A stretch of DNA of 64,000 nt, taken from assembly GCA_958295735.1 (NCBI GenBank), contig OY282369.1, positions 124,001-188,000 of the forward strand. The letters run 5' to 3'. Origin of the DNA: an uncultured Candidatus Cenarchaeum sp. GTDB taxonomy: Archaea > Thermoproteota > Nitrososphaeria > Nitrososphaerales > Nitrosopumilaceae. The notes under the pieces are model-generated. The model saw only the letters and a program-made list of their open reading frames with translations, ran no database searches and was not told the DNA's origin. Made by a program: the position numbers and the translations under genes. Positions 1 through 64,000 of the stretch are shown piece by piece (position 1 is the first letter of the stretch; each line of letters starts with the position of its first letter).

Positions 1-60
1 GCAAAACCGTTCACGCCCGCAGCCGGCGGGCGGTCAACCGCCCCGTGCTGGCGCCGGTAC

Positions 61-118
61 GAGGCCTCGTACCCGCTGGCCACAGGCGCGAAAGCGCCTT
101 CGTTGATCCGCATTCGCG
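61..118. repeat. Dispersed hairpin-containing repeat, copy 1
   Basis: A stretch reading roughly CGTACCCG...CAC-GGCG-GAAA-CGCC-TTCG-TGATC...ATTC-CGC recurs at 19,778-19,833 with a few substitutions. Its centre (GGCGcGAAAgCGCC here, GGGCGTGAAAACGCC in the other copy) can fold into a short hairpin with a GAAA loop. Nothing else in the first 220 bases looks like a gene; a 15-mer CCCCGTGCTGGCGCC also occurs twice (about 41 and 142). Confidence 0.5.
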
Positions 119-222
119 CCCCCGGAGCTGGGTTGCCGGCCCCGTGCTGGCGCCAGACGGGAAAGAGATGCCGGATTGGCGAATCGGGTTATGCCACGAA
201 TGGTTGGGGGGAGGTGAGGCGG

Positions 223-372
223 CTAATCGTCCTCATCCAATATTAATTCTCTGGTCATGGCAAAATCACGGCTGATCTGGCTGGAATATTCGCGGAATCT
301 CACCCTGTACTCGGAGGGCGTCATTTTGATGCGTCTCGCCATGTGTTTGAATATATCTGTCTGTTGTTCCAT
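223..372 (-). CDS. Small charged protein, 49 aa, unknown function
   Basis: ATG at 372, stop TAG at 223-225. The product starts MEQQTDIFKHMARR and ends LILDEDD. It is charged, without membrane segment or known domain. The gene is recognised because its promoter (AT-rich TATTTAATTTTT read on +, 394-405, about 26 bp upstream of the ATG), its DEDD-like C-terminus and its 3' flank (TAGCCGCCTC-CCTCCCCC...) all recur at the 140-aa gene at 7,087-7,509, so the two are likely divergent members of one family. Leaderless translation from the ATG fits the promoter spacing. It is shorter than usual ORF cut-offs. Function unknown; a regulator or toxin-antitoxin-type role cannot be judged from sequence. Confidence 0.5.
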   Translation of the reverse strand: MEQQTDIFKHMARRIKMTPSEYRVRFREYSSQISRDFAMTRELILDEDD

Positions 373-393
373 GCGTGGTGTAGATCCTGCTCC

Positions 394-405
394 TATTTAA
401 TTTTT
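394..405 (-). promoter_or_regulatory. TATA-like box of the 49-aa gene
   Basis: On the minus strand AAAAATTAAATA lies about 26 bp upstream of the ATG at 372. The same sequence with the flanks CCAAACAC and GATCTACACC-CGC precedes the gene starting at 7,509. Confidence 0.5.
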
Positions 406-419
406 GTGTTTGGGTCAGT

Positions 420-1340
420 ATGTGTGGGATCCCGCAGGTCGTGCCGCCGGACGAACTCGCCCGTCCCGCCGAACCGCCCGATCTTCCCCCGGATCCCGCC
501 GCGGAGCCCCTCCAGCCTGCAGTCGGTCCTGGGATGCCCCGCCCCCGCCGGGATCCGCCCCGCGCCCGGCCCGGCGAGCCCCCTCCCGGACTCCTCCCTG
601 CCGCGCTTCCCGGCCTCCGACTCCGCAGGACCGGGACCCGCGGCCGGCCATCATACAGGCGGGCCTGCCGCGCCCGGCCACGGCCCTCCCGGGCACCCCG
701 GGGGCGCGCTTCCCCGCGGCGTCCCCGGGCGCGCCGCGACCCGCGGCTGGCCGCGAGGCGCCGTCCCGGCGCGCCGCGGGCCGCTTTACGCCGGGGGGCC
801 GCCCGCGGCCGGCGCGCCGCGCGGGGTCGGAGCGCGTCCCCGCGCCCGGCCCGGCCGCGCTTCCCGCCCTCCCCCGGATGCTTTGCCGCCAGATCCTCCT
901 CCCCCGGCGCGCGGCGCCGCGCGGTATGCAGATCCCCGCCGCGGCCGCCGCGATCCGCCCCGGCCCGGCCGCGCCCGTCCCGCGCCGGCGGAACGCCCCC
1001 GCCGGGATCCCGGCGCGGTCCCGGATCTCCTTCCCCGGCCTGCCCCGCGCGGCGCGGCGCGGCGCGGGCGCCTCCCGCGTCCCTCGGCACCGGGCGCGGA
1101 TCTGCCGCGCGCGGCGCGGAGTGACCCCCGTCCGGGCCGCGATCCCGGCGCCGCGGCCCCCCTCCTCGCCCGCCGCCCGCTTCGCCCCGGCGGGATCCGG
1201 TTTCGCCGCTGCCGGGCGCACGCCCCGCCGGGCCCGCGCGCGGCGTTTTCGCCGGGGGGGCGCGGGACCCCCCCCCCCCCCCGCCGGCCAGGATGCGGGA
1301 CGGTTTCGGGGCCGCCCCGCCGGCCCCGCCCCCGCCAACC
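420..1340. other. GC-rich stretch without a supportable gene
   Basis: Very high GC with open frames on both strands made only of Arg/Pro/Ala/Gly. No domain, promoter or consistent reading frame was found. Confidence 0.6.
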
Positions 1341-1344
1341 CCCC

Positions 1345-2118
1345 GTTCCGCAACAAACGCGATTAAGAAATGCGTTATTCGACGATCCGCGGCCGGCGCG
1401 CCCGGCGGATGCCGTTTTTGCGCGCGGTCGCGGCGGGCCGGACCGCCGCGCGGGGCGGCGGGGCGCGGAACGGCCGGCATCGCCGCGGGAACGGGGCGCG
1501 GGAGGCCGCTCGCGCGGGAACGGGGCGCGGGAGGGAGGCGCCGCGGCCGGCGCGCCGGGCAGTCGAACAGCCCGGCGGGCTCCAGTTCCCCCGCGCGGGA
1601 CGCCTCGCGCGCGGACTCTTCCGCCCCCTCGAGCGTCCCGAAGATCCTGCCGGCGGGCGCGCGCTCGAACGCCCCCGATGCATCTCTGCGGGGTCGAGAT
1701 CCGGCGCGCGCGGCGGCAGGCACTCCAGCATGACGTCCCCGTCGAGGGATTCCGGGAACTTTTCGGCCCTCGCCGGCCTGCGGTACGGCGCGCTGCCCGC
1801 GAACGCCGGCGCCCTGCCGGACTCGTCGCGGGCGCGCCCCGGGAAGTCCGTGCTGCCGGCGTTCGCCTTGCCGCGGGACTCGCGGGAGAACACGCCCGCG
1901 GCCGGGATCCCGAAGATCCGCATCTTTTCCCGCGCCGGGCAGGAGCGGGACGGGGCGACGGCGAAGAGCCGGAACCGCCAGCAGCCGGGCCCGTTCCGGG
2001 CCTTTTCCGTGCCGGCGTTGCCGCCGGCCGCCGCCGCGCGGCCCTCCGCCGCCTTTTCCTCCACGAGCTTGCTGGCGCGCTCCCCGGACTCCCCGCTTTT
2101 TCTTCGAGGCAGCGCCCG
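1345..2118 (-). pseudogene. Decayed IS630-like transposase, remnant 1
   Basis: Minus-strand fragments read ...SLDGDVMLECLPPRAPDLDPAEM, and in a shifted frame ...RAFERAPAGRIFGTLEGAEES. The LPPxxPxLxPxE block followed by a basic helical tail is typical of the C-terminal third of IS630-family DDE transposases. The reading frame is broken just after the LDPAE block and the N-terminal half is unrecognisable. The whole segment is repeated, diverged, at 7,866-8,656, which suggests two old copies of the same element. It abuts an IS66-like remnant at 2,121 in the opposite orientation. Assignment to IS630 rests on the motif only. Confidence 0.45.
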
Positions 2119-2120
2119 GG

Positions 2121-2555
2121 TTGGCGAAAACGATCGCCTCAAAGACGAGTTGGCGGCGGGGAAGGCAACAAGGCGAAGTACGCGGCGGCGGGGCGGGGCG
2201 GAGGCGGCGGCCGCGATGCGGCCGGGCGGAGAGGAGCGCCCCCGCAAAGCCGGCCCCCGCCCCCGCCGCCGCCAAGCCGGAACAGGCAGGGACGGAGCTT
2301 GAGGCCGCCAGGGCGGAACGGGACGCGCTGGCCGGGAAGCTGAAAAAGGCCGGGAAGCGGATCAACTCGTGCGACGGCTACAACAAGCCCGATGCGGAAA
2401 GGTACAACGCCGACAGGGCCAAGTTCCGCAGGGAGAACGGCACGCACGGCAGCGATCGCAAGCCGAGAAAGAAGATGGGCCCGCCCGTCGGGCACAAGGG
2501 GGTGTCGCACTCGTGCAAGCCGGAGGGGGCGCGCTACTACCCACTTTCAGCGTGA
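2121..2555 (+). pseudogene. Truncated IS66-like transposase N-terminal region
   Basis: The translation contains ELEAARAERDALAGKLKKAGKR, then RKKMGPPVGHKGVSHSCKP. This matches the coiled coil and the conserved RKMGPPQGHKGVSHCNKP segment of the intact IS66-like transposases at 53,076 and 59,457. The reading frame ends soon after, before the zinc-finger and DDE parts. It is a dead 5' fragment of a related but not identical element. Confidence 0.6.
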
Positions 2556-2877
2556 TGGTACTGCGGGTTGGCCGAGCATCTGTGGGAGCGGCTCTCCAAC
2601 AAGATCATCCTGCTGCCCGGCATCAAGGGGGCCGCCCCGCGCCGCGCATTCGGCAAGGCCCCATCCGCCCCGCGCGCGGCGGCCCGGTTTGCCGCGGCCG
2701 CGCATAAAACCGGCATCCGCTGTGCGTGCGGGCCAAAAACCGCCAGACGGCGTGTCCCTTTAACGCGCGCGCTACGGCATCGGCGCGCCCGGGATCGCAG
2801 TCGGCTCGGATCTCCCCGCGACGGCAGAATGGTTGTTGGGATCGGCGGTCGATGCCCTGCCGTATCGCCCTACCGCA
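2556..2877. other. GC-rich intergenic stretch
   Basis: Lies between the IS66-like remnant and the 3' end of the TPR gene. No gene, promoter or repeat could be supported. Confidence 0.5.
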
Positions 2878-3810
2878 TTACCCGTGCCGCCCCAGCTCCG
2901 CGAGCGATTTTCCCTTCATGGCGTGCGCGCGGGAGTCGCCCGGATCCAGGGCCAGGGCCCGGTCGAAGCACTCCACCGCCTCCCCGTGCCGCCCCAGTCC
3001 CGCGAGCGATTTTCCCTTCATGGCGTGCGCGCGGGAGTCGCCCGGATCCAGGGCCAGGGCCCGGTCGAAGCACTCCACCGCCTCCCCGTGCCGCCCCAGT
3101 ACCGCGAGCGATTTTCCCTTCATGGCACGCGCGCGGGAGTCGCCCGGATCCAGGGCCAGGGCCCGGTCGAAGCACTCCACCGCCTCCCCGTGCCGCCCCA
3201 GTACCGCGAGCGATTCTCCCTTCATGGCACGCGCGCGGGAGTCGACGGGATCCAGGGCCAGGGCCCGGTCGAAGCACTCCACCGCCTCCCCGTGCCGCCC
3301 CAGTCCCGCGAGCGACGTCCCTTTCATGGCGTGCGCGCGGGAGTAACCCGGATCCAGGGCCAGGGCCCGGTCGTAGCATTCCACCGCCTCCCCGTGCCGC
3401 CCCAGTCCCGCGAGCGATTCTCCCTTCATGGCACGCGCGCGGGAGTCGACCGGATCCAGGGCCAGAGCCCGGTCGTAGCACTCCACCGCCTCCCCGTGCC
3501 GCCCCAGTCCCGCGAGCGATTCCCCCTTCATGGCACGCGCGCGGGAGTCGCCCGGATCCAGGGCCAGAGCCCGGTCGTAGCACGTTACCGCCCCTCTGAA
3601 TTGTCCCAGCTCCGCGAGCGACGTCCCTTTAAGGACATGTGTGCGGGAGTCGCCCGGAACGATGTCCAGCCGCCTGCCGTAGTGCAAGACCGCCTCCTCG
3701 TGCCGCCCCAGTTCCGCGAACAATTCTCCTTGCATGGCGTGCGCGCGGGAGTCGACGGGATCCAGGGCCAGAGCCCGGTCGAAGCACGCGACCGCCTCCC
3801 CGTGCCGCCC
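2878..3810 (-). pseudogene. 3' part of TPR-repeat gene interrupted by an IS
   Basis: This minus-strand frame encodes about nine consecutive 34-residue tetratricopeptide repeats of the type RALALDPGDSRARAMKGxSLAxLGRHGEAVECYD. The near-identical 102-bp DNA units show recent amplification. It ends abruptly at LGRHG-stop (2,878-2,880), within a repeat. The 5' continuation is the frame at 5,808-6,873. Removing the insertion at 3,811-5,807 plus one copy of the 4-bp target duplication joins ...SLAELG to RHGEAVACFD in frame, so the ancestral gene had about 14-15 TPRs. TPR proteins are usually protein-interaction scaffolds; no partner is visible. A stop lies in the IS just upstream, so this half cannot be translated as part of the original protein. 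Confidence 0.85.
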
Positions 3811-3900
3811 CAGAAGATGAAAATGTACTATTTGTTACGTTATTGACGTCGTTATCCGCGCCGCGGGGCCGGCCCGCGCCCCGGAACCGGGGCGCGGGCC

Positions 3901-4030
3901 GGCCCGCCGGCTCCGTGGCAGCCGCCGCGGGGCCGGAAGCGCGCCCCGGTTCCGGGCCGCGGGCCGGCCCGCCGGCTCCGGGGCAGCCGCCGCGGGGCCG
4001 GAAGCGCGCCCCGGTTCCGGGCCGCGGGCG
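3901..4030. repeat. 65-bp tandem duplication inside the ISH3-like element
   Basis: Two copies of a GC-rich unit beginning GGCCCGCCGGCTCC at 3,901 and 3,966, differing by a single substitution (CTCCGTGG versus CTCCGGGG). Located in the non-coding left arm of the insertion sequence. Confidence 0.8.
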
Positions 4031-4263
4031 GGGGCGGCCGGAACGGTCGGGGCTTGCCGGGCGTTCGGACGTTCCCCCGACCGCACGGTCCAGAAACAGC
4101 CCCGCGCGCCGATCCGCGGCCGGGACGGGGGGTCCGCGGGGAAGGGGCCGGCTCCCGTCGGGAGCGCGCTCCCGCCAGGGGCCGAAACGGCCTAGACTTG
4201 TTGAGCGAATGGATCGATCCCCTTGACAACGGCGGTTAATAGGCGAAGCCTCGACCCGCCAGT

Positions 4264-5469
4264 ATGTTTCGAGACAATGGCGGGCCGAAGCTCCAACCTG
4301 CCATCTCCGGGAAGGCATTTAACGTTTTGCGGGCGCTGATCGCGGCGCTACCGATCCCCCTGTCGACCAGGCACAACGCGCTGTACGACGACCACGTCCT
4401 GATCGCGGCGCTGGTGTTCATGTGCGAAAAGGGGGCGTCGGCCCACGCGGCGCTGAAGGCCATGAAGGTGAACAACGATGGCGTGAGGATCCCGACGGGG
4501 CAGTGGCTGCTGGGCATGCTGGGGAAAATGCCGCACGACGTGGTGGAAAAATGCTGCCGGGAAGCGTTGGCCCGCACCGTCAAGTTCTTGATCGAGAACA
4601 AGCTCGTCCGCGCGTGCGCCGTGGTCGCGATCGACTTCCACCTGCACCCGTTCACCGGCAAGGACGGCGGCGGCTGGACGGTGAGCGGCAAGCCGAAGGG
4701 GGGCGCCACGAAGTTCGACGCGTACCTGACGGCGTGCATCGCGGGCGCGCCGCACGCGCTGCACGTCGGGGCCATCCGCGTGCGCGACGGGGTGAAAAGG
4801 GCCGACTACGTTGGGGAAATGCTCGCCGAACTGCGCCGGATAGGGCTCAAGCCGAAGTTGTTCCTCGCGGATCGCGAGTTCTGCACGGTCGCCATGATGT
4901 CCGCGTTCGACGCCGCGGGGGAGAAGTTCCTCGTGCCGGCCAGGATGACGACTGGCATCAAGAGGGCCCTGGAGGAATACAAGCGCGGGAAGCGGGGCAG
5001 GGCGTCAGCGTACACGATGAAGTCCGACGGCGGGAAGCAGTTCACCTTCTGGCTGGTCATAGAGAAGCGCATGCGCACGGTAAAAGGCAGGAAGAGGCTG
5101 CGGCACCTCACGTTCGCCACCAACGTCGCGCCGGACGCGATCGAGCGGACGATGGGCGACGTGCCGGACGCGTACGCGCAGCGCTGGAAGATAGAGAACG
5201 CCTACAAGTCGATCAAGCAGATCCGCCCCATGACGACCAGCAAGAACCAGTCCATCAGGACGTTCCTGATGTACTTTGCCATGATCAACTGCAACGCGTG
5301 GTACATGTCCAACCGCGCCGCCGGCGCGGATGCGGCGGAATCCGGGGGCCGGCCCGCGCGGAGGCGCGTGACGCTGTCCGTGTTCATGGCGCTGATGCTC
5401 GGCCTCGCGCTGGAGATCATAAAAACGGACAAGGCCGAGCGGGAATACTACCTGCAGTGCATAACGTAG
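4264..5469 (+). CDS. ISH3-like (IS4 superfamily) DDE transposase
   Basis: 401 aa. Catalyses cut-and-paste movement of the surrounding element. Visible DDE landmarks are the first Asp in AIDFHLHP, the second in LFLADREF, and the Glu in the diagnostic Y-x-R-W-x-I-E-x-x-Y-x-x-I-K block (YAQRWKIENAYKSIK), as in IS4/ISH3-type enzymes. The C-terminal segment (RTFLMYFAMINCNAWYM, then VFMALMLGLALEI) is hydrophobic, as is common in this group. The frame is intact, so it may be active. Start ATG at 4,264 is the first Met after the non-coding left arm. Family assignment is from motif pattern and the 4-bp target duplication; other IS4-superfamily groups are possible. Confidence 0.88.
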   Translation: MFRDNGGPKLQPAISGKAFNVLRALIAALPIPLSTRHNALYDDHVLIAALVFMCEKGASAHAALKAMKVNNDGVRIPTGQWLLGMLGKMPHDVVEKCCREALARTVKFLIENKLVRACAVVAIDFHLHPFTGKDGGGWTVSGKPKGGATKFDAYLTACIAGAPHALHVGAIRVRDGVKRADYVGEMLAELRRIGLKPKLFLADREFCTVAMMSAFDAAGEKFLVPARMTTGIKRALEEYKRGKRGRASAYTMKSDGGKQFTFWLVIEKRMRTVKGRKRLRHLTFATNVAPDAIERTMGDVPDAYAQRWKIENAYKSIKQIRPMTTSKNQSIRTFLMYFAMINCNAWYMSNRAAGADAAESGGRPARRRVTLSVFMALMLGLALEIIKTDKAEREYYLQCIT

Positions 5470-5807
5470 GACGCTTCCGACTCCCGGCGCCGAGGCGGCG
5501 CGGGCAGCATCACCGTCCCCCGATGCCGTCCCGGCCCCTGGCGGGGCCCGCCCTTCCCGCGTGCCGCGCCGCGCCGGCCCTGGCGCGGCCGGGCGGCGGG
5601 CGCGCGGCCGGCCCGCGCGGGGCGCCTGGCGCGCTCCCGGCGGCAAAAACCGGCGCTCCGGCCGGCCGCTGCCGCGGAACGCGCCGGCGGATCGCGGCGC
5701 CGCCCGTCGGCCGCCGGCGAGGCTGGGACCGATCCGCGTGCCCGGCAAATCCCGGCCGTTTTGGCCGCCCGGCCCGGCCCGAAACGGGAGCACATTTTCA
5801 TCTTCTG

Positions 5808-6873
5808 GCCCCAGTTCCGCGAGCGACGTCCCTTTAAGGACATGCGCGCGGGAGTCGACGGGATTCCGGGCCAGGGCCCGGTCGAAGCACTCCACCGCCT
5901 CCCCGTGTTTGTCCATCCGCGCGAGCGACTCTCCCTTTCTGGCAAGCGCGTACGGGCCGCCCGGATCCAGGGCCAGGGCCCGGTCGAAGCACGCGACCGC
6001 CTCCCCGTGCCGCCCCAGTTCCGCTAGCGATTCCCCCTTTCTGGCAAGCGCGCACAGGCTGTCCGGATCCAGGGCCAGGGCCCGGTCGAAGCACTCCACC
6101 GCCTCCCCGTGCCGCCCCAGTTCCGCTAGCGATTCCCCCTTTCTGGCAAGCGCGGAGTCGTCCCGATCCAGGGCCAGGTCGAAGCACTCCACCGCCTCCC
6201 CGTGCCGCCCCAGCTTCGCGAGCGACTCCCCCTTTCTGGCAAGCGCGTAGGGATCGTCCCGCCGCGCGGCGAGTGACTCGTCGTAGTACTTGATCGCCTC
6301 CAGATACTCGCGCGAATGGAACAGGCCGTTCCCCATGTGCAGGCAGAAAGGGTAGCGGCTGGAGTGGATCTCAAGCATGGTGCAGTCCATGAATGTCAGG
6401 GCGGCTCCAAAACACCGGTCGATTTCGGCCGGCGGCAGTTCCGCGGACGTGTGGACCATGTTGTGCCTGTGGGCGTACATAGCCCCGAGTGTTGTCCGGT
6501 ATGGCTCGCGCAGGCAGCAGTCGAACGCGCGCGGCATGCAGATCTCGTCCAGGATTTTTTTTATGGCATCGACGTTCTGAAAATTCATGGAAAAGGCGAC
6601 GTACCGCCCCAGCGAGGCCTTGCCAAGCTTCTCAGGACCAGGCCGTTCGCCTCCCACGAGTTTGCCGGGGGGTATTTTTCCCGTGTCGATCATCGTTTCA
6701 ACGGCGTACCTCAGGAACTGCTCGAGCACCGTGACTAGCTTTACGGTGCAATGGTCCTCCGTGTCGTCGTCGGCGCGTTTCAGCTTTGACATGATCCATC
6801 CGAATTTCCTGAATGTCGAACCGATGTCCTGCCTGCGTGCCGCATCTGTGACGCGTCCGAATTTTATCCTCAT
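5808..6873 (-). pseudogene. 5' part of TPR-repeat gene interrupted by an IS
   Basis: Start ATG at 6,873 (MRIKFGRVTD) is chosen because a TATA-like GATAAATAA (6,899-6,907) lies about 30 bp upstream. A longer frame starting at 7,011 would read into a dispersed repeat shared with 41,741-41,795. The first ~190 residues form a non-repeat domain of lower GC (KKILDEIC..., AHRHNMVHTS), possibly a HEPN- or Swt1-like helical domain (inference). About five TPRs follow (ALARKGESLAELGRHGEAVECFDRALALDP). The frame runs into the IS at 5,807 after SLAELG and then becomes unrelated sequence. Together with 2,878-3,810 it forms one disrupted gene of about 14-15 repeats. Confidence 0.8.
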
Positions 6874-6898
6874 GCCGTACCGGCCGTACGGCCCGTTG

Positions 6899-6907
6899 TT
6901 ATTTATC
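6899..6907 (-). promoter_or_regulatory. TATA-like box of the TPR gene
   Basis: GATAAATAA on the minus strand, centred about 30 bp upstream of the ATG at 6,873. It supports the internal Met as the real start. Confidence 0.45.
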
Positions 6908-7086
6908 TGTTCGTAGTCGGCAACGGCAGACTCGCGTCCGCCGCGATCCAGGCGCGAGATCGGGGGGCGGTTCGCCGTTGCTAGGCGTGGTTTCGGTTTG
7001 GACGAGTCCACGCCGGCAGCACTGGAAGGAAATAGCGGGTTGGCAGACCGGATTCCGCCACAAACAATCGGGGGAGGGGGAGGCGG

Positions 7087-7509
7087 CTAGTCGTCCTCAA
7101 CCAGTACGAATTCCCAAGTATCGGCATATTCCTGGCGGGACTTACGGGCATAATCCCACATCTCATCTTTGTCATCCAAGATCGACCTTTTGTCCTTCCG
7201 GTTCATCTCTTTGATGTACTGCTCCCTGCACTCCCGCCTCATCTCTTCCATGTACTGCTCCCCGTACTCCCGGTACATCTCTTCGATGCGCTGCGCCCCG
7301 CCCTCACGGTCCACCTCATCGATGCGCTGCGCCCCGCCCTCACGGTCCACCTCATCGATGCGCTGCGCCCCGCCCTCACGGTCCACCTCATCGATGCGCT
7401 GCGGCCCGCCCTCACGGTCCACCTCATCGATGCGCTGCGGCCCGCCCTCACGGTCCACCTCATCGATGCGCTGCGGCCCATACTTGGATGATCCTGTTGC
7501 CCGTTCCAT
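7087..7509 (-). CDS. Charged 12-residue-repeat protein, 140 aa, unknown
   Basis: ATG at 7,509 follows a TATA-like AATTAAATA (about 26 bp upstream) in a promoter block nearly identical to that of the 49-aa gene at 372. The N-terminal half holds about five copies of the 12-aa unit PQRIDEVDREGG / AQRIDEVDREGG. Degenerate versions (RIEEMYREYGEQYMEEMRREC) and a non-repeat tail ending EFVLVEDD follow. The protein is strongly charged and probably helical. The repeat is nearly exact at DNA level (36 bp), so copy number may vary between strains. The 3' flank also matches that of the 49-aa gene. No catalytic motif is seen; function unknown. Confidence 0.65.
   Translation of the reverse strand: MERATGSSKYGPQRIDEVDREGGPQRIDEVDREGGPQRIDEVDREGGAQRIDEVDREGGAQRIDEVDREGGAQRIEEMYREYGEQYMEEMRRECREQYIKEMNRKDKRSILDDKDEMWDYARKSRQEYADTWEFVLVEDD
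7285..7476. repeat. 36-bp tandem repeat within the 140-aa gene
   Basis: About five near-identical copies of a 36-bp unit containing CGGTCCACCTCATCGATGCG on +. Being a multiple of three it keeps the frame, so expansion changes protein length only. Confidence 0.85.
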
Positions 7510-7530
7510 GCGCGGTGTAGATCTTGCCCG

Positions 7531-7543
7531 TATTTAATTTTTG
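7531..7543 (-). promoter_or_regulatory. TATA-like box of the 140-aa gene
   Basis: Minus-strand CAAAAATTAAATA about 26 bp upstream of the ATG at 7,509, the same core as at 394-405. Confidence 0.5.
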
Positions 7544-7563
7544 GTGTTTGGGTAGTCTATCGG

Positions 7564-7868
7564 GTAGTCTATCCCATAATCACGCCTGAACCCGACACGG
7601 CCCAAGGCAACGATCGCGAAAGGGCGACTTTTGTTGACAATACAGTCCAAAAACCCGTCCGGCCACACCACGGCGCGGCCTAATCCAAGCGCGCGGCGCG
7701 CGGCCGGATGCTCGTCCTGCGGAGGGATCCGAGCGAGGGCGAGGAGATCGGGAGGATGGACCGGAAGAAGGTCGGGGCACCGTGCCGGTGCGCCGAGTAC
7801 ATGTTCATGGCCCTGGCGCCGCGAGGCGCACGGCCGGCGCATCGCGCGGGGCCCCGGGGGGCCCGGCC
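7564..7868 (+). pseudogene. 5' fragment of ISH1-like element and transposase
   Basis: TAGTCTATCCCATAATCACG matches the terminal repeat of the element at 14,520-15,872. The translation MLVLRRDP...RKKVGAP matches the N-terminus of its transposase (MLVLQRDP...RKKVGAP). The fragment breaks off where the IS630-like remnant begins at about 7,868. The end sequence GGTAGTCTATC is itself duplicated just upstream (7,551 and 7,563). Confidence 0.7.
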
Positions 7869-8656
7869 CGTAGCAAACGCGATTAAGAAATGCGTTATTC
7901 GACGATCCGCGGCCGGCGCGCCGTGCGGATGCCGGTTTTGCGCGCGGTCGCGGCGGGCCGGACCGCCGCGCGGGGCGGCGGATCGGGCCATCGGCGGGGC
8001 GCGGAACGGCCGGCATCGCCGCGGGAACGGGGCGCGGGAGGCCGCGCGCGCGGGAACGGGGGCGGCGGGGGGGCGCCGCGGCCGGCGCGCCGGGCAGTCG
8101 AACAGATTGACGGGCTTCAGTTCCCCCGCGCGGGACGCCTCGCGCGCGGACTCTTCCGCCCCCTCAAGCGTCCCGAAGATCCTGCCGGCGGGCGCGCGCT
8201 CGAACGCCCTCTACTGTATCTCTGCGGGGTCGAGCTCCGGCGCGCGCGGCGGCAGGCACTCCAGCATTATGTCCCCGTCGAGGGATTCCGGGAACTTTTC
8301 GGCCCTCGCCGGCCTGCGGTACGGCGCGCCGCCCGCGAACGCCGGCGCCCTGCCGGACTCGTCGCGGGCGCGCCCCGGGAAGTCTGCGCGGTTGTCGGCG
8401 TTCGCCTTGCCGCGGGACTCGCGGGAGAACACGCCCGCGGCCGGGATCCCGAAGATCCGCATCTCCCGCGCCGGGCAGGAGCGGGACGGGGCGACGGCGA
8501 AGAGCCGGAACCGCCAGCAGCCGGGCCCGTTCCGGGCCTTCTCGATGCCGGCGTTGCCGCCGGCCGCCGCCGCGCGGCCCTCCGCGGCCTTTTCCTCCAC
8601 GATCTTGCTGGCGCGCTCCCCGGACTCCCCGCTTTTTCTTCGAGGCGGCACCCGGG
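7866..8656 (-). pseudogene. Decayed IS630-like transposase, remnant 2
   Basis: Diverged second copy of the 1,345-2,118 segment. The minus strand shows SLDGDIMLECLPPRAPELDPAE, with a frame shift before AFERAPAGRIFGTLEGAEES. The LPPxxPELxPxE signature indicates an IS630-type C-terminal DDE region. No intact frame remains. Confidence 0.45.
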
Positions 8657-8659
8657 TTC

Positions 8660-10440
8660 CCCGGCCACGGCTTCCCCCGCGAGGACTTCGGCCTTTTCAC
8701 GATGCCCCGCATCCCCGACTCGCCGCACTCCGCGCCGAACTTTTCCCCGGCGCGTAGGCGGGCGGGGCCGGAGTCCCGCCGGCCGGACCCGGAACCGCGC
8801 TTCCCGGGGCCGCCGCCGGGATCCGCCGCGAGCTGCCCGGGCCGGGCACCGCCCGGGCGGCGCTTCCGCCCGCGCCCCCCGCGCCCGCGCCCCGCGCGCG
8901 TGCCCTCCCGCCGTGCCCGCGCCGGCCATTCGCGCGCGGCGGGCTCGCTCCCCAAAGGCGGCCGGCGCGGGGGGGCCCGCCGCCGAGCCCGAACCGGCCA
9001 GTCGCGCGCGGCGGACTCGCACCTGCCGACGATGGCGGCAGTCTCGACCGCCGTCTCGCCCCCCCTCCGCGCGCGGGCGGCCGGCCCGTCGCGCGCCCCG
9101 GCGTCATTCCCCTTCCCGCGGCGCTGCCCCGGGTACGGCACGGGGGCGTCGGGGGGCATCCGGGCCCCCTCCGCCTCGATCGCCGGCCCTGCCGCGGTCC
9201 TGCATCGCGGCCCGCATTGTAAACCGCGCGTGCCGAGAATGACTTGCAAAACGGCGGGTTTTTTTGCGCCCTGCCGCGGCATCCGCCTGGCGCGCCGGCC
9301 GCGGGCCGTCGAATGATCCGCCTTCGTCGTTTTCATCGCGTCCTTCCCATGCACGCGGGCGGTCAGCCTCGCGTTAGCCCCGACGTCCTTCTTCCTGCGG
9401 CATCGCTTCGGGCGCGCCGTGCCGGCGCCCGGGGGTACCCGGGCCCCTTCCGCCTTGATCGCCGGCCCTGCCGCGGCCGTGCATCGCGGCCCGGGCTGCC
9501 AAGTGCGCGCCAAGAACAACCGCGAGCCGGCGAATTTTGCCGCGCCCTGCCGCGGCATCCGCCGGGCGCGCCGGCCGCGGGCTGTCGAACGGCCGCTTTT
9601 CTGCAGTTTTTGCCGCGGCCGCGGATCGGCGCGCGGAACTATTTCGGGACCGCGCGATTGCGCGCGGCGCGCCGCTGCGCGAAAACCGCGCCGCGCGCCC
9701 GCCCGTGCGCTCCCCCGCCAGGCGCGCGCCGTTTTTCTCGATCGCTCCCGCGCCCGTCCCGGCGGGGGATGCCCCGGGCGGGGCCCCCGCGGCGCCGGCG
9801 GGCGGCGCGGCCTCCCCCCGCCGCGGGGCGCGGCGGATCCCGGCGGGCCCTCGCGGCGCGCGATCGCCGCTCCCGCGGTCCGGAATAATCCCCGGCCCGG
9901 CGCCGGCCCGCGGGCGGGAGCGGCCGCCTGCCGATCGGCGCCGCGCCCCGGCGGATCCCCCCGGGCGGGGCCGGCCGCCGCGATCCCCCCGGCGCCTTCC
10001 TGCCGCCCTTTCCGCGGCCTCCCCGGCCCGCGGGGCGCGGGCCGCCGCCGGCCGGCGCCGCCGCGTTCCCCGGAGCCGCCTCCCGGGGCATGCCAGCGCC
10101 CGCTCCGCGGCGCGGACCGCCTTGCCGGCCGGCGGGGCGGCCCCGGGCCGCGCGCGCCGCCGCGCCGGGGCGGCCAGGAGGCGCCGGAGAGCGCCCGCGC
10201 GCGGCATGCCCGGGCGGGAGCGGGGGCTGCCGGCGCGCGGGGCCGCGGCGCCCGCCGGCGGGAACGCGGGCGGCGGGGGCGGGAGGCGGGCGGGATCCCC
10301 GCGCGGGACCGGCGGGCCCCGGCGCGCCCGGGGAGGCGGGCGGCGATCCGGGGCCCGCCGGGCGGGGCCGGGCGGGATGCGGGCCGGGGCGCCGCCCCCG
10401 CGGCGGCGCGCGGATCCGCGGCGGGGGGAAATGGGGCGAC
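8660..10440. other. GC-rich desert with diverged duplications
   Basis: No supportable gene. One internal similarity is visible: about 170 bp around 9,140-9,310 (CCGGCCCTGCCGCGGTCCTG..., CCTGCCGCGGCATCCGCC...) recurs with changes at 9,410-9,600. Open frames on both strands are composition artefacts. Confidence 0.55.
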
Positions 10441-10448
10441 CGCTCTAG

Positions 10449-10454
10449 TTATAG
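10449..10454 (+). promoter_or_regulatory. TATA-like box of helicase-like paralogue 1
   Basis: TTATAG about 28 bp upstream of the TTG start at 10,479; the only AT-rich spot in the surrounding GC-rich sequence. Confidence 0.5.
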
Positions 10455-10478
10455 CACGGCCCCCGCCCCCCCGCCGCG

Positions 10479-13400
10479 TTGGCGGGAACGCAGGGCGGGG
10501 GCGGCCCCGCGGGCGTCGGCCTGGACGAGATCATCGACGCGGCCGGCGCGGAGGCGGCGCTGGAGGACGCCGCCGTGGCCAAGATCGGCCGGGCGGTGCA
10601 GCGGGGCGGCGGGCCGGGGCTCGCGGACGCCGGCGCGGCCGTGCGGGCCTCCGTGCGCTACCACATGGAGCTGATGCTGCTGGGGAAGTCCGCGCGCCAC
10701 GCGGACCGCGAGGGCCGGGAGCGGGAGCGCGCGATCGTCCTCGCGGGCAGGAAGTGCAGCGCCGTGCTGGAGGCGTGCCCCGTGCCCGACGATCCGGTGG
10801 AGAGGATGGGGCACACCCTGATGCTGATCGCGAACGCGTGCGTCGGGGAAAGGCCGGAGGCCGCGAGGCGCTACCTGGAGGAGAACGCGCGCGCGTGGGA
10901 CACCGTAGGCGCGGATGCGGGCCGGAACCTCCGCGCGCTGGCGGACGTGTACACGGCCGTGCTGCTCATGGCCTCGAAGGGCTCGCGGGAGGATCTGGAG
11001 CGGGCCGCTGGGATCGCGGCGCGGGCGGCGGGCGGGGGGGAGCGCCCGGGCGGGATCGGGGAGGGGCGGGGCGCCGCCGACGAGCTCGCCGCGCTGCGCC
11101 TCACGGCGGAGTCGGCGCGGGAGGCCGCCGCGTTCATGCTGGGCGGGAGCCCGGCCGACGTCGAGGCGCGCCGTGACGCGCGCTTCCGGGATGCCGTGGA
11201 CCGCGGCATCGAGTCGGGGATCGGCGAGCTGGACGTGCTGCTGTCCCTCGTGCACGCGGCGCTGGTGAAGATGACGCGCAACTCGCCGTGGATGATGAAG
11301 CTGCGGGGCGGCCGCAAGTCGGGCGAGTTCGCCGGGATGCTGGCGGGGCGGGACCTCCCCGTGCTCGAGCTGTCCTTCCCGCAGAGGGCGGCGCTGGCCG
11401 AGGGGTGGCTCATCGATCCGGGACGCGGGGGCGCCGTGGCCTGCCTGCCCGGGCCCGCGAGGGCGCTGGCGGCCGAGTTCCGCATCCTGGAGGCGCTGGA
11501 GACCGCGCGGGGCGGCACCGCGGCGTGGGTCGCCCCCGACGAGGCGGCGGCCGGCCGGCTCGCGGCGAGGCTGAGGCGCGATCTCGGGGGCCCGCCGCTG
11601 GGCGTGTCGGTGGAGAGGGCGGGCGGGGCGCCGTGCGCCGACGGCTTCGACGAGGACGCCATATCCAGCGGGGCCCGCGCGGACGTCCTGGTCGCCGCGC
11701 CGGAAAAGATGCTCGCGCTGCTGCGGCAGCCCGGCTGCGGGCTCGCCGGATCCCTGGCGCTGGCCGTCATAGACGGCGCGGACGGCATCCCCGGCGGGCC
11801 CGCCCTGGAGATACTGGTGTGCGAGATCAAGCGCGGCTGCCCGCGGGCGGACCTCCTCGTACTGGCCTCGTCCGAGGCCGATGCCCGCGCGGTGGCGGAA
11901 TGGCTGGATCCAGGGAACCCGCGGGCCATAGCAGCGGGCGCCGGCTGGCGGCCGAACGATCTGGCCGTCGGGGTGCTCGGCGCCGCGCGCCGCGGGGGCC
12001 GGATCGTGACGTCCTTCAGGCCGCTGGCGGCCGGCGGCGGGACCGTCTCCGCGCGGGGGAGGTTCCGCGTGGGATCGGCCGGCGGGGGGGCGCTGCCCGC
12101 GGGGAAGGCCGGGAGGCGCGCGCTGGCCTCCCTGCTGGCCACCCAGTTCGATCCGTCGCAGGGCCTGCTGGTGCTGGGGGGCAGCCGCGGCGAGGCGTGG
12201 AGGATCGCGGATCTAATATGCAGGGGCCTGCCGGAGCCGGAGCCGGACGCCTGGAGGCTGCTGGCGGGAAGGTTCGTCGCGGCCGAGCTCGGGGGCGGCT
12301 TCCCGCTGGTCCGGCACCTGGCCCGCGGCGTCGGGGTCTGCCACGGGGGCCTGCCCTGCGAGGTCAGGGAGCTGATGGCGCGGCTGATGGAGGGCGGCCG
12401 CCTCAGGGCGCTGGTGGCCACGCCCGGGATCGCCCGGGGGATCGACTTTCCCGCCTCTGTGTCGATCCTGGCGTCCCGCCCGTACGGGGGCGGCCGGATG
12501 CCCGCCCGCGACTTTTGGAACCTGGCCGGCTGGACCGGCCGGATCGACCAGCCGGCCATGGGGGTGGTCGGGATGGTGGCGAGGGACCGCGCCGACGCCG
12601 CGAGGTGGTCCAGGTACGCGAGGAGGGCCCCGGGGGATCTGGAATCGTCCCTGGAGGGGATGGTGCGCGGGGCGCTGGAGGGGGGCGGGGCGCTGGACCT
12701 GTCCCGGCTGGCGGCGGCGGATGCCGGCTGGTCCCGCCTGGCGCGGTATATAGCGGGCGCGGCGGGCCGCGGCGCGGGGCGGGCCGCCGAAGAGGCCGGG
12801 CTGGCGGTGCGGCGGACGTACGGGTACCTCAGGCTCCAGCCCGCGGAGCGGGAGGCCCTCGAGGATGCGGCGAGGAGGTACGCTGGGCGGCCGGGCGCGG
12901 GGGGGCCCCCCGGCGCGGCCGGCTTTCCCGCGGAGGCGCTGGAGGGGGCGGCGCGCGCGGCGCGCGCGGCGGGGATAGGGAGCGGCGACTGGAGCGCGGA
13001 GGCCCTGTTCTCGTCCTCATCGGAAAAACTGCCGGCCCTCCTGGGGGCCATGGAGGGAATCCCCGGGGTCGGGGAGCGCCTGCGCGCGCCCTCCGCGTCG
13101 GGCCGGACCGCCCCGGTGGTCGAGATCGCCTGGGCGATGTCCGGCTGGGCCTCCGGCGCGGGGATCGAGGAGATGGCGAGGGCGCACTTCGGGGGCGGCC
13201 GGGAGGGCGCCACGGACTGCGCGGAGGCCGTGTGCGGGGATGCCGCCGGCGCGGCGGCCCTCGGGCTGGCCTGCATCATGGGGATCCCCGGGGTGGGGCC
13301 GGATCTGGGGGGCATGTCGCGGGGGGAGAGGAGGAGCGCGCTCAACCTGCCCGCCATGGTGTGCTGCGGCGCGGACTCGGACGAGGCCGTGCTCATGCGC

Positions 13401-13613
13401 AGGTACGGCGTCCCCAGGAGGGCGGCGCGCCGGGTCGGCGCCGCGTACGCGCGGGAGGGGCGCGAGATTCGCGCGGGCCCCGGCATCATGCGGTGGCTGG
13501 AGGAGCTGCCGGACGACGCGTGGCGCCCCCTGTCCGGCCCCGCCGCGCCGGGCGCCGACTACAAGGAGGTCTGGCGCGCGCTGGCCGGCGCGGCGGGCGG
13601 GCGCGGGCCCTGA
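10479..13613 (+). CDS. Degenerate Ski2/Hel308-like SF2 helicase, paralogue 1
   Basis: 1,044 aa from TTG at 10,479, placed by the TATA-like box. Layout: an N-terminal helical domain (about 1-270) unique to this family, two RecA-like SF2 domains, then winged-helix/ratchet and helix-hairpin-helix-like C-terminal parts (IPGVG occurs twice). Motif I, normally GKT, is PGPARAL; motif II, normally DExH, is D432-G-A-D; motif V is ATPGIARGIDFP; motif VI is NLAGWTGRID in place of QxxGRxGR. ATP hydrolysis is therefore doubtful while the fold is retained. It belongs with paralogues 5 and 7 to the DGAD subgroup (also sharing SALNLPAM near the C-terminus). It has no obvious operon partner; a decayed IS630-like remnant and an ISH1-like element lie downstream. 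Confidence 0.9.
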   Translation: MAGTQGGGGPAGVGLDEIIDAAGAEAALEDAAVAKIGRAVQRGGGPGLADAGAAVRASVRYHMELMLLGKSARHADREGRERERAIVLAGRKCSAVLEACPVPDDPVERMGHTLMLIANACVGERPEAARRYLEENARAWDTVGADAGRNLRALADVYTAVLLMASKGSREDLERAAGIAARAAGGGERPGGIGEGRGAADELAALRLTAESAREAAAFMLGGSPADVEARRDARFRDAVDRGIESGIGELDVLLSLVHAALVKMTRNSPWMMKLRGGRKSGEFAGMLAGRDLPVLELSFPQRAALAEGWLIDPGRGGAVACLPGPARALAAEFRILEALETARGGTAAWVAPDEAAAGRLAARLRRDLGGPPLGVSVERAGGAPCADGFDEDAISSGARADVLVAAPEKMLALLRQPGCGLAGSLALAVIDGADGIPGGPALEILVCEIKRGCPRADLLVLASSEADARAVAEWLDPGNPRAIAAGAGWRPNDLAVGVLGAARRGGRIVTSFRPLAAGGGTVSARGRFRVGSAGGGALPAGKAGRRALASLLATQFDPSQGLLVLGGSRGEAWRIADLICRGLPEPEPDAWRLLAGRFVAAELGGGFPLVRHLARGVGVCHGGLPCEVRELMARLMEGGRLRALVATPGIARGIDFPASVSILASRPYGGGRMPARDFWNLAGWTGRIDQPAMGVVGMVARDRADAARWSRYARRAPGDLESSLEGMVRGALEGGGALDLSRLAAADAGWSRLARYIAGAAGRGAGRAAEEAGLAVRRTYGYLRLQPAEREALEDAARRYAGRPGAGGPPGAAGFPAEALEGAARAARAAGIGSGDWSAEALFSSSSEKLPALLGAMEGIPGVGERLRAPSASGRTAPVVEIAWAMSGWASGAGIEEMARAHFGGGREGATDCAEAVCGDAAGAAALGLACIMGIPGVGPDLGGMSRGERRSALNLPAMVCCGADSDEAVLMRRYGVPRRAARRVGAAYAREGREIRAGPGIMRWLEELPDDAWRPLSGPAAPGADYKEVWRALAGAAGGRGP

Positions 13614-14511
13614 ATCCCGGGGCGGCGCCGCCACCGCGCGGGCCCGCGGCGCGGGGCGCCGGCGGGACGGCGGCAGAAAATCCCGGGGGCGGGCGCCGGG
13701 TCCGCCTTCGCGCCAACCGTCCGGATCAGTCCGCCTCGCGGCCGCGGCCGCGGCGGGGCGGTCTTTCGCGCCCGAAATTCGAGTTGCGGGGCGGACAAGT
13801 CCGGACGGCGGGAATCGCGCGGATGGCGCCACGCGTGCGCCAGCGGCCGGCGCTCGAGCCGAACTCCTCGCGCATTGCCGCCCCGCCCGACGGGGCCCCG
13901 CCCGACTCGCCGGCAACCCCGCAGTTCGCCGGGGGCGGCAGGAAGCGCCCGCCGCGGCATCCGAAAGCCGGCGTCGCCCGGGAACTGCGGCGCCCGCGGA
14001 TCCGCGGCACGGCGCCGCCAAAAAGTTTTTGCGGCGGGCCCGGACAGGAACTCCCCAGCGCCCGAGCGGAACCGGCGCGTCCCCGGGCATCCCGTCGACT
14101 TCGCCGCCCTTGCGCCCGCCGTCGGGTAGGCCCGATGCGTGCGCGGCTGCCGCTCGAGCGCGTTCCGGCGGGATTCGGCCGGGTCGGGTTCGGGGCACCC
14201 GGCGGGGAAGTAGACGCGCGGGCGTTCCTCGTCGTCCTCGTAGTCCGTGATGCGCGGTTTGTGCGGCGCCGCCCCGTCCGGGAGCAGCGCCGCCGCGCCG
14301 GGCCGCGCCGGGCCGGCAGGATCCTGGCGAACCGCGGCGCCGACTCCGCGCCGAACCGGCGCGCCTGCCGGCTCGCTCCCGCCCGTCCGCCGGCCCCCCG
14401 ATGCGGGAACGGCCCGCCCTGGCGGCCGTCCGCGCCTGCCGGCGCGCCGCTCGCCTGCGTGTAGGCGCCCCGCCAGGCGCGGCCGGGCGATGGACGCAAG
14501 CCTGCACAATT
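13614..14511. other. GC-rich stretch with an IS630-like trace
   Basis: No intact gene. On the minus strand around 14,130-14,290 a frame reads CPEPDPAESRRNALERQPRTHRAYPT in pieces, reminiscent of the IS630 C-terminus (PELxPxE then NALxRxLRTHRAYPT). TGGACGCAAGCCTGCAC at about 14,490 is a dispersed short repeat also near 18,240 and 19,740 and related to the MITE ends at 41,711. Confidence 0.4.
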
Positions 14512-14519
14512 CGGGGTTG

Positions 14520-15872
14520 TGGTCTATCTCATAACTATCCCTGACGGCGCCGGGGCTCCGCTCCTCCCCCCTCCCCTTCCCCCTTCCTCCCCCCGAGTCC
14601 CCCTATCCGATCCCCCCCCCCCCCCGAGGCCACGCCGACCAGCCTGTTGTAGAGGGCCACCTTGAGGCCGACCTCCTGGACTATGTTCTTCCACTTCAGG
14701 GCGCGCGCGCCGCTCCCGAACAGGCGCTTGACGGCCGAAAAGACGATCTCGACCGCCCGGTGCCGGCCGTACCTGCTGGCCGCCTTCCACGCCTCCATGC
14801 TGGCCGCCTTTTCCGCAACGGTCAGGTCCGAGACGTACTTGGTGCCGAAGCCCAGCTGCTCCCGCACCACCCCGCCCCGCCCGTCGCCCTCGCCCTTGCC
14901 GGCCGTGGTGGCGTTCTTGCCCATCTTGATGAACGGGACGATCCCGAGCTCCCTGCACGGGGCGACGTTCTTGCGCGACGCGTACGCGCCGTCGGCGTAG
15001 ATGACTTTCTCCGCCCCCTCCGCGGCCGCCGCGGCCGCGGCGGCAGAGACCGACGCCTCCGGCTCCCGCTCGCGGGCCGTCCCGCCGTCGTCGGCGGCGA
15101 CCGCGCGCGCCTCGGCCGCTTCCTAGGAGGCGGAGCGCACGGCCTCGGCCGCGATCGCCGCGGCCGCCTCTTCCCTCTCTTCCGCCTCCGCCGCCTCCGC
15201 CTCCTTGCCCCGCGCCTCCCCGCGCGCCGCGGCCCCGTCCAGGGCCGCGACCGCCTCGGTGACGAGCGCCTCGAATACGGGCGCGCCGCCGGTCTTCTCG
15301 TCGGTCACCTTCAGCGCCAGGACGCGGCGCGTGTCCACGCCCGCCAGCACGTGCACCCTCACGAACCCGCGCTTCAGATTCCACTTCTTCGTTATCCACT
15401 CCCCGCGGTCGTTCCGCTGCAGGCCTGACGAGTCGGCGGCCGTCCGCACGGCGCGCTTGCTGCTCGACGCGATGGCCATCCCCCCGCGGATGCCCGCCTT
15501 TATCCCGTTGATCCTCCTGCATGTCCGGGCGTGCCTCGGCGTGCCGTCGTCGACCTGCGCCTGCCGGGCCAGGCCCTCCAGGGCCCCGTACGACGCGCCG
15601 GCCGTGCGCCTCATGGCCGCCAGGGCCAGGAACACGGGCTCGGGGTACCGGTACGGGGCCCCGACCTTCTTCCGGTTCATCTTCTCGAGCTCCTCGCCCA
15701 CGTTGGGATCCCTCTGCAGGACGAGCATCCTGCCGCGCGCCACGTACTTGGATTCTGCCACGCCATGGTGTGGCCGGACGGGTTTTTGGCCCGTGTTGTC
15801 AACAAAAGTCGCACTTTCGCGATCATTGTCTTGGGCTGGATCGGGTTTCAGGCGTGATTATGAGATAGACTA
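14520..15872 (-). mobile_element. ISH1-like (IS5 family) insertion sequence, 1,353 bp
   Basis: Ends are imperfect inverted repeats, T(G/A)GTCTATCTCATAA. They are flanked by an 8-bp direct repeat CGGGGTTG (14,512-14,519 and 15,873-15,880). An 8-bp duplication is usual for the ISH1 group of the IS5 family. One transposase frame on the minus strand carries an internal stop. The right end lies 15 bp upstream of the TATA-like box of the GHKL ATPase gene. Confidence 0.85.
14535..15761 (-). pseudogene. ISH1-like DDE transposase with internal amber codon
   Basis: Reads from GTG at 15,761 (MAESKYVARGRMLVLQRDP) to a stop at 14,535-14,537. An in-frame TAG at 15,124-15,126, after EAVRSAS, splits it into 212 aa and a downstream part. 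The frame is otherwise continuous, so one nonsense change explains the break. DDE landmarks: Asp in LAGVDTRRVLALKV, Asp in YADGAYASRK, and Glu in RAVEIVFSAVKRLFG, as in IS5-family enzymes. Readthrough cannot be excluded, but an inactive copy is more likely. A truncated relative lies at 7,564-7,868. Confidence 0.8.
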
Positions 15873-15887
15873 CGGGGTTGGGAAAGG

Positions 15888-15893
15888 TTATAG
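15888..15893 (+). promoter_or_regulatory. TATA-like box of the GHKL ATPase gene
   Basis: TTATAG about 33 bp upstream of the ATG at 15,924. The ISH1-like element ends only 15 bp upstream, after its target duplication. Confidence 0.45.
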
Positions 15894-15923
15894 ACAGGAG
15901 CACGATCCGGCGCTTGAAGGCCG

Positions 15924-17900
15924 ATGGCGGACGATCGCACGTACACCATGCAGGTGAACCTCAACGTGCTCAAGCATCTGGGCATAAGCCTGTACAGCAA
16001 CATTCCCACGGTTCTCGCCGAAGCGGTCGCCAACGCGTGGGATGCGGATGCAGAGCACGTCAGGATACGCACGGACTCCGGCAGGACGATCATCATAGAG
16101 GACGACGGGGACGGGATGACCGTGGGCGATGCCAACGAGAAGTACCTGTGCGTCGGGTACGCGCGCCGGGAAAGGGGGGAGACGAGGACCGGCCGCCACG
16201 GCAGGCCCGTGATGGGGCGCAAGGGAATAGGAAAGCTGTCGCTGTTCTCGATAGCCAGCACCGTGACGGTGCACAGCGTCAAGGGCGGCGAGAGCCACGG
16301 GTTCGAGATGAGGGTGAAGGACATCGAAAGCGCGCTGCACGGCGAGACCTCCACGTACCACCCCGCCAAAGTCGAGGCAGCCGGCGACCTGAAGGCCGGG
16401 ACCCGCATCACCCTGACGGACATCAAGCCAAGGACATTCTATCCAAAATCCCTGAGAAAGAGGCTCGCACGCAGGTTCAGCGTGATCGGCAACGGGCACA
16501 AGTTCGAGGTCACGCTTGACGGAACGGCGATCACCGCGGAAGACAGGGACTACCACAAAAAACTGCAGTACGTGTGGCTGTTCGGCGGGAACGGCCACAG
16601 CGAGTTCTCCGGGGCGATGTCCAGGACGTTCCGCCTGGATCCAGAGGTCAGGATAGACGGCACAACGGCGCGCATCGGGGGCTGGATAGGGACCGTGGAG
16701 AAGCCGGGCCAGCTGAAAGACGGCGCCAGCGGCGACAACCTGAACCGGATCGCCATCATGGTCAGGGGAAAAATGGCCCAAGAAGACATGCTGGGCTCTT
16801 TCGAGGAAGGCGGAGCGTACAGCAAGTACGTGGTCGGGGAGGTGTGGGCGGACTTCCTGGACAGCGACGACATGCCGGACATCGCGACTACCGGCAGGCA
16901 GCTGATCGTCGAGGACGATCCCAGGTACGAGGCGCTGAGGGAAAAGATCAGGCGGGACGTCAGGACCGTGCGGTCGAGGTGGTCTGAACTGAGGAACGAG
17001 GAGGGCGCCAAGGTGGCGCTGGAGATACCGGGGATTCGTGAATGGTTCGACGGCCTGTCACCGGGCCACAGGAACCCGGCGAAGAAGATCTTCGGGCGCA
17101 TTAACGCGCTGGCGCTGGACGGCGACGACGTGAAGAGGCAGCTGTTCGTAAGCGGAATACTCGCCTTCGAAAACCTCAAGTTCAAAGACATGCTCGACCG
17201 CCTTGACGACATAGACGTCGGCAACCTAGATGTCTTGGCGGATCTGTTCTCGCAGATCGACGACTTGGAAGCCGATGCGTACTACCAGATCACCAAAAAC
17301 CGCCTGGGGGTGATCCGGAAATTCGGCGACCTGCGCGATCAGAACGCGAAGGAAAAAATCATCCAAAAGCACCTGTTCGATCACCTGTGGCTCCTGGATC
17401 CATCCTGGGAGAGGGCCCCCGCCTCGGAAGCCACGGAGTCGGGCATGAAAAAGGCGCTGGACGGCGTGATCGAGGGGCTTACCGACGAGGAGAGGCGCGC
17501 CAGGCTGGACATCCAGTACAGGACCGCCGGCAGCAAGCACGTCATAATAGAGCTGAAGCGCCCGGAAGCACGCACGAACATAACGGGACTGTTTTCGCAA
17601 CTCAACAAGTACAAAGATGCCGCGACCAAAGTACTCAGGGGGCTGGGCAGCGAAGAGCCGGTCGAGATCGTCTGCGTGCTGGGCAGGCCCCCAAAAGACT
17701 GGGAAACTTTGGAAGGGCGCAGGGTGGCCAACGATGTCCTCGGGGCGATCTGGGCGCGGATAGTGTTCTACGACCAGCTGATCGAAGGCGCCCAAAAGGC
17801 GTACGGCGCCTATGTTGAAAAAAACAGGGAGATTACGAAGCTGGCAACGCTGATCGGCAGGATATCCGAGGCAGACAGGAGCGCGATAGGCCCGTCGTGA
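15924..17900 (+). CDS. GHKL (Hsp90/MutL-type) ATPase fused to PD-(D/E)XK nuclease
   Basis: 658 aa, ATG start after a TATA-like box. The N-terminal third is a Bergerat-fold ATPase: E-x-x-x-N box in LAEAVANAWDAD (about 33-44), DxGxG in EDDGDGM (about 60), and a glycine lid GRKGIGKLSLFS (about 94-105). A middle transducer-like region and a helical linker follow. The C-terminal part has DIQYR and VIIELKRP (E543-x-K545), a PD-(D/E)XK nuclease signature. This architecture suggests an ATP-gated nuclease, likely a stand-alone antiviral effector (inference). It is clearly less GC-rich than its neighbours, consistent with transfer. The neighbouring DNA methyltransferase (18,383-19,510) is convergent, with 480 bp between, so an R-M-like pairing is possible but not shown. 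Confidence 0.85.
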   Translation: MADDRTYTMQVNLNVLKHLGISLYSNIPTVLAEAVANAWDADAEHVRIRTDSGRTIIIEDDGDGMTVGDANEKYLCVGYARRERGETRTGRHGRPVMGRKGIGKLSLFSIASTVTVHSVKGGESHGFEMRVKDIESALHGETSTYHPAKVEAAGDLKAGTRITLTDIKPRTFYPKSLRKRLARRFSVIGNGHKFEVTLDGTAITAEDRDYHKKLQYVWLFGGNGHSEFSGAMSRTFRLDPEVRIDGTTARIGGWIGTVEKPGQLKDGASGDNLNRIAIMVRGKMAQEDMLGSFEEGGAYSKYVVGEVWADFLDSDDMPDIATTGRQLIVEDDPRYEALREKIRRDVRTVRSRWSELRNEEGAKVALEIPGIREWFDGLSPGHRNPAKKIFGRINALALDGDDVKRQLFVSGILAFENLKFKDMLDRLDDIDVGNLDVLADLFSQIDDLEADAYYQITKNRLGVIRKFGDLRDQNAKEKIIQKHLFDHLWLLDPSWERAPASEATESGMKKALDGVIEGLTDEERRARLDIQYRTAGSKHVIIELKRPEARTNITGLFSQLNKYKDAATKVLRGLGSEEPVEIVCVLGRPPKDWETLEGRRVANDVLGAIWARIVFYDQLIEGAQKAYGAYVEKNREITKLATLIGRISEADRSAIGPS

Positions 17901-18382
17901 ACGGGCGCGGCACCGCGCGCTTTCGGCGTCCCGGCCGGCGGCGGACTTTTCGCGGCCCGGCTGCCCGGCGGCCACGTTCCCGGCCTTTTTTGGGCGCCTT
18001 TTTCCCGCGGCCCGCGGCCGGCCCCCGGCGTTCAGGCCCGGGCCTCCCGCGCGAGGAGCCCCTCCGCAGGATGCCGCACGCGCCCGCGGCAGCGCGCGCC
18101 GCGCCCCGCTTTTTCCCGGCGCGCCGCTTCCCGCCCGCGGATCCGCGGAAGCGCGCGTTCCGGCGGGCCGGGACGTCGCGGGCGGCCGGCCTTCGCGCCA
18201 GCGGCCAGGCGACACAAGACGTCGTTGCGCGATCTCGGGCGCAGGCTTGCGTCCGTTGCCCGGCCGCACCCAAGCGCGGCCCCGGGCCGGCGCGGCGGGC
18301 CCGCCGCTTCGCGGGCCGCGCGCCTGCCGGCCGCCCTGCCGGCTCCGGCCGCATCCGGCAGGCGGGGCGCCCCCGCCCGCGC
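17901..18382. other. GC-rich intergenic region between convergent genes
   Basis: 480 bp without a recognisable gene. Reverse complement of 18,235-18,252 carries ACGGACGCAAGCCTGCGC, another copy of the dispersed short repeat. Confidence 0.5.
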
Positions 18383-19510
18383 CTAGCGCCGCGCCTTCCT
18401 GAACTCCACGCCCGAGGCGTAGGCCAGTTCCTTTTTCATGAGGCCGAAGTATTTTTCCTCGTTGTCTATCAGGAACAGGCGGCGCCCCATGTCGTACGCG
18501 GCCCTGCCGGTGACCCCGGAACCGGCGAACGGATCCAGCACCAGGTCGCCCTTGAACGAGTAGTACCTTATGATCTTCTCCGCCAGCTTGTAGGGGTAGA
18601 CCGCCGGGTGCTCCTTGTTGGACGAGGGGTGTATGCGCCACACGTTGGTGACGTCGTAGTCGCCCAGGACGAGTGACTGCCTTATGAGCTCCCTGTCGTG
18701 GTGGCGCTTCAGGTTCCAGTCTATCAGCCTGTCGGTCCGCTTCCTGTACACCATGACGTGCTCCGTGACCGGCACGGGCTTGTACTGGAGCGGCTGCCGG
18801 TCCGCCGCGAACCTCCTGCCGCGCCCGGCGTTCCAGCCCGCGCCCTCCGGCTTCACCCAGATTATGTCGTCCACGAACTCGAACCCGGCCGACTCCATCA
18901 GCCCGTTGACGTCGTAGGGGATCGGCATCCGCCTGCTCGAGGTGCCGCGGGACGTCCTCCTCACCAGGACGGGGGACGTGTTGATCACGAAGAACCTCCC
19001 GTCGGACAGGATCCTGTGCGACTTTGCGAACACCCCGCGCAGGAATTCCAGGTAGTCGGGGTACTCGGGGTACTCGGAATACTCGGGCCTCGCGTTGTAG
19101 TACGGGGGGGAGGTGACCACGAGCTGCGCCGTGTCGGCGTGGAGGCCGTCCAGCACCTCCGCCGCATCGCCGAGCACGACCGCGTTGCCCGTGGGGTGGG
19201 GCGCCAGCACGCCGCCGCCGCCCCGCGCCGCCGCCTTCCTGCCGGGCGGCCTCGCGAGCCGGGACTTCACGATCGAGACGTCGGTGCTGCCCACTATGCG
19301 CTTTTTGGAATCCACCCTGATCTCCCCCACGAGGCGGCCCTCGGCGCCCTCCGGCGCCAGCGGGACCCTCCACAGCCCGCGCCTGTCGTCGTATTCGGGC
19401 AGCCCCGGGACCGGCGATCCGCCCGGGCCGGAAAAGTTGCGGGCTATCCATTCCCGCGCCACGGGCCTGATCTGGCCCGCCGTCAAGTTCGCCGCGCCGG
19501 CGGTCGCCAA
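18383..19510 (-). CDS. DNA methyltransferase (SPPY type, probably N4-cytosine) with N-terminal extension
   Basis: 375 aa from TTG at 19,510. Transfers methyl from SAM to an exocyclic amino group in DNA. Catalytic motif S134-P-P-Y137 (VVTSPPYYNARPEYS) precedes the SAM-binding FxGxG motif (LVLDPFAGSGVTGRA, about 330), the order of beta-class enzymes; SPPY rather than DPPY favours N4-cytosine. Residues 1-100 form an extra domain (LTAGQIRPVAREWIARN..., GRLVGEIRVDSKKRIVGS) not needed for catalysis and of unknown role. No restriction nuclease is adjacent on the same strand; the GHKL-nuclease gene is convergent. It may be an orphan methyltransferase or the modification half of an unusual system. Confidence 0.88.
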   Translation of the reverse strand: MATAGAANLTAGQIRPVAREWIARNFSGPGGSPVPGLPEYDDRRGLWRVPLAPEGAEGRLVGEIRVDSKKRIVGSTDVSIVKSRLARPPGRKAAARGGGGVLAPHPTGNAVVLGDAAEVLDGLHADTAQLVVTSPPYYNARPEYSEYPEYPDYLEFLRGVFAKSHRILSDGRFFVINTSPVLVRRTSRGTSSRRMPIPYDVNGLMESAGFEFVDDIIWVKPEGAGWNAGRGRRFAADRQPLQYKPVPVTEHVMVYRKRTDRLIDWNLKRHHDRELIRQSLVLGDYDVTNVWRIHPSSNKEHPAVYPYKLAEKIIRYYSFKGDLVLDPFAGSGVTGRAAYDMGRRLFLIDNEEKYFGLMKKELAYASGVEFRKARR

Positions 19511-19540
19511 TATGCCTCGCCCGGCGGCGGAGCCCCGGCG

Positions 19541-19547
19541 TTAAATG
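19541..19547 (-). promoter_or_regulatory. TATA-like box of the methyltransferase gene
   Basis: CATTTAA on the minus strand about 34 bp upstream of the TTG start at 19,510. Confidence 0.35.
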
Positions 19548-19592
19548 GGTTTGTCCGGCGGGCCCGCGCAGGCTCGCGCCCGAACCGGAACC

Positions 19593-19724
19593 GCGCCCGG
19601 CGGCAGCAATCCGCTCCGCGATCCCGCGCCCGGCGGCAGCAATCCGCTCCGCGATCCCGCGCCCGGCGGCAGCAATCCGCTCCGCGATCCCGCGCCCGGC
19701 GGCAGCAATCCGCTCCGCGATCCC
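19593..19724. repeat. 33-bp tandem repeat, four copies
   Basis: Four exact units beginning GCGCCCGGCGGCAGCAATCC at 19,593, 19,626, 19,659 and 19,692, with a partial fifth at 19,725. There are no spacers, so it is not CRISPR. It lies in the divergent region between the methyltransferase and the deaminase. Confidence 0.85.
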
Positions 19725-19777
19725 GCGCCCAGATCACGATGGACGCAAGTCTGCACGCTGCACGGTATGAGGTCACG

Positions 19778-19833
19778 TACCCGTCAGTCACGGGCGTGAA
19801 AACGCCTTCGCTGATCTGTATTCACGCTTGAGC
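19778..19833. repeat. Dispersed hairpin-containing repeat, copy 2
   Basis: Matches 61-118, with the hairpin GGGCGTGAAAACGCC. Just upstream, TGGACGCAAGTCTGCAC (about 19,740) resembles the terminal repeat of the MITE at 41,711. Confidence 0.5.
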
Positions 19834-19868
19834 GGGGGCTGCTGACCTTACGCTGCACAAAAGCGAAT

Positions 19869-19877
19869 AGTTATAAC
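19869..19877 (+). promoter_or_regulatory. TATA-like box of the deaminase gene
   Basis: AGTTATAAC, centred about 29 bp upstream of the TTG start at 19,902. Confidence 0.5.
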
Positions 19878-19901
19878 CCCCATACGCTAGCCGCCGGCGA
19901 C

Positions 19902-21371
19902 TTGGCTGGCAAGCACAGGCCGGAACTGGTCATCTGCGTGATCGGCGCGCTGGGGACGGACGCGGACTGCGTCCGCGACGCGGTCGCCGAGGCGCTGGCC
20001 CGGGTCGGGTACAGTTCGGAAAGCATCGATCTCGGCGCCGTGCTGTCGGAGGTAGCGGGCTTGGGGACGCCCGCGGGGGAGGGCAGCGAGTACGACAGGA
20101 TCTCGTCCAGGATGGAGCGCGGCAACGAGCTGGAACGCGTTGTGGGGCAGGGCGCCGTCGCGTCCCTGGCAATGATGGTGATTCAGATGTCCCGCGAGCG
20201 CATCACGGGATCCGCGGAAAAGCCGGCCGCCGGCCACGCCTACATACTGAAATTGATCACGCGCATCAGCGAGATCAACGCGCTGCGCGACGTGTGCGGC
20301 GGGCGGCTCATACTCGTCTCCGCGTACTCGCCGAGGGACGCGAGGGTGAGGGAGCTGGAGAAAAAGGTGGGGGACGCCGCCGAGCGCCTCATAGACAGGG
20401 ACCACCGCGAGGAGGGCGGCTCCGGGCAGCTGGTGAGGGCCGCGTACCACATGGCGGACTTCTTTGTGGATGCGTCGGATCCGGCCTTCGTCCGGCCCCA
20501 GATCCGCCGGCTCGTCGAAATAGTGTTCGGCAACCCCTTCCACACCCCGACCGCCGAGGAGACGGGCATGTTCCACGCGGTCGTAAGCTCCTTCCAGTCC
20601 TCGTCCATGTCCAGGCAGGTGGGGGTTGCCTTGCGGGACGCGAACGGGAACCTGATCGCCTCCGGCTTCAACGAGGTGCCCAGGGCGGGGGGCGGGGCGT
20701 ACGCGGAGGGGGACGGGAACGACCGGCGCGAGTTCAAGATCGGGCACGACTCGAACCAGAAGGAGCGCGAGGGAATGTTCGCGGACGCGCTCTCGCGGAT
20801 CGAGAAGGCCGGCATGCTCGCGGCGGAATTCAAGGGCATGAGCGGCGAGGAGATCGCGGCCGCGGCGCGCCGAACAGCAGATCTGTCAGGGATGAAGATC
20901 ATGGACGTGACCGAGTACAGCAGGGAGATGCACGCCGAGATGGACGCCATCGTGGGCGCCGCCAGGCGCGGCGCGTCCGTGTGGGGCGGCATCATGTACT
21001 GCACCACGTTCCCCTGCCACGTCTGCGCGAAGCTCATCGTGGCCGCCGGCATGCGGCTGCTCGTATTCGTCGAGACGTACGAGAAGAGCCACGCCGGGGA
21101 GCTGTTCGCCGACTCGATCAGCGTGGGAAGCCCGCAGGAGGGCAAGGTGCACTTCAAGCCGTTCGCCGGCATCGCGCCCAGGCGCCACGTCGACCTATTC
21201 ACCATGGGCAGGCGCAAGGACGCGTCCGGCAGGAAGGCGGAATGGAATGCCGCCGAGGCCGTCCCGAGGCTGCTCCCCTACGGGGAGTACATGAAGAAGG
21301 AGGATGCGGTCGTGGCCCGCCTGCGCAAAGCAATGGCCGCAAACGGCCTCACGTCGAACCGTGCCGAATGA
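19902..21371 (+). CDS. AvcD/DcdV-like anti-phage deoxycytidylate deaminase
   Basis: 489 aa from TTG at 19,902. The N-terminal ~250 residues form a P-loop-kinase-like domain beginning ICVIGALGTDADCVRDAV, then ALARVGYSSESIDL. The C-terminal part is a zinc-dependent dCMP/dCTP deaminase with H344-A-E346 (MHAEMDAI) and P371-C372-x-x-C375 (FPCHVCAK). This two-domain layout is that of AvcD/DcdV proteins, known from bacteria to deplete dCTP/dCMP on phage infection. Housekeeping dCMP deaminases are about 150-200 aa and lack the N-terminal domain. The known bacterial systems are restrained by a small RNA or short ORF. Here three tandem copies of a 38-aa gene start 34 bp downstream, a possible but unproven partner. 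Confidence 0.85.
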   Translation: MAGKHRPELVICVIGALGTDADCVRDAVAEALARVGYSSESIDLGAVLSEVAGLGTPAGEGSEYDRISSRMERGNELERVVGQGAVASLAMMVIQMSRERITGSAEKPAAGHAYILKLITRISEINALRDVCGGRLILVSAYSPRDARVRELEKKVGDAAERLIDRDHREEGGSGQLVRAAYHMADFFVDASDPAFVRPQIRRLVEIVFGNPFHTPTAEETGMFHAVVSSFQSSSMSRQVGVALRDANGNLIASGFNEVPRAGGGAYAEGDGNDRREFKIGHDSNQKEREGMFADALSRIEKAGMLAAEFKGMSGEEIAAAARRTADLSGMKIMDVTEYSREMHAEMDAIVGAARRGASVWGGIMYCTTFPCHVCAKLIVAAGMRLLVFVETYEKSHAGELFADSISVGSPQEGKVHFKPFAGIAPRRHVDLFTMGRRKDASGRKAEWNAAEAVPRLLPYGEYMKKEDAVVARLRKAMAANGLTSNRAE

Positions 21372-21375
21372 GAAG

Positions 21376-21384
21376 GCTTATACC
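21376..21384 (+). promoter_or_regulatory. TATA-like box of 38-aa gene copy 1
   Basis: GCTTATACC about 26 bp upstream of ATG 21,406. The equivalents are GATTATACC at 22,322-22,330 and 23,254-23,262. Confidence 0.5.
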
Positions 21385-21405
21385 GAAGCCTTTCCAACCC
21401 GTACC

Positions 21406-21522
21406 ATGGAAACAAAACTCAAGAAGGGCTGGCTTAAGGAGCAGATGGAAAAGTCGGCGGCGCGCTTTGCGAAGTTGCCAAAGTGGGAACAGGAAATGCT
21501 CCTGTCCCAGTTGACGGATTAG
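21406..21522 (+). CDS. 38-aa microprotein, copy 1
   Basis: Starts METKLKKGWLKEQMEKSAARF and ends LLSQLTD. Basic N-terminal half, amphipathic helix, acidic end; no known domain. Coding is supported by conservation over three copies: differences are mostly conservative (WLKEQM/DLRKQV/DLRKQA, EQEM/EREL/KQEL), while start, stop and length stay fixed. A promoter with leaderless spacing precedes it. It is the first gene after the AvcD-like deaminase (34 bp after its stop). A regulator or inhibitor of the deaminase is possible, but it could equally be an unrelated mobile cassette gene. Confidence 0.65.
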   Translation: METKLKKGWLKEQMEKSAARFAKLPKWEQEMLLSQLTD

Positions 21523-22351
21523 GCCGCCGGGTTTTTTGGCGCGGCGGCGCGGGTACCCGGCGCGCAAGCGAGGCGCCGTCCGCGAGATCGCGTGGGATGC
21601 GGCTCCGCCAGGCCGGGGCGCGGGAAGCGGCCCGTTTCGGGAGGCGGCACCGCGGCGCGGCGCGCAGGCTGCTTGAACGGGGAATCCGCGCCGCGGAAGC
21701 CCCGGCCCGCGCTTCCGGCCGGCGGGAGCCCCGCCGCGGGCAGCGGCGTTCGGGCGGCGGTTTGGCCAAAAGGCGTGGCCTTCGGCGGGCGGCCGCGCGC
21801 CCCGGCGGCTCGTCCCGATGCGAGGCGGGCGCCGCGTGCCGGGGGAGGAGGCCCGGGGGAACGCGGCGGCCGCGCGGCGCGGGGCCGCGAAGCGGTTCGG
21901 CGCGCCCGCGGCGATGCGGGCGGGCGGCGGCCCGCGCTCCGGGCTTGGGAGTCCGCGGAAAGGACCGGGAAGGCGCGCGGGGGATCGCGGCGGCCGGCCG
22001 CGTCCGGGGGCGATCCGCAGGAGCGCGGCGTCGATCCGGCAGGCATCCGCCCCCGCCTCCCGCGGACCGGCGGCAGGCCCGGGAGGTTCCTCGGGACCGC
22101 AGTCGGGGATCGCGCTCCGCCGGAGCCCGCCGGAATTCGCCGCGGTCCGCAACGGGCCGAGGCCCCGCCGCCCGCCGTGCACGGACGGCCCGGAGGCCCC
22201 AAGCGCATTCCCCGCCAGGGACGCGAAGGCGATCGAGAAAAACAGCCCGCGCCTGACAGAGGACGCGATCGAGCGGGTGACGTGGTTTTCGCGCAACGCG
22301 CGAACCGTGCCGGATGAGAAAGATTATACCGAAGCCTTTCCAACCCGTACC

Positions 22352-22468
22352 ATGGAAACAAAACTCAAGAAGGGCGATCTGAGGAAACAGGTGGAAAAGT
22401 CGGCGGCGCGCTTTGCGAAGCTGCCAAAGTGGGAACGGGAACTTCTCCTGTCCCAGTTGACGGATTAG
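22352..22468 (+). CDS. 38-aa microprotein, copy 2
   Basis: METKLKKGDLRKQVEKSAARF, ending LLSQLTD. Same length and promoter spacing as copies 1 and 3; it shares DLRKQ with copy 3, so copies 2 and 3 are closer to each other than to copy 1. Confidence 0.62.
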   Translation: METKLKKGDLRKQVEKSAARFAKLPKWERELLLSQLTD

Positions 22469-23283
22469 GCCGCCCGGCTTTTTGGCGCGGCGGCGCGGGC
22501 GCGCGGGCGAGGCGCCGTCCGCGAGATCGCGTGGGATGCGGCTCCGCCAGGCCGGGGCGCGGGAAGCGGGCCCGTTTCGGGAGGCGGCACCGCGGCGCGG
22601 CGCGCAGGCTGCTTGAACGGGGAATCCGCGCCGCGGAAGCCCCGGCCCGCGCTTCCGGCCGGCGGAAGCCCCGCCGCGGGCAGCGCCGTTCGGGCGGCGG
22701 TTTGGCCAAAAGGCGTGGCCTTCGGCGGGCGGCCGCGCGCCCCGGCGGCTCGTCCCGATGCGAGGCGGGCGGCGCGTGCCGGGGGAGGAGGCCCGGGGGA
22801 ACGCGGCGGCCGCGCGGCGCGGGGCCGCGAAGCGGTTCGGCGCGCCCGCGGCGATGCGGGCGGGCGGCGGCCCGCGCTCCGGGCTTGGGAGTCCGCGGGA
22901 AGGCGCGCGGGGGATCGCGGCGGCCGGCCGCGTCCGGGGGCGATCCGCAGGAGCGCGGCGTCGATCCGGCAGGCATCCGCCCCCGCCTCCCGCGGACCGG
23001 CGGCAGGCCCGGGAGGTTCCTCGGGACCGCAGTCGTGGATCGCGCGCTGCCGGAGCCAGCCGGAATTCGCCGCGGTCCGCAACGGGCGGAGGCCCCGCCG
23101 CCCGCCGTGCACGTACGGCCGAGGCCCCGCCAGGCGCATTCCCCGCCAGGAAGGGCACGGAGGCGATCGAGAAAAGCAGCCCGCGCCGGAGAGGACACGA
23201 TCGAGCGGGTGACGTGGTTTTCGCGCAACGCGCGAACCGTGCCGGATGAGAAAGATTATACCGAAGCCTTTCCACCCCGTACC

Positions 23284-23400
23284 ATGGAAACAAAACTCAA
23301 GAAGGGCGATCTGAGGAAACAGGCGGAAAAGTCGGCGGCGCGCTTTGCAAAGCTGCCCAAGTGGAAGCAGGAACTTCTCCTGTCCCAGTTGACGGATTAG
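23284..23400 (+). CDS. 38-aa microprotein, copy 3
   Basis: METKLKKGDLRKQAEKSAARF, ending LLSQLTD. Preceded by GATTATACC. The downstream unit is truncated by an IS66-like remnant. Confidence 0.62.
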   Translation: METKLKKGDLRKQAEKSAARFAKLPKWKQELLLSQLTD

Positions 23401-23519
23401 GCCGCCCGGCTTTTTGGCGCGGCGGCGCGGGCGCGCGGGCGAGGCGCCGGCCGCGGGATCGCGGGGGATGCGGCTCCGCCAGGCCGGGGCGCGGGAAGCG
23501 GCCCGGGGCCTGCCGCGGC

Positions 23520-24030
23520 TCGGGATGCCCCCGCGCCCCCGGTCGGGCCCGTCCCGCGCGGGCCCGCCGCCGGATCCGGCCCCGCCGCTCCCCCCGGTCC
23601 CGCTCCCCGCGCCGGGCGTTCCGCCGCGGGCCGCGCGTGGCGGGGGCCGACGAGGGCGCGTTCGGGCCGCCGCGCGCGGCGAGCCCGGCCGCCCGCTCTT
23701 TGGCCTCGGCTTCCAGCTCCGCGATCCTGGAATCCCGCCGCGCGATCTTTTCGGGCGGGGCCGCCGGTTCCTCGCGCGGCAGCGCCTGCTCCGCCGCGCC
23801 GGCCTTCGGCGCCGCGATCCCGGCCGCCCGCTCCGACCTTGGCTTCCAGCCCGGCGATCTTTTCGGGCGGGGCCGCCGGTTCCTCGCGCGGCAGCGCCGC
23901 CCCGGATTCCGCCGTGCCGGCAGGCGAAAACCCGCCGCAATCGTACAAATCGACCCCAGGCCAGCCCAAGCTTGCGCGGCGCGCGGGCCCGCCCGGGCGG
24001 CCGGGCCGCGGCGGGAGGGGGGGAGGCAGG
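23520..24030 (-). pseudogene. IS66-like transposase N-terminal remnant
   Basis: Minus-strand pieces in shifting frames read LYDCGGFSPAGTAESGAAL, ALPREEPAAPPEKIA, LEAEAKERAAGLAARGGPNAPSS and GPRRNARRGER. These parallel the start, coiled coil and GPNAPSS...GPRRNAWRKER of the intact IS66-like transposases at 53,076 and 59,457. The outer flank (TCGACCC..., AAGCTTGCGCGGCGCGCGGG) also matches their left end. Many indels; dead. Confidence 0.7.
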
Positions 24031-24055
24031 CGCGCGCGGGCGGGCCGCGGCGGGG

Positions 24056-24063
24056 TTCATATG
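24056..24063 (+). promoter_or_regulatory. TATA-like box of paralogue 2
   Basis: TTCATATG followed by CGGCGGG, about 27 bp before ATG 24,087. The block (G)GTT(C/A)ATATGCGGCGGG recurs at 27,363, 32,121 and 41,820. Confidence 0.6.
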
Positions 24064-24086
24064 CGGCGGGCCGCCGCGGGCCGGCC

Positions 24087-27000
24087 ATGGGGACGAAAAG
24101 TCCCGGAGGGGGCGGCCGCGGCCGGGCAGCGGGGGGCGGCCGCGGGGCGGCCCCGCGCCCCCCCGCCTGGTCGTTCGGCGCCGAGTTCAAGCGGTTCAGG
24201 AAGGCCTATTCCGCGGCAGCGGGCGCCGCCGACGCGTCCAGGATCGGCCGGGCGGTGCGGCCCGGCTCCCCGCCGGGGCCGGGGGATCGCGCGGCCGAGG
24301 GGCGCGTCCTGCCGATCTTCTGGGCGGCGATCGCGCAGCGCGCGGGGCCCGCGCCGGGCGCGGGCCGCGGGGCCCGCGGGGCGGCCGACGTCGCCGCCTT
24401 GTGCAGGGAGGGGTTCTGCATGCTGGCGGAGCGCCCCCTGCCCGGCGGGCGGGGGGAGGCGATCCCGCACGTCCTGGCGCTGCTCGCGTTCGCCTGCGCG
24501 GGGGAAAGGCACGAGTGGATGCGGGGCTGGCTGGAGCGGAACGGGCGCGCGTGGGACGCCCGGGCCGCGCGGGGGTCGGGCCGCGACGGCCGCCTCGCGG
24601 AGGGCATCTACCGCGCCGTGCTGCTCATGGCCAGGAGGAGCGGCGGGGATCTAGAGGCGGCCGCGGGGATCCTGGAAGGGCTGGGCGGGAAGGAGCGCCC
24701 CGCGGGCGCGGGGGGGCGCGAGCGCGCCTCGCTGCTGCACTTGGCCGAGGCCGCGGGGCTGGTCTGCGCGTACGCGAGGCGCGGGAGCCCGGCGGACGCG
24801 GGGGAGCGCGCGGACGCGCACGTCGAGGCGGCCCTGTCCGGCGGGGACGGGCCGGAGGACCTGGACGCGGTCGCCGCCGCGCTGAGGCCCGCGTTCAGGT
24901 CGATGGCGCGGAACTCGCTGTGGACGCTGGCGCGGCGGGCGGGGGGCCGGCCCGGCGCCTTCGCCGCGATGCTGGCCGGATCGGGGGGCCCCGCCTCCGA
25001 GATGTCCAGCCCGCAGGGCCTGGCGCTGCTGGACGGGGGGCTGCTCGGGCCGGCCCGCGGGACCGCCGTGGCCGTGCTGCCCGCGCCGTGCGGCAGGACG
25101 AGGGTCGCCGAGTTCCGGATCCTGCGGGCGCTCGAGTCCGCGCGCGGCGGCACCGCCGCCTACGCCGTCCCTACGGCGGCGCTGGCCGGCCGCGTGACGG
25201 CGAGGCTGAGGCGCGATCTCGGGTCCCCGCCGCTGTGCGTGGGGGTGGAAGACGCCGGCGGGCTGCCGTGCGCGGGGGGGTTCGAGGAGGCGGTCGCGGC
25301 CGGGAAGATCCGCGCGGACGTCCTGGTGGCCACGCCGGAAAAGCTCCTCGCGATGCTGCGGCATCCCGGCGGGAAGCTCGCGGGATCGCTCGCGCTGGTC
25401 GTGGCGGACTGGGCGCACGGGACGGGGGGCGCCGGCGGGCTCGGCATGGAGCTGCTGCTCGCCGAGGTGAGGGACGGCTGCCCGCGGGCCGGCATCCTCG
25501 TCATGGGCCAGTCCGCGCCGGATGCCCGCGGGATGGCGAAGTGGCTGGATCCGGGCGGCCCCCCGGCGATCGTCCCGGAACCCGACCCGCGGCAGTGCGA
25601 GCGCGCCGTCGGGGTGTGCGTGGCCAGGGGCAGCGGGCGCACGATCGGGGCGCCCCCCGCGCCGCCCGCCGCCCGCCGGGCGGGGGCGTTCATGACGTCG
25701 AGCCGCGGGAGCTCGATCGAGTCGTCCTTCATGCCGCTGGATACCGCCGCGGGGACCGCCTGGGCGGACGCGGCGTTCCGCGCGGGACCGGCGCGCCCGT
25801 TCAGGATGCCCCGCGGCAGCGCCGTCTCGAGGCGCGCGGTGGCCGCCCTCTTCGCGGCCCGGCTCGATCCGTCCATGGGCGCGCTGGTGCTGGGGCGCGA
25901 TCCGGGCCAGGCGTGGGAGATCGCGGAAACGATGTGGCTGAACCTGCCGGAACTAGAGCCGGACGCGGACAGGCGGCTGGCCGCGAGGCTCGTCGGGGAG
26001 GAGCTCGGGGCCGGCTTCCCGCTGGTCAAGTACCTCGGCAGGGGCATCGGCGTGTACCATCCGGGCCTGCCCGCCGAGGTAGGCGAGGTGATGGTGGGGC
26101 TGATGGAGGGCGGCCGCCTCCGCGCGCTGGCGGCCACTACCGAGACGGCGCGGGAGATCGACTTTCCGGTGCCCGCCGTCGTGATGGCATCGCGCTCGTA
26201 CCGCAGCTCGCCGATGCCCGCGCGCGATTTTTGGAACCTGGCCGGCTGGGCCGGCCGGATCGACGGGCCGCGCATGGGGATAGTGGGGCTGGCCGCGGCG
26301 GACGGCCCCGGGGCGGCCAAGTGGGCCGAGTACGCCGAAAAGGCCGCCGGGGCGCCCGCCTCGTCCCTGCCGGGGATGGTGCGCGGGGCGCTGGAGGGGG
26401 GCGGCGGGATCGACCTGCGGCGCCTGGCGGAGGGGGGCGGCGACTGGGCCGCCCTCGCCCGGTACGTGGGGCGCGCGGCGGGCCGGGACCCCGGGCGGGC
26501 CGCCGAAGGGGCGGTGGCCGCGCTGCGGCGGACGTACGGGTACGGCAAGCTCCGGCCCGGGGAGCGGGAGGCCCTCGAGGCCGCGGTCGGCAGGTACGCG
26601 GGGCGGCCCGGCGGGGGGGCGGCGCGCCTCCCCGGCGCGTCCGGCTTCCCGCCGGAGGCGCTCGAAAAAGCGGCGCGCGCGCTGGAATCGGCGGGCATCG
26701 GGCCGGGCGGCTGGAGCGAGGGCATGTTCTCGCCCGGATCGGGCAAGCTGCCGGCCCTCCTTGGGGCGATCGAGTCGATTCCGGGGGCGCGGGGGGATCT
26801 GGAGGCCGCCTGGCCCGGCGGGGCCGCCCCGAGGGAGGAGGTATGCGGGACCGTATCGGACTGGGTATCCGGGAAGAAGGTATGGGAGATCGCGGCGGCC
26901 CGCTTCGGGGGAGGCGGCATCAGGGAGGTGGCCACGTGCGCGGAGGCCGTGCGGGGGCTGGCCGCCGCGGTCGCCCGGGGGACCGCCGCCGCCATGGGGA

Positions 27001-27299
27001 TACAGGGGTACGGGCCGGGCGCGGGCGGGGAGGCGCCCGACCTGCCGGCCATGGCGTACCACGGCGTGGGCACGGGCGAGGCCGCCATAATGCGCAGGCA
27101 CGGCGTGCCCAGGGGGGCCGCCCCCAGGGTGGGCGAGGCGTACGCGCGGGAACGGCGGGACATACGCGGGGGCGCCCGCGGCATCATGCGGTGGCTGGAG
27201 GGGCTGCCGGGCGGGTCGTGGGGCCCCGGGTCGGGTTCCGGCATGTCGGGCGCGGACTACAAGGAGGTCTGGCGCAGGCTGTCCGGCGCGGGCGCGTGA
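24087..27299 (+). CDS. Degenerate Ski2/Hel308-like SF2 helicase, paralogue 2
   Basis: 1,070 aa from ATG 24,087, chosen by the conserved promoter; the open frame extends far upstream through repeats. Gly/Arg-rich N-terminus, helical N-domain, SF2 core, C-terminal ratchet/HhH-like domains. Motif I region is LPAPCGRT (Lys replaced by Arg, about 333); motif Ib is VLVATPEKLL; motif II is D441-W-A-H in a context (LVVADWAHGTGGAGGLGMELLL) that aligns with DExH-x(n)-RGxxLExLL of Ski2-like enzymes; motif V is ATTETAREIDFP; motif VI is NLAGWAGRID. ATP hydrolysis is probably lost or weak. DWAH subgroup with 3, 4 and 6. Its stop is 63 bp before the TATA-like box of paralogue 3, so the two are tandem but separately promoted. 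Confidence 0.93.
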   Translation: MGTKSPGGGGRGRAAGGGRGAAPRPPAWSFGAEFKRFRKAYSAAAGAADASRIGRAVRPGSPPGPGDRAAEGRVLPIFWAAIAQRAGPAPGAGRGARGAADVAALCREGFCMLAERPLPGGRGEAIPHVLALLAFACAGERHEWMRGWLERNGRAWDARAARGSGRDGRLAEGIYRAVLLMARRSGGDLEAAAGILEGLGGKERPAGAGGRERASLLHLAEAAGLVCAYARRGSPADAGERADAHVEAALSGGDGPEDLDAVAAALRPAFRSMARNSLWTLARRAGGRPGAFAAMLAGSGGPASEMSSPQGLALLDGGLLGPARGTAVAVLPAPCGRTRVAEFRILRALESARGGTAAYAVPTAALAGRVTARLRRDLGSPPLCVGVEDAGGLPCAGGFEEAVAAGKIRADVLVATPEKLLAMLRHPGGKLAGSLALVVADWAHGTGGAGGLGMELLLAEVRDGCPRAGILVMGQSAPDARGMAKWLDPGGPPAIVPEPDPRQCERAVGVCVARGSGRTIGAPPAPPAARRAGAFMTSSRGSSIESSFMPLDTAAGTAWADAAFRAGPARPFRMPRGSAVSRRAVAALFAARLDPSMGALVLGRDPGQAWEIAETMWLNLPELEPDADRRLAARLVGEELGAGFPLVKYLGRGIGVYHPGLPAEVGEVMVGLMEGGRLRALAATTETAREIDFPVPAVVMASRSYRSSPMPARDFWNLAGWAGRIDGPRMGIVGLAAADGPGAAKWAEYAEKAAGAPASSLPGMVRGALEGGGGIDLRRLAEGGGDWAALARYVGRAAGRDPGRAAEGAVAALRRTYGYGKLRPGEREALEAAVGRYAGRPGGGAARLPGASGFPPEALEKAARALESAGIGPGGWSEGMFSPGSGKLPALLGAIESIPGARGDLEAAWPGGAAPREEVCGTVSDWVSGKKVWEIAAARFGGGGIREVATCAEAVRGLAAAVARGTAAAMGIQGYGPGAGGEAPDLPAMAYHGVGTGEAAIMRRHGVPRGAAPRVGEAYARERRDIRGGARGIMRWLEGLPGGSWGPGSGSGMSGADYKEVWRRLSGAGA

Positions 27300-27362
27300 G
27301 GCCGCGCGCCCGCCGGGCGCGGGCGCGGAAGCGCTCCCGTCGATCCGCGCGCGCGGGCGGGG

Positions 27363-27370
27363 TTCATATG
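27363..27370 (+). promoter_or_regulatory. TATA-like box of paralogue 3
   Basis: TTCATATG followed by CGGCGGGC, about 27 bp before ATG 27,394. Confidence 0.6.
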
Positions 27371-27393
27371 CGGCGGGCGGCCGCGGGGCGGCG

Positions 27394-30300
27394 ATGGGGG
27401 CGAAAAGCCGGGGGGGCGGCCGCGGGGCGGGGGGCGGCCGCGGCGTCGGGATCGGGGAGCTGGCGAGGATCTACGCGGAGGCGGTGGAGGCCGCCGACAA
27501 GCGCAAGATCGGCGCGGCGGTGCGGTCCGGCGCCGCGCCGGAGCCCGGGGACGACGAGGCCGTGGAGCGCGCCCTCGCGCCCTGCTGGGCGGCGTTCATG
27601 AACCACGCGGAGTTCGCGCTGGACACGAGCCCCGGGGGCCGCGAGAAGCGCCGCTCGCTGGAATCCATCTGCAGGAGGAGCTTCTGCATCATGGAAGGGC
27701 GCCGCGTGCCCGACGGGCCGAGGGCGGCGTCCTCGCACGTCCTGGCGCTGCTCGCGTACTCCCACATGGGGGAAAGGCCGGAGGACATGCGGCGCTACCT
27801 GGCGGACGGGGCGAACGCGCGCGCGTGGGACGCCGTGGCCGCGGAGGGGGCGGGCCGGGTCGGCCGCCTCGCGACGGGCATCCTCCTGGCCGTGATGCAC
27901 ATGGCCAGGGGGAACGAGGGGGATCTCGGGCGGGCCGAGGGGATCCTGGAAGGGCTGGAAGGCGGCGGGGCGGCGGGCGCCGGCGGGGCGGCGGGCGCCG
28001 GCGGGGCGGCGGGCGCCGGCGGGGCGGCGGGCGCCGGCGGGGCGGCGGGCGCCGGCGGGGCGGCGGGCGCCGGCGGGGCGGCGGGCGCCGGCGGGGCGGC
28101 GGGCGCCGGCTGGCTGGAGGTGCTGCGCCGCCTGGCAGAGTCGGCGCGGCTGGTCTGCGCGCACGCCCGGGACGGGAGCCCGGCGGACGTCGAGGGCCGC
28201 CTGGGCCAGCACGCCGAGAAGGCCGCCGAGGCCCTCGAGGGCGAAGGGCCGAGCGAACTGGGCGCGACCACTATAGTGCTGCGGCACGTGCTCCTGAAGA
28301 TGGCGCGGAACTCGCCGTGGACGCTGGCGCGGCGGGCGGGGGGCCGGCCCGGCGAGTTCGCCGCGATGCTGGCCGGATCGGGGGGCCGCGGCCCCGCCAT
28401 GCCCCACCCGCAGAGGCTGGCGCTGCTGGAAGGGGGGATACTCGATCCCGCCCGCGCGGCCGCCGCGGTGGCGATGCCCGGGCAGGAAGGCGGGGCGAGG
28501 GTCGCCGAGTTCCGCATCCTGCAGGCGCTCGAGTCCGCGCGGGGCGGCACCGCCGCCTACGTCGTCCCATCCGAGGCGATGCTCGGCCGCGTAACGGCGA
28601 GGCTGAGGCGCGATCTCGGGGCCCCGCCGCTGGGCGTGGCGGTGGAAAATGCCGACGGGGCGCCGCGCGCGGGAGGGCCGGCGGGGGCCGATCCCGGCGG
28701 GGCCACGGCGGACGTCCTGGTGGCCACGCCGGGGAGGCTCCTCGCGATGCTGCGGCATCCCGGCGGGAAGCTCGCGGGATCGCTCGCGCTGGTCGTGGCG
28801 GACTGGGCGCACGGGACGGGGGGCGCCGGCGGGCTCGGCATGGAGCTGCTGCTCGCGGAAGTGAGGCGCGACTGCCCGCGGGCCGGCATCCTCGCCATGG
28901 TCCGGTCCGCGCGGGATGCCCGCGGGATAACGGGATGGCTGGATCCCGGCGGCCCGCCGGCGATCGGCCCGGATCCCGACTGGCGGCTGGGCGACCGCGC
29001 CGTCGGGCTGTGCGCCGCCGAGGACGGCGGGGGCCCGATCGGGGCGATCTTCAGGCCGCTGGCGGCGGGCGCGTGGACCGCCCACGCGGATGCGGGGTTC
29101 CGCGCGGGATCGGCCGGCCCGTTCTGGCGGCCCGCGGGCGGCGCCGGGTGGTCCAGGCGCGCGGCGGCCGCCCTGTTCGCGGCGCGGCTCGATCCGCCCG
29201 GGGGGGCGCTGGTGCTGGGGCGGGATCCGGGCCAGGCGTGGGAGATCGCCGAGATGATGTACCGGAACCTGCCGGAACTGGAGCCGGACGCGGGGAGGTC
29301 GCTGGCCGCGAGGCTCGTCGGGGGCGAGCTCGGGGCCGGCTTCCCGCTCGCCAAGTACCTCGGCAGGGGCGTCGGCGTGTACCATTCCGGCATTCCCGCC
29401 GAGATGGGGGAGCTCATGGTGGGGCTCATGGAGGGCGGCGGCCTCCGGGCGCTGGCGGCCACGACGGACGCGGCGCGGGAGATCGACTTTCCGGTTCCCG
29501 CCGTCGTGATGGCGTCGCGCTCGCGCCGCGGCGGGCCGATGCCGCCCGGCGAGTTCTGGAGCCTGGCCGGCAGGGCCGGCCGGCCCGGCCGGCCGCCCAT
29601 CGGGGTGGTGGGGCTGGCCGCGAGGAACCGCGCCGACGCGGACGGGTGGGTCAAGTACGTCGGCAGGGCCGCCTACGCGCGGCAGGCCCCGGCCCTGCGG
29701 CGGATGGTGCGCGGGGCGCTGGGGGGAAAAGGCGGGATGGACCTGCGGCGACTGGCGGAGGGGGGCGGCGACTGGGCCGCCCTCGCGCGGTACGTGGGGC
29801 GCGCGGCGGGCCGGGCCGCCGGCCCCCGGCGGGCCGCCGAGGAGGCGGGGGCCGCGCTGCGGCGGACGTACGGGTACCGCGGGCTGAACGGGCGGGAGCG
29901 GGATGCCCTCGAGGCCGCGGCCGGGAGGTACGCGGGGCGGGCCGGCTGGGACTCTGCCGCGGAGCGCATCTCGGATGCGACCGGCTTTTCCCCGGAGGCG
30001 CTCGGAAAAGCGGCTCGCGCGCTGGAATCGGCGGGCATCGGGCGGGGCGACTGGAATGCGGGCATCATGTTCGCGCCCGGATCGGGGAAACTGCGGGCCC
30101 TCCTGGAGGCCGTGCGGTCGATTCCCGAGGCGCGGAGGGACCTGGAGATCCCCGCGGCGGGGCGGGCCGCCCCGATCGGGGAGATCTGCGGGATGGTGTC
30201 GGACTGGGTCTCGGGCAGGGGGATCGCGGAGATCGCGGCGGCCCGCTTCGGGGGGAAGGGGGCGGGGCAGGTGGCCGAGTGCGTGGAGGGCGTGCGGAGG

Positions 30301-30648
30301 GCGGCCGGCGCGGTAGCCAGGGGGATGTCCGCCGTCCAGGGGATGCCGGGGTCTGGGCTCGACGCGGGCGCGGGCGGGGACGGGGGGGCGCTAAGCCTGC
30401 CGGCCATGGCGTACCACGGCGTGGGCACGGAGGAGGCCGCCATAATGCGCAGGCACGGCGTGCCCAGGGGGGCCGCCCCCAGGGTGGGCGAGGCGTACGC
30501 GCGGGAGCGGCGCGGGATCCGCGGCGGCTCCGGCATCATGCGGTGGCTGGAGGGGCTGCCGGGCGACGCGTGGCGGCCGGGTTCCGGCTCCGCCGTGTCG
30601 GGCGCGGACTACAAGGAGGTCTGGCGCAGGCTGGCCGGCGCGGGCTGA
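27394..30648 (+). CDS. Degenerate Ski2/Hel308-like SF2 helicase, paralogue 3
   Basis: 1,084 aa from ATG 27,394. Same architecture as the other paralogues, but the N-domain contains a low-complexity insert of GGAAGA repeats (about residues 191-238) encoded by an 18-bp tandem repeat. Motif I is essentially gone (MPGQEGGARVAEF); motif Ib is VLVATPGRLL; motif II is D470-W-A-H; motif VI is SLAGRAGRPG, the closest to canonical GRxGRxG in the DWAH group. The C-terminus ends GADYKEVWRRLAGAG, a family hallmark. It directly follows paralogue 2. Likely a non-hydrolysing or weak ATPase; role unknown, defence inferred from location. Confidence 0.93.
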   Translation: MGAKSRGGGRGAGGGRGVGIGELARIYAEAVEAADKRKIGAAVRSGAAPEPGDDEAVERALAPCWAAFMNHAEFALDTSPGGREKRRSLESICRRSFCIMEGRRVPDGPRAASSHVLALLAYSHMGERPEDMRRYLADGANARAWDAVAAEGAGRVGRLATGILLAVMHMARGNEGDLGRAEGILEGLEGGGAAGAGGAAGAGGAAGAGGAAGAGGAAGAGGAAGAGGAAGAGGAAGAGWLEVLRRLAESARLVCAHARDGSPADVEGRLGQHAEKAAEALEGEGPSELGATTIVLRHVLLKMARNSPWTLARRAGGRPGEFAAMLAGSGGRGPAMPHPQRLALLEGGILDPARAAAAVAMPGQEGGARVAEFRILQALESARGGTAAYVVPSEAMLGRVTARLRRDLGAPPLGVAVENADGAPRAGGPAGADPGGATADVLVATPGRLLAMLRHPGGKLAGSLALVVADWAHGTGGAGGLGMELLLAEVRRDCPRAGILAMVRSARDARGITGWLDPGGPPAIGPDPDWRLGDRAVGLCAAEDGGGPIGAIFRPLAAGAWTAHADAGFRAGSAGPFWRPAGGAGWSRRAAAALFAARLDPPGGALVLGRDPGQAWEIAEMMYRNLPELEPDAGRSLAARLVGGELGAGFPLAKYLGRGVGVYHSGIPAEMGELMVGLMEGGGLRALAATTDAAREIDFPVPAVVMASRSRRGGPMPPGEFWSLAGRAGRPGRPPIGVVGLAARNRADADGWVKYVGRAAYARQAPALRRMVRGALGGKGGMDLRRLAEGGGDWAALARYVGRAAGRAAGPRRAAEEAGAALRRTYGYRGLNGRERDALEAAAGRYAGRAGWDSAAERISDATGFSPEALGKAARALESAGIGRGDWNAGIMFAPGSGKLRALLEAVRSIPEARRDLEIPAAGRAAPIGEICGMVSDWVSGRGIAEIAAARFGGKGAGQVAECVEGVRRAAGAVARGMSAVQGMPGSGLDAGAGGDGGALSLPAMAYHGVGTEEAAIMRRHGVPRGAAPRVGEAYARERRGIRGGSGIMRWLEGLPGDAWRPGSGSAVSGADYKEVWRRLAGAG
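27964..28110. repeat. 18-bp coding tandem repeat in paralogue 3
   Basis: About eight exact copies of GGCGGGGCGGCGGGCGCC, encoding (GGAAGA)n. Absent from the other six paralogues. In-frame length variation is expected. Confidence 0.9.
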
Positions 30649-30890
30649 GGGGCGGGCGGGCGGCGGGGCCCGGGATGCCGGAGCCGCGGAACGAGCCGGC
30701 GCCGAAGGTCCCGGGGGGCCGCCGCGCGCGGGGCCGGCCGCCTCCCCGCCGGGGCGAATTCGGATCGGCGGGGGCGCCTCCGCGCCCGCGGCCGGCGGGC
30801 GCGCGGACTCCGGCGCGCCCGCGTGCTTTTCCCCGCGCTCCGGCCGATCTCCCGGAAGGGGCCCGGTTCCGAGTTTGCCAGCGGGGCCGC

Positions 30891-31346
30891 TCACGGCAAC
30901 AGGCGGCGCCCGCCCCTCGCGGGATGCTTTCCCGCGCGCTTTCCCGCGCGCTTTCCCGCGCGCTTTCCCGCGCGCGGGCCTCGCGGCGCGCTCCGCGCAT
31001 CTACCCTTATTTCTTCCCACGGCGTCAGCAGCCCGGCCTCGGCATCTTTCTTGCTCTTCCGGATCTGCCGCATGAGGTCCTTGTCCGCCATTATGAGCAG
31101 GGTCTCCACGAGCCCGTCCGACAGCGCGGGGGGCGTGGTTTTTTTGCCCCCGAAGACGTCGACGTGGATCTTCTCCATGGAGGACACCGGCCGCGGGGAG
31201 CACGAGGCATCGGACAGCATGAAGAACGCCGCGCTGTCCACGGGGCCGTCGAGCGTCCCCGCCAGCGCGCCGTAGTCTTCCGGGAAGTTCGGCGGCACGG
31301 GGGGCAGCGGAAATTCCGTCGTCCTGCCCGCGATCCTCACCGGCAC
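30891..31346 (-). CDS. Small protein with antitoxin-like C-terminal segment, 151 aa
   Basis: GTG at 31,346, two bases after the TGA of the upstream gene (31,348-31,824), so co-transcribed. The centre reads LIMADKDLMRQIRKSKKDAEAG then LLTPWEEIRVD. This resembles the C-terminal half of many Phd/RelB-type archaeal antitoxins (ADxxLxxxxxxxxxxxxxGxxxPWEEV), but the N-terminal part (TTEFPLPPVPPNFPEDYGAL) is different and unassigned. The last ~25 residues, AGKRAGKRAGK..., come from a 12-bp tandem repeat and are probably a late extension. With the GPYS-domain partner it could form a toxin-antitoxin-like or two-component defence locus (inference). Confidence 0.6.
   Translation of the reverse strand: MPVRIAGRTTEFPLPPVPPNFPEDYGALAGTLDGPVDSAAFFMLSDASCSPRPVSSMEKIHVDVFGGKKTTPPALSDGLVETLLIMADKDLMRQIRKSKKDAEAGLLTPWEEIRVDARSAPRGPRAGKRAGKRAGKRAGKHPARGGRRLLP
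30927..30974. repeat. 12-bp tandem repeat at 3' end of the antitoxin-like gene
   Basis: Four copies of CTTTCCCGCGCG, read on the minus strand as repeating AGKR. In frame. Confidence 0.8.
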
Positions 31347-31347
31347 G

Positions 31348-31824
31348 TCATATCAGCCCCCGTTCCCTGAGCTCCTTCCAGCCGCTCCCGCGCCGCTCTT
31401 CCGTGGTGTACGGCTGCTTTTTCGCCACGCGCGACAGTATCTCGGACTTCGTCATGCCCGGGTAGATCTTCTTCAAGGAATGGATCGATGCGAGGATCTC
31501 GAGCCGATCCGCATCGTCCCCCTTGTCCGCCATGAAGCTCGCGAACTCGGCGAACCTGGACCGGACCGCCCCGGAGGCGAACGAGCCGGGCGGCATGATC
31601 CCGTAGATCTCCCGCAGCGCGAACCCGTCCCTGGCGAGGCGCGGCGAGTACGGCCCGCGGATGTACCACGAAAACCTGTACCCCAGGTAGACGCCGAACG
31701 ACTGCAGCAGGTAGACCGTCCCCTGCAGCCTCAGCCTCCCCTCGGGGCTGGACACGTCGAAGTTGCCGATGCTCCGCATGACCAGCCCCAGCTCCAGCAC
31801 CGCGCGCTCCACCTCCTCCGCCAC
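31348..31824 (-). CDS. Panacea-like GPYS-domain protein, 158 aa
   Basis: GTG at 31,824 lies about 33 bp after a TATA-like GTATATGC (31,853-31,860). The core reads LQGTVYLLQSFGVYLGYRFSWYIRGPYSPRLARDG. The pattern YLLQ-G-x-LGYxFxWYxxGPYSxxLxxD is that of SocA/Panacea-related and similar archaeal proteins, which often neutralise toxins or sit in defence loci. The C-terminal part (YPGMTKSEILSRVAKKQPYT...GWKELRERGLI) is helical and basic. It is divergent from helicase-like paralogue 4 and overlaps or abuts the antitoxin-like gene. Function not proven; assignment is by motif. Confidence 0.65.
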   Translation of the reverse strand: MAEEVERAVLELGLVMRSIGNFDVSSPEGRLRLQGTVYLLQSFGVYLGYRFSWYIRGPYSPRLARDGFALREIYGIMPPGSFASGAVRSRFAEFASFMADKGDDADRLEILASIHSLKKIYPGMTKSEILSRVAKKQPYTTEERRGSGWKELRERGLI

Positions 31825-31852
31825 GCCGGGCGCCCCGCGGCCAACTATTTGT

Positions 31853-31860
31853 GCATATAC
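31853..31860 (-). promoter_or_regulatory. TATA-like box of the GPYS-domain gene
   Basis: GTATATGC on the minus strand, AT-rich against strongly GC-rich surroundings; divergent to the promoter of paralogue 4. Confidence 0.5.
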
Positions 31861-32060
31861 TTTCGGGGGTTCCGCGGGGCCGGCGCCCCCGCCCCCCGCC
31901 CCCGGATCCGCGGCGCGGCGCCCCGCGCCCGGATCGCCCCGGCCGCCCCCGCTCCCGCCGCGCTCCCGCCGCGGCCGCGGGGCCGCCCGCGGGTTCCCGG
32001 GGGCGGGGGGCCCGGAACCCCGGCCGGCGGCGCCCCGGGCGGCCGGGAACCCCGGCCGGC

Positions 32061-32113
32061 GGCGCGCGGGACGGCGCGCGGGACGGCGCGCGGGACGGCG
32101 CGCGGGACGGCGC
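32061..32113. repeat. 12-bp tandem repeat upstream of paralogue 4
   Basis: Four copies plus of GGCGCGCGGGAC, ending a few bases before the TATA-like box at 32,121. Copy number could alter the promoter-proximal sequence. Confidence 0.8.
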
Positions 32114-32120
32114 GGCGGGG

Positions 32121-32128
32121 TTAATATG
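32121..32128 (+). promoter_or_regulatory. TATA-like box of paralogue 4
   Basis: TTAATATG followed by CGGCGGGGCGGC, about 28 bp before ATG 32,153. Confidence 0.6.
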
Positions 32129-32152
32129 CGGCGGGGCGGCCCCGGCCCGGCC

Positions 32153-35100
32153 ATGGGGGCGAAGGGAGGGCCGGGGGGCCGCCGCGGCATCGGGGCGGCG
32201 CGGCGCCCCCCCGCCGCGGCGGGGCCCGGCGGAAAGGGCGGCGCCGCGGGGGGGCGGCTGTGGAGCGACTACCGGGCGGCGGTAGTAGCCTCCGACAAGG
32301 CCAGGATCAACTGGGCGGTGCGGCCCGGCGCCGCGCCCGGGCCGGGGGATGCCGCGGCCGTGGAGCGCATCCTCCCGAAATTCGCCGGGGCGCTCGCGCT
32401 GCACATGGAGCTGGGGCAGTACCTGGATCCCGCGCCGTACTCGGGCAGGGATGTCCGCAGGTCGAGCCGCGACATCGCCGGCGTGTGCAGGGAAGGCTTC
32501 CGCTTGGCGGCGGCGCTCCCCCTGCCCGGCGAGCCGCGGAAGATGTCCCTGCACGTCCTGACGGTCCTCGCGTACGCCTGCGCGGGGGAAAGGCGGGAGT
32601 GGATTCGGGGCTACCTGGAGGCGAACGGGAACGCGTGGGACGCCGCGGCCCCGGGGAAGGCGGGCGGGAACGCCCGCGCGCTGGCGGCCGTGTACGAGGC
32701 CGTGCTGCTCATGGCCAGGGGGGGCGCGGGGGATCTCGAGCGGGCCGCGGGGATCCTGGAAGGGGCGTCGGGGGGTGAATGCCCCGGGCCGGGGAGGGGG
32801 AAGGACGCGGCCTCCCGCGAGCTCTACTCGCTGCGCCACCTGGCCAGGGCGGCGGAGCTGGTCTGCGAGCACATGCGGCGCGGGAGCCCGGAGGACGCGG
32901 GGGAGCACGCGGACTCGCACGTGCTGGGGGCCCTGTCCTACTACGAGGGGTCGATGCGCGTGGATGCCCCGTCCAACAGGAAGGGGTCGACGGAGGTGGA
33001 CGCGATCGCCGGGGCGCTGAGGCCCGTGCTCGGGACGATGGCGGCGGACCCGGCGGGGCGGCGGGGCGGGAGGCCGCGCGGGCCGGCCCGCGGGTCCGCC
33101 GTGGCCGTGCTGCCCGCTCCCGCCCGCAGGACGGGGGCGGCCGTGCCCCGGATAGCGAGGGCGCTCGAGTCCGTTCGGGGCGGCACCGCGGCCTACGTCG
33201 TCCCCACGGAGGCGCTGGCCGGCCGCGTGGCGGCGAGGCTGAGGCGCGATCCCTGGGCCCTGCGGGCGGGCGCGGTCGTGGAGAACGCCGGCGGGGCGCC
33301 GTCCCGCCCGGGGGCGGGCCCCGGCGGGATCCGCGCGGACGTCCTGGTGGCCACGCCGGAAAAGATGCTCGAGATGCTGCGGCGGCCGGGAGGAAAGCTC
33401 GCGGGGTCGCTCGCGCTGGTCGTGGCGGACTGGGCGCACGGGATGGGGGGCGCCGGCGGGCTCGGCCTGGAGCTGCTGCTCGCGGAGGTGAAGGACAGCT
33501 GCCCGCGGGCCGGCATCCTCGTCATGTGCCAGTCCGCGCGGGATGCCCGCGGGATGGCGGAGTGGCTGGATCCCCGCCGCCCGAGGGCGATCGTCCCGGA
33601 TCTCGACGTGCGGCAGGGCGAGCGCGCGGTCGGGCTGTGCGGCGGCTCGGTCGGCAGGCGCGGGATCCAGGCGATCTTCATCCCGGTGCCGACGGGCGCG
33701 ATGACCGCCTGCGCGGAGGCGGAGTTCCGCGCCGGGCCGCCGGGCCCGTTCGCGCTGCCCCCTGGCCGCGCCGGGCGGTCGGGCCGCGCGACGGCCGCCC
33801 TCTTCGCGTCCAGGCTCGATCCGTCCGCGAGCGTGCTGGCGCTGGGGCGGGATCCGGGCCAGGCGTGGGAGATCGCGGAGATGATGCTCCGGAACCTGCC
33901 CGAACTGGAGCCGGACGCGGGGAGGGCGCTGGCCGCGAGGCTCGCGGAGGGGGAGCTCGGGGCCGGCTTCCCGCTCGCCAAATGCCTCGGCAGGGGAATC
34001 GGCGTGTACCATTCGGGAATCCCCGACGAGATCGGGGAGCTCATGGTATTGCTGACGGAGGGCGGCCGCCTCCGCGCGCTGGCGGCCACGACCGAGATCG
34101 CGCGGGAGATCGACTTTCCGGTGTCCGCCGTGGTGCCGGCGTCGCGCCGGTACCGCGGCGCGCCGATGCCGCGGGGCGAGTTCTGGGACCTGGCCGGCTG
34201 GGCCGGCGGGATCGGCGCGGCGCCCGTGGGAGTGGTGGGGCTGTCCTCCGGGAGCAGGGACGATGCGGTCAAGTGGATCAAGTACGCCGGGGCGCCGGCC
34301 AGGCGGCCGGCCTCGGCCCTGCCGGGGATGGTGCGCGGGGCGCTGAAGGAGGGGGGCGGGGGGATGGACCTGCGGCGGCTGGCCGAGGGGGGCGGCGACT
34401 GGGCCGCCCTCGCCCGGTACGTGGGGCGCGCGGTGGGGCGCGCGGCGGGCCGGGACCCCGGGCGGGCCGCCGAGGAGGCGGGGCTCGCGCTGCGGCGGAC
34501 GTACGGGCACGGCATGCTCCGGCCTCCGGAGCGGGAGGCCCTCGAGGCAGCGGTCGGGAGGTACGCGGGGCGGCCCGGCGGGGACCCGCGCCCCCCCGGC
34601 GCGGGCGGCCTTTCCCCGGAGGCCGGGGCGGCGCGCGCGCTGGAGTCGGCCGGCATCTGGCGGGGCGGCCTGGACGCGAAAAGCCTGTTCTCGCCCGCGG
34701 CGGAAAAGCTGCCGGCCCTCATGGGGGCGATCGGGTCCATACCGGAGGTGCGGAGGGACCTGGAGGCCGCCGCGCCGGGCCGGGCCGCCGCGGGGGAGGA
34801 GATCTGCGGGACCGTGCGCGACTGGGTCTCCGGCAGGGGAATCGGGGAGATCGCGGCGGCCCGCTTCGGGGGCCGGGGCGCGGGGGAGGTGGCCGCGTGC
34901 GTGGAGGCCGTGCGGGGGATAGCCGGCGCGGCGGCCCGGGGGACGGCCGCGGCCATGGAGCAGTGGCCCGGCGGGGGCGTGGAAAAGGGGGCGCCCGACC
35001 TGCCCGCCATGATCCACTACGGCGTGGACACGGACGAGGCCGTCGTGATGCGCAGGCACGGCGTGCCCAGGGGGGCCGCGCCCAGGGTGGGCGAGGCGTT

Positions 35101-35263
35101 CGGGCGGGAGGCGCGGGAGATCCGCGGCAGCTCCGGCATCATGCGGTGGCTGGAGGGGCTGCCGGGCGCGTCGTGGGGCCCCACGTCCGGCTCCGGCGTG
35201 TCGGGCGCGGACTACAAGAGGGTCTGGCGCAGGCTGGCCGGCGCGGCCCCCGGGGACGACTGA
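32153..35263 (+). CDS. Degenerate Ski2/Hel308-like SF2 helicase, paralogue 4
   Basis: 1,036 aa from ATG 32,153. Closest to paralogue 6. Both lack about 35 residues just before motif I: the other copies' MARNSxWTLARRAGGRPGxF...PQxLALLxGG segment, including the Q-motif-like PQ, is replaced by MAADPAGRRGGRPRGPARG (near residue 295). Motif I is LPAPARRTG; motif II is D426-W-A-H; motif VI is DLAGWAGGIG, losing both arginines of GRxGR. Together these make it one of the most eroded copies. Ends LAGAAPGDD. It is divergent from the GPYS-domain/antitoxin-like pair, with a short 12-bp repeat between them. The 3' flank (35,264-35,345) is shared with paralogue 5. Confidence 0.92.
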   Translation: MGAKGGPGGRRGIGAARRPPAAAGPGGKGGAAGGRLWSDYRAAVVASDKARINWAVRPGAAPGPGDAAAVERILPKFAGALALHMELGQYLDPAPYSGRDVRRSSRDIAGVCREGFRLAAALPLPGEPRKMSLHVLTVLAYACAGERREWIRGYLEANGNAWDAAAPGKAGGNARALAAVYEAVLLMARGGAGDLERAAGILEGASGGECPGPGRGKDAASRELYSLRHLARAAELVCEHMRRGSPEDAGEHADSHVLGALSYYEGSMRVDAPSNRKGSTEVDAIAGALRPVLGTMAADPAGRRGGRPRGPARGSAVAVLPAPARRTGAAVPRIARALESVRGGTAAYVVPTEALAGRVAARLRRDPWALRAGAVVENAGGAPSRPGAGPGGIRADVLVATPEKMLEMLRRPGGKLAGSLALVVADWAHGMGGAGGLGLELLLAEVKDSCPRAGILVMCQSARDARGMAEWLDPRRPRAIVPDLDVRQGERAVGLCGGSVGRRGIQAIFIPVPTGAMTACAEAEFRAGPPGPFALPPGRAGRSGRATAALFASRLDPSASVLALGRDPGQAWEIAEMMLRNLPELEPDAGRALAARLAEGELGAGFPLAKCLGRGIGVYHSGIPDEIGELMVLLTEGGRLRALAATTEIAREIDFPVSAVVPASRRYRGAPMPRGEFWDLAGWAGGIGAAPVGVVGLSSGSRDDAVKWIKYAGAPARRPASALPGMVRGALKEGGGGMDLRRLAEGGGDWAALARYVGRAVGRAAGRDPGRAAEEAGLALRRTYGHGMLRPPEREALEAAVGRYAGRPGGDPRPPGAGGLSPEAGAARALESAGIWRGGLDAKSLFSPAAEKLPALMGAIGSIPEVRRDLEAAAPGRAAAGEEICGTVRDWVSGRGIGEIAAARFGGRGAGEVAACVEAVRGIAGAAARGTAAAMEQWPGGGVEKGAPDLPAMIHYGVDTDEAVVMRRHGVPRGAAPRVGEAFGREAREIRGSSGIMRWLEGLPGASWGPTSGSGVSGADYKRVWRRLAGAAPGDD

Positions 35264-35345
35264 GGCGGGCGGGCGCCGAATGCCCCGCGCGCGGGGCGCC
35301 GGAAGGCCGGCCGCTTTCCGCACACGGCCGAACCTGGCGGGGGCG
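35264..35345. repeat. 3' flank shared by paralogues 4 and 5 (copy 1)
   Basis: GGCGGGCGGGCGCCGAATGC, a CCCCGCGCGCGGGG palindrome, then CCGGAAGGCCGGCCGCTTTC, repeated at 41,129-41,213. The palindrome could act as a 3'-end hairpin. Confidence 0.65.
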
Positions 35346-35595
35346 AGGCCAGGAAGTCGGCGATGCGCGGATCTTCCGAGTCCGTCCCCAGGCCGAACCG
35401 GGCGGGGGCGGGGCAAGGCTGGGAAGGCCCGCAGCGGCAGGCCGAGGCGGCCGGCGCGGGATCCTGCGCCGGCCCGCAAGGAAGCGCGTGGCGCCGTCCG
35501 CATTCGCGGCGCTTATGATCGGCCCCGCGCCGGCGATTGTCGGGCGGGTGTGGCCGAGCGGAGCCGCCGCCCCCAATGCGCGAAATGGAACACTG
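35346..35595. other. GC-rich to AT-richer transition, no gene seen
   Basis: Composition falls sharply after about 35,580, marking the border of the restriction-modification island. Confidence 0.5.
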
Positions 35596-36306
35596 TCAAC
35601 CTTCGATGCGGTTGGCATCGGCATACAGTAAATGCGTGTCTTTGTTTTTTATTCTGAATTTGGTGCCATGGTTGCGTACTGCGCCCGATTCTTTTATTTT
35701 GGCATCAAAATCTATCGCTATCCAACCGCGCGCTAACCCTTTTTTAAATTCTGAAAAGCGGAATTTTGAATACCTGACAGCAGCCCTGAATTTTACCGCC
35801 CGGCCGCCTTTCGTTTTTTTAGTATCTCCAAACACCAGGATCAGATTACGCAGTTTTGACACGGCGGAATTATTCAAGTCGTCGATGTTCCATGTCGGCG
35901 CCACGCGAAGACTGTCGTGTCTCACGGTTACCTTGTCATCGTCTACCTCCACCTTAAAACCGCGGTTTGAACTACCCCAGATAGTATGCCTAAAACTCCT
36001 CTCATTTTCAACATTGCCGGGCCAACCACAATTTTGTATTAGGTGTTTTATGACAGACGGTTTTCTGGGTTCGGGGTCTTTGTGGAATAAAGTCACAACC
36101 GATTTATTGCTGGTATATTTTAATTCCCAACGTCCCGCATCCGGAAGATCTTGGTTGTTTTCTTGTATATGCAGCAAATTTTCGAGCATGCGTCCCGGCG
36201 CGCCTGTCCCCCCATACCCGTGCATGTCGGGGATTGGGTTCCACTTGCCCAATATTTTTTTTATCTCTTCGTATAGATCGTTGTCCCGAACCGCCCGGGT
36301 AGTCAT
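35596..36306 (-). CDS. MvaI/BcnI-like type II restriction endonuclease
   Basis: 236 aa. Predicted to cleave double-stranded DNA at a short GC-type site protected by the neighbouring methyltransferase. Near the N-terminus GYGGTGAPGRMLENLL is followed by NNQDLPDAGRWELKYTSN. D56-x4-E61-L-K63 is the D-x4-E-x-K active-site spacing known for MvaI-type monomeric nucleases, and the G-PG-x-LE block is typical of the MvaI/BcnI family. Its ATG overlaps the TGA of the methyltransferase gene by four bases (ATGA), so both are made from one transcript with methyltransferase first. GC is far below that of the neighbours, indicating recent acquisition. Recognition site unknown; CC(W/S)GG-like sites are a guess from the family. 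Confidence 0.82.
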   Translation of the reverse strand: MTTRAVRDNDLYEEIKKILGKWNPIPDMHGYGGTGAPGRMLENLLHIQENNQDLPDAGRWELKYTSNKSVVTLFHKDPEPRKPSVIKHLIQNCGWPGNVENERSFRHTIWGSSNRGFKVEVDDDKVTVRHDSLRVAPTWNIDDLNNSAVSKLRNLILVFGDTKKTKGGRAVKFRAAVRYSKFRFSEFKKGLARGWIAIDFDAKIKESGAVRNHGTKFRIKNKDTHLLYADANRIEG

Positions 36307-37121
36307 TGTAACGCATCAACCAGACGAGGGCTCTTAATCCTCCTGCGCGCCATTTTGCAGTATGTTTGTGACTTGTCAATTCCGACGTATTCGCGCCCCT
36401 CATTGATGGCAGCTATTGCGGTTGTTCCAGAACCCATGAACGGATCAAGGATTATCTTCGCATCGGTGGAACCGATGCAGCGCGAAGCCAATTCTAGCGG
36501 GAATGGCGCCGGGTGCGGGTTATTTTGTTCTTGCGTTATCGTCCATATGTCGGTAAGTTTGTTTGCGCCTTTTCTCAACTTAAAGGCGGGTTTTGTTATC
36601 ATGTAAATTACTTCAAAAGTCGGCAAAAAATATCCGGCGTTGAAGTTGATTCCGCCCTTTCTCTGCCAAATGATTATCTGCCGGACAGGAAAACCGTCAA
36701 CTATGTCGCACCTGTCTTGTAACAGGCCGTTTTGAACGCGCCACTTGTGATTATAAAATATCGCCCCGTCGTCGGCCAAGACCCGCCACATTGCATCTAG
36801 GCAGTTCCTTTGCCATTTTACGTACTCGGCGTGGGGCAGCGCATCGTCGTATTCGTCATACCCGTCAATCAGGCGGGCACTGGACCACTTCCCCCCTGAG
36901 CCGCATTTTAGACCGTTGCCAGAGGAGTTCTTTATGTTGTAGGGGGGGGAAGTTACTATGAGATCCACCGAGCCCGCCGGCATCGCCGCCATGACTTCCA
37001 CGCAATCGCCGTGATGTATCACGTTGGTGCGGTTCATTTTCCCAGCGGCCCTCCACTGCCGCCCAAAACGCCGTTTGTTTCTTGAAATCGTGGTGTCAAT
37101 CTCAATCTTTTGTGCCCACAT
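36303..37121 (-). CDS. Type II N4-cytosine DNA methyltransferase
   Basis: 272 aa from ATG 37,121, though M29 (37,037, MNRTNVIHHGDCVEVM) matches the usual start of this family better and may be real. Catalytic S58-P-P-Y61 (VDLIVTSPPYNIKNS) comes before the SAM motif ILDPFMGSGTTAIAA, the order and motifs of beta-class N4-cytosine methyltransferases. The target-recognition region lies between (PTFEVIYMITKPAFKLRKG...). It protects host DNA against the nuclease encoded downstream and overlapping by 4 bp. AT-richer than the window average like its partner. No TATA-like box at clear leaderless spacing was seen for either start. Confidence 0.88.
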   Translation of the reverse strand: MWAQKIEIDTTISRNKRRFGRQWRAAGKMNRTNVIHHGDCVEVMAAMPAGSVDLIVTSPPYNIKNSSGNGLKCGSGGKWSSARLIDGYDEYDDALPHAEYVKWQRNCLDAMWRVLADDGAIFYNHKWRVQNGLLQDRCDIVDGFPVRQIIIWQRKGGINFNAGYFLPTFEVIYMITKPAFKLRKGANKLTDIWTITQEQNNPHPAPFPLELASRCIGSTDAKIILDPFMGSGTTAIAAINEGREYVGIDKSQTYCKMARRRIKSPRLVDALQ

Positions 37122-37975
37122 CCTGACCTCGTTTTTGATGTCCGTGTGCCGCCCAAACGAGGACTTGCACCGGGTTCAAACGTCTTGCTGCTGATGCCGG
37201 GACAGTCGTCCCCAGCGATTTGGCGGCGCCGACGAGTCAGCTTCGTTGCCCCCATCACGCGGTAACGATCAGAGGTACGGTTATTAACATTACTGATCAT
37301 TCCATCGCACTCAAAAATTCCGTTACATTCATATGTGATTGTGTGACGATTCTCGCAATCAGCGCGCGTGTTGCGCATCGCCGGTCAGTTCCGAAGCGTG
37401 GGCGCGGCAATCCACGAACTGGCCTTTTTGGCCGCCGAATCGCGCGTGCGCCGCGCGCGAGTTTCCCGCGCCAGCATCCGCCAGAATTTTTCCGCCGCGC
37501 CGGTCTCGAGCCATCCGACGGGGAATGCTCTGCGTGCGGGGTCAGCAGCCTCCCCTCCCCCCCTCCCGCCGCGACTTGGCCGCCCGGGAAGCCCGCGCGC
37601 CGCGCGGTCCAGGCCGGACGGCTGGATCCCTTGGTTGGCGGTGCCAGCATGGCGGACTCGTGCCGCCGGCGCGGCAGAATCAGGGGCGGCGGCGCGCGGG
37701 GAACCGGCGCGGCGGGAGGAGCGGGGAGGCAGGCGCGCACGCCGCGGCAACCGGTCGAGTTAAAAGCGCCGCAGCGATCCCGCGCGTCGTGTTCGCGAAC
37801 GCGCGCGCGGCGGGCCGCGGGCCGCCGGCGGGCGCGCCGATCGGGGCCGCCCCCCGCGGCGGGAGCGGCATCGGGCCGCCGCCCCCGCGCGGGGCGGCCG
37901 GGCCCGGCCCGCCGGCGCCGCATCCCCCCGCGGCGGTCCCGGAGAACCCCGCGAGGGCGGGAGGCGGCGCCTGAC
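37122..37975. other. Island border, IS66-like end fragment, no clear gene
   Basis: AT-richer until about 37,380, then GC-rich. CCTCCCGCCGCGACTTGGCC at 37,564-37,583 and the following bases match the left end of the IS66-like elements, so a short IS scar is present (about 37,553-37,620). A TATA-like GAGTTAAAA at 37,758-37,766 precedes a frame (GTG 37,788) that stops at 37,972-37,974, immediately before the start of paralogue 5. It may be a decayed or frameshifted N-terminal extension of that gene. Confidence 0.5.
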
Positions 37976-40900
37976 GTGGCGGATGCGGACTATGCCCTGG
38001 CGGAAATGGCCGACAGGACGAGCGCGGGAGCGAGGGACGATGCCGTCAGGTCCAGGATCGGAAAGGCGGTGCGGCGCGGCGGCGCGGCGGGGCCCTGGGA
38101 TGCCGATGCCGCGGAAGAGGCCGCCATGCACTACGAGATGGCGACGATCGGGCTGTGGAAGTTCGCGCTGGACGAGAGCCCGGAGGGCCGCGAGAAAAAC
38201 CGCGCGTTCGTCCGCGCGTGCCGGAAGTGCTTCGGCATGATGGAGGCGTGCCCCGTGCCCGGCAATCCGGTGCACATGATCTCGCACGTCATGAGCATGC
38301 TCGCGTACGCCCGCATGGGGGAAGACCCGGAGGGCGCGAGGCGCTACCTGAAGGAGAACGCGCGCGCGTGGGACGTCGGGGCCGCGGCGGAAGCGGGCTG
38401 GAACGCGCGCGTGCTGGCGGGCATCTACCTGGCCGTGCTGCGCGTGGCCGGGAGGGAGACCCGGGAGGATCTCGAGCGGTCCGCGGGGATCGTGGAAAAA
38501 CTGAGGGAGGAGCGGAAGGCGCGCGAAAAGGAGTACTTTGCGGGCATGCGCGGCGGGGACAAGCGCGGGGCCGCCCACGAGCTCGCCTCGCTGTACCACC
38601 TGGCAGAGTCGGTGGAGGCGGTCGGCGCGTACGTGCGGGACGGGAGCCCCGCGGACGTCGAGCCGCGCCTGGACGCGAGCTTTCGGGAGGCCAGGGCCCA
38701 CAGCAGCGCCGCCGGAACCAGGGAGCTGGACATACTGCTGTCCGTCCTGCACCCCGCGTTCAAGAAGATGGCGCGCGACTCGCCGTGGGCGCTGGCGCGG
38801 CTGGGCGGCAGGCCGGGCGACTTCGCCAGGATGGTGGCCGAATCGGGCAGCCCCGCATCCGAGCTGCCCCACCCGCAGAGGCGGGCGGTGCTGGAAGGGG
38901 GGCTCCTCGATCCCGCCCGCGGGGCCGTCGTGGTGAACATGCCCGCGTCGAGCGGCAGGACGACGATGGCCGAGTTCCGCATCCTGCAGGCGCTCGAGTC
39001 CGCGCGGGGCGGCACGGTGGCGTACGTCGTCCCCGCCGGGGCGCGGGTCGGCCGCATCGCGGCGAGGCTGAGGCGCGATCTCGGGGCGCCGCCGCTCGGC
39101 GTGCGGGTGGAAGAGGCGGGCGGGGCGCCGCACGTGGACGGCCTCGACGAGGAGGCGGCCTCGGGCGGGGCCGGCGCGGACGTGCTGGTGGCCACGCCGG
39201 AAAAACTGCACATGTTGATGCGGCATCCCGGCAGCAGCCTCGCGGAGTCGCTCGTCCTGGCCGTGGTGGACGGGGCCGACGGCATGGACGGGAAGCGCGG
39301 GCTCGCCCTGGAGATGCTGCTCTCCGCCATAAAGCGCGACTGCGCGCGGTCGAAGATCCTCCTCATGGCCGCGCCCGTGCCCAACGGCCGCGAGGTAGCC
39401 GAGTGGCTGGATCCCCAGAACTCGCTGTCGATCGGCGCGGATATCGACCGGCAGGCGGGCGATCGCGTCGTGGGGCTGTACCGCGCCGAGTGCCGCGGGA
39501 GCTCGATCGAGGCGTTCTTCAGGCCGCTGGCGACGGGCGCCGGGACCGCTTACGTGGACGAGGAGTTCCGCGCCGGATCGGCGGGCGGGCTCGCGCTGCC
39601 CGCGGGAAACGCCCTGGACGCGAGGCACGCGCTGGCCTCCCTGCTGGCGGCGCAGTTCGATCCGTCCCGGAACCTGCTGGTGCTGGGGCGCGGCCCCGGC
39701 GAGGCGTGGAAGATGGCTGAACTGATCTGCCAGAGGCTGCCCGAACTGGAGCCGGACGAGGAGAGGCTGCTGGCGAGGAAGTTCGTCGCGAGCGAGCTCG
39801 GGGCCGGCTTCCCGCTCGTCGGGTACCTCGGCAGGGGCGTCGGGGTATACCACGCGGGCCTGCCGGGCGAGGTCGGGGAGCTGATGGAGCACCTGATGGA
39901 AGCCGGCCGCCTCCGGGTGCTGGCGGCCACCGCCGACGCGGCGCGGGGGGCGAGCTTTCCGGTATCCGGGATGATCGTGGCGTCCCGCTCGTGCCGGGGC
40001 GCGGAGATGCCGGCCCGCGACTTTTGGAACCTGGCGGGCAGGGCCGGCCGGATCGGCGGGGCGCCGATCGGGGTGGTGGGGCTGGTGGCGGGGGACGACT
40101 GCGGCGCGGCCGGGGAAGCCGAGTACGTCAAGGGGGCCGCCGGGGTGATGACTTCCGCCTTGGCGGGGATGGTGCGCGGGGCGCTGGAGGGGGGCGGGGC
40201 GCTGGACCTGTCGCGCCTGGCGGGGGCCGACGCCCGCTGGTCGATCTTCGCGCAGCACGTGGCGCACGCGAAGAGCCGGATCCCGGACCCGGGGCGGTTC
40301 GCCGGGGAGGCGGAGATCGCGCTGGGGCAGACGTACGGGTTCCGCGAGCTTTCGCGGGGGGAGCGGCGCGCCCTCGTGGGCGCCGTCGTCAGGTATGCCG
40401 AGCGGCTCGACGAGGACCCGCCCGCGTCGCGCCTCTCCGGCACGGCCGGCTTTTCCGCGGAGGCGCTCGGGGGGGCGATGCGCGCCGCGGGATCGGCGGG
40501 CATCGGGCGGGACGGCTGGAGCGCGGGGAGCCTGTTCGCGCCCGCATCGGAAAAACTGCGGGCCGTTTTGGGGGTGGCGGGGTCCATCCCCGAGGTCAAG
40601 AAGGATCTGGACGCGGCCGCGCCGGGCCGGCCGGCCGCCGACGGCGAGATCGGGGCGGTGATATCGGACTGGGTCTCGGGCAGGAAGGTGGCGGAGATCG
40701 CGGAGGCCCGCTTCGGGGGGAGCGGCGCCGAGCAGGTGACCCGGTGCGCGGAGGCCGTGCGCGGGATCGCCGGCGCGGCCGCCCGGGGGATGGCCGCCGT
40801 CCAGAGGATGCCCGGGTCGGGGCTGGATTTCGGGGGCATGACGCGGGAGCAGAGGAAGAGCGCGCTCAACCTGCCCGCCATGGTGTACCACGGCGTGGGC

Positions 40901-41128
40901 ACGGACGAGGCCGTCGTGATGCGCAGGCACGGCGTGCCCAGGGGGGCGGCGCGCCGGGTCGGCGAGGCGTACGGGCGGGAGGCGCGGGAGATCCGCGGCA
41001 GCTCCGGCATCATGCTGTGGCTGGAGGGGTTGCCGGGCGGGTCGTGGGGCCCGGGGTCGGGTTCCGGCATGTCGGGCGCGGACTACAAGGAGGTGTGGCG
41101 CAGGCTGGCCGGCGCGGGAGCGGGCTGA
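37976..41128 (+). CDS. Degenerate Ski2/Hel308-like SF2 helicase, paralogue 5
   Basis: 1,050 aa from GTG 37,976; this start aligns residue for residue with the ATG of paralogue 7, with no gap up to the shared DDAVR block. An alternative ATG is at 38,006. Motif I is MPASSGRTTMAEF (Lys replaced by Arg, near residue 327); motif Ib is VLVATPEKLH; motif II is D432-G-A-D; motif VI is NLAGRAGRIG with both arginines kept. HhH-like C-terminus with KSALNLPAM. DGAD subgroup with 1 and 7. It follows the oppositely oriented restriction-modification pair. Of all copies it and 7 keep most of the catalytic neighbourhood, but DExH is absent. Confidence 0.93.
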   Translation: MADADYALAEMADRTSAGARDDAVRSRIGKAVRRGGAAGPWDADAAEEAAMHYEMATIGLWKFALDESPEGREKNRAFVRACRKCFGMMEACPVPGNPVHMISHVMSMLAYARMGEDPEGARRYLKENARAWDVGAAAEAGWNARVLAGIYLAVLRVAGRETREDLERSAGIVEKLREERKAREKEYFAGMRGGDKRGAAHELASLYHLAESVEAVGAYVRDGSPADVEPRLDASFREARAHSSAAGTRELDILLSVLHPAFKKMARDSPWALARLGGRPGDFARMVAESGSPASELPHPQRRAVLEGGLLDPARGAVVVNMPASSGRTTMAEFRILQALESARGGTVAYVVPAGARVGRIAARLRRDLGAPPLGVRVEEAGGAPHVDGLDEEAASGGAGADVLVATPEKLHMLMRHPGSSLAESLVLAVVDGADGMDGKRGLALEMLLSAIKRDCARSKILLMAAPVPNGREVAEWLDPQNSLSIGADIDRQAGDRVVGLYRAECRGSSIEAFFRPLATGAGTAYVDEEFRAGSAGGLALPAGNALDARHALASLLAAQFDPSRNLLVLGRGPGEAWKMAELICQRLPELEPDEERLLARKFVASELGAGFPLVGYLGRGVGVYHAGLPGEVGELMEHLMEAGRLRVLAATADAARGASFPVSGMIVASRSCRGAEMPARDFWNLAGRAGRIGGAPIGVVGLVAGDDCGAAGEAEYVKGAAGVMTSALAGMVRGALEGGGALDLSRLAGADARWSIFAQHVAHAKSRIPDPGRFAGEAEIALGQTYGFRELSRGERRALVGAVVRYAERLDEDPPASRLSGTAGFSAEALGGAMRAAGSAGIGRDGWSAGSLFAPASEKLRAVLGVAGSIPEVKKDLDAAAPGRPAADGEIGAVISDWVSGRKVAEIAEARFGGSGAEQVTRCAEAVRGIAGAAARGMAAVQRMPGSGLDFGGMTREQRKSALNLPAMVYHGVGTDEAVVMRRHGVPRGAARRVGEAYGREAREIRGSSGIMLWLEGLPGGSWGPGSGSGMSGADYKEVWRRLAGAGAG

Positions 41129-41213
41129 GGGGCGGGCGGGCGCCGAATGCCCCGCGCGCGGGGCGCCGGAAGGCCGGCCGCTTTCCGCGCCCGGCCGAAC
41201 CTGGCGGGGGCGG
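41129..41213. repeat. 3' flank shared by paralogues 4 and 5 (copy 2)
   Basis: Near-identical to 35,264-35,345, including the CCCCGCGCGCGGGG palindrome. It diverges after AACCTGGCGGGGGCG. Confidence 0.65.
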
Positions 41214-41702
41214 GGCGGGGCCGGGAAAGCCCGCCCGGCCGCGGATCCCGCGCGGTTGATCACCAACACCGGCACCACCTCGCATAGGAGCCAGGAAAGC
41301 CCGTCCGGCCGCGGATCCCGCGCGGGCAGGCCGCGCCCCGCAAGCACGGCTTTGGCGGCAGGCGGCCGGGCCGCGCCCCGGATTCCGGAAGGGCGGCTGC
41401 GCGGAAAGGCGCGTTTGCCGCATCGGAACCTGCCGCATCCGCGCGCTGCCGCAGGCGCGGGCGGCGGGGAACATCCCGCCCCGGCGCCCGTTCCAGCGCG
41501 TCCCGGGCGCGGGTTTCGGGCGCGGGCCCGCGCCGCCCGCGGCATGCGCGGCAGACGAGCCCGCCGCGCGGCAGATCCCCGGCCGGCGCGCCCGGCGGAT
41601 GCCGGCTCCGCCGCCGCGGCGAGCGGGGGCGCCGCGCGGGAGCCGGATCCGCTTTTGCGCGGGGCGGGGGAGGGGGCGCGGGGCGGCGGGGGGAGGCAAG
41701 CG
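41214..41702. other. GC-rich intergenic stretch
   Basis: No supportable gene. GAAAGCCCG(C/T)CCGGCCGCGG with ATCCCGCGCGG occurs twice (about 41,225 and 41,295). Off-frame open frames only. Confidence 0.5.
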
Positions 41703-41809
41703 CGCACCGCGTGTAGACTTACGTCCATTGTGATCTAGGCGTGAGATCGGGGAGCGGTTGCCGTTGCTAGGCGTGGTTTCGGTTTGGACGTAAGTCTACA
41801 CCGCACCGC
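41703..41809. mobile_element. 91-bp MITE with perfect 17-bp ends and 8-bp duplication
   Basis: Element 41,711-41,801. The left end GTGTAGACTTACGTCCA and right end TGGACGTAAGTCTACAC are perfect inverted repeats. The flanks carry CGCACCGC on both sides (41,703-41,710 and 41,802-41,809), an 8-bp target duplication. The interior (GATCGGGGAGCGGTTGCCGT, GGCGTGGTTTCGG) also occurs at 6,950-7,010 without intact ends. It has no coding capacity. It inserted 10 bp upstream of the TATA-like box of paralogue 6. Confidence 0.85.
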
Positions 41810-41819
41810 CGCGGCGGAG

Positions 41820-41827
41820 TTAATATG
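41820..41827 (+). promoter_or_regulatory. TATA-like box of paralogue 6
   Basis: TTAATATG followed by CGGCGGGGCGGC, about 28 bp before ATG 41,852. Confidence 0.6.
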
Positions 41828-41851
41828 CGGCGGGGCGGCCGCGGTACCGCG

Positions 41852-44800
41852 ATGGGGGGGAAGGGAGGGGGGAGTGGCCGCCGCGGCAGCGGGGCGGCGC
41901 GGCGCCCCCCCGCCGCGGAATCGGGGGCGGGGCCCGGCGGAAAGGGCGGCGGCGCGGCGAAGCGGCGTGGGAAGGACTACGCGGCGGCGGCGGAGGCCGC
42001 CGACAGCGCGGTGCGGGGGTGCCTCGCGGCAAGGCGCGGGAAGGACTACCCGGCGGCGGCGGAGGCCGCCGACAAGGCCAGGATCAACTGGGCGGTGCGG
42101 CCCGGCGCCGCGCCCGGGCCGGGGGATGCCGCGGCCGTGGAGCGCGTCCTCCCGAGGTTCGCCGAGGCGCTCGCGCGGCACATGGAGCTGGGGCAGTACC
42201 TGGATTTCGCGCTGTACTCGGGCCCGGAGGTCCGCAAGGCGAGCCGCGGCATCGCCCGCGCGTGCAGGGAGGGCTTCCGCATGGCGGCGGCGCTCCCCCT
42301 GCCCGGCGAGCCGCGGAGGATGTTCCTGCACGTCCTGACGGTGCTCGCGTACGCCTGCGCGGGGGAAAGGCGGGAGTGGATGCGGGGCTACCTGGAGGCG
42401 AACGGGCGCGCGTGGGACGCCGGGGCCCCGGGGAAGGCGGGCGGGAACCGGCGCGCGCTGGCGGCCGTGTACGGGGCCGTGCTGCGGATGGCCAGGGGGG
42501 GCGCGGGGGATCTCGAGCGGGCCGCGGGGATCCTGGAGGGGGTGGGCGGCAGGGAATGCCCCTGGCCGGGGATGAGGGGGGAGGACGCGGCCTCCCGCGA
42601 TCTCTACGCGCTGCGCCACCTGGCCAGCGCGGCGTGGCTGGCATGCGAGCACATGCGGCGCGGGAACCTGGATGACGCGGGGGGGCACGCGGACTCGCAC
42701 GTGGTGGAGGCCCTGTCCTACAGCGAGTTGTCGATGTACGTGAAGGCCCCGCCCAACGCGGAGGGGTCGACGGGGCTGGACGCGATCGCCTCGGCGCTGA
42801 GGCCCGTGCTCGGGACGATGGCGGCGGACCCGGCGGGGCGGCGGGGCGGGAGGCCGCGCGGGCCGGCCCGCGGGTCCGCCGTGGCCGTGCTGCCCGCTCC
42901 CGCCCGCAGGACGGGGGCGGCCGTGCCCCGAATAGCGAGGGCGCTCGAGTCCGTTCGGGGCGGCACCGCGGCCTACGTCGTCCCCACGGAGGCGCTGGCC
43001 GGCCGCGTGGCGGCGAGGCTGAGGCGCGATCCCTGGGCCCTGCGGGCGGGCGCGGTCGTGGAGAACGCCGGCGGGGCGCCGTCCCGCCCGGGGGCGGGCC
43101 CCGGCGGGATCCGCGCGGACGTCCTGGTGGCCACGCCGGAGAAGCTGCTCGAGATGCTGCGGCAGCCCGGAGGAAAGATCGCGGGGTCGCTCGCGCTGGT
43201 CGTGGCGGACTGGGCGCACCGCATCGGGGGCGCCGGCGGGCTCGGCACGGAGCTGCTGCTCGCGGAGGTGAAGGACAGCTGCCCGCGGGCCGGCATCCTC
43301 GTCGTGGGCCAGTCCGTGCCGGATGCCCGCGGGATGGCGGAGTGGCTGGATCCCCGCCGCCCGAGGGCGATCGTCCCGGATCGCGACGTGCGGCAGGGCG
43401 AGCGCGCCGTCGGGCTGTGCAGCAGCGCGGACGGCAGGCGCGGGATCCAGGCGGTCTTCGCCCCTGTGCCGACGGGCGCGGGGACCGCCCGCGCGGGGGC
43501 GAGGTTCCGCGCCGGGCCGCCGGGCCCGTTCGCGCTGCCCCCGGGCCGCGCCGGGCGGTCGGGCCGCGCGGCGGCCGCCCTCTTCGCGTCCAGGCTGGAT
43601 CCGCACGCCGGCGTGCTGGCGCTGGGGCGGGATCCGGGCCAGGCGTGGGAGATCGCGGAGATGATGCGCCGGAACCTGCCGGAACCGGAGCCGGACGCGG
43701 AGAGGTCGCTGGCCAGGAGGCTCGTCGAGGGGGAGCTCGGGGCGGGCTTCCCGCTCGCCGCGTGCCTAGGCAGGGGCGTCGGCGTGTACCATTCCGGCAT
43801 TCCCGCCGAGATCGGGGAGCTCATGGTATTGCTGATGGAGGGCGGCCGCCTCCGCGCGCTGGCGGCCACTACCGAGATCGCGCGGGAGATCGACTTTCCG
43901 GTGCACGCCGTGGTGGCGGCGTCGCGCCGGTACCGCGGCGGGCCGATGCCGCGGGGCGAGTTCTGGGACCTGGCCGGCTGGGCCGGCGGGATCGGCGGGC
44001 CGCCCATGGGAGTGGTGGGGCTGGCCTCCGGGAGCAGGGCGGGGGCGACCGCGTGGACAAGGTACGTCGAGAAGGCCGCCGGGGCGCCGGCCTCGGCCCT
44101 GCCGGGGATGGTGCGCGGGGCGCTGAAGGAGGGTGGCGGGGGGATGGACCTGCGGCGGCTGGCCGAGGGGGGCGGCGACTGGGCCGCCCTCGCCCGGTAC
44201 GTGGGGCGCGCGGCGGGCCGGGACCCCGGGCGGGCCGCCGAGGAGGCGGGGCTCGCGCTGCGGCGGACGTACGGGTACGGAAGGCTCCGGCCCCCGGAGC
44301 GGGAGGCCCTCGAGGCAGCGGTCGGGAGGTACGCGGAGCGGCCCGACGGGGACCCGCGCCCCCCCGGCGCGGGCGGCCTTTCCCCGGAGGCCGGGGCGGC
44401 GCGCGCGCTGGAGTCGGCCTGCATCTGGCGGGGCGGCCTGGACGCGAAAAGCCTGTTCTCGCCCGCGGCGGAAAAGCTGCCTGCCCTCATGGGAGCGATC
44501 GGGTCCATCCCGGAGGTGCGGAGGGACCTGGAGGCCGCCGCGCCGGGCCGGGCCGCCGCGGGGGAGGAGATCTGCGGGACCGTGCGCGACTGGGTCTCCG
44601 GCAGGGGAATCGGGGAGATCGCGGCGGCCCGCTTCGGGGGCCGGGGCGCGGGGGAGGTGGCCGCGTGCGTGGAGGCCGTGCGGGGGATAGCCGGCGCGGC
44701 GGCCCGGGGGGCGGCCGCGGCCATGCGGGGGCCCGGCGGGGGCGGGGAAAAGGGGGCGCCCGACCTGCCCGCCATGATCCACTACGGCGTGGACACGGAC

Positions 44801-45028
44801 GAGGCCGTCGTGATGCGCAGGCACGGCGTGCCCAGGGGGGCCGCCCCCAGGGTGGGCGAGGCGTTCGGGCGGGAGGCGCGGGAGATCCGCGGCAGCTCCG
44901 GCATCATGCGGTGGCTGGAGGGGCTGCCGGGCGCGTCGTGGGGCCCCACGTCCGGCGCCGGCGTGGCGGGCGCGGACTACAAGAGGGTCTGGCGCAGGCT
45001 GGCCGGCGCGGCGTACCGGCGCAGGTAG
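41852..45028 (+). CDS. Degenerate Ski2/Hel308-like SF2 helicase, paralogue 6
   Basis: 1,058 aa from ATG 41,852 (promoter spacing). Very close to paralogue 4, with long identical stretches such as AGRRGGRPRGPARGSAVAVL, and the same ~35-residue deletion of the Q-motif region. Motif I is LPAPARRTG; motif II is D453-W-A-H; motif VI is DLAGWAGGIG without the two arginines. An extra duplicated segment near the N-terminus (GKDYAAAAEAAD / GKDYPAAAEAAD) sets it apart. The C-terminus is altered by a 71-bp tandem repeat: translation ends LAGAAYRRR at 45,028, whereas the ancestral end LAGAAPGDD is still readable at 45,208-45,241. Confidence 0.92.
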   Translation: MGGKGGGSGRRGSGAARRPPAAESGAGPGGKGGGAAKRRGKDYAAAAEAADSAVRGCLAARRGKDYPAAAEAADKARINWAVRPGAAPGPGDAAAVERVLPRFAEALARHMELGQYLDFALYSGPEVRKASRGIARACREGFRMAAALPLPGEPRRMFLHVLTVLAYACAGERREWMRGYLEANGRAWDAGAPGKAGGNRRALAAVYGAVLRMARGGAGDLERAAGILEGVGGRECPWPGMRGEDAASRDLYALRHLASAAWLACEHMRRGNLDDAGGHADSHVVEALSYSELSMYVKAPPNAEGSTGLDAIASALRPVLGTMAADPAGRRGGRPRGPARGSAVAVLPAPARRTGAAVPRIARALESVRGGTAAYVVPTEALAGRVAARLRRDPWALRAGAVVENAGGAPSRPGAGPGGIRADVLVATPEKLLEMLRQPGGKIAGSLALVVADWAHRIGGAGGLGTELLLAEVKDSCPRAGILVVGQSVPDARGMAEWLDPRRPRAIVPDRDVRQGERAVGLCSSADGRRGIQAVFAPVPTGAGTARAGARFRAGPPGPFALPPGRAGRSGRAAAALFASRLDPHAGVLALGRDPGQAWEIAEMMRRNLPEPEPDAERSLARRLVEGELGAGFPLAACLGRGVGVYHSGIPAEIGELMVLLMEGGRLRALAATTEIAREIDFPVHAVVAASRRYRGGPMPRGEFWDLAGWAGGIGGPPMGVVGLASGSRAGATAWTRYVEKAAGAPASALPGMVRGALKEGGGGMDLRRLAEGGGDWAALARYVGRAAGRDPGRAAEEAGLALRRTYGYGRLRPPEREALEAAVGRYAERPDGDPRPPGAGGLSPEAGAARALESACIWRGGLDAKSLFSPAAEKLPALMGAIGSIPEVRRDLEAAAPGRAAAGEEICGTVRDWVSGRGIGEIAAARFGGRGAGEVAACVEAVRGIAGAAARGAAAAMRGPGGGGEKGAPDLPAMIHYGVDTDEAVVMRRHGVPRGAAPRVGEAFGREAREIRGSSGIMRWLEGLPGASWGPTSGAGVAGADYKRVWRRLAGAAYRRR

Positions 45029-45240
45029 CCCTCCCAGACCGTAAGGACTACAAGAGGGTCTGGCGCAGGCTGGCCGGCGCGGCGTACCGGCGCAGGTAGC
45101 CCTCCCGGACCGTAAGGACTACAAGAGGGTCTGGCGCAGGCTGGCCGGCGCGGCGTACCGGCGCAGGTAGCCCTCCCGGACCGTAAGGACTACAAGAGGG
45201 TCTGGCGCAGGCTGGCCGGCGCGGCCCCCGGTGACGACTG
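44976..45240. repeat. 71-bp tandem repeat at the 3' end of paralogue 6
   Basis: ACTACAAGAGGGTCTGGCGC starts at 44,976, 45,047, 45,118 and 45,189, a period of 71 bp. Each unit carries the DYKRVWRRLAGAA coding block and then TACCGGCGCAGGTAG, which introduces the stop. 71 is not a multiple of three, so copies are out of frame with each other. The last copy runs into the original 3' end as in paralogue 4. Confidence 0.92.
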
Positions 45241-45514
45241 AGGCGGGGGGAGGGCGGGGCGCCGGCACGCCGCGGCCGCATGCGTGCGGCGGGGAGACGA
45301 TCTGCCGGTAAGGAGATGCGGCGGGGGGAGGGGCGCCGGATCGCCGCGGCCGGGCCGGGCGTGCGGGGCTGCCCCGCCCCGCGCGCGGGCGGGACGGGGC
45401 CGCGGCCGGCTTTGCCCGATCCGGGCCCTCCGGAGGGAGCAGGGCAGGCAACCGATCTGGTTAAAAACACCGCCCCCATCCACCACGGCGTTGGAGTACA
45501 CGTGATCGTACACG
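45241..45514. other. GC-rich leader region of the nuclease-helicase pair
   Basis: No gene. GGTTAAAAAC at 45,459-45,468 is a TATA-like candidate about 50 bp upstream of ATG 45,515. Confidence 0.45.
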
Positions 45515-46255
45515 ATGGCCCGCGGTAGCGTGACCGGCGACGGATTGGCTACAGAGAAGCGGGGCCTAGTCGAGTACCTTTCCACCGGGGTGGCCGACAT
45601 GCACCACGATGTGCGAGGAAGGCAAGATCTGTAAAAGTTGCTGTCGGGAAGAGCCGCTGGCGAGTTTTGGGAAGACGGGGCGGGGAGCATAATTTTCCAG
45701 CCCGGCGCCGTCGAACCGTGGAGGATCGGAGAGACGCTTGCGGAATGCTTCCTGGAGGACCGCCAGAATGCGGAGTTTCCGTACCCGGCCTCGCGCAATC
45801 AAAAAACCGGCGGCGAGCCGGGGGCCGGCGCGGATCTGGTGGGGTACTCGGCGGGGGGCACCACATCCCTGTTCGGGGAGGTAAAGACGTCCTCGGAACT
45901 CCGGTATCCGCCCCCGGCGGCCACTGGGGGTAAGGGCACGCGCTGGCAGCTGGCCCGCCTCGCGTCGTCTGGATGCGTACGGAAGCGGCTGATTCGGTGG
46001 ATCGCATTCAATGTGTTGGAAAGCGGCGGGGACGGCCTTGAGCGCTGCAAAGCGGCGTTCGATTCCTACGCGGCCAAGAAAAAAGTCACGGCCGCCGGCG
46101 TGCTGATCAGGGACGTTCCCCCAGACAGGCGCGACATCGAGTCGGTGTTTTCGCACACGCGTGGCCACACGCGTGAAGGCACCAAGCTGGACGTGCTGGC
46201 GCTGTACCTCCCCATACCAGTCTCGGATCTTCCCCGAAGGACAGGCCTGACCTGA
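45515..46255 (+). pseudogene. PD-(D/E)XK nuclease (HamA-like position) with premature stop, 5' of paralogue 7
   Basis: One frame from ATG 45,515 to TGA 46,253-46,255, interrupted by TAA at codon 40 (45,632-45,634). A TTG at 45,638 two codons later could restart a 205-aa product holding the whole catalytic core: GETLAECFLED, then GADLVGY...LFGEVKTSSELRYPP, a D-x(n)-E-x-K PD-(D/E)XK pattern, then KAAFDSYAAKKKVTAAGVLI and TKLDVLALYLPI. The ATG of paralogue 7 follows its stop by one base, so the two are translationally coupled. A small nuclease just before a Ski2-like helicase is the order of Hachiman (HamA-HamB) and of AbpAB. Which family, if either, is unresolved. It may still be functional if translation restarts. 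Confidence 0.7.
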
Positions 46256-46256
46256 C

Positions 46257-49200
46257 ATGGAAGAAACGGGCATTTCCCTCGAAGGGTGGATTGGGAAAGC
46301 CGGCGCGGCGGCTCACGACGATGCCGTCAGGACCGGGATCAGCAAGGCGGTGCGGCGCGGCGGCGCGCCGGAACTCAAGAATGCCGAGGCCGCAGAACAG
46401 GTCGCCAGGAACTACGAGCTGGCGATGGTGGAGTTCTGGAAGTCCGCGCTGGACGCGGGCCCGGAGGACCTCGAAAAAAACCGCGCGCTCGTCCGCATGT
46501 GCAGGAAGTGCTTCGGCATGATGGAGGCGTGCCCCATACCGGGCGAACCCGCGAAGATGATCACGCACGTCCTGAAGATTCTCGCGTACGCCTACCTGGG
46601 GGAAAAATGGGAGGGCGCGAGGCGCTACCTGAAGGAGAACAAGCGCGTGTGGGACGTCGCGCCTGCGGCGGAAAAGGGCTGGGACAGACGCGTGCTGGCG
46701 CACATCTACCTGGCCATACTGCACGTGACCAGGAAGGAGACCAGGGAGGATCTCGAGCAGTCCGCGAGGATCATGGGAGAGATGGAAAAGGGGCGGGGGA
46801 CGTATGAAAAGGAGTACTTGGAAAAGACGGACGACGGAGACAAGCTCGGAGCCGCCCGCGAGCTCGCCGCGCTGTACCAGCTGGCAAAGGCGGTGGGGCT
46901 GGTCAGCACATACATGCGGGACGGGAGCCCGGCGGACGTCGAGGAACGCCTGGACACGCACTTCCAGAAGGCCGAGTTCCACAGCAGCGGCGCGGGAACC
47001 AAAGAGCTTGACATACTGCTCGCCATCCTGAATCCCGCGTTCAAGAAGATGGTCCGCAACTCGGTGTGGACGCTGGCGCGGCTGCCCGGCAGGCAGGGCC
47101 GCTTTGCCAGGATGATGATGGAATCGAGCCGTCCCGTGTTCGAGCTGCTCTACCCGCAGAGGCTGGCGATGCTGGAAAAGGGGCTGCTCGGTTCCGCCAA
47201 GGCCGTCGTGGCCAGCCTGCCCGCGTCGAGCGACAAGACGACGATGGCCGAGTTCCGCATCCTGCAGGCGCTCGAGTCCGCGCGGGGCGGCGTGGCGGCC
47301 TACGTCGTCCCCTCGGAGGCGCTGGCCAGCCAGATCACGGCGAGGCTGAGGCGCGATCTCGGGGCCCCGCCGCTCGGCGTGCGGGTGGAAAAGGCGGGCG
47401 GGGCGCCGCACGTGGACGGCTTTGAGGAAGAAATGGTCTCCGGCGAGGCCGATCTGGACGTACTGGTGACCACGCCGGAAAAACTTCACCTGCTGATACG
47501 GAGTCCGGGCAGCAGGCTCGCGGAGTCGCTCGTCCTGGCCGTGATAGACGGGGCGGACTGCATGTCTGGGGGCGCCGGCGGACTCGGCCCGGAGATGCTG
47601 CTCTCTACCATAAAGCACGACTGCGCGCGGTCGGACATACTCCTCATGGCCGCGTCCGTGCCCAACGGCCGCGAGATAGCCAAGTGGCTGGATCCCCAGA
47701 ACTCGCGGTCGATCGGCGCGGATCCCGACTGGCGGCCCGGCGACCGCGTCGTCGGGCTGTTCCGCGCAGAGGGCCGCGGGCGCTCGATCGAGACGTTCTT
47801 CAGGCCGCTGGCGACGGGCGCCTGGACCGTTTCCGCAAACGGGGAGTTCCGCGTGGGATCGGCGGACGGGTTCGCGCTGCCCGCGGGAAAGGTCAAGGAC
47901 ACAAGGTACGCGCTGGCCTCCCTGCTGGCGACGCAGTTCGATCCGTCCAGGAACCTGCTGGTGCTGGGACGCGGCCCCGGCGAGGCGTGGAAGATGGCGG
48001 ATCTCATATGCCGGAGCCTGCCCGAACCGGAGCCGGACGGGGAGAGGCTGCTGGCAAGAAAGTTCGTCGCGAGCGAGCTCGGGGCCGGCTTTCCCCTCGT
48101 CAAGTACCTCGACAGGGGAGTAGGCGTCTGCCACGCGGGCCTGCCCGACGAGGTCAGGGAGGTTATGGAGCGGCTGATGGAGGGCGGCCGCCTCAGGGTG
48201 CTGGCGGCCACGACATCCATAGCGCGGGGGATGGACTTTCCGGTCTCCGGGATAATCATGGCATCCCATTCGTACCCGAGCGCCGAGATGCCGGCCCGCG
48301 ACTTTTGGAACCTGGCGGACAGGGCCGGCCGGATCGGCCAGCCGCCGATGGGGGTAGTGGGGCTGGCCACGGGGAACCCCGACGACGGGATCGAGGCCGA
48401 GTACGTCAAGGAGGCCGCCAAAGAGCTGACGTCCGCCCTGACGGGGATGGTGCACAGGGCACTGGACGAGGCCGGGGGCGGCGCGCTGGACCTGTCGCGC
48501 CTAGCGGAAGACGACGCCGGCTGGTCGGGCTTCGCGCAGTACATAGCGCACATGAAGAACCGGATCCCTGACATGGGGCGGTTCGTCGAGGAGGCGGAGT
48601 TTGTGCTTGGGCGGACGTACGGGTACCGCAAGCTCCCGCAAAAGGAACGGCACGCCCTCGCGGACGCCGTCAGGAAGTATGCCGAACGGCTCTACAAAAA
48701 CCCGCTCGCGTCGCGCCTCTCCGGCCTTACGGGATTCTCCCCCGAGACGCTCGGGGGGACGATGCGCGCGGTGAGATCGGCGGGAATCGGGCGGGGCGAC
48801 TGGAATGCGGGGAGCCTGTTCGCGCCCGCATCGGAAAGGCTGTCGGCCCTAGTGGGAGTCATGGCGGAGTCCATCCCCGAGGTCAAGAAGAGCATGGACA
48901 TTCCCGCGTCGGGCCGGATCTCCACGGAGGGGATGGGCGGGGTGATATCGGACTGGGTCTCCGGCGTGAGAATGGCGGAGATCGCGGAGGCGCGCTTCGG
49001 GAGAAGCGGCGCGGGGCACGTGACCGAGCGCGTGGGGGCAATATGCGGGATCGCCGCCGCGGCCGCCCGGGGCATGGACGCCGTCCAGAGGATGCCCGGA
49101 TCGGGGCTGGATTTCGAGGGCATGACGCGGGAGCAGAGGAGCGCGCTCAACCTGCCCGCCATGGTGTACCACGGCGTGGACTCGGACGGGGCAGTGCTCA

Positions 49201-49529
49201 TGCGCATGTACGGCGTGCCCAGGGGGGCGGCGCGCCGGGTGGGCGAGGCGTACGCGCGGGAGGCGCGCGACGTCCGCGCGGGCGCCTCCGGCGTCCTGTC
49301 GTGGCTGGAGGAGCTGCCCGACAAGTCGTGGGGCCCGGGGTCCGGCGCAACCATGTCGGGCGCCGAGTACAAGGAGGTGTGGCGCAGGCTTGCCGGCGCC
49401 GTCCCCGCGGCAGGCGGGCGTGACCTTGAAGCCGTTCGGCTGCGCGCGCGGCCGTCCCCGCGCAGCTTGAGCGCGAGATCGGCCGCGGCGCCCGGCAGGA
49501 ACACGGCGCTGCGCCGTGCCAAGGAATAA
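46257..49529 (+). CDS. Degenerate Ski2/Hel308-like SF2 helicase, paralogue 7 (nuclease-linked)
   Basis: 1,090 aa, ATG one base after the nuclease stop. Least GC-biased of the seven and the best preserved: motif I is ASSDK327-T (LPASSDKTTMAEF), the only copy with the Walker lysine; motif Ib is VLVTTPEKLH; motif II is D431-G-A-D; motif V is ATTSIARGMDFP; motif VI is NLADRAGRIG with both arginines. The N-terminal helical domain (1-270) probably contacts the nuclease (inference from HamAB-like systems). HhH-like C-terminus with RSALNLPAM. After the family end (RRLAGAV) it carries about 35 extra residues (PAAGGRDLEAVRLR...), probably read-on past a lost stop, overlapping the next gene by 14 bp. 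Confidence 0.93.
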   Translation: MEETGISLEGWIGKAGAAAHDDAVRTGISKAVRRGGAPELKNAEAAEQVARNYELAMVEFWKSALDAGPEDLEKNRALVRMCRKCFGMMEACPIPGEPAKMITHVLKILAYAYLGEKWEGARRYLKENKRVWDVAPAAEKGWDRRVLAHIYLAILHVTRKETREDLEQSARIMGEMEKGRGTYEKEYLEKTDDGDKLGAARELAALYQLAKAVGLVSTYMRDGSPADVEERLDTHFQKAEFHSSGAGTKELDILLAILNPAFKKMVRNSVWTLARLPGRQGRFARMMMESSRPVFELLYPQRLAMLEKGLLGSAKAVVASLPASSDKTTMAEFRILQALESARGGVAAYVVPSEALASQITARLRRDLGAPPLGVRVEKAGGAPHVDGFEEEMVSGEADLDVLVTTPEKLHLLIRSPGSRLAESLVLAVIDGADCMSGGAGGLGPEMLLSTIKHDCARSDILLMAASVPNGREIAKWLDPQNSRSIGADPDWRPGDRVVGLFRAEGRGRSIETFFRPLATGAWTVSANGEFRVGSADGFALPAGKVKDTRYALASLLATQFDPSRNLLVLGRGPGEAWKMADLICRSLPEPEPDGERLLARKFVASELGAGFPLVKYLDRGVGVCHAGLPDEVREVMERLMEGGRLRVLAATTSIARGMDFPVSGIIMASHSYPSAEMPARDFWNLADRAGRIGQPPMGVVGLATGNPDDGIEAEYVKEAAKELTSALTGMVHRALDEAGGGALDLSRLAEDDAGWSGFAQYIAHMKNRIPDMGRFVEEAEFVLGRTYGYRKLPQKERHALADAVRKYAERLYKNPLASRLSGLTGFSPETLGGTMRAVRSAGIGRGDWNAGSLFAPASERLSALVGVMAESIPEVKKSMDIPASGRISTEGMGGVISDWVSGVRMAEIAEARFGRSGAGHVTERVGAICGIAAAAARGMDAVQRMPGSGLDFEGMTREQRSALNLPAMVYHGVDSDGAVLMRMYGVPRGAARRVGEAYAREARDVRAGASGVLSWLEELPDKSWGPGSGATMSGAEYKEVWRRLAGAVPAAGGRDLEAVRLRARPSPRSLSARSAAAPGRNTALRRAKE

Positions 49530-50430
49530 AGCCCCCGCGCGGCCCGGCGCCGCCGCTTTGGGGCGCGCGGCGGGGGCCGGCTCCGCGTACAAGAGGACTA
49601 AGGGGGCCGGCTCCGCGTACAAGAGGAGGACGGCGGAGGCGTGGGACGAGGTGGCCCCCAGGTACCACCGGCGGTGGGCGGGGGCGGGGGCGGGCCCGTT
49701 CGGGGTCGTCCCGCACGTGGTGGAGGCGGCCGGCATCGGCGCGGGCGACCGCGTGCTGGACCTGGCCTGCGGGACCGGCTCCCTCACCAGGGCGATCTCC
49801 GCGGCGGTCGGCCCCGGCGGGGCGGTGGTGGGCGCGGACGCCTCGCGCGCGGCGCTGCGGATAGCGAGGAGGTTCGCGGGGGCCCGCAACGCGCGGTTCG
49901 TGCAGGCGGACGCCGAGACGGTCCGCCTCCGCGGCCGGTTCGACTCGGTCACCTGCCAGTACGCGCTGTTCTACTTTCCAGACTCGCGCGCGGCGCTGCG
50001 CAACGCGGGGCGGATGCTCAAGGAAGGCGGGACGCTGGCCGCGGCCGTGCACGGGGACCGCGCGCCGTTCTTCACGTGCATACTGGACGCGGCGGCCAAG
50101 TTCGTGCCGGGATATTCCCCGCCCGGCTCCCCCGACCTGAACAGGTTCGGCAGGCCCGGGGCGCTCGCGGCCGAGGCGGAGGCGGCCGGCTTTTCCGGGG
50201 CGCGGGTCGAGAGGATCATGTTCCGGCACAGCCCGGGGACGTTCGGGGACTACAGGAGGGGCCACGTGGGGTACGTGGCCCGCGCGCAGAGGGAGAGGCT
50301 GGCCGCCCTCGCGAGGGGCGAGAGGGCCGAATTCTGGGAGGAGGTCAGGAAGAACGCCGCGCCGTACACGGCAAGGGACGGCCGCATCACGTTCCCGTGG
50401 GAGGTCCTCGTGCTTTCCGCCCGCCGGTGA
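49516..50430 (+). CDS. Class I SAM-dependent methyltransferase (UbiE/COQ5-like)
   Basis: 304 aa from GTG 49,516; a TTG at 49,558 is an alternative that would avoid overlap with paralogue 7. SAM-binding motif I is VLDLACGTGSLTRAI, followed by acidic GADAS (motif II), QADAETVRL and a motif like FDSVTCQYALFYFPD. These are typical of UbiE-like small-molecule or quinone methyltransferases; the substrate is not predictable. The N-terminus contains a 30-bp duplication giving GAGSAYKRTK / GAGSAYKRRT, probably dispensable. It may be translated with paralogue 7, but by content it belongs to the more ordinary region downstream. Confidence 0.85.
   Translation: MPRNKAPARPGAAALGRAAGAGSAYKRTKGAGSAYKRRTAEAWDEVAPRYHRRWAGAGAGPFGVVPHVVEAAGIGAGDRVLDLACGTGSLTRAISAAVGPGGAVVGADASRAALRIARRFAGARNARFVQADAETVRLRGRFDSVTCQYALFYFPDSRAALRNAGRMLKEGGTLAAAVHGDRAPFFTCILDAAAKFVPGYSPPGSPDLNRFGRPGALAAEAEAAGFSGARVERIMFRHSPGTFGDYRRGHVGYVARAQRERLAALARGERAEFWEEVRKNAAPYTARDGRITFPWEVLVLSARR
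49569..49628. repeat. 30-bp duplication in methyltransferase N-terminus
   Basis: GGGGCCGGCTCCGCGTACAA plus GAGGA occurs twice in direct tandem with period 30; in frame. Confidence 0.75.
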
Positions 50431-50511
50431 ACGCGCCGCCTGCGCGGCGGGGCTTACGGGGCCGATCGCTGCCGGCCCCCGCGCTTTCCGCCCACACGTA
50501 GGCGCGCCGCC

Positions 50512-51615
50512 CTACAGCTCCATCAGGCCCTTCGGGAACCGGTGCAGCACGCGGGGGCGCCGGCCCCCGCCGGCCACCACCAGCGAGTCCTCTATGCGGA
50601 CGCCGAATTTTCCCGGCACGTACGCGCCGGGCTCCACCGTCATGGCCGTCCCCGGCGCGAGGACCGACCCGCTCCCGCGGGAGACGGCCGGCTGCTCGTG
50701 CACGTCCAGGCCGATGCCGTGCCCCGTGGAGTGCGTGAAGTACTCGCCGTAGCCCCGCCCCTCCAGCACGTTCCTGCACGCCGCGTCCACGTCCCCGCAC
50801 GCGGCGCCCCGCACCGCGGCGCGCAGGCCGGCCTCCTGCGCCTCCAGCACGGCCCCGTGCGCGTCCCTCGCGCGTGCGGGGACGCGCCCCAGGCCGAATG
50901 TCCGCGTGGCGTCCGTGACGTACCCCCTGTGCCGCAGCGTAATGTCCACCACCACGAGGTCGCCGGCGGCGAACCTCCTGCCGGAGACCTGCGCGTGCGG
51001 CAGCGCGCCGTTGGGCCCGCCGGCCACTATCAGCGGGTTCAGCGTGGAGCGGTACCCCGTGTCGAACAGCCCCAGCGCCGCCGCCCGCGCCACCAGCAGC
51101 GCCTGCAGCTCCGACTCTTTCATCCCCGCGCGGATCTCCGAGGCGCACAGGCCGAAGAGTTCGTCGACCGCGGCCGAGGCATCCCCGAGCACCGAGATCT
51201 CCCAGCGGTCCTTCACCTCCCGCGCCCCGTCGAACGGCGCCCGCGCGGCCAGCGCTCCCGGGGCCGCCCTCCGGAGGCGCGACATCGCGGAATAGTCGCG
51301 GCAGTCGGCGCACATCTCCCTGCCGGCCGCCCGGCCGCCGGCGCTCTCCACCAGCCCGCCGACCAGCCCCCGGCCCCTCGGGGCCACCTCGACGGCAGAA
51401 TCGACGGACTCGGCCTCCGCCCTGCCCGCCTCCAGCTCCGGCGCCACTATCGTGACGGTGCCGTCTTCCCGCAGCACGCCGCCGGCCTCGCCCCAGAACC
51501 CCGTGATGTAGAAGAGGTTCTCCGGCTCCAGCGTGACGACGATGCGGCGCCCGCTTCCGGCGCGCCGCAGCACCTCGGCGCGCCTTGCCCGCAGCGCGGA
51601 ACGGCCCGGTCCCAT
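50512..51615 (-). CDS. Xaa-Pro aminopeptidase-type M24 metallopeptidase
   Basis: 367 aa from ATG 51,615, about 28 bp after a TATA-like box. Cleaves N-terminal residues before proline or trims small peptides in the cytoplasm. N-terminal creatinase-like domain (RIVVTLEPENLFYITGFWG) and C-terminal pita-bread fold. The dinuclear metal ligands are visible: Asp in VVDITLRHRG and VTDATRTFG, His in STGHGIGLDVHE, Glu in MTVEPGAY and VRIEDSLVV. Length is usual for PepQ-like proteins. Divergent from cbtB. No sign of decay. Confidence 0.92.
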   Translation of the reverse strand: MGPGRSALRARRAEVLRRAGSGRRIVVTLEPENLFYITGFWGEAGGVLREDGTVTIVAPELEAGRAEAESVDSAVEVAPRGRGLVGGLVESAGGRAAGREMCADCRDYSAMSRLRRAAPGALAARAPFDGAREVKDRWEISVLGDASAAVDELFGLCASEIRAGMKESELQALLVARAAALGLFDTGYRSTLNPLIVAGGPNGALPHAQVSGRRFAAGDLVVVDITLRHRGYVTDATRTFGLGRVPARARDAHGAVLEAQEAGLRAAVRGAACGDVDAACRNVLEGRGYGEYFTHSTGHGIGLDVHEQPAVSRGSGSVLAPGTAMTVEPGAYVPGKFGVRIEDSLVVAGGGRRPRVLHRFPKGLMEL

Positions 51616-51639
51616 GCGCCGGGGCGGGCGGGGGGGGCG

Positions 51640-51647
51640 TTTATGTC
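51640..51647 (-). promoter_or_regulatory. TATA-like box of the M24 peptidase gene
   Basis: GACATAAA on the minus strand, about 28 bp upstream of ATG 51,615. Confidence 0.45.
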
Positions 51648-51693
51648 GAGCGGATCCGGCCGCCGGGGCCCGGACCCGCGCGCCCCCTTACGA

Positions 51694-51703
51694 TAGTTTA
51701 AGT
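51694..51703 (+). promoter_or_regulatory. TATA-like box of cbtB
   Basis: AGTTTAAGTA about 28 bp before GTG 51,727. Confidence 0.5.
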
Positions 51704-51726
51704 AGGGACCCGACGCCCCGCCGCCC

Positions 51727-51933
51727 GTGTCAAGTCAGGTCACCAGGCCCGGGGGCATCCCCGCCGCGGCCGTCGCGGTGCTGGCCGCCGTGTTCGTGGC
51801 CGGGCTGTTCGCGGCCGGGTACGACCAGGGCCACCTGCACAGCATCGTGCAGGGGGCCGCCGCGTTCGACGACATGTACCTGCACGAGCTCTTCCACGAC
51901 GTGAGGCACGCGACCGGGCTCCCCTGCCACTGA
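51727..51933 (+). CDS. cbtB: Cobalt transporter subunit CbtB
   Basis: 68 aa from GTG 51,727. One N-terminal membrane helix (AAAVAVLAAVFVAGLFAAGY) and a histidine-rich tail (HLHS, YLHELFHDVRHATGLPCH) likely to bind Co2+. Size, topology and tail are those of CbtB, always found with CbtA. Four bases separate its stop from the GTG of cbtA. Cobalt supply serves cobalamin synthesis. In some genomes the pair is under a B12 riboswitch; none was recognised here. Confidence 0.88.
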   Translation: MSSQVTRPGGIPAAAVAVLAAVFVAGLFAAGYDQGHLHSIVQGAAAFDDMYLHELFHDVRHATGLPCH

Positions 51934-51937
51934 CCGG

Positions 51938-52723
51938 GTGGCTTTTGTGAGGGCGGCGGCGTTCGTCTGCATCGTCCTCGCATCCGGCGCCGCGGCCGGC
52001 GCCGTGCAGGGGGCAGCCGGCATCGCGCTGGCCGGCCCGCACTTGGACGCGGCCGTCGCGGAGGAGAACCGCGCCCTGTTCTCGTCCGGGCAGGAGGAGG
52101 ACACGCCCGAGTTCGGGGCGCAGCACGCGGAGATCCGCCGGCTCCAGTACGCCGGCCACGTGATCGGCGGCGTGGTGGTGGGCACGTCGTCGGGGGCCCT
52201 GTTCGGCATCGTGTACGGCGCGGCCAGGCGGTCCCTGCCGGGCGGCCACGACGTGAAGAGGGCCCTCGTGCTGGCCGGCGTGATGTGGCTCGTGCTGTTC
52301 GCCGTTCCCTTCCTAAAGTACCCCCCGTCCCTCCCCGGGGGGGGCGATCCCGGCGAAGGCGGGGAGCTCCGCCCCGCGACCGCGGCGTCGTTCGAGTCGG
52401 ATGCCGCGGACCAGGCCGCGCGCGGGGCGTCCTACGCCGCCATGGTGGCGGCGTCCGGCCTGGCCGCCCTGGCGTCGTGGATCCTGGCAGGCGCCGCCGG
52501 CCTGTCGGGCCGCGGCAGGCTCCTCGCGTCCGCGGCGGCGTACGCGGCGGCGGTCGCGGCCGCGTCCGCCCTGCTGCCGGGCGGCGGCGGGGGTGGCGAC
52601 GCCGGGTTCCTGGCCGCATCCGCGGCGAGCGTTACCGCCTTCTGGATCGCCGCGCCCCTCGTGCTGGGGTCCCTCTGGCACAGGTTCAGGCCGGACGCGC
52701 CACGGCGCGCCCCGGCGCGCTAG
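51938..52723 (+). CDS. cbtA: Cobalt transporter CbtA
   Basis: 261 aa from GTG 51,938. Integral membrane protein with about five to six helices: VAFVRAAAFVCIVLASGAAAG, HVIGGVVVGTSSGALFGIVYG, ALVLAGVMWLVLFAVPFLKYPP, AAMVAASGLAALASWILAGAAG, LLASAAAYAAAVAAASALL and a final SVTAFWIAAPLVLG. The FLKYPPxLPG loop after the third helix is characteristic of CbtA. It forms a predicted cobalt uptake system with CbtB. Confidence 0.87.
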   Translation: MAFVRAAAFVCIVLASGAAAGAVQGAAGIALAGPHLDAAVAEENRALFSSGQEEDTPEFGAQHAEIRRLQYAGHVIGGVVVGTSSGALFGIVYGAARRSLPGGHDVKRALVLAGVMWLVLFAVPFLKYPPSLPGGGDPGEGGELRPATAASFESDAADQAARGASYAAMVAASGLAALASWILAGAAGLSGRGRLLASAAAYAAAVAAASALLPGGGGGGDAGFLAASAASVTAFWIAAPLVLGSLWHRFRPDAPRRAPAR

Positions 52724-52940
52724 CCGGCGCGGCGGTCGCGCGGAGGCGCCCCCGGCGGCAGGCGGGTCGCAGTCATGTCATGGAACGGGAACCGGGAGCG
52801 GCGGCGCGCGGTTGCCGCGCCGCGGGGCGGGAACCGGGAGCGGCGGCAGCGCGAGGTCGGCAACCCCCGATCCGCGGGCGCGGATCCGGATCGACGAAGC
52901 AGTTTCCGCGCCTGCGGCCGGCGAGTGCGCGACCCCGTGC
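52724..52940. other. Intergenic region before IS66-like copy A
   Basis: Contains a short direct repeat GGAACCGGGAGCGGCGGC with spacing about 50 (near 52,789 and 52,840). No gene. Confidence 0.5.
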
Positions 52941-53043
52941 CGGCGGCGGTACACACTTACCTCCCCCCCCCCCTCCCGCCGCGACTTGGCCGCCCGGGCG
53001 GGCCCGCGCGCCGCGCAAGCTTAGGCTGGCCTAAGGGTCGATT

Positions 53044-53052
53044 TGTATAATT
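53044..53052 (+). promoter_or_regulatory. TATA-like box of IS66-like transposase A
   Basis: TGTATAATT about 28 bp before ATG 53,076; identical in copy B. Confidence 0.5.
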
Positions 53053-53075
53053 GTGGCGAGTTTGGGCCTGCCGGC

Positions 53076-54806
53076 ATGGCGGAATCCGGGGTGGCGCTGC
53101 TGCGCAAGGAACTGGCGGCCGCGTTGGAAAAGATCGCCGGGCTGGAAGCCGAGGCCGCGGAGCGGGCGGCCGAGATCGCGATGCTGAAGGCCAAGTCCAC
53201 GGAGCAGGCGCTGCTGCGCAAGGAACTTGCGGCCTCGCTCGAAAAGATCGCCGGGCTGGAAGCCGAGGCCGCGGAGCGGGCGGCCGAGATCGCGATGCTG
53301 AAGGCCAAGTCCACGGAGCAGGCGCTGCTGCGCAAGGAACTGGCGGCCGCGTTGGAAAAGATCGCCTGGCTGGAAGCCGAGAACTCCGGGCTGAAGGCCA
53401 AGGCCGCCGAGCAGGCGGTCAGGCTTGCCGTGTGCGACGGCCCGAACGCGCCCTCGTCGTCCCTCACCACGTACGGCCCCCGGCGGAACGCCTGGCGCAA
53501 GGAGCGGGGCTACAAGGGGAGCGACGGGGCCGGGAGCGACGGCAAGCCCGCTCCGGACGGCGGCGCCCCGCGCAAGATGGGCCCGCCCCAAGGGCACAAG
53601 GGCGTCTCGCACTGCAACAAGCCCGAGTTCACCATGAAGTGCGGGATCCTGACGTGCCCCGTGTGCTGCGGCCCCCTGGAGAAGTTCGACAGGTGGCGAA
53701 AGCTGGTCAACGACTTCGATCAGTTCTGGCGCGTGGTCACCGCGATGATCGAGGTGGAGACGGGCTGGTGCGGCAAGTGCGAGAAGTACTACGAGGCCCA
53801 GGCGCCGTTTCCGAAGGGCACCTCGTGCGGCCCGAGGGCGCTCGGCCTCATAATGGCGCTGTTCGAGATGGGCTGCACGGACGCGAGGATCGCCGGCTTT
53901 ATCGAGTCCACGTTCTACTTCCGCATCTCGGAGGCGGCCGTGGCGAAGGCCCGGAGGGCCATGGCGGGCGCGTCGAAGAAGCAGCTGGAGGAGATCAAGT
54001 GGGCGTTCAGCGAGAGCATGTTCGTGCACATGGACGAGACCGGGTTCAAGATCGGCGTGCTGGGCAAGACCGGCTACGTCTGGGTGGCCGTCGTGGGCAA
54101 CGCCGTGTGGGTGCACTTCGCGCCCACCCGGGGGGCGGCGGTCCTGAGGGAGCACTTCGGCTGGCTGTCCCGCAGGGCGGTGGTGGCCGACGGGCTGCCG
54201 GCGTACCGCGCGTGGTTCCAGCATCTGCAGAGATGCTGCAGGCACCTGCTCGCCAAGGGCGAGGCCGTCGCCGTGGACGGCGACCCGGGGGACGAGGCGA
54301 GGCACGACTGGATGCAGGGGTACTACCACAAGATACGCGGCATCAAGACGCTGGCGCCGTTCACCGTGACGTACCTGGCCAGGGAGTTCCACGACGCCGT
54401 GTCGGCGTACCCCGACGGCAAGCTGAAGACGCACCTCGCCAACGCCGAGCCGCACGTGCTCACGTTCATGGGATTCCGCGGCATGCCGCCCCACAACAAC
54501 CCCGCCGAGCTCGCCATACGCGACCTCATAGTGACGCAGCGCAACGCGCACCACAAGATCTCCACGCCGGAGGGGCGCAAGGCGTTCTCCGAGCTGGTCA
54601 CGATCGGGGGCACCGCCCGCATGAACGGCATGTTCCCGGGCAGGGCCTTCACCGAGATCGCCCGCAATCGCGACTGGAAAATGTTCGACCCCGGCCCGTG
54701 GGCCGGGCCCGACTGGTGCGTCTTCGATGACCCCGCATCCGGGCTGGTGCGCCCGCCCGGCTCCGCGGCGGGGCGGGCGCCGGCTCCGGCAGCGGCGTCC
54801 GCCTGA
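53076..54806 (+). CDS. IS66-family transposase, copy A
   Basis: 576 aa from ATG 53,076; the open frame reaches 53,043 but promoter spacing favours this Met. Layout: a coiled coil with a nearly exact internal duplication (EKIAGLEAEAAERAAEIAML twice), conserved RKMGPPQGHKG, zinc finger (CGILTCPVCCGPL and CGKCEKYY), then the DDE domain with Asp in VHMDETGFKIG, Asp in VVADGLPAYRAWFQH, and Glu in NNPAELAIRDLIV, followed by FSELVTIGGTARMNG. This matches IS66 TnpC without the accessory TnpA/TnpB of bacterial IS66. It differs from copy B at a few positions (KIAWLEAENSG versus KIAGLEAENAG; GYVWVAV versus GCARVAV). Intact. Confidence 0.93.
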   Translation: MAESGVALLRKELAAALEKIAGLEAEAAERAAEIAMLKAKSTEQALLRKELAASLEKIAGLEAEAAERAAEIAMLKAKSTEQALLRKELAAALEKIAWLEAENSGLKAKAAEQAVRLAVCDGPNAPSSSLTTYGPRRNAWRKERGYKGSDGAGSDGKPAPDGGAPRKMGPPQGHKGVSHCNKPEFTMKCGILTCPVCCGPLEKFDRWRKLVNDFDQFWRVVTAMIEVETGWCGKCEKYYEAQAPFPKGTSCGPRALGLIMALFEMGCTDARIAGFIESTFYFRISEAAVAKARRAMAGASKKQLEEIKWAFSESMFVHMDETGFKIGVLGKTGYVWVAVVGNAVWVHFAPTRGAAVLREHFGWLSRRAVVADGLPAYRAWFQHLQRCCRHLLAKGEAVAVDGDPGDEARHDWMQGYYHKIRGIKTLAPFTVTYLAREFHDAVSAYPDGKLKTHLANAEPHVLTFMGFRGMPPHNNPAELAIRDLIVTQRNAHHKISTPEGRKAFSELVTIGGTARMNGMFPGRAFTEIARNRDWKMFDPGPWAGPDWCVFDDPASGLVRPPGSAAGRAPAPAAASA

Positions 54807-55098
54807 CCGGCCCCAGCGGATCTGCCGGGCGCGCGCGGGCGGCGTCAGCCCGCGTCAGGCATCGGGACGGAGCGCCGTACCGGGGCGGCCGCGCGCCGAA
54901 AATGCCCCGAACCCTGCCGCGATCGCGCGGCGCGCGCCGATCGGGGCAGCCCGGGCGCGCGGGGGGCGGCGCCCGCCCGCCGAAGGATCCCCGCTCCGGC
55001 CGCGATCGCGCGGCGCGCGCCGATCGGGGCAGCCCGGGCGCGCGGGGGGCGCCGGGAGGGGGGGGGGAGGTAAGTGTGTACCGGCGGCGCGCGGTTCC

Positions 55099-55108
55099 GT
55101 TTAAATAG
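55099..55108 (+). promoter_or_regulatory. TATA-like box of the first HTH gene
   Basis: GTTTAAATAG about 27 bp before TTG 55,130. IS66 copy A inserted about 18 bp upstream of it. Confidence 0.5.
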
Positions 55109-55129
55109 CTGCGCCGCGCAGCCGGCCCG

Positions 55130-55459
55130 TTGACGGCGCGCGCCACCCTTCCGCAGCTTAAAAGGTACGACATTACCCAGAGGGTCGTGGAGGCGCTGGC
55201 GGACGCCGAGGCCAGGGCCATACTGTTCTCCAGCGTGCGGAGGGGAAGGACCGCGACCGAGCTGTCGGAGGCCCTGCGGATACCGCTCAGCTCCGTGTAC
55301 AAAAAGCTCGCCGACCTGAGCGAGCTGGCGCTGGTGGAGGTCGAGCGCATCGAGCTGACCGACAGGGGGAGGAGGCTCAAGGTGTACCGGTCCAGGATAA
55401 GCAAGGCGGACATCACCATACAGAGGCCCGAGCCGTCGCTCGACCTGGCGCCCAACTAG
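55130..55459 (+). CDS. ArsR/TrmB-like winged-helix regulator 1
   Basis: 109 aa from TTG 55,130. DNA-binding HTH: ATELSEALRIPLSSVYKKLADLSELALVEVERIE, a winged-helix pattern with recognition helix SSVYKKLADL and a wing (RGRRLKVYRSRI). No sensor domain. Homologous to the next gene (both share YD-TQR---EAL and KVYRSRI-K/R---IT-Q), so a tandem duplication. Its stop is 11 bp before the next start. Likely a small transcription factor; target unknown. Confidence 0.82.
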   Translation: MTARATLPQLKRYDITQRVVEALADAEARAILFSSVRRGRTATELSEALRIPLSSVYKKLADLSELALVEVERIELTDRGRRLKVYRSRISKADITIQRPEPSLDLAPN

Positions 55460-55470
55460 GAGGCCGCGGC

Positions 55471-55824
55471 GTGCCGCAGGGTCCAGGCTTCATAGAGCTG
55501 AGCGAGTACGACGTGACGCAGAGGATCATAGAGGCGCTCAGCAACGCGTGCACCAGGGCGGTCCTGTTCAGCGTCAGGGACGCGGCCAAGGACGCGGCGA
55601 GCATAGCGGGGGAGATCGGCCTGGCGCTGTCCACCGTGTACAAGGCGCTCTCGGCGCTGGAGGGGCTGGCGCTGCTAGACGTGGAGCGGTTCGAGATGGC
55701 CGGCAGCAGGAAGACCAAGATGTACAGGAGCCGCATAGGCCGCGTCGAGATAACCATGCAGGGGATGGAGCCGGTCCTCAGCCTGTACCCCGCCCCGGCG
55801 GGGCGCGGCGCGCGGCGCGGCTAG
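55471..55824 (+). CDS. ArsR/TrmB-like winged-helix regulator 2
   Basis: 117 aa from GTG 55,471, preceded by a Shine-Dalgarno-like AGGAGG at 55,458-55,463 overlapping the stop of regulator 1. As an internal operon gene it appears SD-led rather than leaderless. HTH: ASIAGEIGLALSTVYKALSALEGLALLDVERFE, wing KTKMYRSRI. Its stop shares the CTAG at 55,821-55,824 with the convergent purP stop. Confidence 0.82.
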   Translation: MPQGPGFIELSEYDVTQRIIEALSNACTRAVLFSVRDAAKDAASIAGEIGLALSTVYKALSALEGLALLDVERFEMAGSRKTKMYRSRIGRVEITMQGMEPVLSLYPAPAGRGARRG

Positions 55825-56852
55825 GCGGCCACGGCATCCAGCGAGCCGGCGGCGGCGGCCTCTTTTATCTCGCGGGCGATGCGCCGCCCCATGCTGACGG
55901 GCTCGCCGTACAGCAGGGAATAGTACGGCGAGCCGTCCATGTAGATGTTGGTGCCGGCCACTATCCTGGCCGAGAACTCGAAGGCGGTGAACCGGCCGTC
56001 CGCGCCGTACACGCCCTCTATGCAGAACGGGCCGTTCATGCCGGGCGGCACGAGGCGGCGCGATGCCTCCACGAACCGCTCCCCCATGCGGTACGCCTCC
56101 TCCAGGAGCGACTCGCGCAGCACCAGCGGCGAGTTCCCGATGACGTTGAACGAGGGCGTCCACCCCGCGTCCTGCTCGCCGGCCGGGATCCTGGCCAGCC
56201 CCTCTATGTCCGACTCGTGCCTCTGGTCCGCCCCGAAGAACTCCACGTCGCCGCGGAGCGGCGAGTGGAAGAACTGCAGGTACGCCAGGACGCCCCGCGC
56301 GTACTCCTGCACGTACAGGTCCTCGCCCTCCCGTATGACGCCCCGTCCCACCAGCGCGGCCCTCTTCGCGCGGTAGTCGGCCCCGCTGGACGCGAGGAAG
56401 TACCCCCTGCCCCCGGCGGCCCCCTGCCTCTTGGCTATGGAGAGGGTGCGTATGTTCGACGGATCGGGCACGCTGGCCGGGAGCGGCAGGCGCGCCTCGC
56501 GCATGAGCTTCTCCTTGAGCCCCCTGTCGGACTCCCAGCGGAGCATGCGGCGGTTGCCGAATATGGGCGAGCCTATCGACTCCATCTGGTCCGGCGAGAG
56601 CCGGGCCACCAGCGTGCCGTGCGGGACCAGGACGGCAGGGCCGCCGGGCGCCCCGCGCAGCTCCGAGGCGCACCGCTCCCCGAGCACGTCCTCGAACCGG
56701 TCCACCAGGACGATCCTGTCTATGAAGCCGAACCGCCTGTACAGGCTCTCGCGCCTCCGCTCGCAGACGAGCATGGTGCCCAGCCCCTCGTCCTTTGCCC
56801 CCTTGAGCACCTGCAGCGCGCAGTGGGAGCCCAGCGTGGCCACGGTGGTCAT
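55821..56852 (-). CDS. purP: FAICAR synthetase-type ATP-grasp ligase (PurP)
   Basis: 343 aa from ATG 56,852. Predicted 5-formaminoimidazole-4-carboxamide ribonucleotide synthetase, the archaeal folate-independent step of purine synthesis (formate + ATP + AICAR). The N-terminal domain begins TTVATLGSHCALQVLKGAKDEG (family signature GSHxxLQ--GAKxEG). The ATP-grasp part shows HGTLVARL, FGNRRMLRWESDR and YVQEYARGVLAY; the C-terminal domain shows FEFSARIVAGTNIYMDGSPY and SMGRRIAREIK. Length is typical. Its ATG overlaps the TGA of the upstream repeat protein (ATGA). Paralogues of unknown specificity exist in archaea, so the exact reaction is inferred. Confidence 0.9.
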   Translation of the reverse strand: MTTVATLGSHCALQVLKGAKDEGLGTMLVCERRRESLYRRFGFIDRIVLVDRFEDVLGERCASELRGAPGGPAVLVPHGTLVARLSPDQMESIGSPIFGNRRMLRWESDRGLKEKLMREARLPLPASVPDPSNIRTLSIAKRQGAAGGRGYFLASSGADYRAKRAALVGRGVIREGEDLYVQEYARGVLAYLQFFHSPLRGDVEFFGADQRHESDIEGLARIPAGEQDAGWTPSFNVIGNSPLVLRESLLEEAYRMGERFVEASRRLVPPGMNGPFCIEGVYGADGRFTAFEFSARIVAGTNIYMDGSPYYSLLYGEPVSMGRRIAREIKEAAAAGSLDAVAA

Positions 56853-57400
56853 GCGCCGCTCGGCCGCCCGCCCTGCTGCGCCCCGCCCTGCTGCGCCCCG
56901 CCCTCCTTGGCGCCGTCCTGCGGCGCCCCGCCGCCCTCCTTGGCGCCGTCCTGCGGCGGGCCGCCCTCCTTGGCGCCGTCCTGCGGCGCCCCGCCGCCCT
57001 CCTTGGCGCCGTCCTGCGGCGCCCCGCCGCCCTCCTTGGCGCCGTCCTGCGGCGGGCCGCCCTCCTTGGCGCCGTCCTGCGGCGCCCCGCCGCCCTCCTT
57101 GGCGCCGTCCTGCGGCGCCCCGCCGCCCACCCGCGCGCCGCCCGGGGCGTTCGGCTGCGGCACCACGCCCCCTATTCCTTCCGGCGGGGGGAGGCTGACG
57201 ACCGAGGTCATGCACTCGTGGACGTCGTCTATGAGGCCGGCATCCACCTCGCCCAGCAGCGCGTCGGGGACGCAATGCATCACAAAGTCGACCATCGAGG
57301 CGGCCGGCGGGGGCGGCGACTCCGTCACGGTCTTTACAGAGTACACGGCGAGGGCCCCCGTCACCACTGCCACGGCCCGCTCCCTGGGCGTAAGCGCCAC
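56849..57400 (-). CDS. Membrane-anchored repeat protein upstream of purP
   Basis: 183 aa from GTG 57,400, about 26 bp after a TATA-like AGATAAATACC. It begins ALTPRERAVAVVTGALAVYSV, a likely signal anchor, then a short conserved-looking part (VDFVMHCVPDALLGEVDAGLIDDVHECMTSVV). A Gly/Pro-rich tail follows, built of seven or so units GGGAPQDGAKE / GGPPQDGAKE. The stop overlaps the purP start by 4 bp. The tail is low-complexity; the core has no recognised domain. Role unknown, co-expressed with purP. Confidence 0.65.
   Translation of the reverse strand: MALTPRERAVAVVTGALAVYSVKTVTESPPPPAASMVDFVMHCVPDALLGEVDAGLIDDVHECMTSVVSLPPPEGIGGVVPQPNAPGGARVGGGAPQDGAKEGGGAPQDGAKEGGPPQDGAKEGGGAPQDGAKEGGGAPQDGAKEGGPPQDGAKEGGGAPQDGAKEGGAQQGGAQQGGRPSGA
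56905..57130. repeat. 30/33-bp coding tandem repeat (PQDGAKE units)
   Basis: Alternating 33- and 30-bp units containing CCCTCCTTGGCGCCGTCCTG on +. In frame; likely length-polymorphic. Confidence 0.85.
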
Positions 57401-57420
57401 GCGGGGGGGGAGGGCGGCCG

Positions 57421-57431
57421 GGTATTTATCT
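57421..57431 (-). promoter_or_regulatory. TATA-like box of the repeat protein-purP operon
   Basis: AGATAAATACC on the minus strand, about 26 bp before GTG 57,400. IS66 copy B inserted about 17 bp upstream. Confidence 0.5.
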
Positions 57432-57448
57432 GCCGCTGCCCGGCCGCC

Positions 57449-59582
57449 GTACACACTTACCTCCCCCCCCCCCCCTCCCGGCGCCCCCCGCGCGCCCGGG
57501 CTGCCCCGATCGGCGCGCGCCGCGCGATCGCGGCCGGAGCGGGGATCCTTCGGCGGGCGGGCGCCGCCCCCCGCGCGCCCGGGCTGCCCCGATCGGCGCG
57601 CGCCGCGCGATCGCGGCAGGGTTCGGGGCATTTTCGGCGCGCGGCCGCCCCGGTACGGCGCTCCGTCCCGATGCCTGACGCGGGCTGACGCCGCCCGCGC
57701 GCGCCCGGCAGATCCGTTGGGGCCGGTCAGGCGGACGCCGCTGCCGGAGCCGGCGCCCGCCCCGCCGCGGAGCCGGGCGGGCGCACCAGCCCGGATGCGG
57801 GGTCATCGAAGACGCACCAGTCGGGCCCGGCCCACGGGCCGGGGTCGAACATTTTCCAGTCGCGATTGCGGGCGATCTCGGTGAAGGCCCTGCCCGGGAA
57901 CATGCCGTTCATGCGGGCGGTGCCCCCGATCGTGACCAGCTCGGAGAACGTCTTGCGCCCCTCCGGCGTGGAGATCTTGTGGTGCGCATTGCGCTGCGTC
58001 ACTATGAGGTCGCGTATGGCGAGCTCGGCGGGGTTGTTGTGGGGCGGCATGCCGCGGAATCCCATGAACGTGAGCACGTGCGGCTCGGCGTTGGCGAGGT
58101 GCGTCTTCAGCTTGCCTTCCGGGTACGCCGACACGGCGTCGTGGAACTCCTTGGCCAGGTACGTCACGGTGAACGGCGCCAGCGTCTTGATGCCGTGTAT
58201 CTTGTGGTAGTACCCCTGCATCCAGTCGTGCCTCGCCTCGTCCCCCGGGTCGCCGTCCACGGCGACGGCCTCGCCCTTGGCGAGCAGGTGCCTGCAGCAT
58301 CTCTGCAGATGCTGGAACCACGCGCGGTACGCCGGCAGCCCGTCGGCCACCACCGCCCTGCGGGACAGCCAGCCGAAGTGCTCCCTCAGGACCGCCGCCC
58401 CCCGGGTGGGCGCGAAGTGCACCCACACGGCGTTGCCCACGACGGCCACCCGGGCGCAGCCGGTCTTGCCCAGCACGCCTATCTTGAACCCGGTCTCGTC
58501 CATGTGCACGAACATGCTCTCGCTGAACGCCCACTTGATCTCCTCCAGCTGCTTCTTCGACGCGCCCGCCATGGCCCTCCTGGCCTTCGCCACGGCCGCC
58601 TCCGAGATGCGGAAGTAGAACGTGGACTCGATAAAGCCGGCGATCCTCGCGTCCGTGCAGCCCATCTCGAACAGCGCCATTATGAGGCCGAGCGCCCTCG
58701 GGCCGCACGAGGTGCCCTTCGGAAACGGCGCCTGGGCCTCGTAGTACTTCTCGCACTTGCCGCACCAGCCCGTCTCCACCTCGATCATCGCGGTGACCAC
58801 GCGCCAGAACTGATCGAAGTCGTTGACCAGCTTTCGCCACCTGTCGAACTTCTCCAGGGGGCCGCAGCACACGGGGCACGTCAGGATCCCGCACTTCATG
58901 GTGAACTCGGGCTTGTTGCAGTGCGAGACGCCCTTGTGCCCTTGGGGCGGGCCCATCTTGCGCGGGGCGCCGCCGTCCGGAGCGGGCTTGCCGTCGGATC
59001 CGGCCCCGTCGCTCCCCTTGTAGCCCCGCTCCTTGCGCCAGGCGTTCCGCCGGGGGCCGTACGTGGTGAGGGACGACGAGGGCGCGTTCGGGCCGTCGCA
59101 CACGGCAAGCCTGACCGCCTGCTCGGCGGCCTTGGCCTTCAGCCCGGCGTTCTCGGCTTCCAGCCCGGCGATCTTTTCCAACGCGGCCGCCAGTTCCTTG
59201 CGCAGCAGCGCCTGCTCCGTGGACTTGGCCTTCAGCATCGCGATCTCGGCCGCCCGCTCCGCGGCCTCGGCTTCCAGCCCGGCGATCTTTTCGAGCGAGG
59301 CCGCCAGTTCCTTGCGCAGCAGCGCCTGCTCCGTGGACTTGGCCTTCAGCATCGCGATCTCGGCCGCCCGCTCCGCGGCCTCGGCTTCCAGCCCGGCGAT
59401 CTTTTCTAACGCGGCCGCCAGTTCCTTGCGCAGCAGCGCCACCCCGGATTCCGCCATGCCGGCAGGCCCAAACTCGCCACAATTATACAAATCGACCCTT
59501 AGGCCAGCCTAAGCTTGCGCGGCGCGCGGGCCCGCCCGGGCGGCCAAGTCGCGGCGGGAGGGGGGGGGAGGTAAGTGTGTAC
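57449..59582 (-). mobile_element. IS66-like insertion sequence, copy B (2,134 bp)
   Basis: Same ends as copy A (GTACACACTTACCTCC and complement), inverted orientation. Flanked by its own 8-bp duplication CGGCCGCC (57,441-57,448 and 59,583-59,590). Confidence 0.92.
57727..59457 (-). CDS. IS66-family transposase, copy B
   Basis: 576 aa from ATG 59,457. Differs from copy A (53,076-54,806) at only a handful of residues, e.g. GCARVAV for GYVWVAV after VLGKT, LAKEFHD for LAREFHD and YPEGKL for YPDGKL. All DDE and cysteine positions are kept. Intact and potentially active. Confidence 0.93.
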   Translation of the reverse strand: MAESGVALLRKELAAALEKIAGLEAEAAERAAEIAMLKAKSTEQALLRKELAASLEKIAGLEAEAAERAAEIAMLKAKSTEQALLRKELAAALEKIAGLEAENAGLKAKAAEQAVRLAVCDGPNAPSSSLTTYGPRRNAWRKERGYKGSDGAGSDGKPAPDGGAPRKMGPPQGHKGVSHCNKPEFTMKCGILTCPVCCGPLEKFDRWRKLVNDFDQFWRVVTAMIEVETGWCGKCEKYYEAQAPFPKGTSCGPRALGLIMALFEMGCTDARIAGFIESTFYFRISEAAVAKARRAMAGASKKQLEEIKWAFSESMFVHMDETGFKIGVLGKTGCARVAVVGNAVWVHFAPTRGAAVLREHFGWLSRRAVVADGLPAYRAWFQHLQRCCRHLLAKGEAVAVDGDPGDEARHDWMQGYYHKIHGIKTLAPFTVTYLAKEFHDAVSAYPEGKLKTHLANAEPHVLTFMGFRGMPPHNNPAELAIRDLIVTQRNAHHKISTPEGRKTFSELVTIGGTARMNGMFPGRAFTEIARNRDWKMFDPGPWAGPDWCVFDDPASGLVRPPGSAAGRAPAPAAASA

Positions 59583-59676
59583 CGGCCGCCGTGCGGGGTC
59601 GGCGGCCTCGTCCCGGAAAGCCGGAGGGCGGCAGGGCGCCGTTTGCCGGCTGCCCGGCCGCCGTGCGGGCGCAAGG

Positions 59677-59685
59677 AATTTAATC
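59677..59685 (+). promoter_or_regulatory. TATA-like box of the aspS-gatCAB operon
   Basis: GAATTTAAT at about 59,676-59,684, centred about 27 bp before ATG 59,707. IS66 copy B ends about 95 bp upstream. Confidence 0.5.
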
Positions 59686-59706
59686 GCGGGGCCGGCCGCG
59701 GAGGCG

Positions 59707-61023
59707 ATGGCCGGCGACGAGCTCGGGAGCCTGCGCCGCACCCGCTATTCCGCGGACGTCTCGGCGGGGGCCGACGGGGAGAGGGCCGTCGTGATGGGCT
59801 GGGTCGCGTCGGTGAGGGGGCACGGCGCCATATCGTTCATGACGGTGCGGGACAGGGACGGCGACGTCCAGGTGGTGGCGAAGGCCGGCTCGTGCCCCGA
59901 CGGGGTGCGGGAGCGGATCGCCGGGCTCAAGGTCCACTCCTCGGTGGCCGTCTCCGGGACGGTGAGGGCGTCCCCGAGATCCCCGTCCGGCGCGGAGGTG
60001 GTGCCCGACGAGATCCGCGTGTTCTCCGAGGCGGCGCGGACGCCCCCATTCGAGCCGGCCGCGGTGACCGTCAAGAACATAGACACGCGCCTGGAGGCGA
60101 GGCACATAGACCTGAGGCGGCGCCCGCTCCAGCACGTGTTCCGCGCCAGGAGCGCCGTGCTCAGGGCCGTGCGGGAGCACCTGTACGGGGAGGGGTTCAC
60201 CGAGGTCAGCACCCCCAAGATGATCTCCAGCGCCACGGAGGGCGGGGCGGCGCTGTTCTCGATATTCTACTACGACAGGGGGGCGTTCCTGGCCCAGAGC
60301 CCCCAGCTGTACAAGGAGCAGCTGACGATGAGCTTCGAGAAGGTCTTCGAGATCGCCCCGATATTCCGCGCCGAGCCGTCCAGGACGGCCAGGCACCTGT
60401 CCGAGGCCATATCCATAGACGTGGAGGAGGCCTTCGTGGACTATGCGGACGCCATGGACGGGGCCGAGCGCGTCGTCGGGGCGGCGCGGGGCGCGGCCGC
60501 CCGCTACGCGGGGGCCAACGCGGGCTCGGGCCTCGCGGTGCCGGAGATGCCGGCCGGTGGCATCCCGAGGCGCGCGTACGGCGACGTGGTCGACGCCGCG
60601 AGGGATGCCGGCGCCGGGGTGGAGTGGGGCGACGACCTGCACCCGTCCGCGCTGAGGAAGGCCGGCCTGGAGGGGTTCTATTTCATAAAGGACTGGCCCG
60701 CCGGCCCCAAGCCGTTCTACGTGAAGCCGGGCGGCCCCGGCGGCCCGCGCGCCTCCGAGTCGTTCGACCTCATGTTCGGCGACCTGGAGATCTCCTCGGG
60801 GAGCACCAGGATATCGGGGCGCGCCGAGCTGGAGGAGCGCATGCGGAACAAGGGCATGGACGTTGGAGACTTTGCGCACCACCTGGGCGCCTTCGACTAC
60901 GGCGTGCCGCCGCACGCCGGGTTCGGGATAGGCCTGGAGAGGCTCATGATGGCCCTCACGGGGACCGCCAACATACGGGACGCCTCGTTCTATCCCAGGG
61001 ACGCGGACAGGCTGGCGCCGTAG
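59707..61023 (+). CDS. aspS: Aspartyl-tRNA synthetase, archaeal type
   Basis: 438 aa from ATG 59,707. Charges tRNA with aspartate. N-terminal OB-fold anticodon domain (VVMGWVASVRGHGAISFMTVRDRDGDVQVV), then class II core with motif 1 around LRAVREHLYGEGFTEVSTP, motif 2 with FRAEPSRTARHL, and motif 3 GFGIGLERLMMALTG. Length fits archaeal AspRS (no bacterial GAD insert). First gene of an operon with gatC, gatA and gatB, which suggests a non-discriminating enzyme making Asp-tRNA(Asn) for amidation (inference). Confidence 0.95.
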   Translation: MAGDELGSLRRTRYSADVSAGADGERAVVMGWVASVRGHGAISFMTVRDRDGDVQVVAKAGSCPDGVRERIAGLKVHSSVAVSGTVRASPRSPSGAEVVPDEIRVFSEAARTPPFEPAAVTVKNIDTRLEARHIDLRRRPLQHVFRARSAVLRAVREHLYGEGFTEVSTPKMISSATEGGAALFSIFYYDRGAFLAQSPQLYKEQLTMSFEKVFEIAPIFRAEPSRTARHLSEAISIDVEEAFVDYADAMDGAERVVGAARGAAARYAGANAGSGLAVPEMPAGGIPRRAYGDVVDAARDAGAGVEWGDDLHPSALRKAGLEGFYFIKDWPAGPKPFYVKPGGPGGPRASESFDLMFGDLEISSGSTRISGRAELEERMRNKGMDVGDFAHHLGAFDYGVPPHAGFGIGLERLMMALTGTANIRDASFYPRDADRLAP

Positions 61024-61024
61024 C

Positions 61025-61339
61025 GTGGGGGAGATGGCGGGGCGGGGAGGGGCGCCGGGCGCGGAGGAGATCGCCGGGATCGCCCGCCTGATGAGGCTCG
61101 ACGTCCCCGATCCCGCCGAGCACGCGGAAAAGGTGGGGCGGATGGTGGAGTATTTCGGGATGCTGGACGAGGCCGGGGCGGAAGGCGCGGGGTGGGGCGG
61201 GGGGACCGCCCGCCTCGGCGACCTCAGGGAGGACGAGCACGTCCCGCACGAGTGGGAGGGGGGCCTCGGCGCCCACGTCAGGACGGTGCGGCGCGGGGGG
61301 GGGACGTACGTGGCCGCGCCCGGGTCGGGGGGCGCGTAG
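61025..61339 (+). CDS. gatC: Asp/Glu-tRNA amidotransferase subunit C
   Basis: 104 aa from GTG 61,025, one base after the aspS stop; ATG 61,034 is an alternative. Small scaffold linking GatA and GatB. Recognised by EIAGIARLMRLDVPDPAEHAEKVGRMVEYFGMLDEA and the C-terminal LREDEHVPHEW block. Confidence 0.9.
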   Translation: MGEMAGRGGAPGAEEIAGIARLMRLDVPDPAEHAEKVGRMVEYFGMLDEAGAEGAGWGGGTARLGDLREDEHVPHEWEGGLGAHVRTVRRGGGTYVAAPGSGGA

Positions 61340-61340
61340 C

Positions 61341-62795
61341 GTGGCCGCGCCAGGCGGGACGCTCGAGAAAATGGTGGAGGAGGTGCGCTCGGGCGCGGCC
61401 ACCTGCGAGGAGCGCGCGCTGGCGGCCGTGGAAAAAACGCGGGAGCGCGACGGGCGGCTGCGCGCGTACATTTCGCTGAACGAAAGGGCGGTGGAAGAGG
61501 CCCGCGCCGTCGACGCGAGGGTGAGGGCGGGCGAGGATCTCGCGTGCCCCGGGCTCACGGTGTCCGTGAAGGACAACATCTGCGTCGCGGGCATGCCGGC
61601 GACGTGCGCCTCGAGGATGCTGGAGGGGTACGAGCCCCCGTACGACGCGACCGCCGTGGAAAGGCTCAGGGCCGGCGGGGCCGTGTTCACGGGAAAGACG
61701 AACATGGACGAGTTCGCGATGGGCCTCACCACGGAGTTCAGCGCGTACGGGCCGAGCCGCAACCCGTGGGACGCGGACCGCGTGCCGGGGGGCTCGTCGG
61801 GCGGCAGCGCCGTGTCCGTGAGCGCCGGCATGTGCGACGCCTCCCTCGGCTCGGACACGGGGGGCTCGGTGAGGAACCCGGCGAGCTTTTGCGGGCTGGT
61901 GGGGTACAAGCCGACCTACGGCCTGGTCAGCAGGTACGGCCTCATATCGTACTCGAACAGCATAGAGCAGATAGGGCCGCTGGCCCGCACCGTGCGGGAC
62001 GCCGCGTTCGTCCTGGATATAATGGCGGGGCGGGACCCGAGGGACGCGACCACCGTGGGGCGCGGGCCGGGAAGCATGCTGGACGGCATAGAGGGCGGCG
62101 TCGCCGGCGCCAGGGTGGGGATCATACGCCAGATGATGGCGGGCGGGGGCGCCCCGCAGGAGGCGGCCGGGAGGGCCGCGTCCGCCCTGGAGCGGCTGGG
62201 CGCCTCGTGCGAGGAGGTCTCGCTGGGCTCGGCGGAGCACGCGGTGGCCGCCTACTACACCATAACGTCGGCCGAGGCGGGGAGCAACCTGGCCAGGTAC
62301 GACGGCATACGGTACGGGCACTGCGGCATCCCCCAGGAGGGGTACGAGTTCCACGCGTACGTGTCCAAGGCCAGGGGGAGGTTCGGCCCGGAAGCGACGC
62401 GCCGGCTCATACTGGGCGGGTTCGTCCCGTCCGCGGGGCACGCCGGCAGGTACCTCCTCAAGGCGCTCGGGGTGAGGCGCAGGCTGGCCGCCGAGATCGG
62501 CGCCCTCCTGGAAAGGGTCGACGTCCTCCTGTCCCCGACGGTGCCGGTGCTGCCCTTCCGCATCGGCGAGAAGATAGACGATCCCGTGGTGCTGTTCACC
62601 ATGGACTTCAACACGGTGGCCGCCAACCTGTCCGGGAGGCCGGCCGTCTCCGTCCCGTTCGGGACGTCCGGCGGCCTGCCCGTCGGGGTGCAGCTCATGG
62701 GCAGGGAGATGGGGGACGCCGACCTGCTGAGGGCGGCGCGGGCCCTCGAGGGGGCCGCGGGCCCGCCGGCCGCGCCGCCGGGGGCGCCCCCGTGA
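61341..62795 (+). CDS. gatA: Asp/Glu-tRNA amidotransferase subunit A
   Basis: 484 aa from GTG 61,341. Glutaminase/amidase-signature subunit that releases ammonia from glutamine. The Ser-cisSer-Lys triad is visible: K77 in VSVKDNICV, Ser in RVPGGSSGGSAVSV (about 152-153), and S176 in LGSDTGGSVRNPAS. Followed by GLVGYKPTYGLVSRYG and the C-terminal FTMDFNTVAANLSGRPAVSVP. Overlaps gatB by four bases. Confidence 0.95.
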   Translation: MAAPGGTLEKMVEEVRSGAATCEERALAAVEKTRERDGRLRAYISLNERAVEEARAVDARVRAGEDLACPGLTVSVKDNICVAGMPATCASRMLEGYEPPYDATAVERLRAGGAVFTGKTNMDEFAMGLTTEFSAYGPSRNPWDADRVPGGSSGGSAVSVSAGMCDASLGSDTGGSVRNPASFCGLVGYKPTYGLVSRYGLISYSNSIEQIGPLARTVRDAAFVLDIMAGRDPRDATTVGRGPGSMLDGIEGGVAGARVGIIRQMMAGGGAPQEAAGRAASALERLGASCEEVSLGSAEHAVAAYYTITSAEAGSNLARYDGIRYGHCGIPQEGYEFHAYVSKARGRFGPEATRRLILGGFVPSAGHAGRYLLKALGVRRRLAAEIGALLERVDVLLSPTVPVLPFRIGEKIDDPVVLFTMDFNTVAANLSGRPAVSVPFGTSGGLPVGVQLMGREMGDADLLRAARALEGAAGPPAAPPGAPP

Positions 62796-64000
62796 GCCCC
62801 GGCCCGGCCGCCGCCATCGGCCTCGAGGTGCACTGCCAGCTGACCGGCCTGAAAAGCAAGCTCTTCTGCCCGTGCAGGGCCGACTACCGCGGGATGGCGC
62901 CCAACACGAACGTCTGCCCCGTGTGCGTGGGGCTGCCGGGGACGCTGCCGCGGCCCAACCGGCGCGCCGTGGAAAAGGCGCTGCAGGTGGCCGCCGCCCT
63001 CGGCTGCTCCACCCCCCCGAGGCTCGCGTTCTTCCGCAAGTGCTACTTTTACCCCGACCTGCCGAAGAACTTCCAGATCACCCAGCTCGACGCGTACGGC
63101 CCGAGCAGCGCGGGCAGCGGGGGGCGCGTCAGGTCGGCGGGGAGGGAGGTGGGGGTGCGCCGCGTGCAGCTGGAGGAGGATCCCGGCAGGCTCGTGTACG
63201 AGGGCGGCCGCATGTCCAGGGGCGCGCTGGCCGACTACAACAGGGCAGGCGTCCCGCTGGTGGAGATAGTCACGGAGCCCGACTTTGCGGAGCCGGGGGA
63301 GGCGAGGCGGTTCCTGGCGATGCTGGCCGGCCTGCTCCGCTCCCTGGGCTCGGATCCCTCCCTGGAGGGGGCCCTCAGGGCGGACGGGAACGTCTCGGTG
63401 GGCGGGGGCAGCAGGGTGGAGGTGAAGAACGTCGCCTCGTTCCACGACCTGGAAAAGGCCCTCAGGTACGAGATCACGAGGCAGCGCAGCATGGCGGCCA
63501 GGGGGATCCCCGTGGCGCCCGAGACCAGGCACTGGGACGAGGCGCGCAGGGTGACGGCGCCGTCCAGGGGCAAGGAGGAGGACATGGACTACAGGTACCA
63601 CCCGGAGGGGGACATACCGCAGATAGAGGTGGGGAGGGACGAGCTCGCGGCGCTGGCGGCCGCGATGCCCGAGGCCCCCCCCGCCAAGAGGGAGAGGTAC
63701 GAGTCCGCCGCGGGCGTGTCCCCCCAGGTGGCCGAGGTGCTCTCCTCCGACGCGTACTGCTCCGCGCTGTTCGACGAGGCGAGCGCGGGCGCCGATCCCG
63801 GGGATGCGAGGGAGATGGCCAACCTGATAACCACCGACCTGATGGGCCTCGTGGACACCGCGGAAAAGAGGAAGGCCTCCAAGCTCACGGCCCCCCGCAT
63901 CGCGGAGCTGGCGCGGGCCGTGCGCTCCGGCGCCGTGACGAGGGCCTCGGCCCGGGGCGCGCTGCGGGAGATGGTGCGCGCGGGCGGCGGGCTGGCCGGG
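62792..64000 (+). CDS. gatB: Asp/Glu-tRNA amidotransferase subunit B (partial, runs off the window)
   Basis: GTG at 62,792 (GTGA overlap with the gatA stop); 403 codons without a stop up to the window end. Kinase-like subunit that activates the misacylated tRNA and accepts ammonia. Hallmarks: AIGLEVHCQL, zinc ligands in LFCPCRAD and NVCPVCVGLPGTLP, CYFYPDLPKNFQITQ, LEEDPGRLVY, DYNRAGVPLVEIVTEPD, VEVKNVASFHDLEKAL, DMDYRYHPEGDIP. The C-terminal YqeY-like tRNA-binding tail begins (NLITTDLMGLVDTA...). Confidence 0.95.
   Translation, partial: MSPGPAAAIGLEVHCQLTGLKSKLFCPCRADYRGMAPNTNVCPVCVGLPGTLPRPNRRAVEKALQVAAALGCSTPPRLAFFRKCYFYPDLPKNFQITQLDAYGPSSAGSGGRVRSAGREVGVRRVQLEEDPGRLVYEGGRMSRGALADYNRAGVPLVEIVTEPDFAEPGEARRFLAMLAGLLRSLGSDPSLEGALRADGNVSVGGGSRVEVKNVASFHDLEKALRYEITRQRSMAARGIPVAPETRHWDEARRVTAPSRGKEEDMDYRYHPEGDIPQIEVGRDELAALAAAMPEAPPAKRERYESAAGVSPQVAEVLSSDAYCSALFDEASAGADPGDAREMANLITTDLMGLVDTAEKRKASKLTAPRIAELARAVRSGAVTRASARGALREMVRAGGGLAG

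What the first reader, a model, noticed from the sequence alone, without database searches (positions are those of the whole stretch)
45515..49529. Coupled PD-(D/E)XK nuclease plus Ski2-like helicase: Hachiman- or AbpAB-like unit in an archaeon
The nuclease frame (GADLVGY...GEVKTS) ends one base before paralogue 7, the only paralogue with a Walker lysine. Small nuclease followed by Ski2-like helicase is the Hachiman/AbpAB order. The helicase motif II DGAD is unlike known HamB, so this may be a divergent type, and the six other paralogues could be orphaned HamB-like copies.
Basis: partly seen in the sequence, partly recalled or inferred. Interest (0 to 1): 0.82.

Follow-up and report, generated by a model that had tools for sequence, protein, structure and literature searches.

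The report
Decayed Hachiman-like defence pair, dead helicases
The nuclease and helicase genes are a real pair that belongs to an untested candidate virus-defence family related to Hachiman, but in this archaeon the helicase has lost its ATP-splitting motif, the nuclease gene carries a premature stop, and the dead helicase has been copied into nine versions.

Summary
A 205-aa D-(D/E)XK nuclease frame (45638-46255 +) ends one base before a 1090-aa Ski2-like helicase (46257-49529 +, "p7"), the only one of nine paralogues in this genome with a Walker lysine. Both genes match PADLOC candidate PDC-M23: M23A 2e-43 and M23B 2e-271. In all five loci found in four related genomes the nuclease lies directly before the helicase. 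PDC-M23 is Hachiman-related: p7 hits HamB profiles (3e-41), and a true HamA hits the M23A profile (1e-6). So a Hachiman-like unit is right in kind, though PADLOC already lists the family, and AbpAB fits poorly.

Intact relatives carry PTSSGKT and DEAH; p7 has PASSDKT and DGAD, and all nine paralogues lack the catalytic Glu. The tree puts that loss before the duplications. The nuclease keeps its catalytic residues, but an in-frame TAA at 45632 cuts a homologous N-terminus. The paralogues still keep frame (39 of 41 indels are multiples of 3; omega about 0.4).

Best reading: a decayed HamAB-type unit that can no longer fire by ATP-driven nuclease release, whose ATPase-dead helicase was amplified and kept as a non-catalytic protein. 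Nothing was tested biochemically.

The parts
45515..45631 (+). N-terminal 39 codons of the nuclease gene, in frame with the rest but cut off by TAA at 45632-45634
   Evidence: adds 16 bits to the family profile over the core alone; 0 of 200 shuffles reach it; also the tblastn hit through the stop and the profile matches
45632..45634 (+). in-frame premature stop TAA in the nuclease gene
   Evidence: reported as '1 TAA' inside the match
45638..46255 (+). nuclease core (PDC-M23A, HamA-like): conserved GETLAE, GAD, GEVK; 205 aa from an internal TTG
   Evidence: PADLOC PDC-M23A 1.8e-43; residues invariant in relatives
46257..49529 (+). p7: Ski2-like helicase (PDC-M23B) with degraded Walker A (PASSDKT) and motif II (DGAD); the last ~40 aa have no homology and no codon periodicity
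10479..13613 (+). paralogue p1, ATPase-dead (PGPA-RAL, DGAD)
24210..27299 (+). paralogue p2 (homologous part), ATPase-dead (DWAH)
27463..30648 (+). paralogue p3 (homologous part), ATPase-dead (DWAH)
32264..35263 (+). paralogue p4 (homologous part), ATPase-dead (DWAH); 93% DNA identity to p6
38012..41128 (+). paralogue p5 (homologous part), closest copy to p7 (69% aa), PASSGRT and DGAD
42038..45028 (+). paralogue p6 (homologous part), ATPase-dead (DWAH)
44974..45225 (+). ~71-bp direct repeats of the 3' end of p6 between p6 and the nuclease
   Evidence: sequence; 99.4% self-match

Best explanation
The pair descends from a Hachiman-type two-gene defence unit of the PADLOC candidate family PDC-M23. 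The intact form should work like HamAB: the Ski2/Hel308-like helicase (M23B) holds the D-(D/E)XK nuclease (M23A) in check and, on meeting damaged or foreign DNA, uses ATP to release it (inferred from HamAB). In this archaeon the helicase most likely lost its catalytic Walker-B glutamate before it was duplicated, and Walker A is degraded in every copy, so ATP-driven release is most likely no longer possible. The nuclease keeps its active site, but a premature stop removes an N-terminal segment conserved in the family. The dead helicase then spread to nine in-frame copies, eight of them without a nuclease. Those copies evolve fast but under residual constraint, which fits non-catalytic protein-binding or DNA-binding roles or slow decay. 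Shown: family, gene order, motif losses, stop codon, tree, frame retention. Inferred: loss of ATPase and defence function, and any scaffold role.
For: PADLOC PDC-M23A 1.8e-43 and PDC-M23B 1.6e-271; HamB profiles 3.2e-41. A Pfam-verified HamA (L045, PF08878 1.5e-15) hits PDC-M23A at 1.4e-6. The nuclease is directly before the helicase in G189, G013 (two loci), G502 and G326. Intact M23B proteins have PTSSGKT and DEAH; all nine copies here lack the Glu. p7 is basal in the tree with support 100/100, so a single loss on the stem is the simplest reading. In-frame TAA within a homologous region. Frame retention: indels 39/41 multiples of 3 over four disjoint pairs, GC3 0.88-0.97 against GC2 0.51-0.64, omega 0.37-0.50 under GY+F3X4. 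In HamAB, the HamB D431A mutation and the HamA E138A/K140A mutation each abolish defence (PMC12278908).
Against: p7 keeps the Walker lysine, the motif II Asp, RAGR in motif VI, a short branch, ordinary base composition and 74% of family-invariant residues, so some activity cannot be excluded. The TAA may be an assembly error, or TTG at 45638 may be a working start. The GC-rich paralogues could be mere decay, since NG86 dN/dS is near 1.
Confidence: 0.72

Rival explanations
1. The unit still works as a divergent Hachiman-like system: p7 binds ATP through its lysine, an unusual motif II still supports switching, and the 205-aa nuclease starts from the TTG at 45638, just after the TAA.
For: The nuclease catalytic residues GAD and GEVK are kept. 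p7 is the least changed copy and keeps K, D and RAGR. The one-base gap keeps the genes coupled. Neighbouring genes are defence genes: REase_II, MTase_II, dCTP deaminase.
Against: The Walker-B Glu and Walker-A Gly invariant in relatives are both replaced, and the motif VI glycine is also changed. The nuclease N-terminus is cut.
Confidence: 0.13
2. All nine helicases and the nuclease are decaying pseudogenes; the open frames persist because stop codons are rare at 75-80% GC.
For: NG86 dN/dS near 1. GC2 of the copies is 0.55-0.64, above most ordinary genes. Premature stop in the nuclease.
Against: Almost all indels are multiples of three (p about 1e-16 against one third), strong GC3 over GC2 periodicity, and omega about 0.4 with a composition-aware codon model. 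Homology runs in one frame over about 1000 residues in every copy.
Confidence: 0.12
3. The p1-p6 copies are functional decoys or locks: inactive helicases that bind the nuclease or a viral inhibitor without being able to fire. (This is one possible form of the non-catalytic role left open in the best explanation.)
For: The helical N-terminal region (the place of the HamA-binding domain in HamB) is retained in all copies, and in-frame amplification followed loss of the Glu.
Against: No interaction evidence. There is a single nuclease copy, itself damaged, and the N-terminal region is not better conserved than the rest.
Confidence: 0.1

Closest known systems
PADLOC candidate PDC-M23 (M23A nuclease, M23B helicase)
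   Same: Both proteins match full-length or core profiles with very strong E-values; same order and strand; adjacent
   Different: The window helicase lacks the catalytic motifs of intact members, the nuclease has an internal stop, and there are eight extra helicase copies. No PDC-M23 paper was found in the held library
Hachiman HamAB
   Same: Small D-(D/E)XK nuclease before a Ski2-like helicase with an N-terminal helical region; p7 matches HamB profiles and solved HamB (8vx9, 2e-17 alone; 7e-35 with the family profile)
   Different: The nuclease does not reach the Pfam HamA cut-off; motifs I and II are broken; true HamA-HamB pairs occur separately in the same archaeal family (L045)
AbpAB
   Same: Nuclease plus Ski2-like helicase
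   Different: AbpA has an extra N-terminal Cap4-like nuclease and an inactive HamA-like half (PMC12278908); the window nuclease is one domain with its active site kept; AbpB scores only 25 bits
Hel308 and Brr2/Ski2 helicases
   Same: Closest solved folds and motifs of the helicase core
   Different: Housekeeping helicases without a nuclease partner; this genome has separate weaker matches at C1:254134, 1055936 and 1592141
Pseudohelicases such as Utp25 (PMC9539457, title and abstract start only)
   Same: Helicase fold kept without catalytic motifs
   Different: Ribosome assembly factor, no known link to defence

Membership tests
PDC-M23 (PADLOC) | Nuclease protein matching PDC-M23A | tested here: met
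   1.8e-43, residues 24-201 to profile 78-257 of 263; N-terminus interrupted by TAA
PDC-M23 (PADLOC) | Helicase protein matching PDC-M23B | tested here: met
   1.6e-271 over 18-1047
PDC-M23 (PADLOC) | The two genes adjacent on one strand | tested here: met
   one-base gap; same order in five loci of four other genomes
PDC-M23 (PADLOC) | Intact ATPase motifs as in relatives (PTSSGKT, DEAH) | tested here: not met
   PASSDKT and DGAD
Hachiman | HamA: Pfam PF08878 above cut-off | tested here: not met
   window nuclease no hit at E<=1; relative G189 0.013, 15.7 bits against 25; none in this genome
Hachiman | HamA-like nuclease by remote homology | tested here: inconclusive
   true HamA hits PDC-M23A at 1.4e-6; hhalign E 0.008 but probability 5% over the 63-column catalytic core; nuclease model too poor to search
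Hachiman | HamB-type Ski2-like helicase | tested here: met
   HamB profiles 3.2e-41; 8vx9_B
Hachiman | Active helicase motif II | tested here: not met
   DGAD; catalytic Glu absent
Hachiman | Helicase binds nuclease through the N-terminal helical domain and restrains it | not testable with these tools
   only a helical prediction for residues 8-289; hhalign to HamB-like N-terminal regions weak
Hachiman | Antiviral protection | not testable with these tools
   needs a challenge assay
AbpAB | AbpA: Cap4-like N-terminal nuclease fused to an inactive HamA-like half | tested here: not met
   single 205-246 aa domain with GAD and GEVK kept

The most novel reading that the evidence does not exclude
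A sensor helicase of a Hachiman-type system lost ATP hydrolysis, and the dead form was then amplified into a nine-member family of in-frame pseudohelicases, seven of them in an archaeal defence island, serving a non-catalytic role such as locking the remaining nuclease or acting as decoys for viral inhibitors.
Probability: 0.22. Interest if true: 0.65.

Novelty: new variant of a known kind. Interest (0 to 1): 0.45.

Why it matters
It links the untested candidate PDC-M23 to Hachiman with sequence evidence and shows the pair is conserved in archaea. It also gives a clear case in which the ATPase of a defence helicase was apparently lost before the gene was amplified. If the copies are made and have a role, they would be pseudohelicases derived from an immune sensor. 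If not, this is a well-resolved record of how a nuclease-helicase defence decays in a GC-rich archaeon.

Tried and rejected
AbpAB was rejected as the closest match. A divergent active DGAD type was rejected because intact relatives have DEAH. Nuclease remnants before the other paralogues: none found. Relatives in viral contigs, phages, plasmids and GTDB contigs: none found. Structure prediction of the nuclease alone gave pLDDT 33 and was not used. The p7 model from seven own sequences is poor (pLDDT 47.5); only its helical N-terminal region is fairly confident, and the fold search returned Hel308 at 5e-5 without good superposition. NG86 dN/dS was unreliable at 95% GC3, so a codon model was used; omega for the relatives was saturated and not used.

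Full report
Observation. The nuclease frame at 45638-46255 (+) encodes 205 aa with GADLVGY and GEVKTS. It stops one base before the ATG of a 1090-aa helicase at 46257-49529, here called p7. p7 hits Pfam DEAD (8.8e-14) and is the only one of nine paralogues with a Walker lysine.

Family. Pfam and NCBIfam give nothing for the nuclease. PADLOC gives PDC-M23A (1.8e-43) for the nuclease and PDC-M23B (1.6e-271) for p7, so both match a single two-gene defence candidate. No paper in the held library names PDC-M23. p7 also hits HamB profiles (3.2e-41), solved HamB 8vx9 (2e-17) and Hel308 (8e-20). With a family profile HamB scores 123 bits and AbpB 25 bits. A true HamA from the same archaeal family (L045:4333-5130; PF08878 1.5e-15) hits PDC-M23A at 1.4e-6, and an intact M23A hits Pfam HamA weakly (0.013). 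M23 is thus a relative of Hachiman; strict HamA membership was tested and not met.

Relatives. Searches of 200 genomes of the family and 398 of the phylum found M23A in four other genomes: G189, G013, G502 and G326. In five loci the nuclease lies directly upstream of M23B on the same strand. In G013:C270 the nuclease is broken, and in G326 the helicase is truncated.

Motif loss. The four intact M23B proteins have PTSSGKT and DEAH. p7 has PASSDKT and DGAD. The other eight have PASSGRT/DGAD (p5), PGPA-RAL/DGAD (p1), PAPCGRT/DWAH (p2), PGQEGGA/DWAH (p3), PAPARRT/DWAH (p4, p6), PAPD-RIA/DGAG (e1) and PAPA-RIA/DGAR (e2). None keeps the catalytic Glu; all keep the first Asp. The tree places p7 at the base of the nine, then p5, p1, (e1,e2) and (p3,(p2,(p4,p6))), mostly with full support. 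One loss of the Glu before the duplications is the simplest history. Base composition differs strongly among rows and may bias branch lengths. In Hachiman, HamB D431A abolishes defence and ATP drives activation of HamA (PMC12278908). By analogy p7 should not fire; this step is inferred.

Nuclease. The catalytic core is kept: GETLAE-, GAD- and GEVK-type motifs, with the key acidic residues and the lysine invariant in relatives. Relatives are about 270 aa. In the window the homology continues upstream in the same frame to about ATG 45515 but is cut by TAA at 45632-45634. The 39 residues before the stop raise the profile score from 127 to 143 bits, and none of 200 shuffles reaches that. A TTG at 45638 could start a shortened protein. 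An assembly error cannot be excluded without reads.

Array. Nine helicases: seven on the + strand between 10.5 and 49.5 kb and two at C1:3116256-3122521. Only one nuclease was found in the genome, and no nuclease remnants lie at the other copies. The copies have GC3 0.94-0.97 and GC2 0.55-0.64; p7 has 0.88 and 0.51. Across four disjoint pairs 39 of 41 indels are multiples of three. NG86 dN/dS is near 1 but ignores the extreme composition; GY+F3X4 gives omega 0.42 for all nine, 0.50 for p2/p3/p4/p6 and 0.37 for p1/p5/p7. The frames are thus maintained with weak constraint on the residues. The last 40 aa of p7 have no homologue and no codon periodicity, as if the original stop was lost.

Setting. 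The window is a defence island: a type II REase-like protein (15924-17900 +), DNA methylases (18383-19510 - and 36303-37121 -) and a dCTP-deaminase-type defence protein (19902-21371 +). A defence origin is therefore plausible. The genus relative G001 (2.0 Mb) has no M23.

Verdict. The pair is a damaged member of a Hachiman-related candidate defence family, not a new type defined by DGAD. The unusual part is the amplification of an already ATPase-dead helicase into nine in-frame copies. Whether these have a role or are slow decay is open.

Noticed in passing
15924-21371: GHKL-type type II restriction enzyme, N6/N4 methyltransferase and a defence dCTP-deaminase next to the helicase array: a defence island.
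   Followed up: partly
36303-37121: Second DNA methylase (272 aa) between p4 and p5 with much lower GC3 (0.60), probably recently acquired.
   Followed up: no
52930-55088 and 57443-59601: 98.7% identical inverted pair of 2.16 kb carrying IS66-type transposase ORFs.
   Followed up: no
2878-3813 and 5808-6301: 102-bp period repeats; the first block encodes TPR units.
   Followed up: no
21355-23505: Two ~1.2 kb direct copies at 94% identity, with a third partial copy.
   Followed up: no
L046:1243-5339: HamB/M23B-like helicase in G002 preceded by a 317-aa protein with a GE..D..ExK-like pattern that matches no HamA profile: possibly a third Hachiman-related pair.
   Followed up: no
L027:5418-6150: In G013 a second PDC-M23 unit has a broken nuclease but an intact helicase (PTSSGKT, DEAH).
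   Followed up: partly
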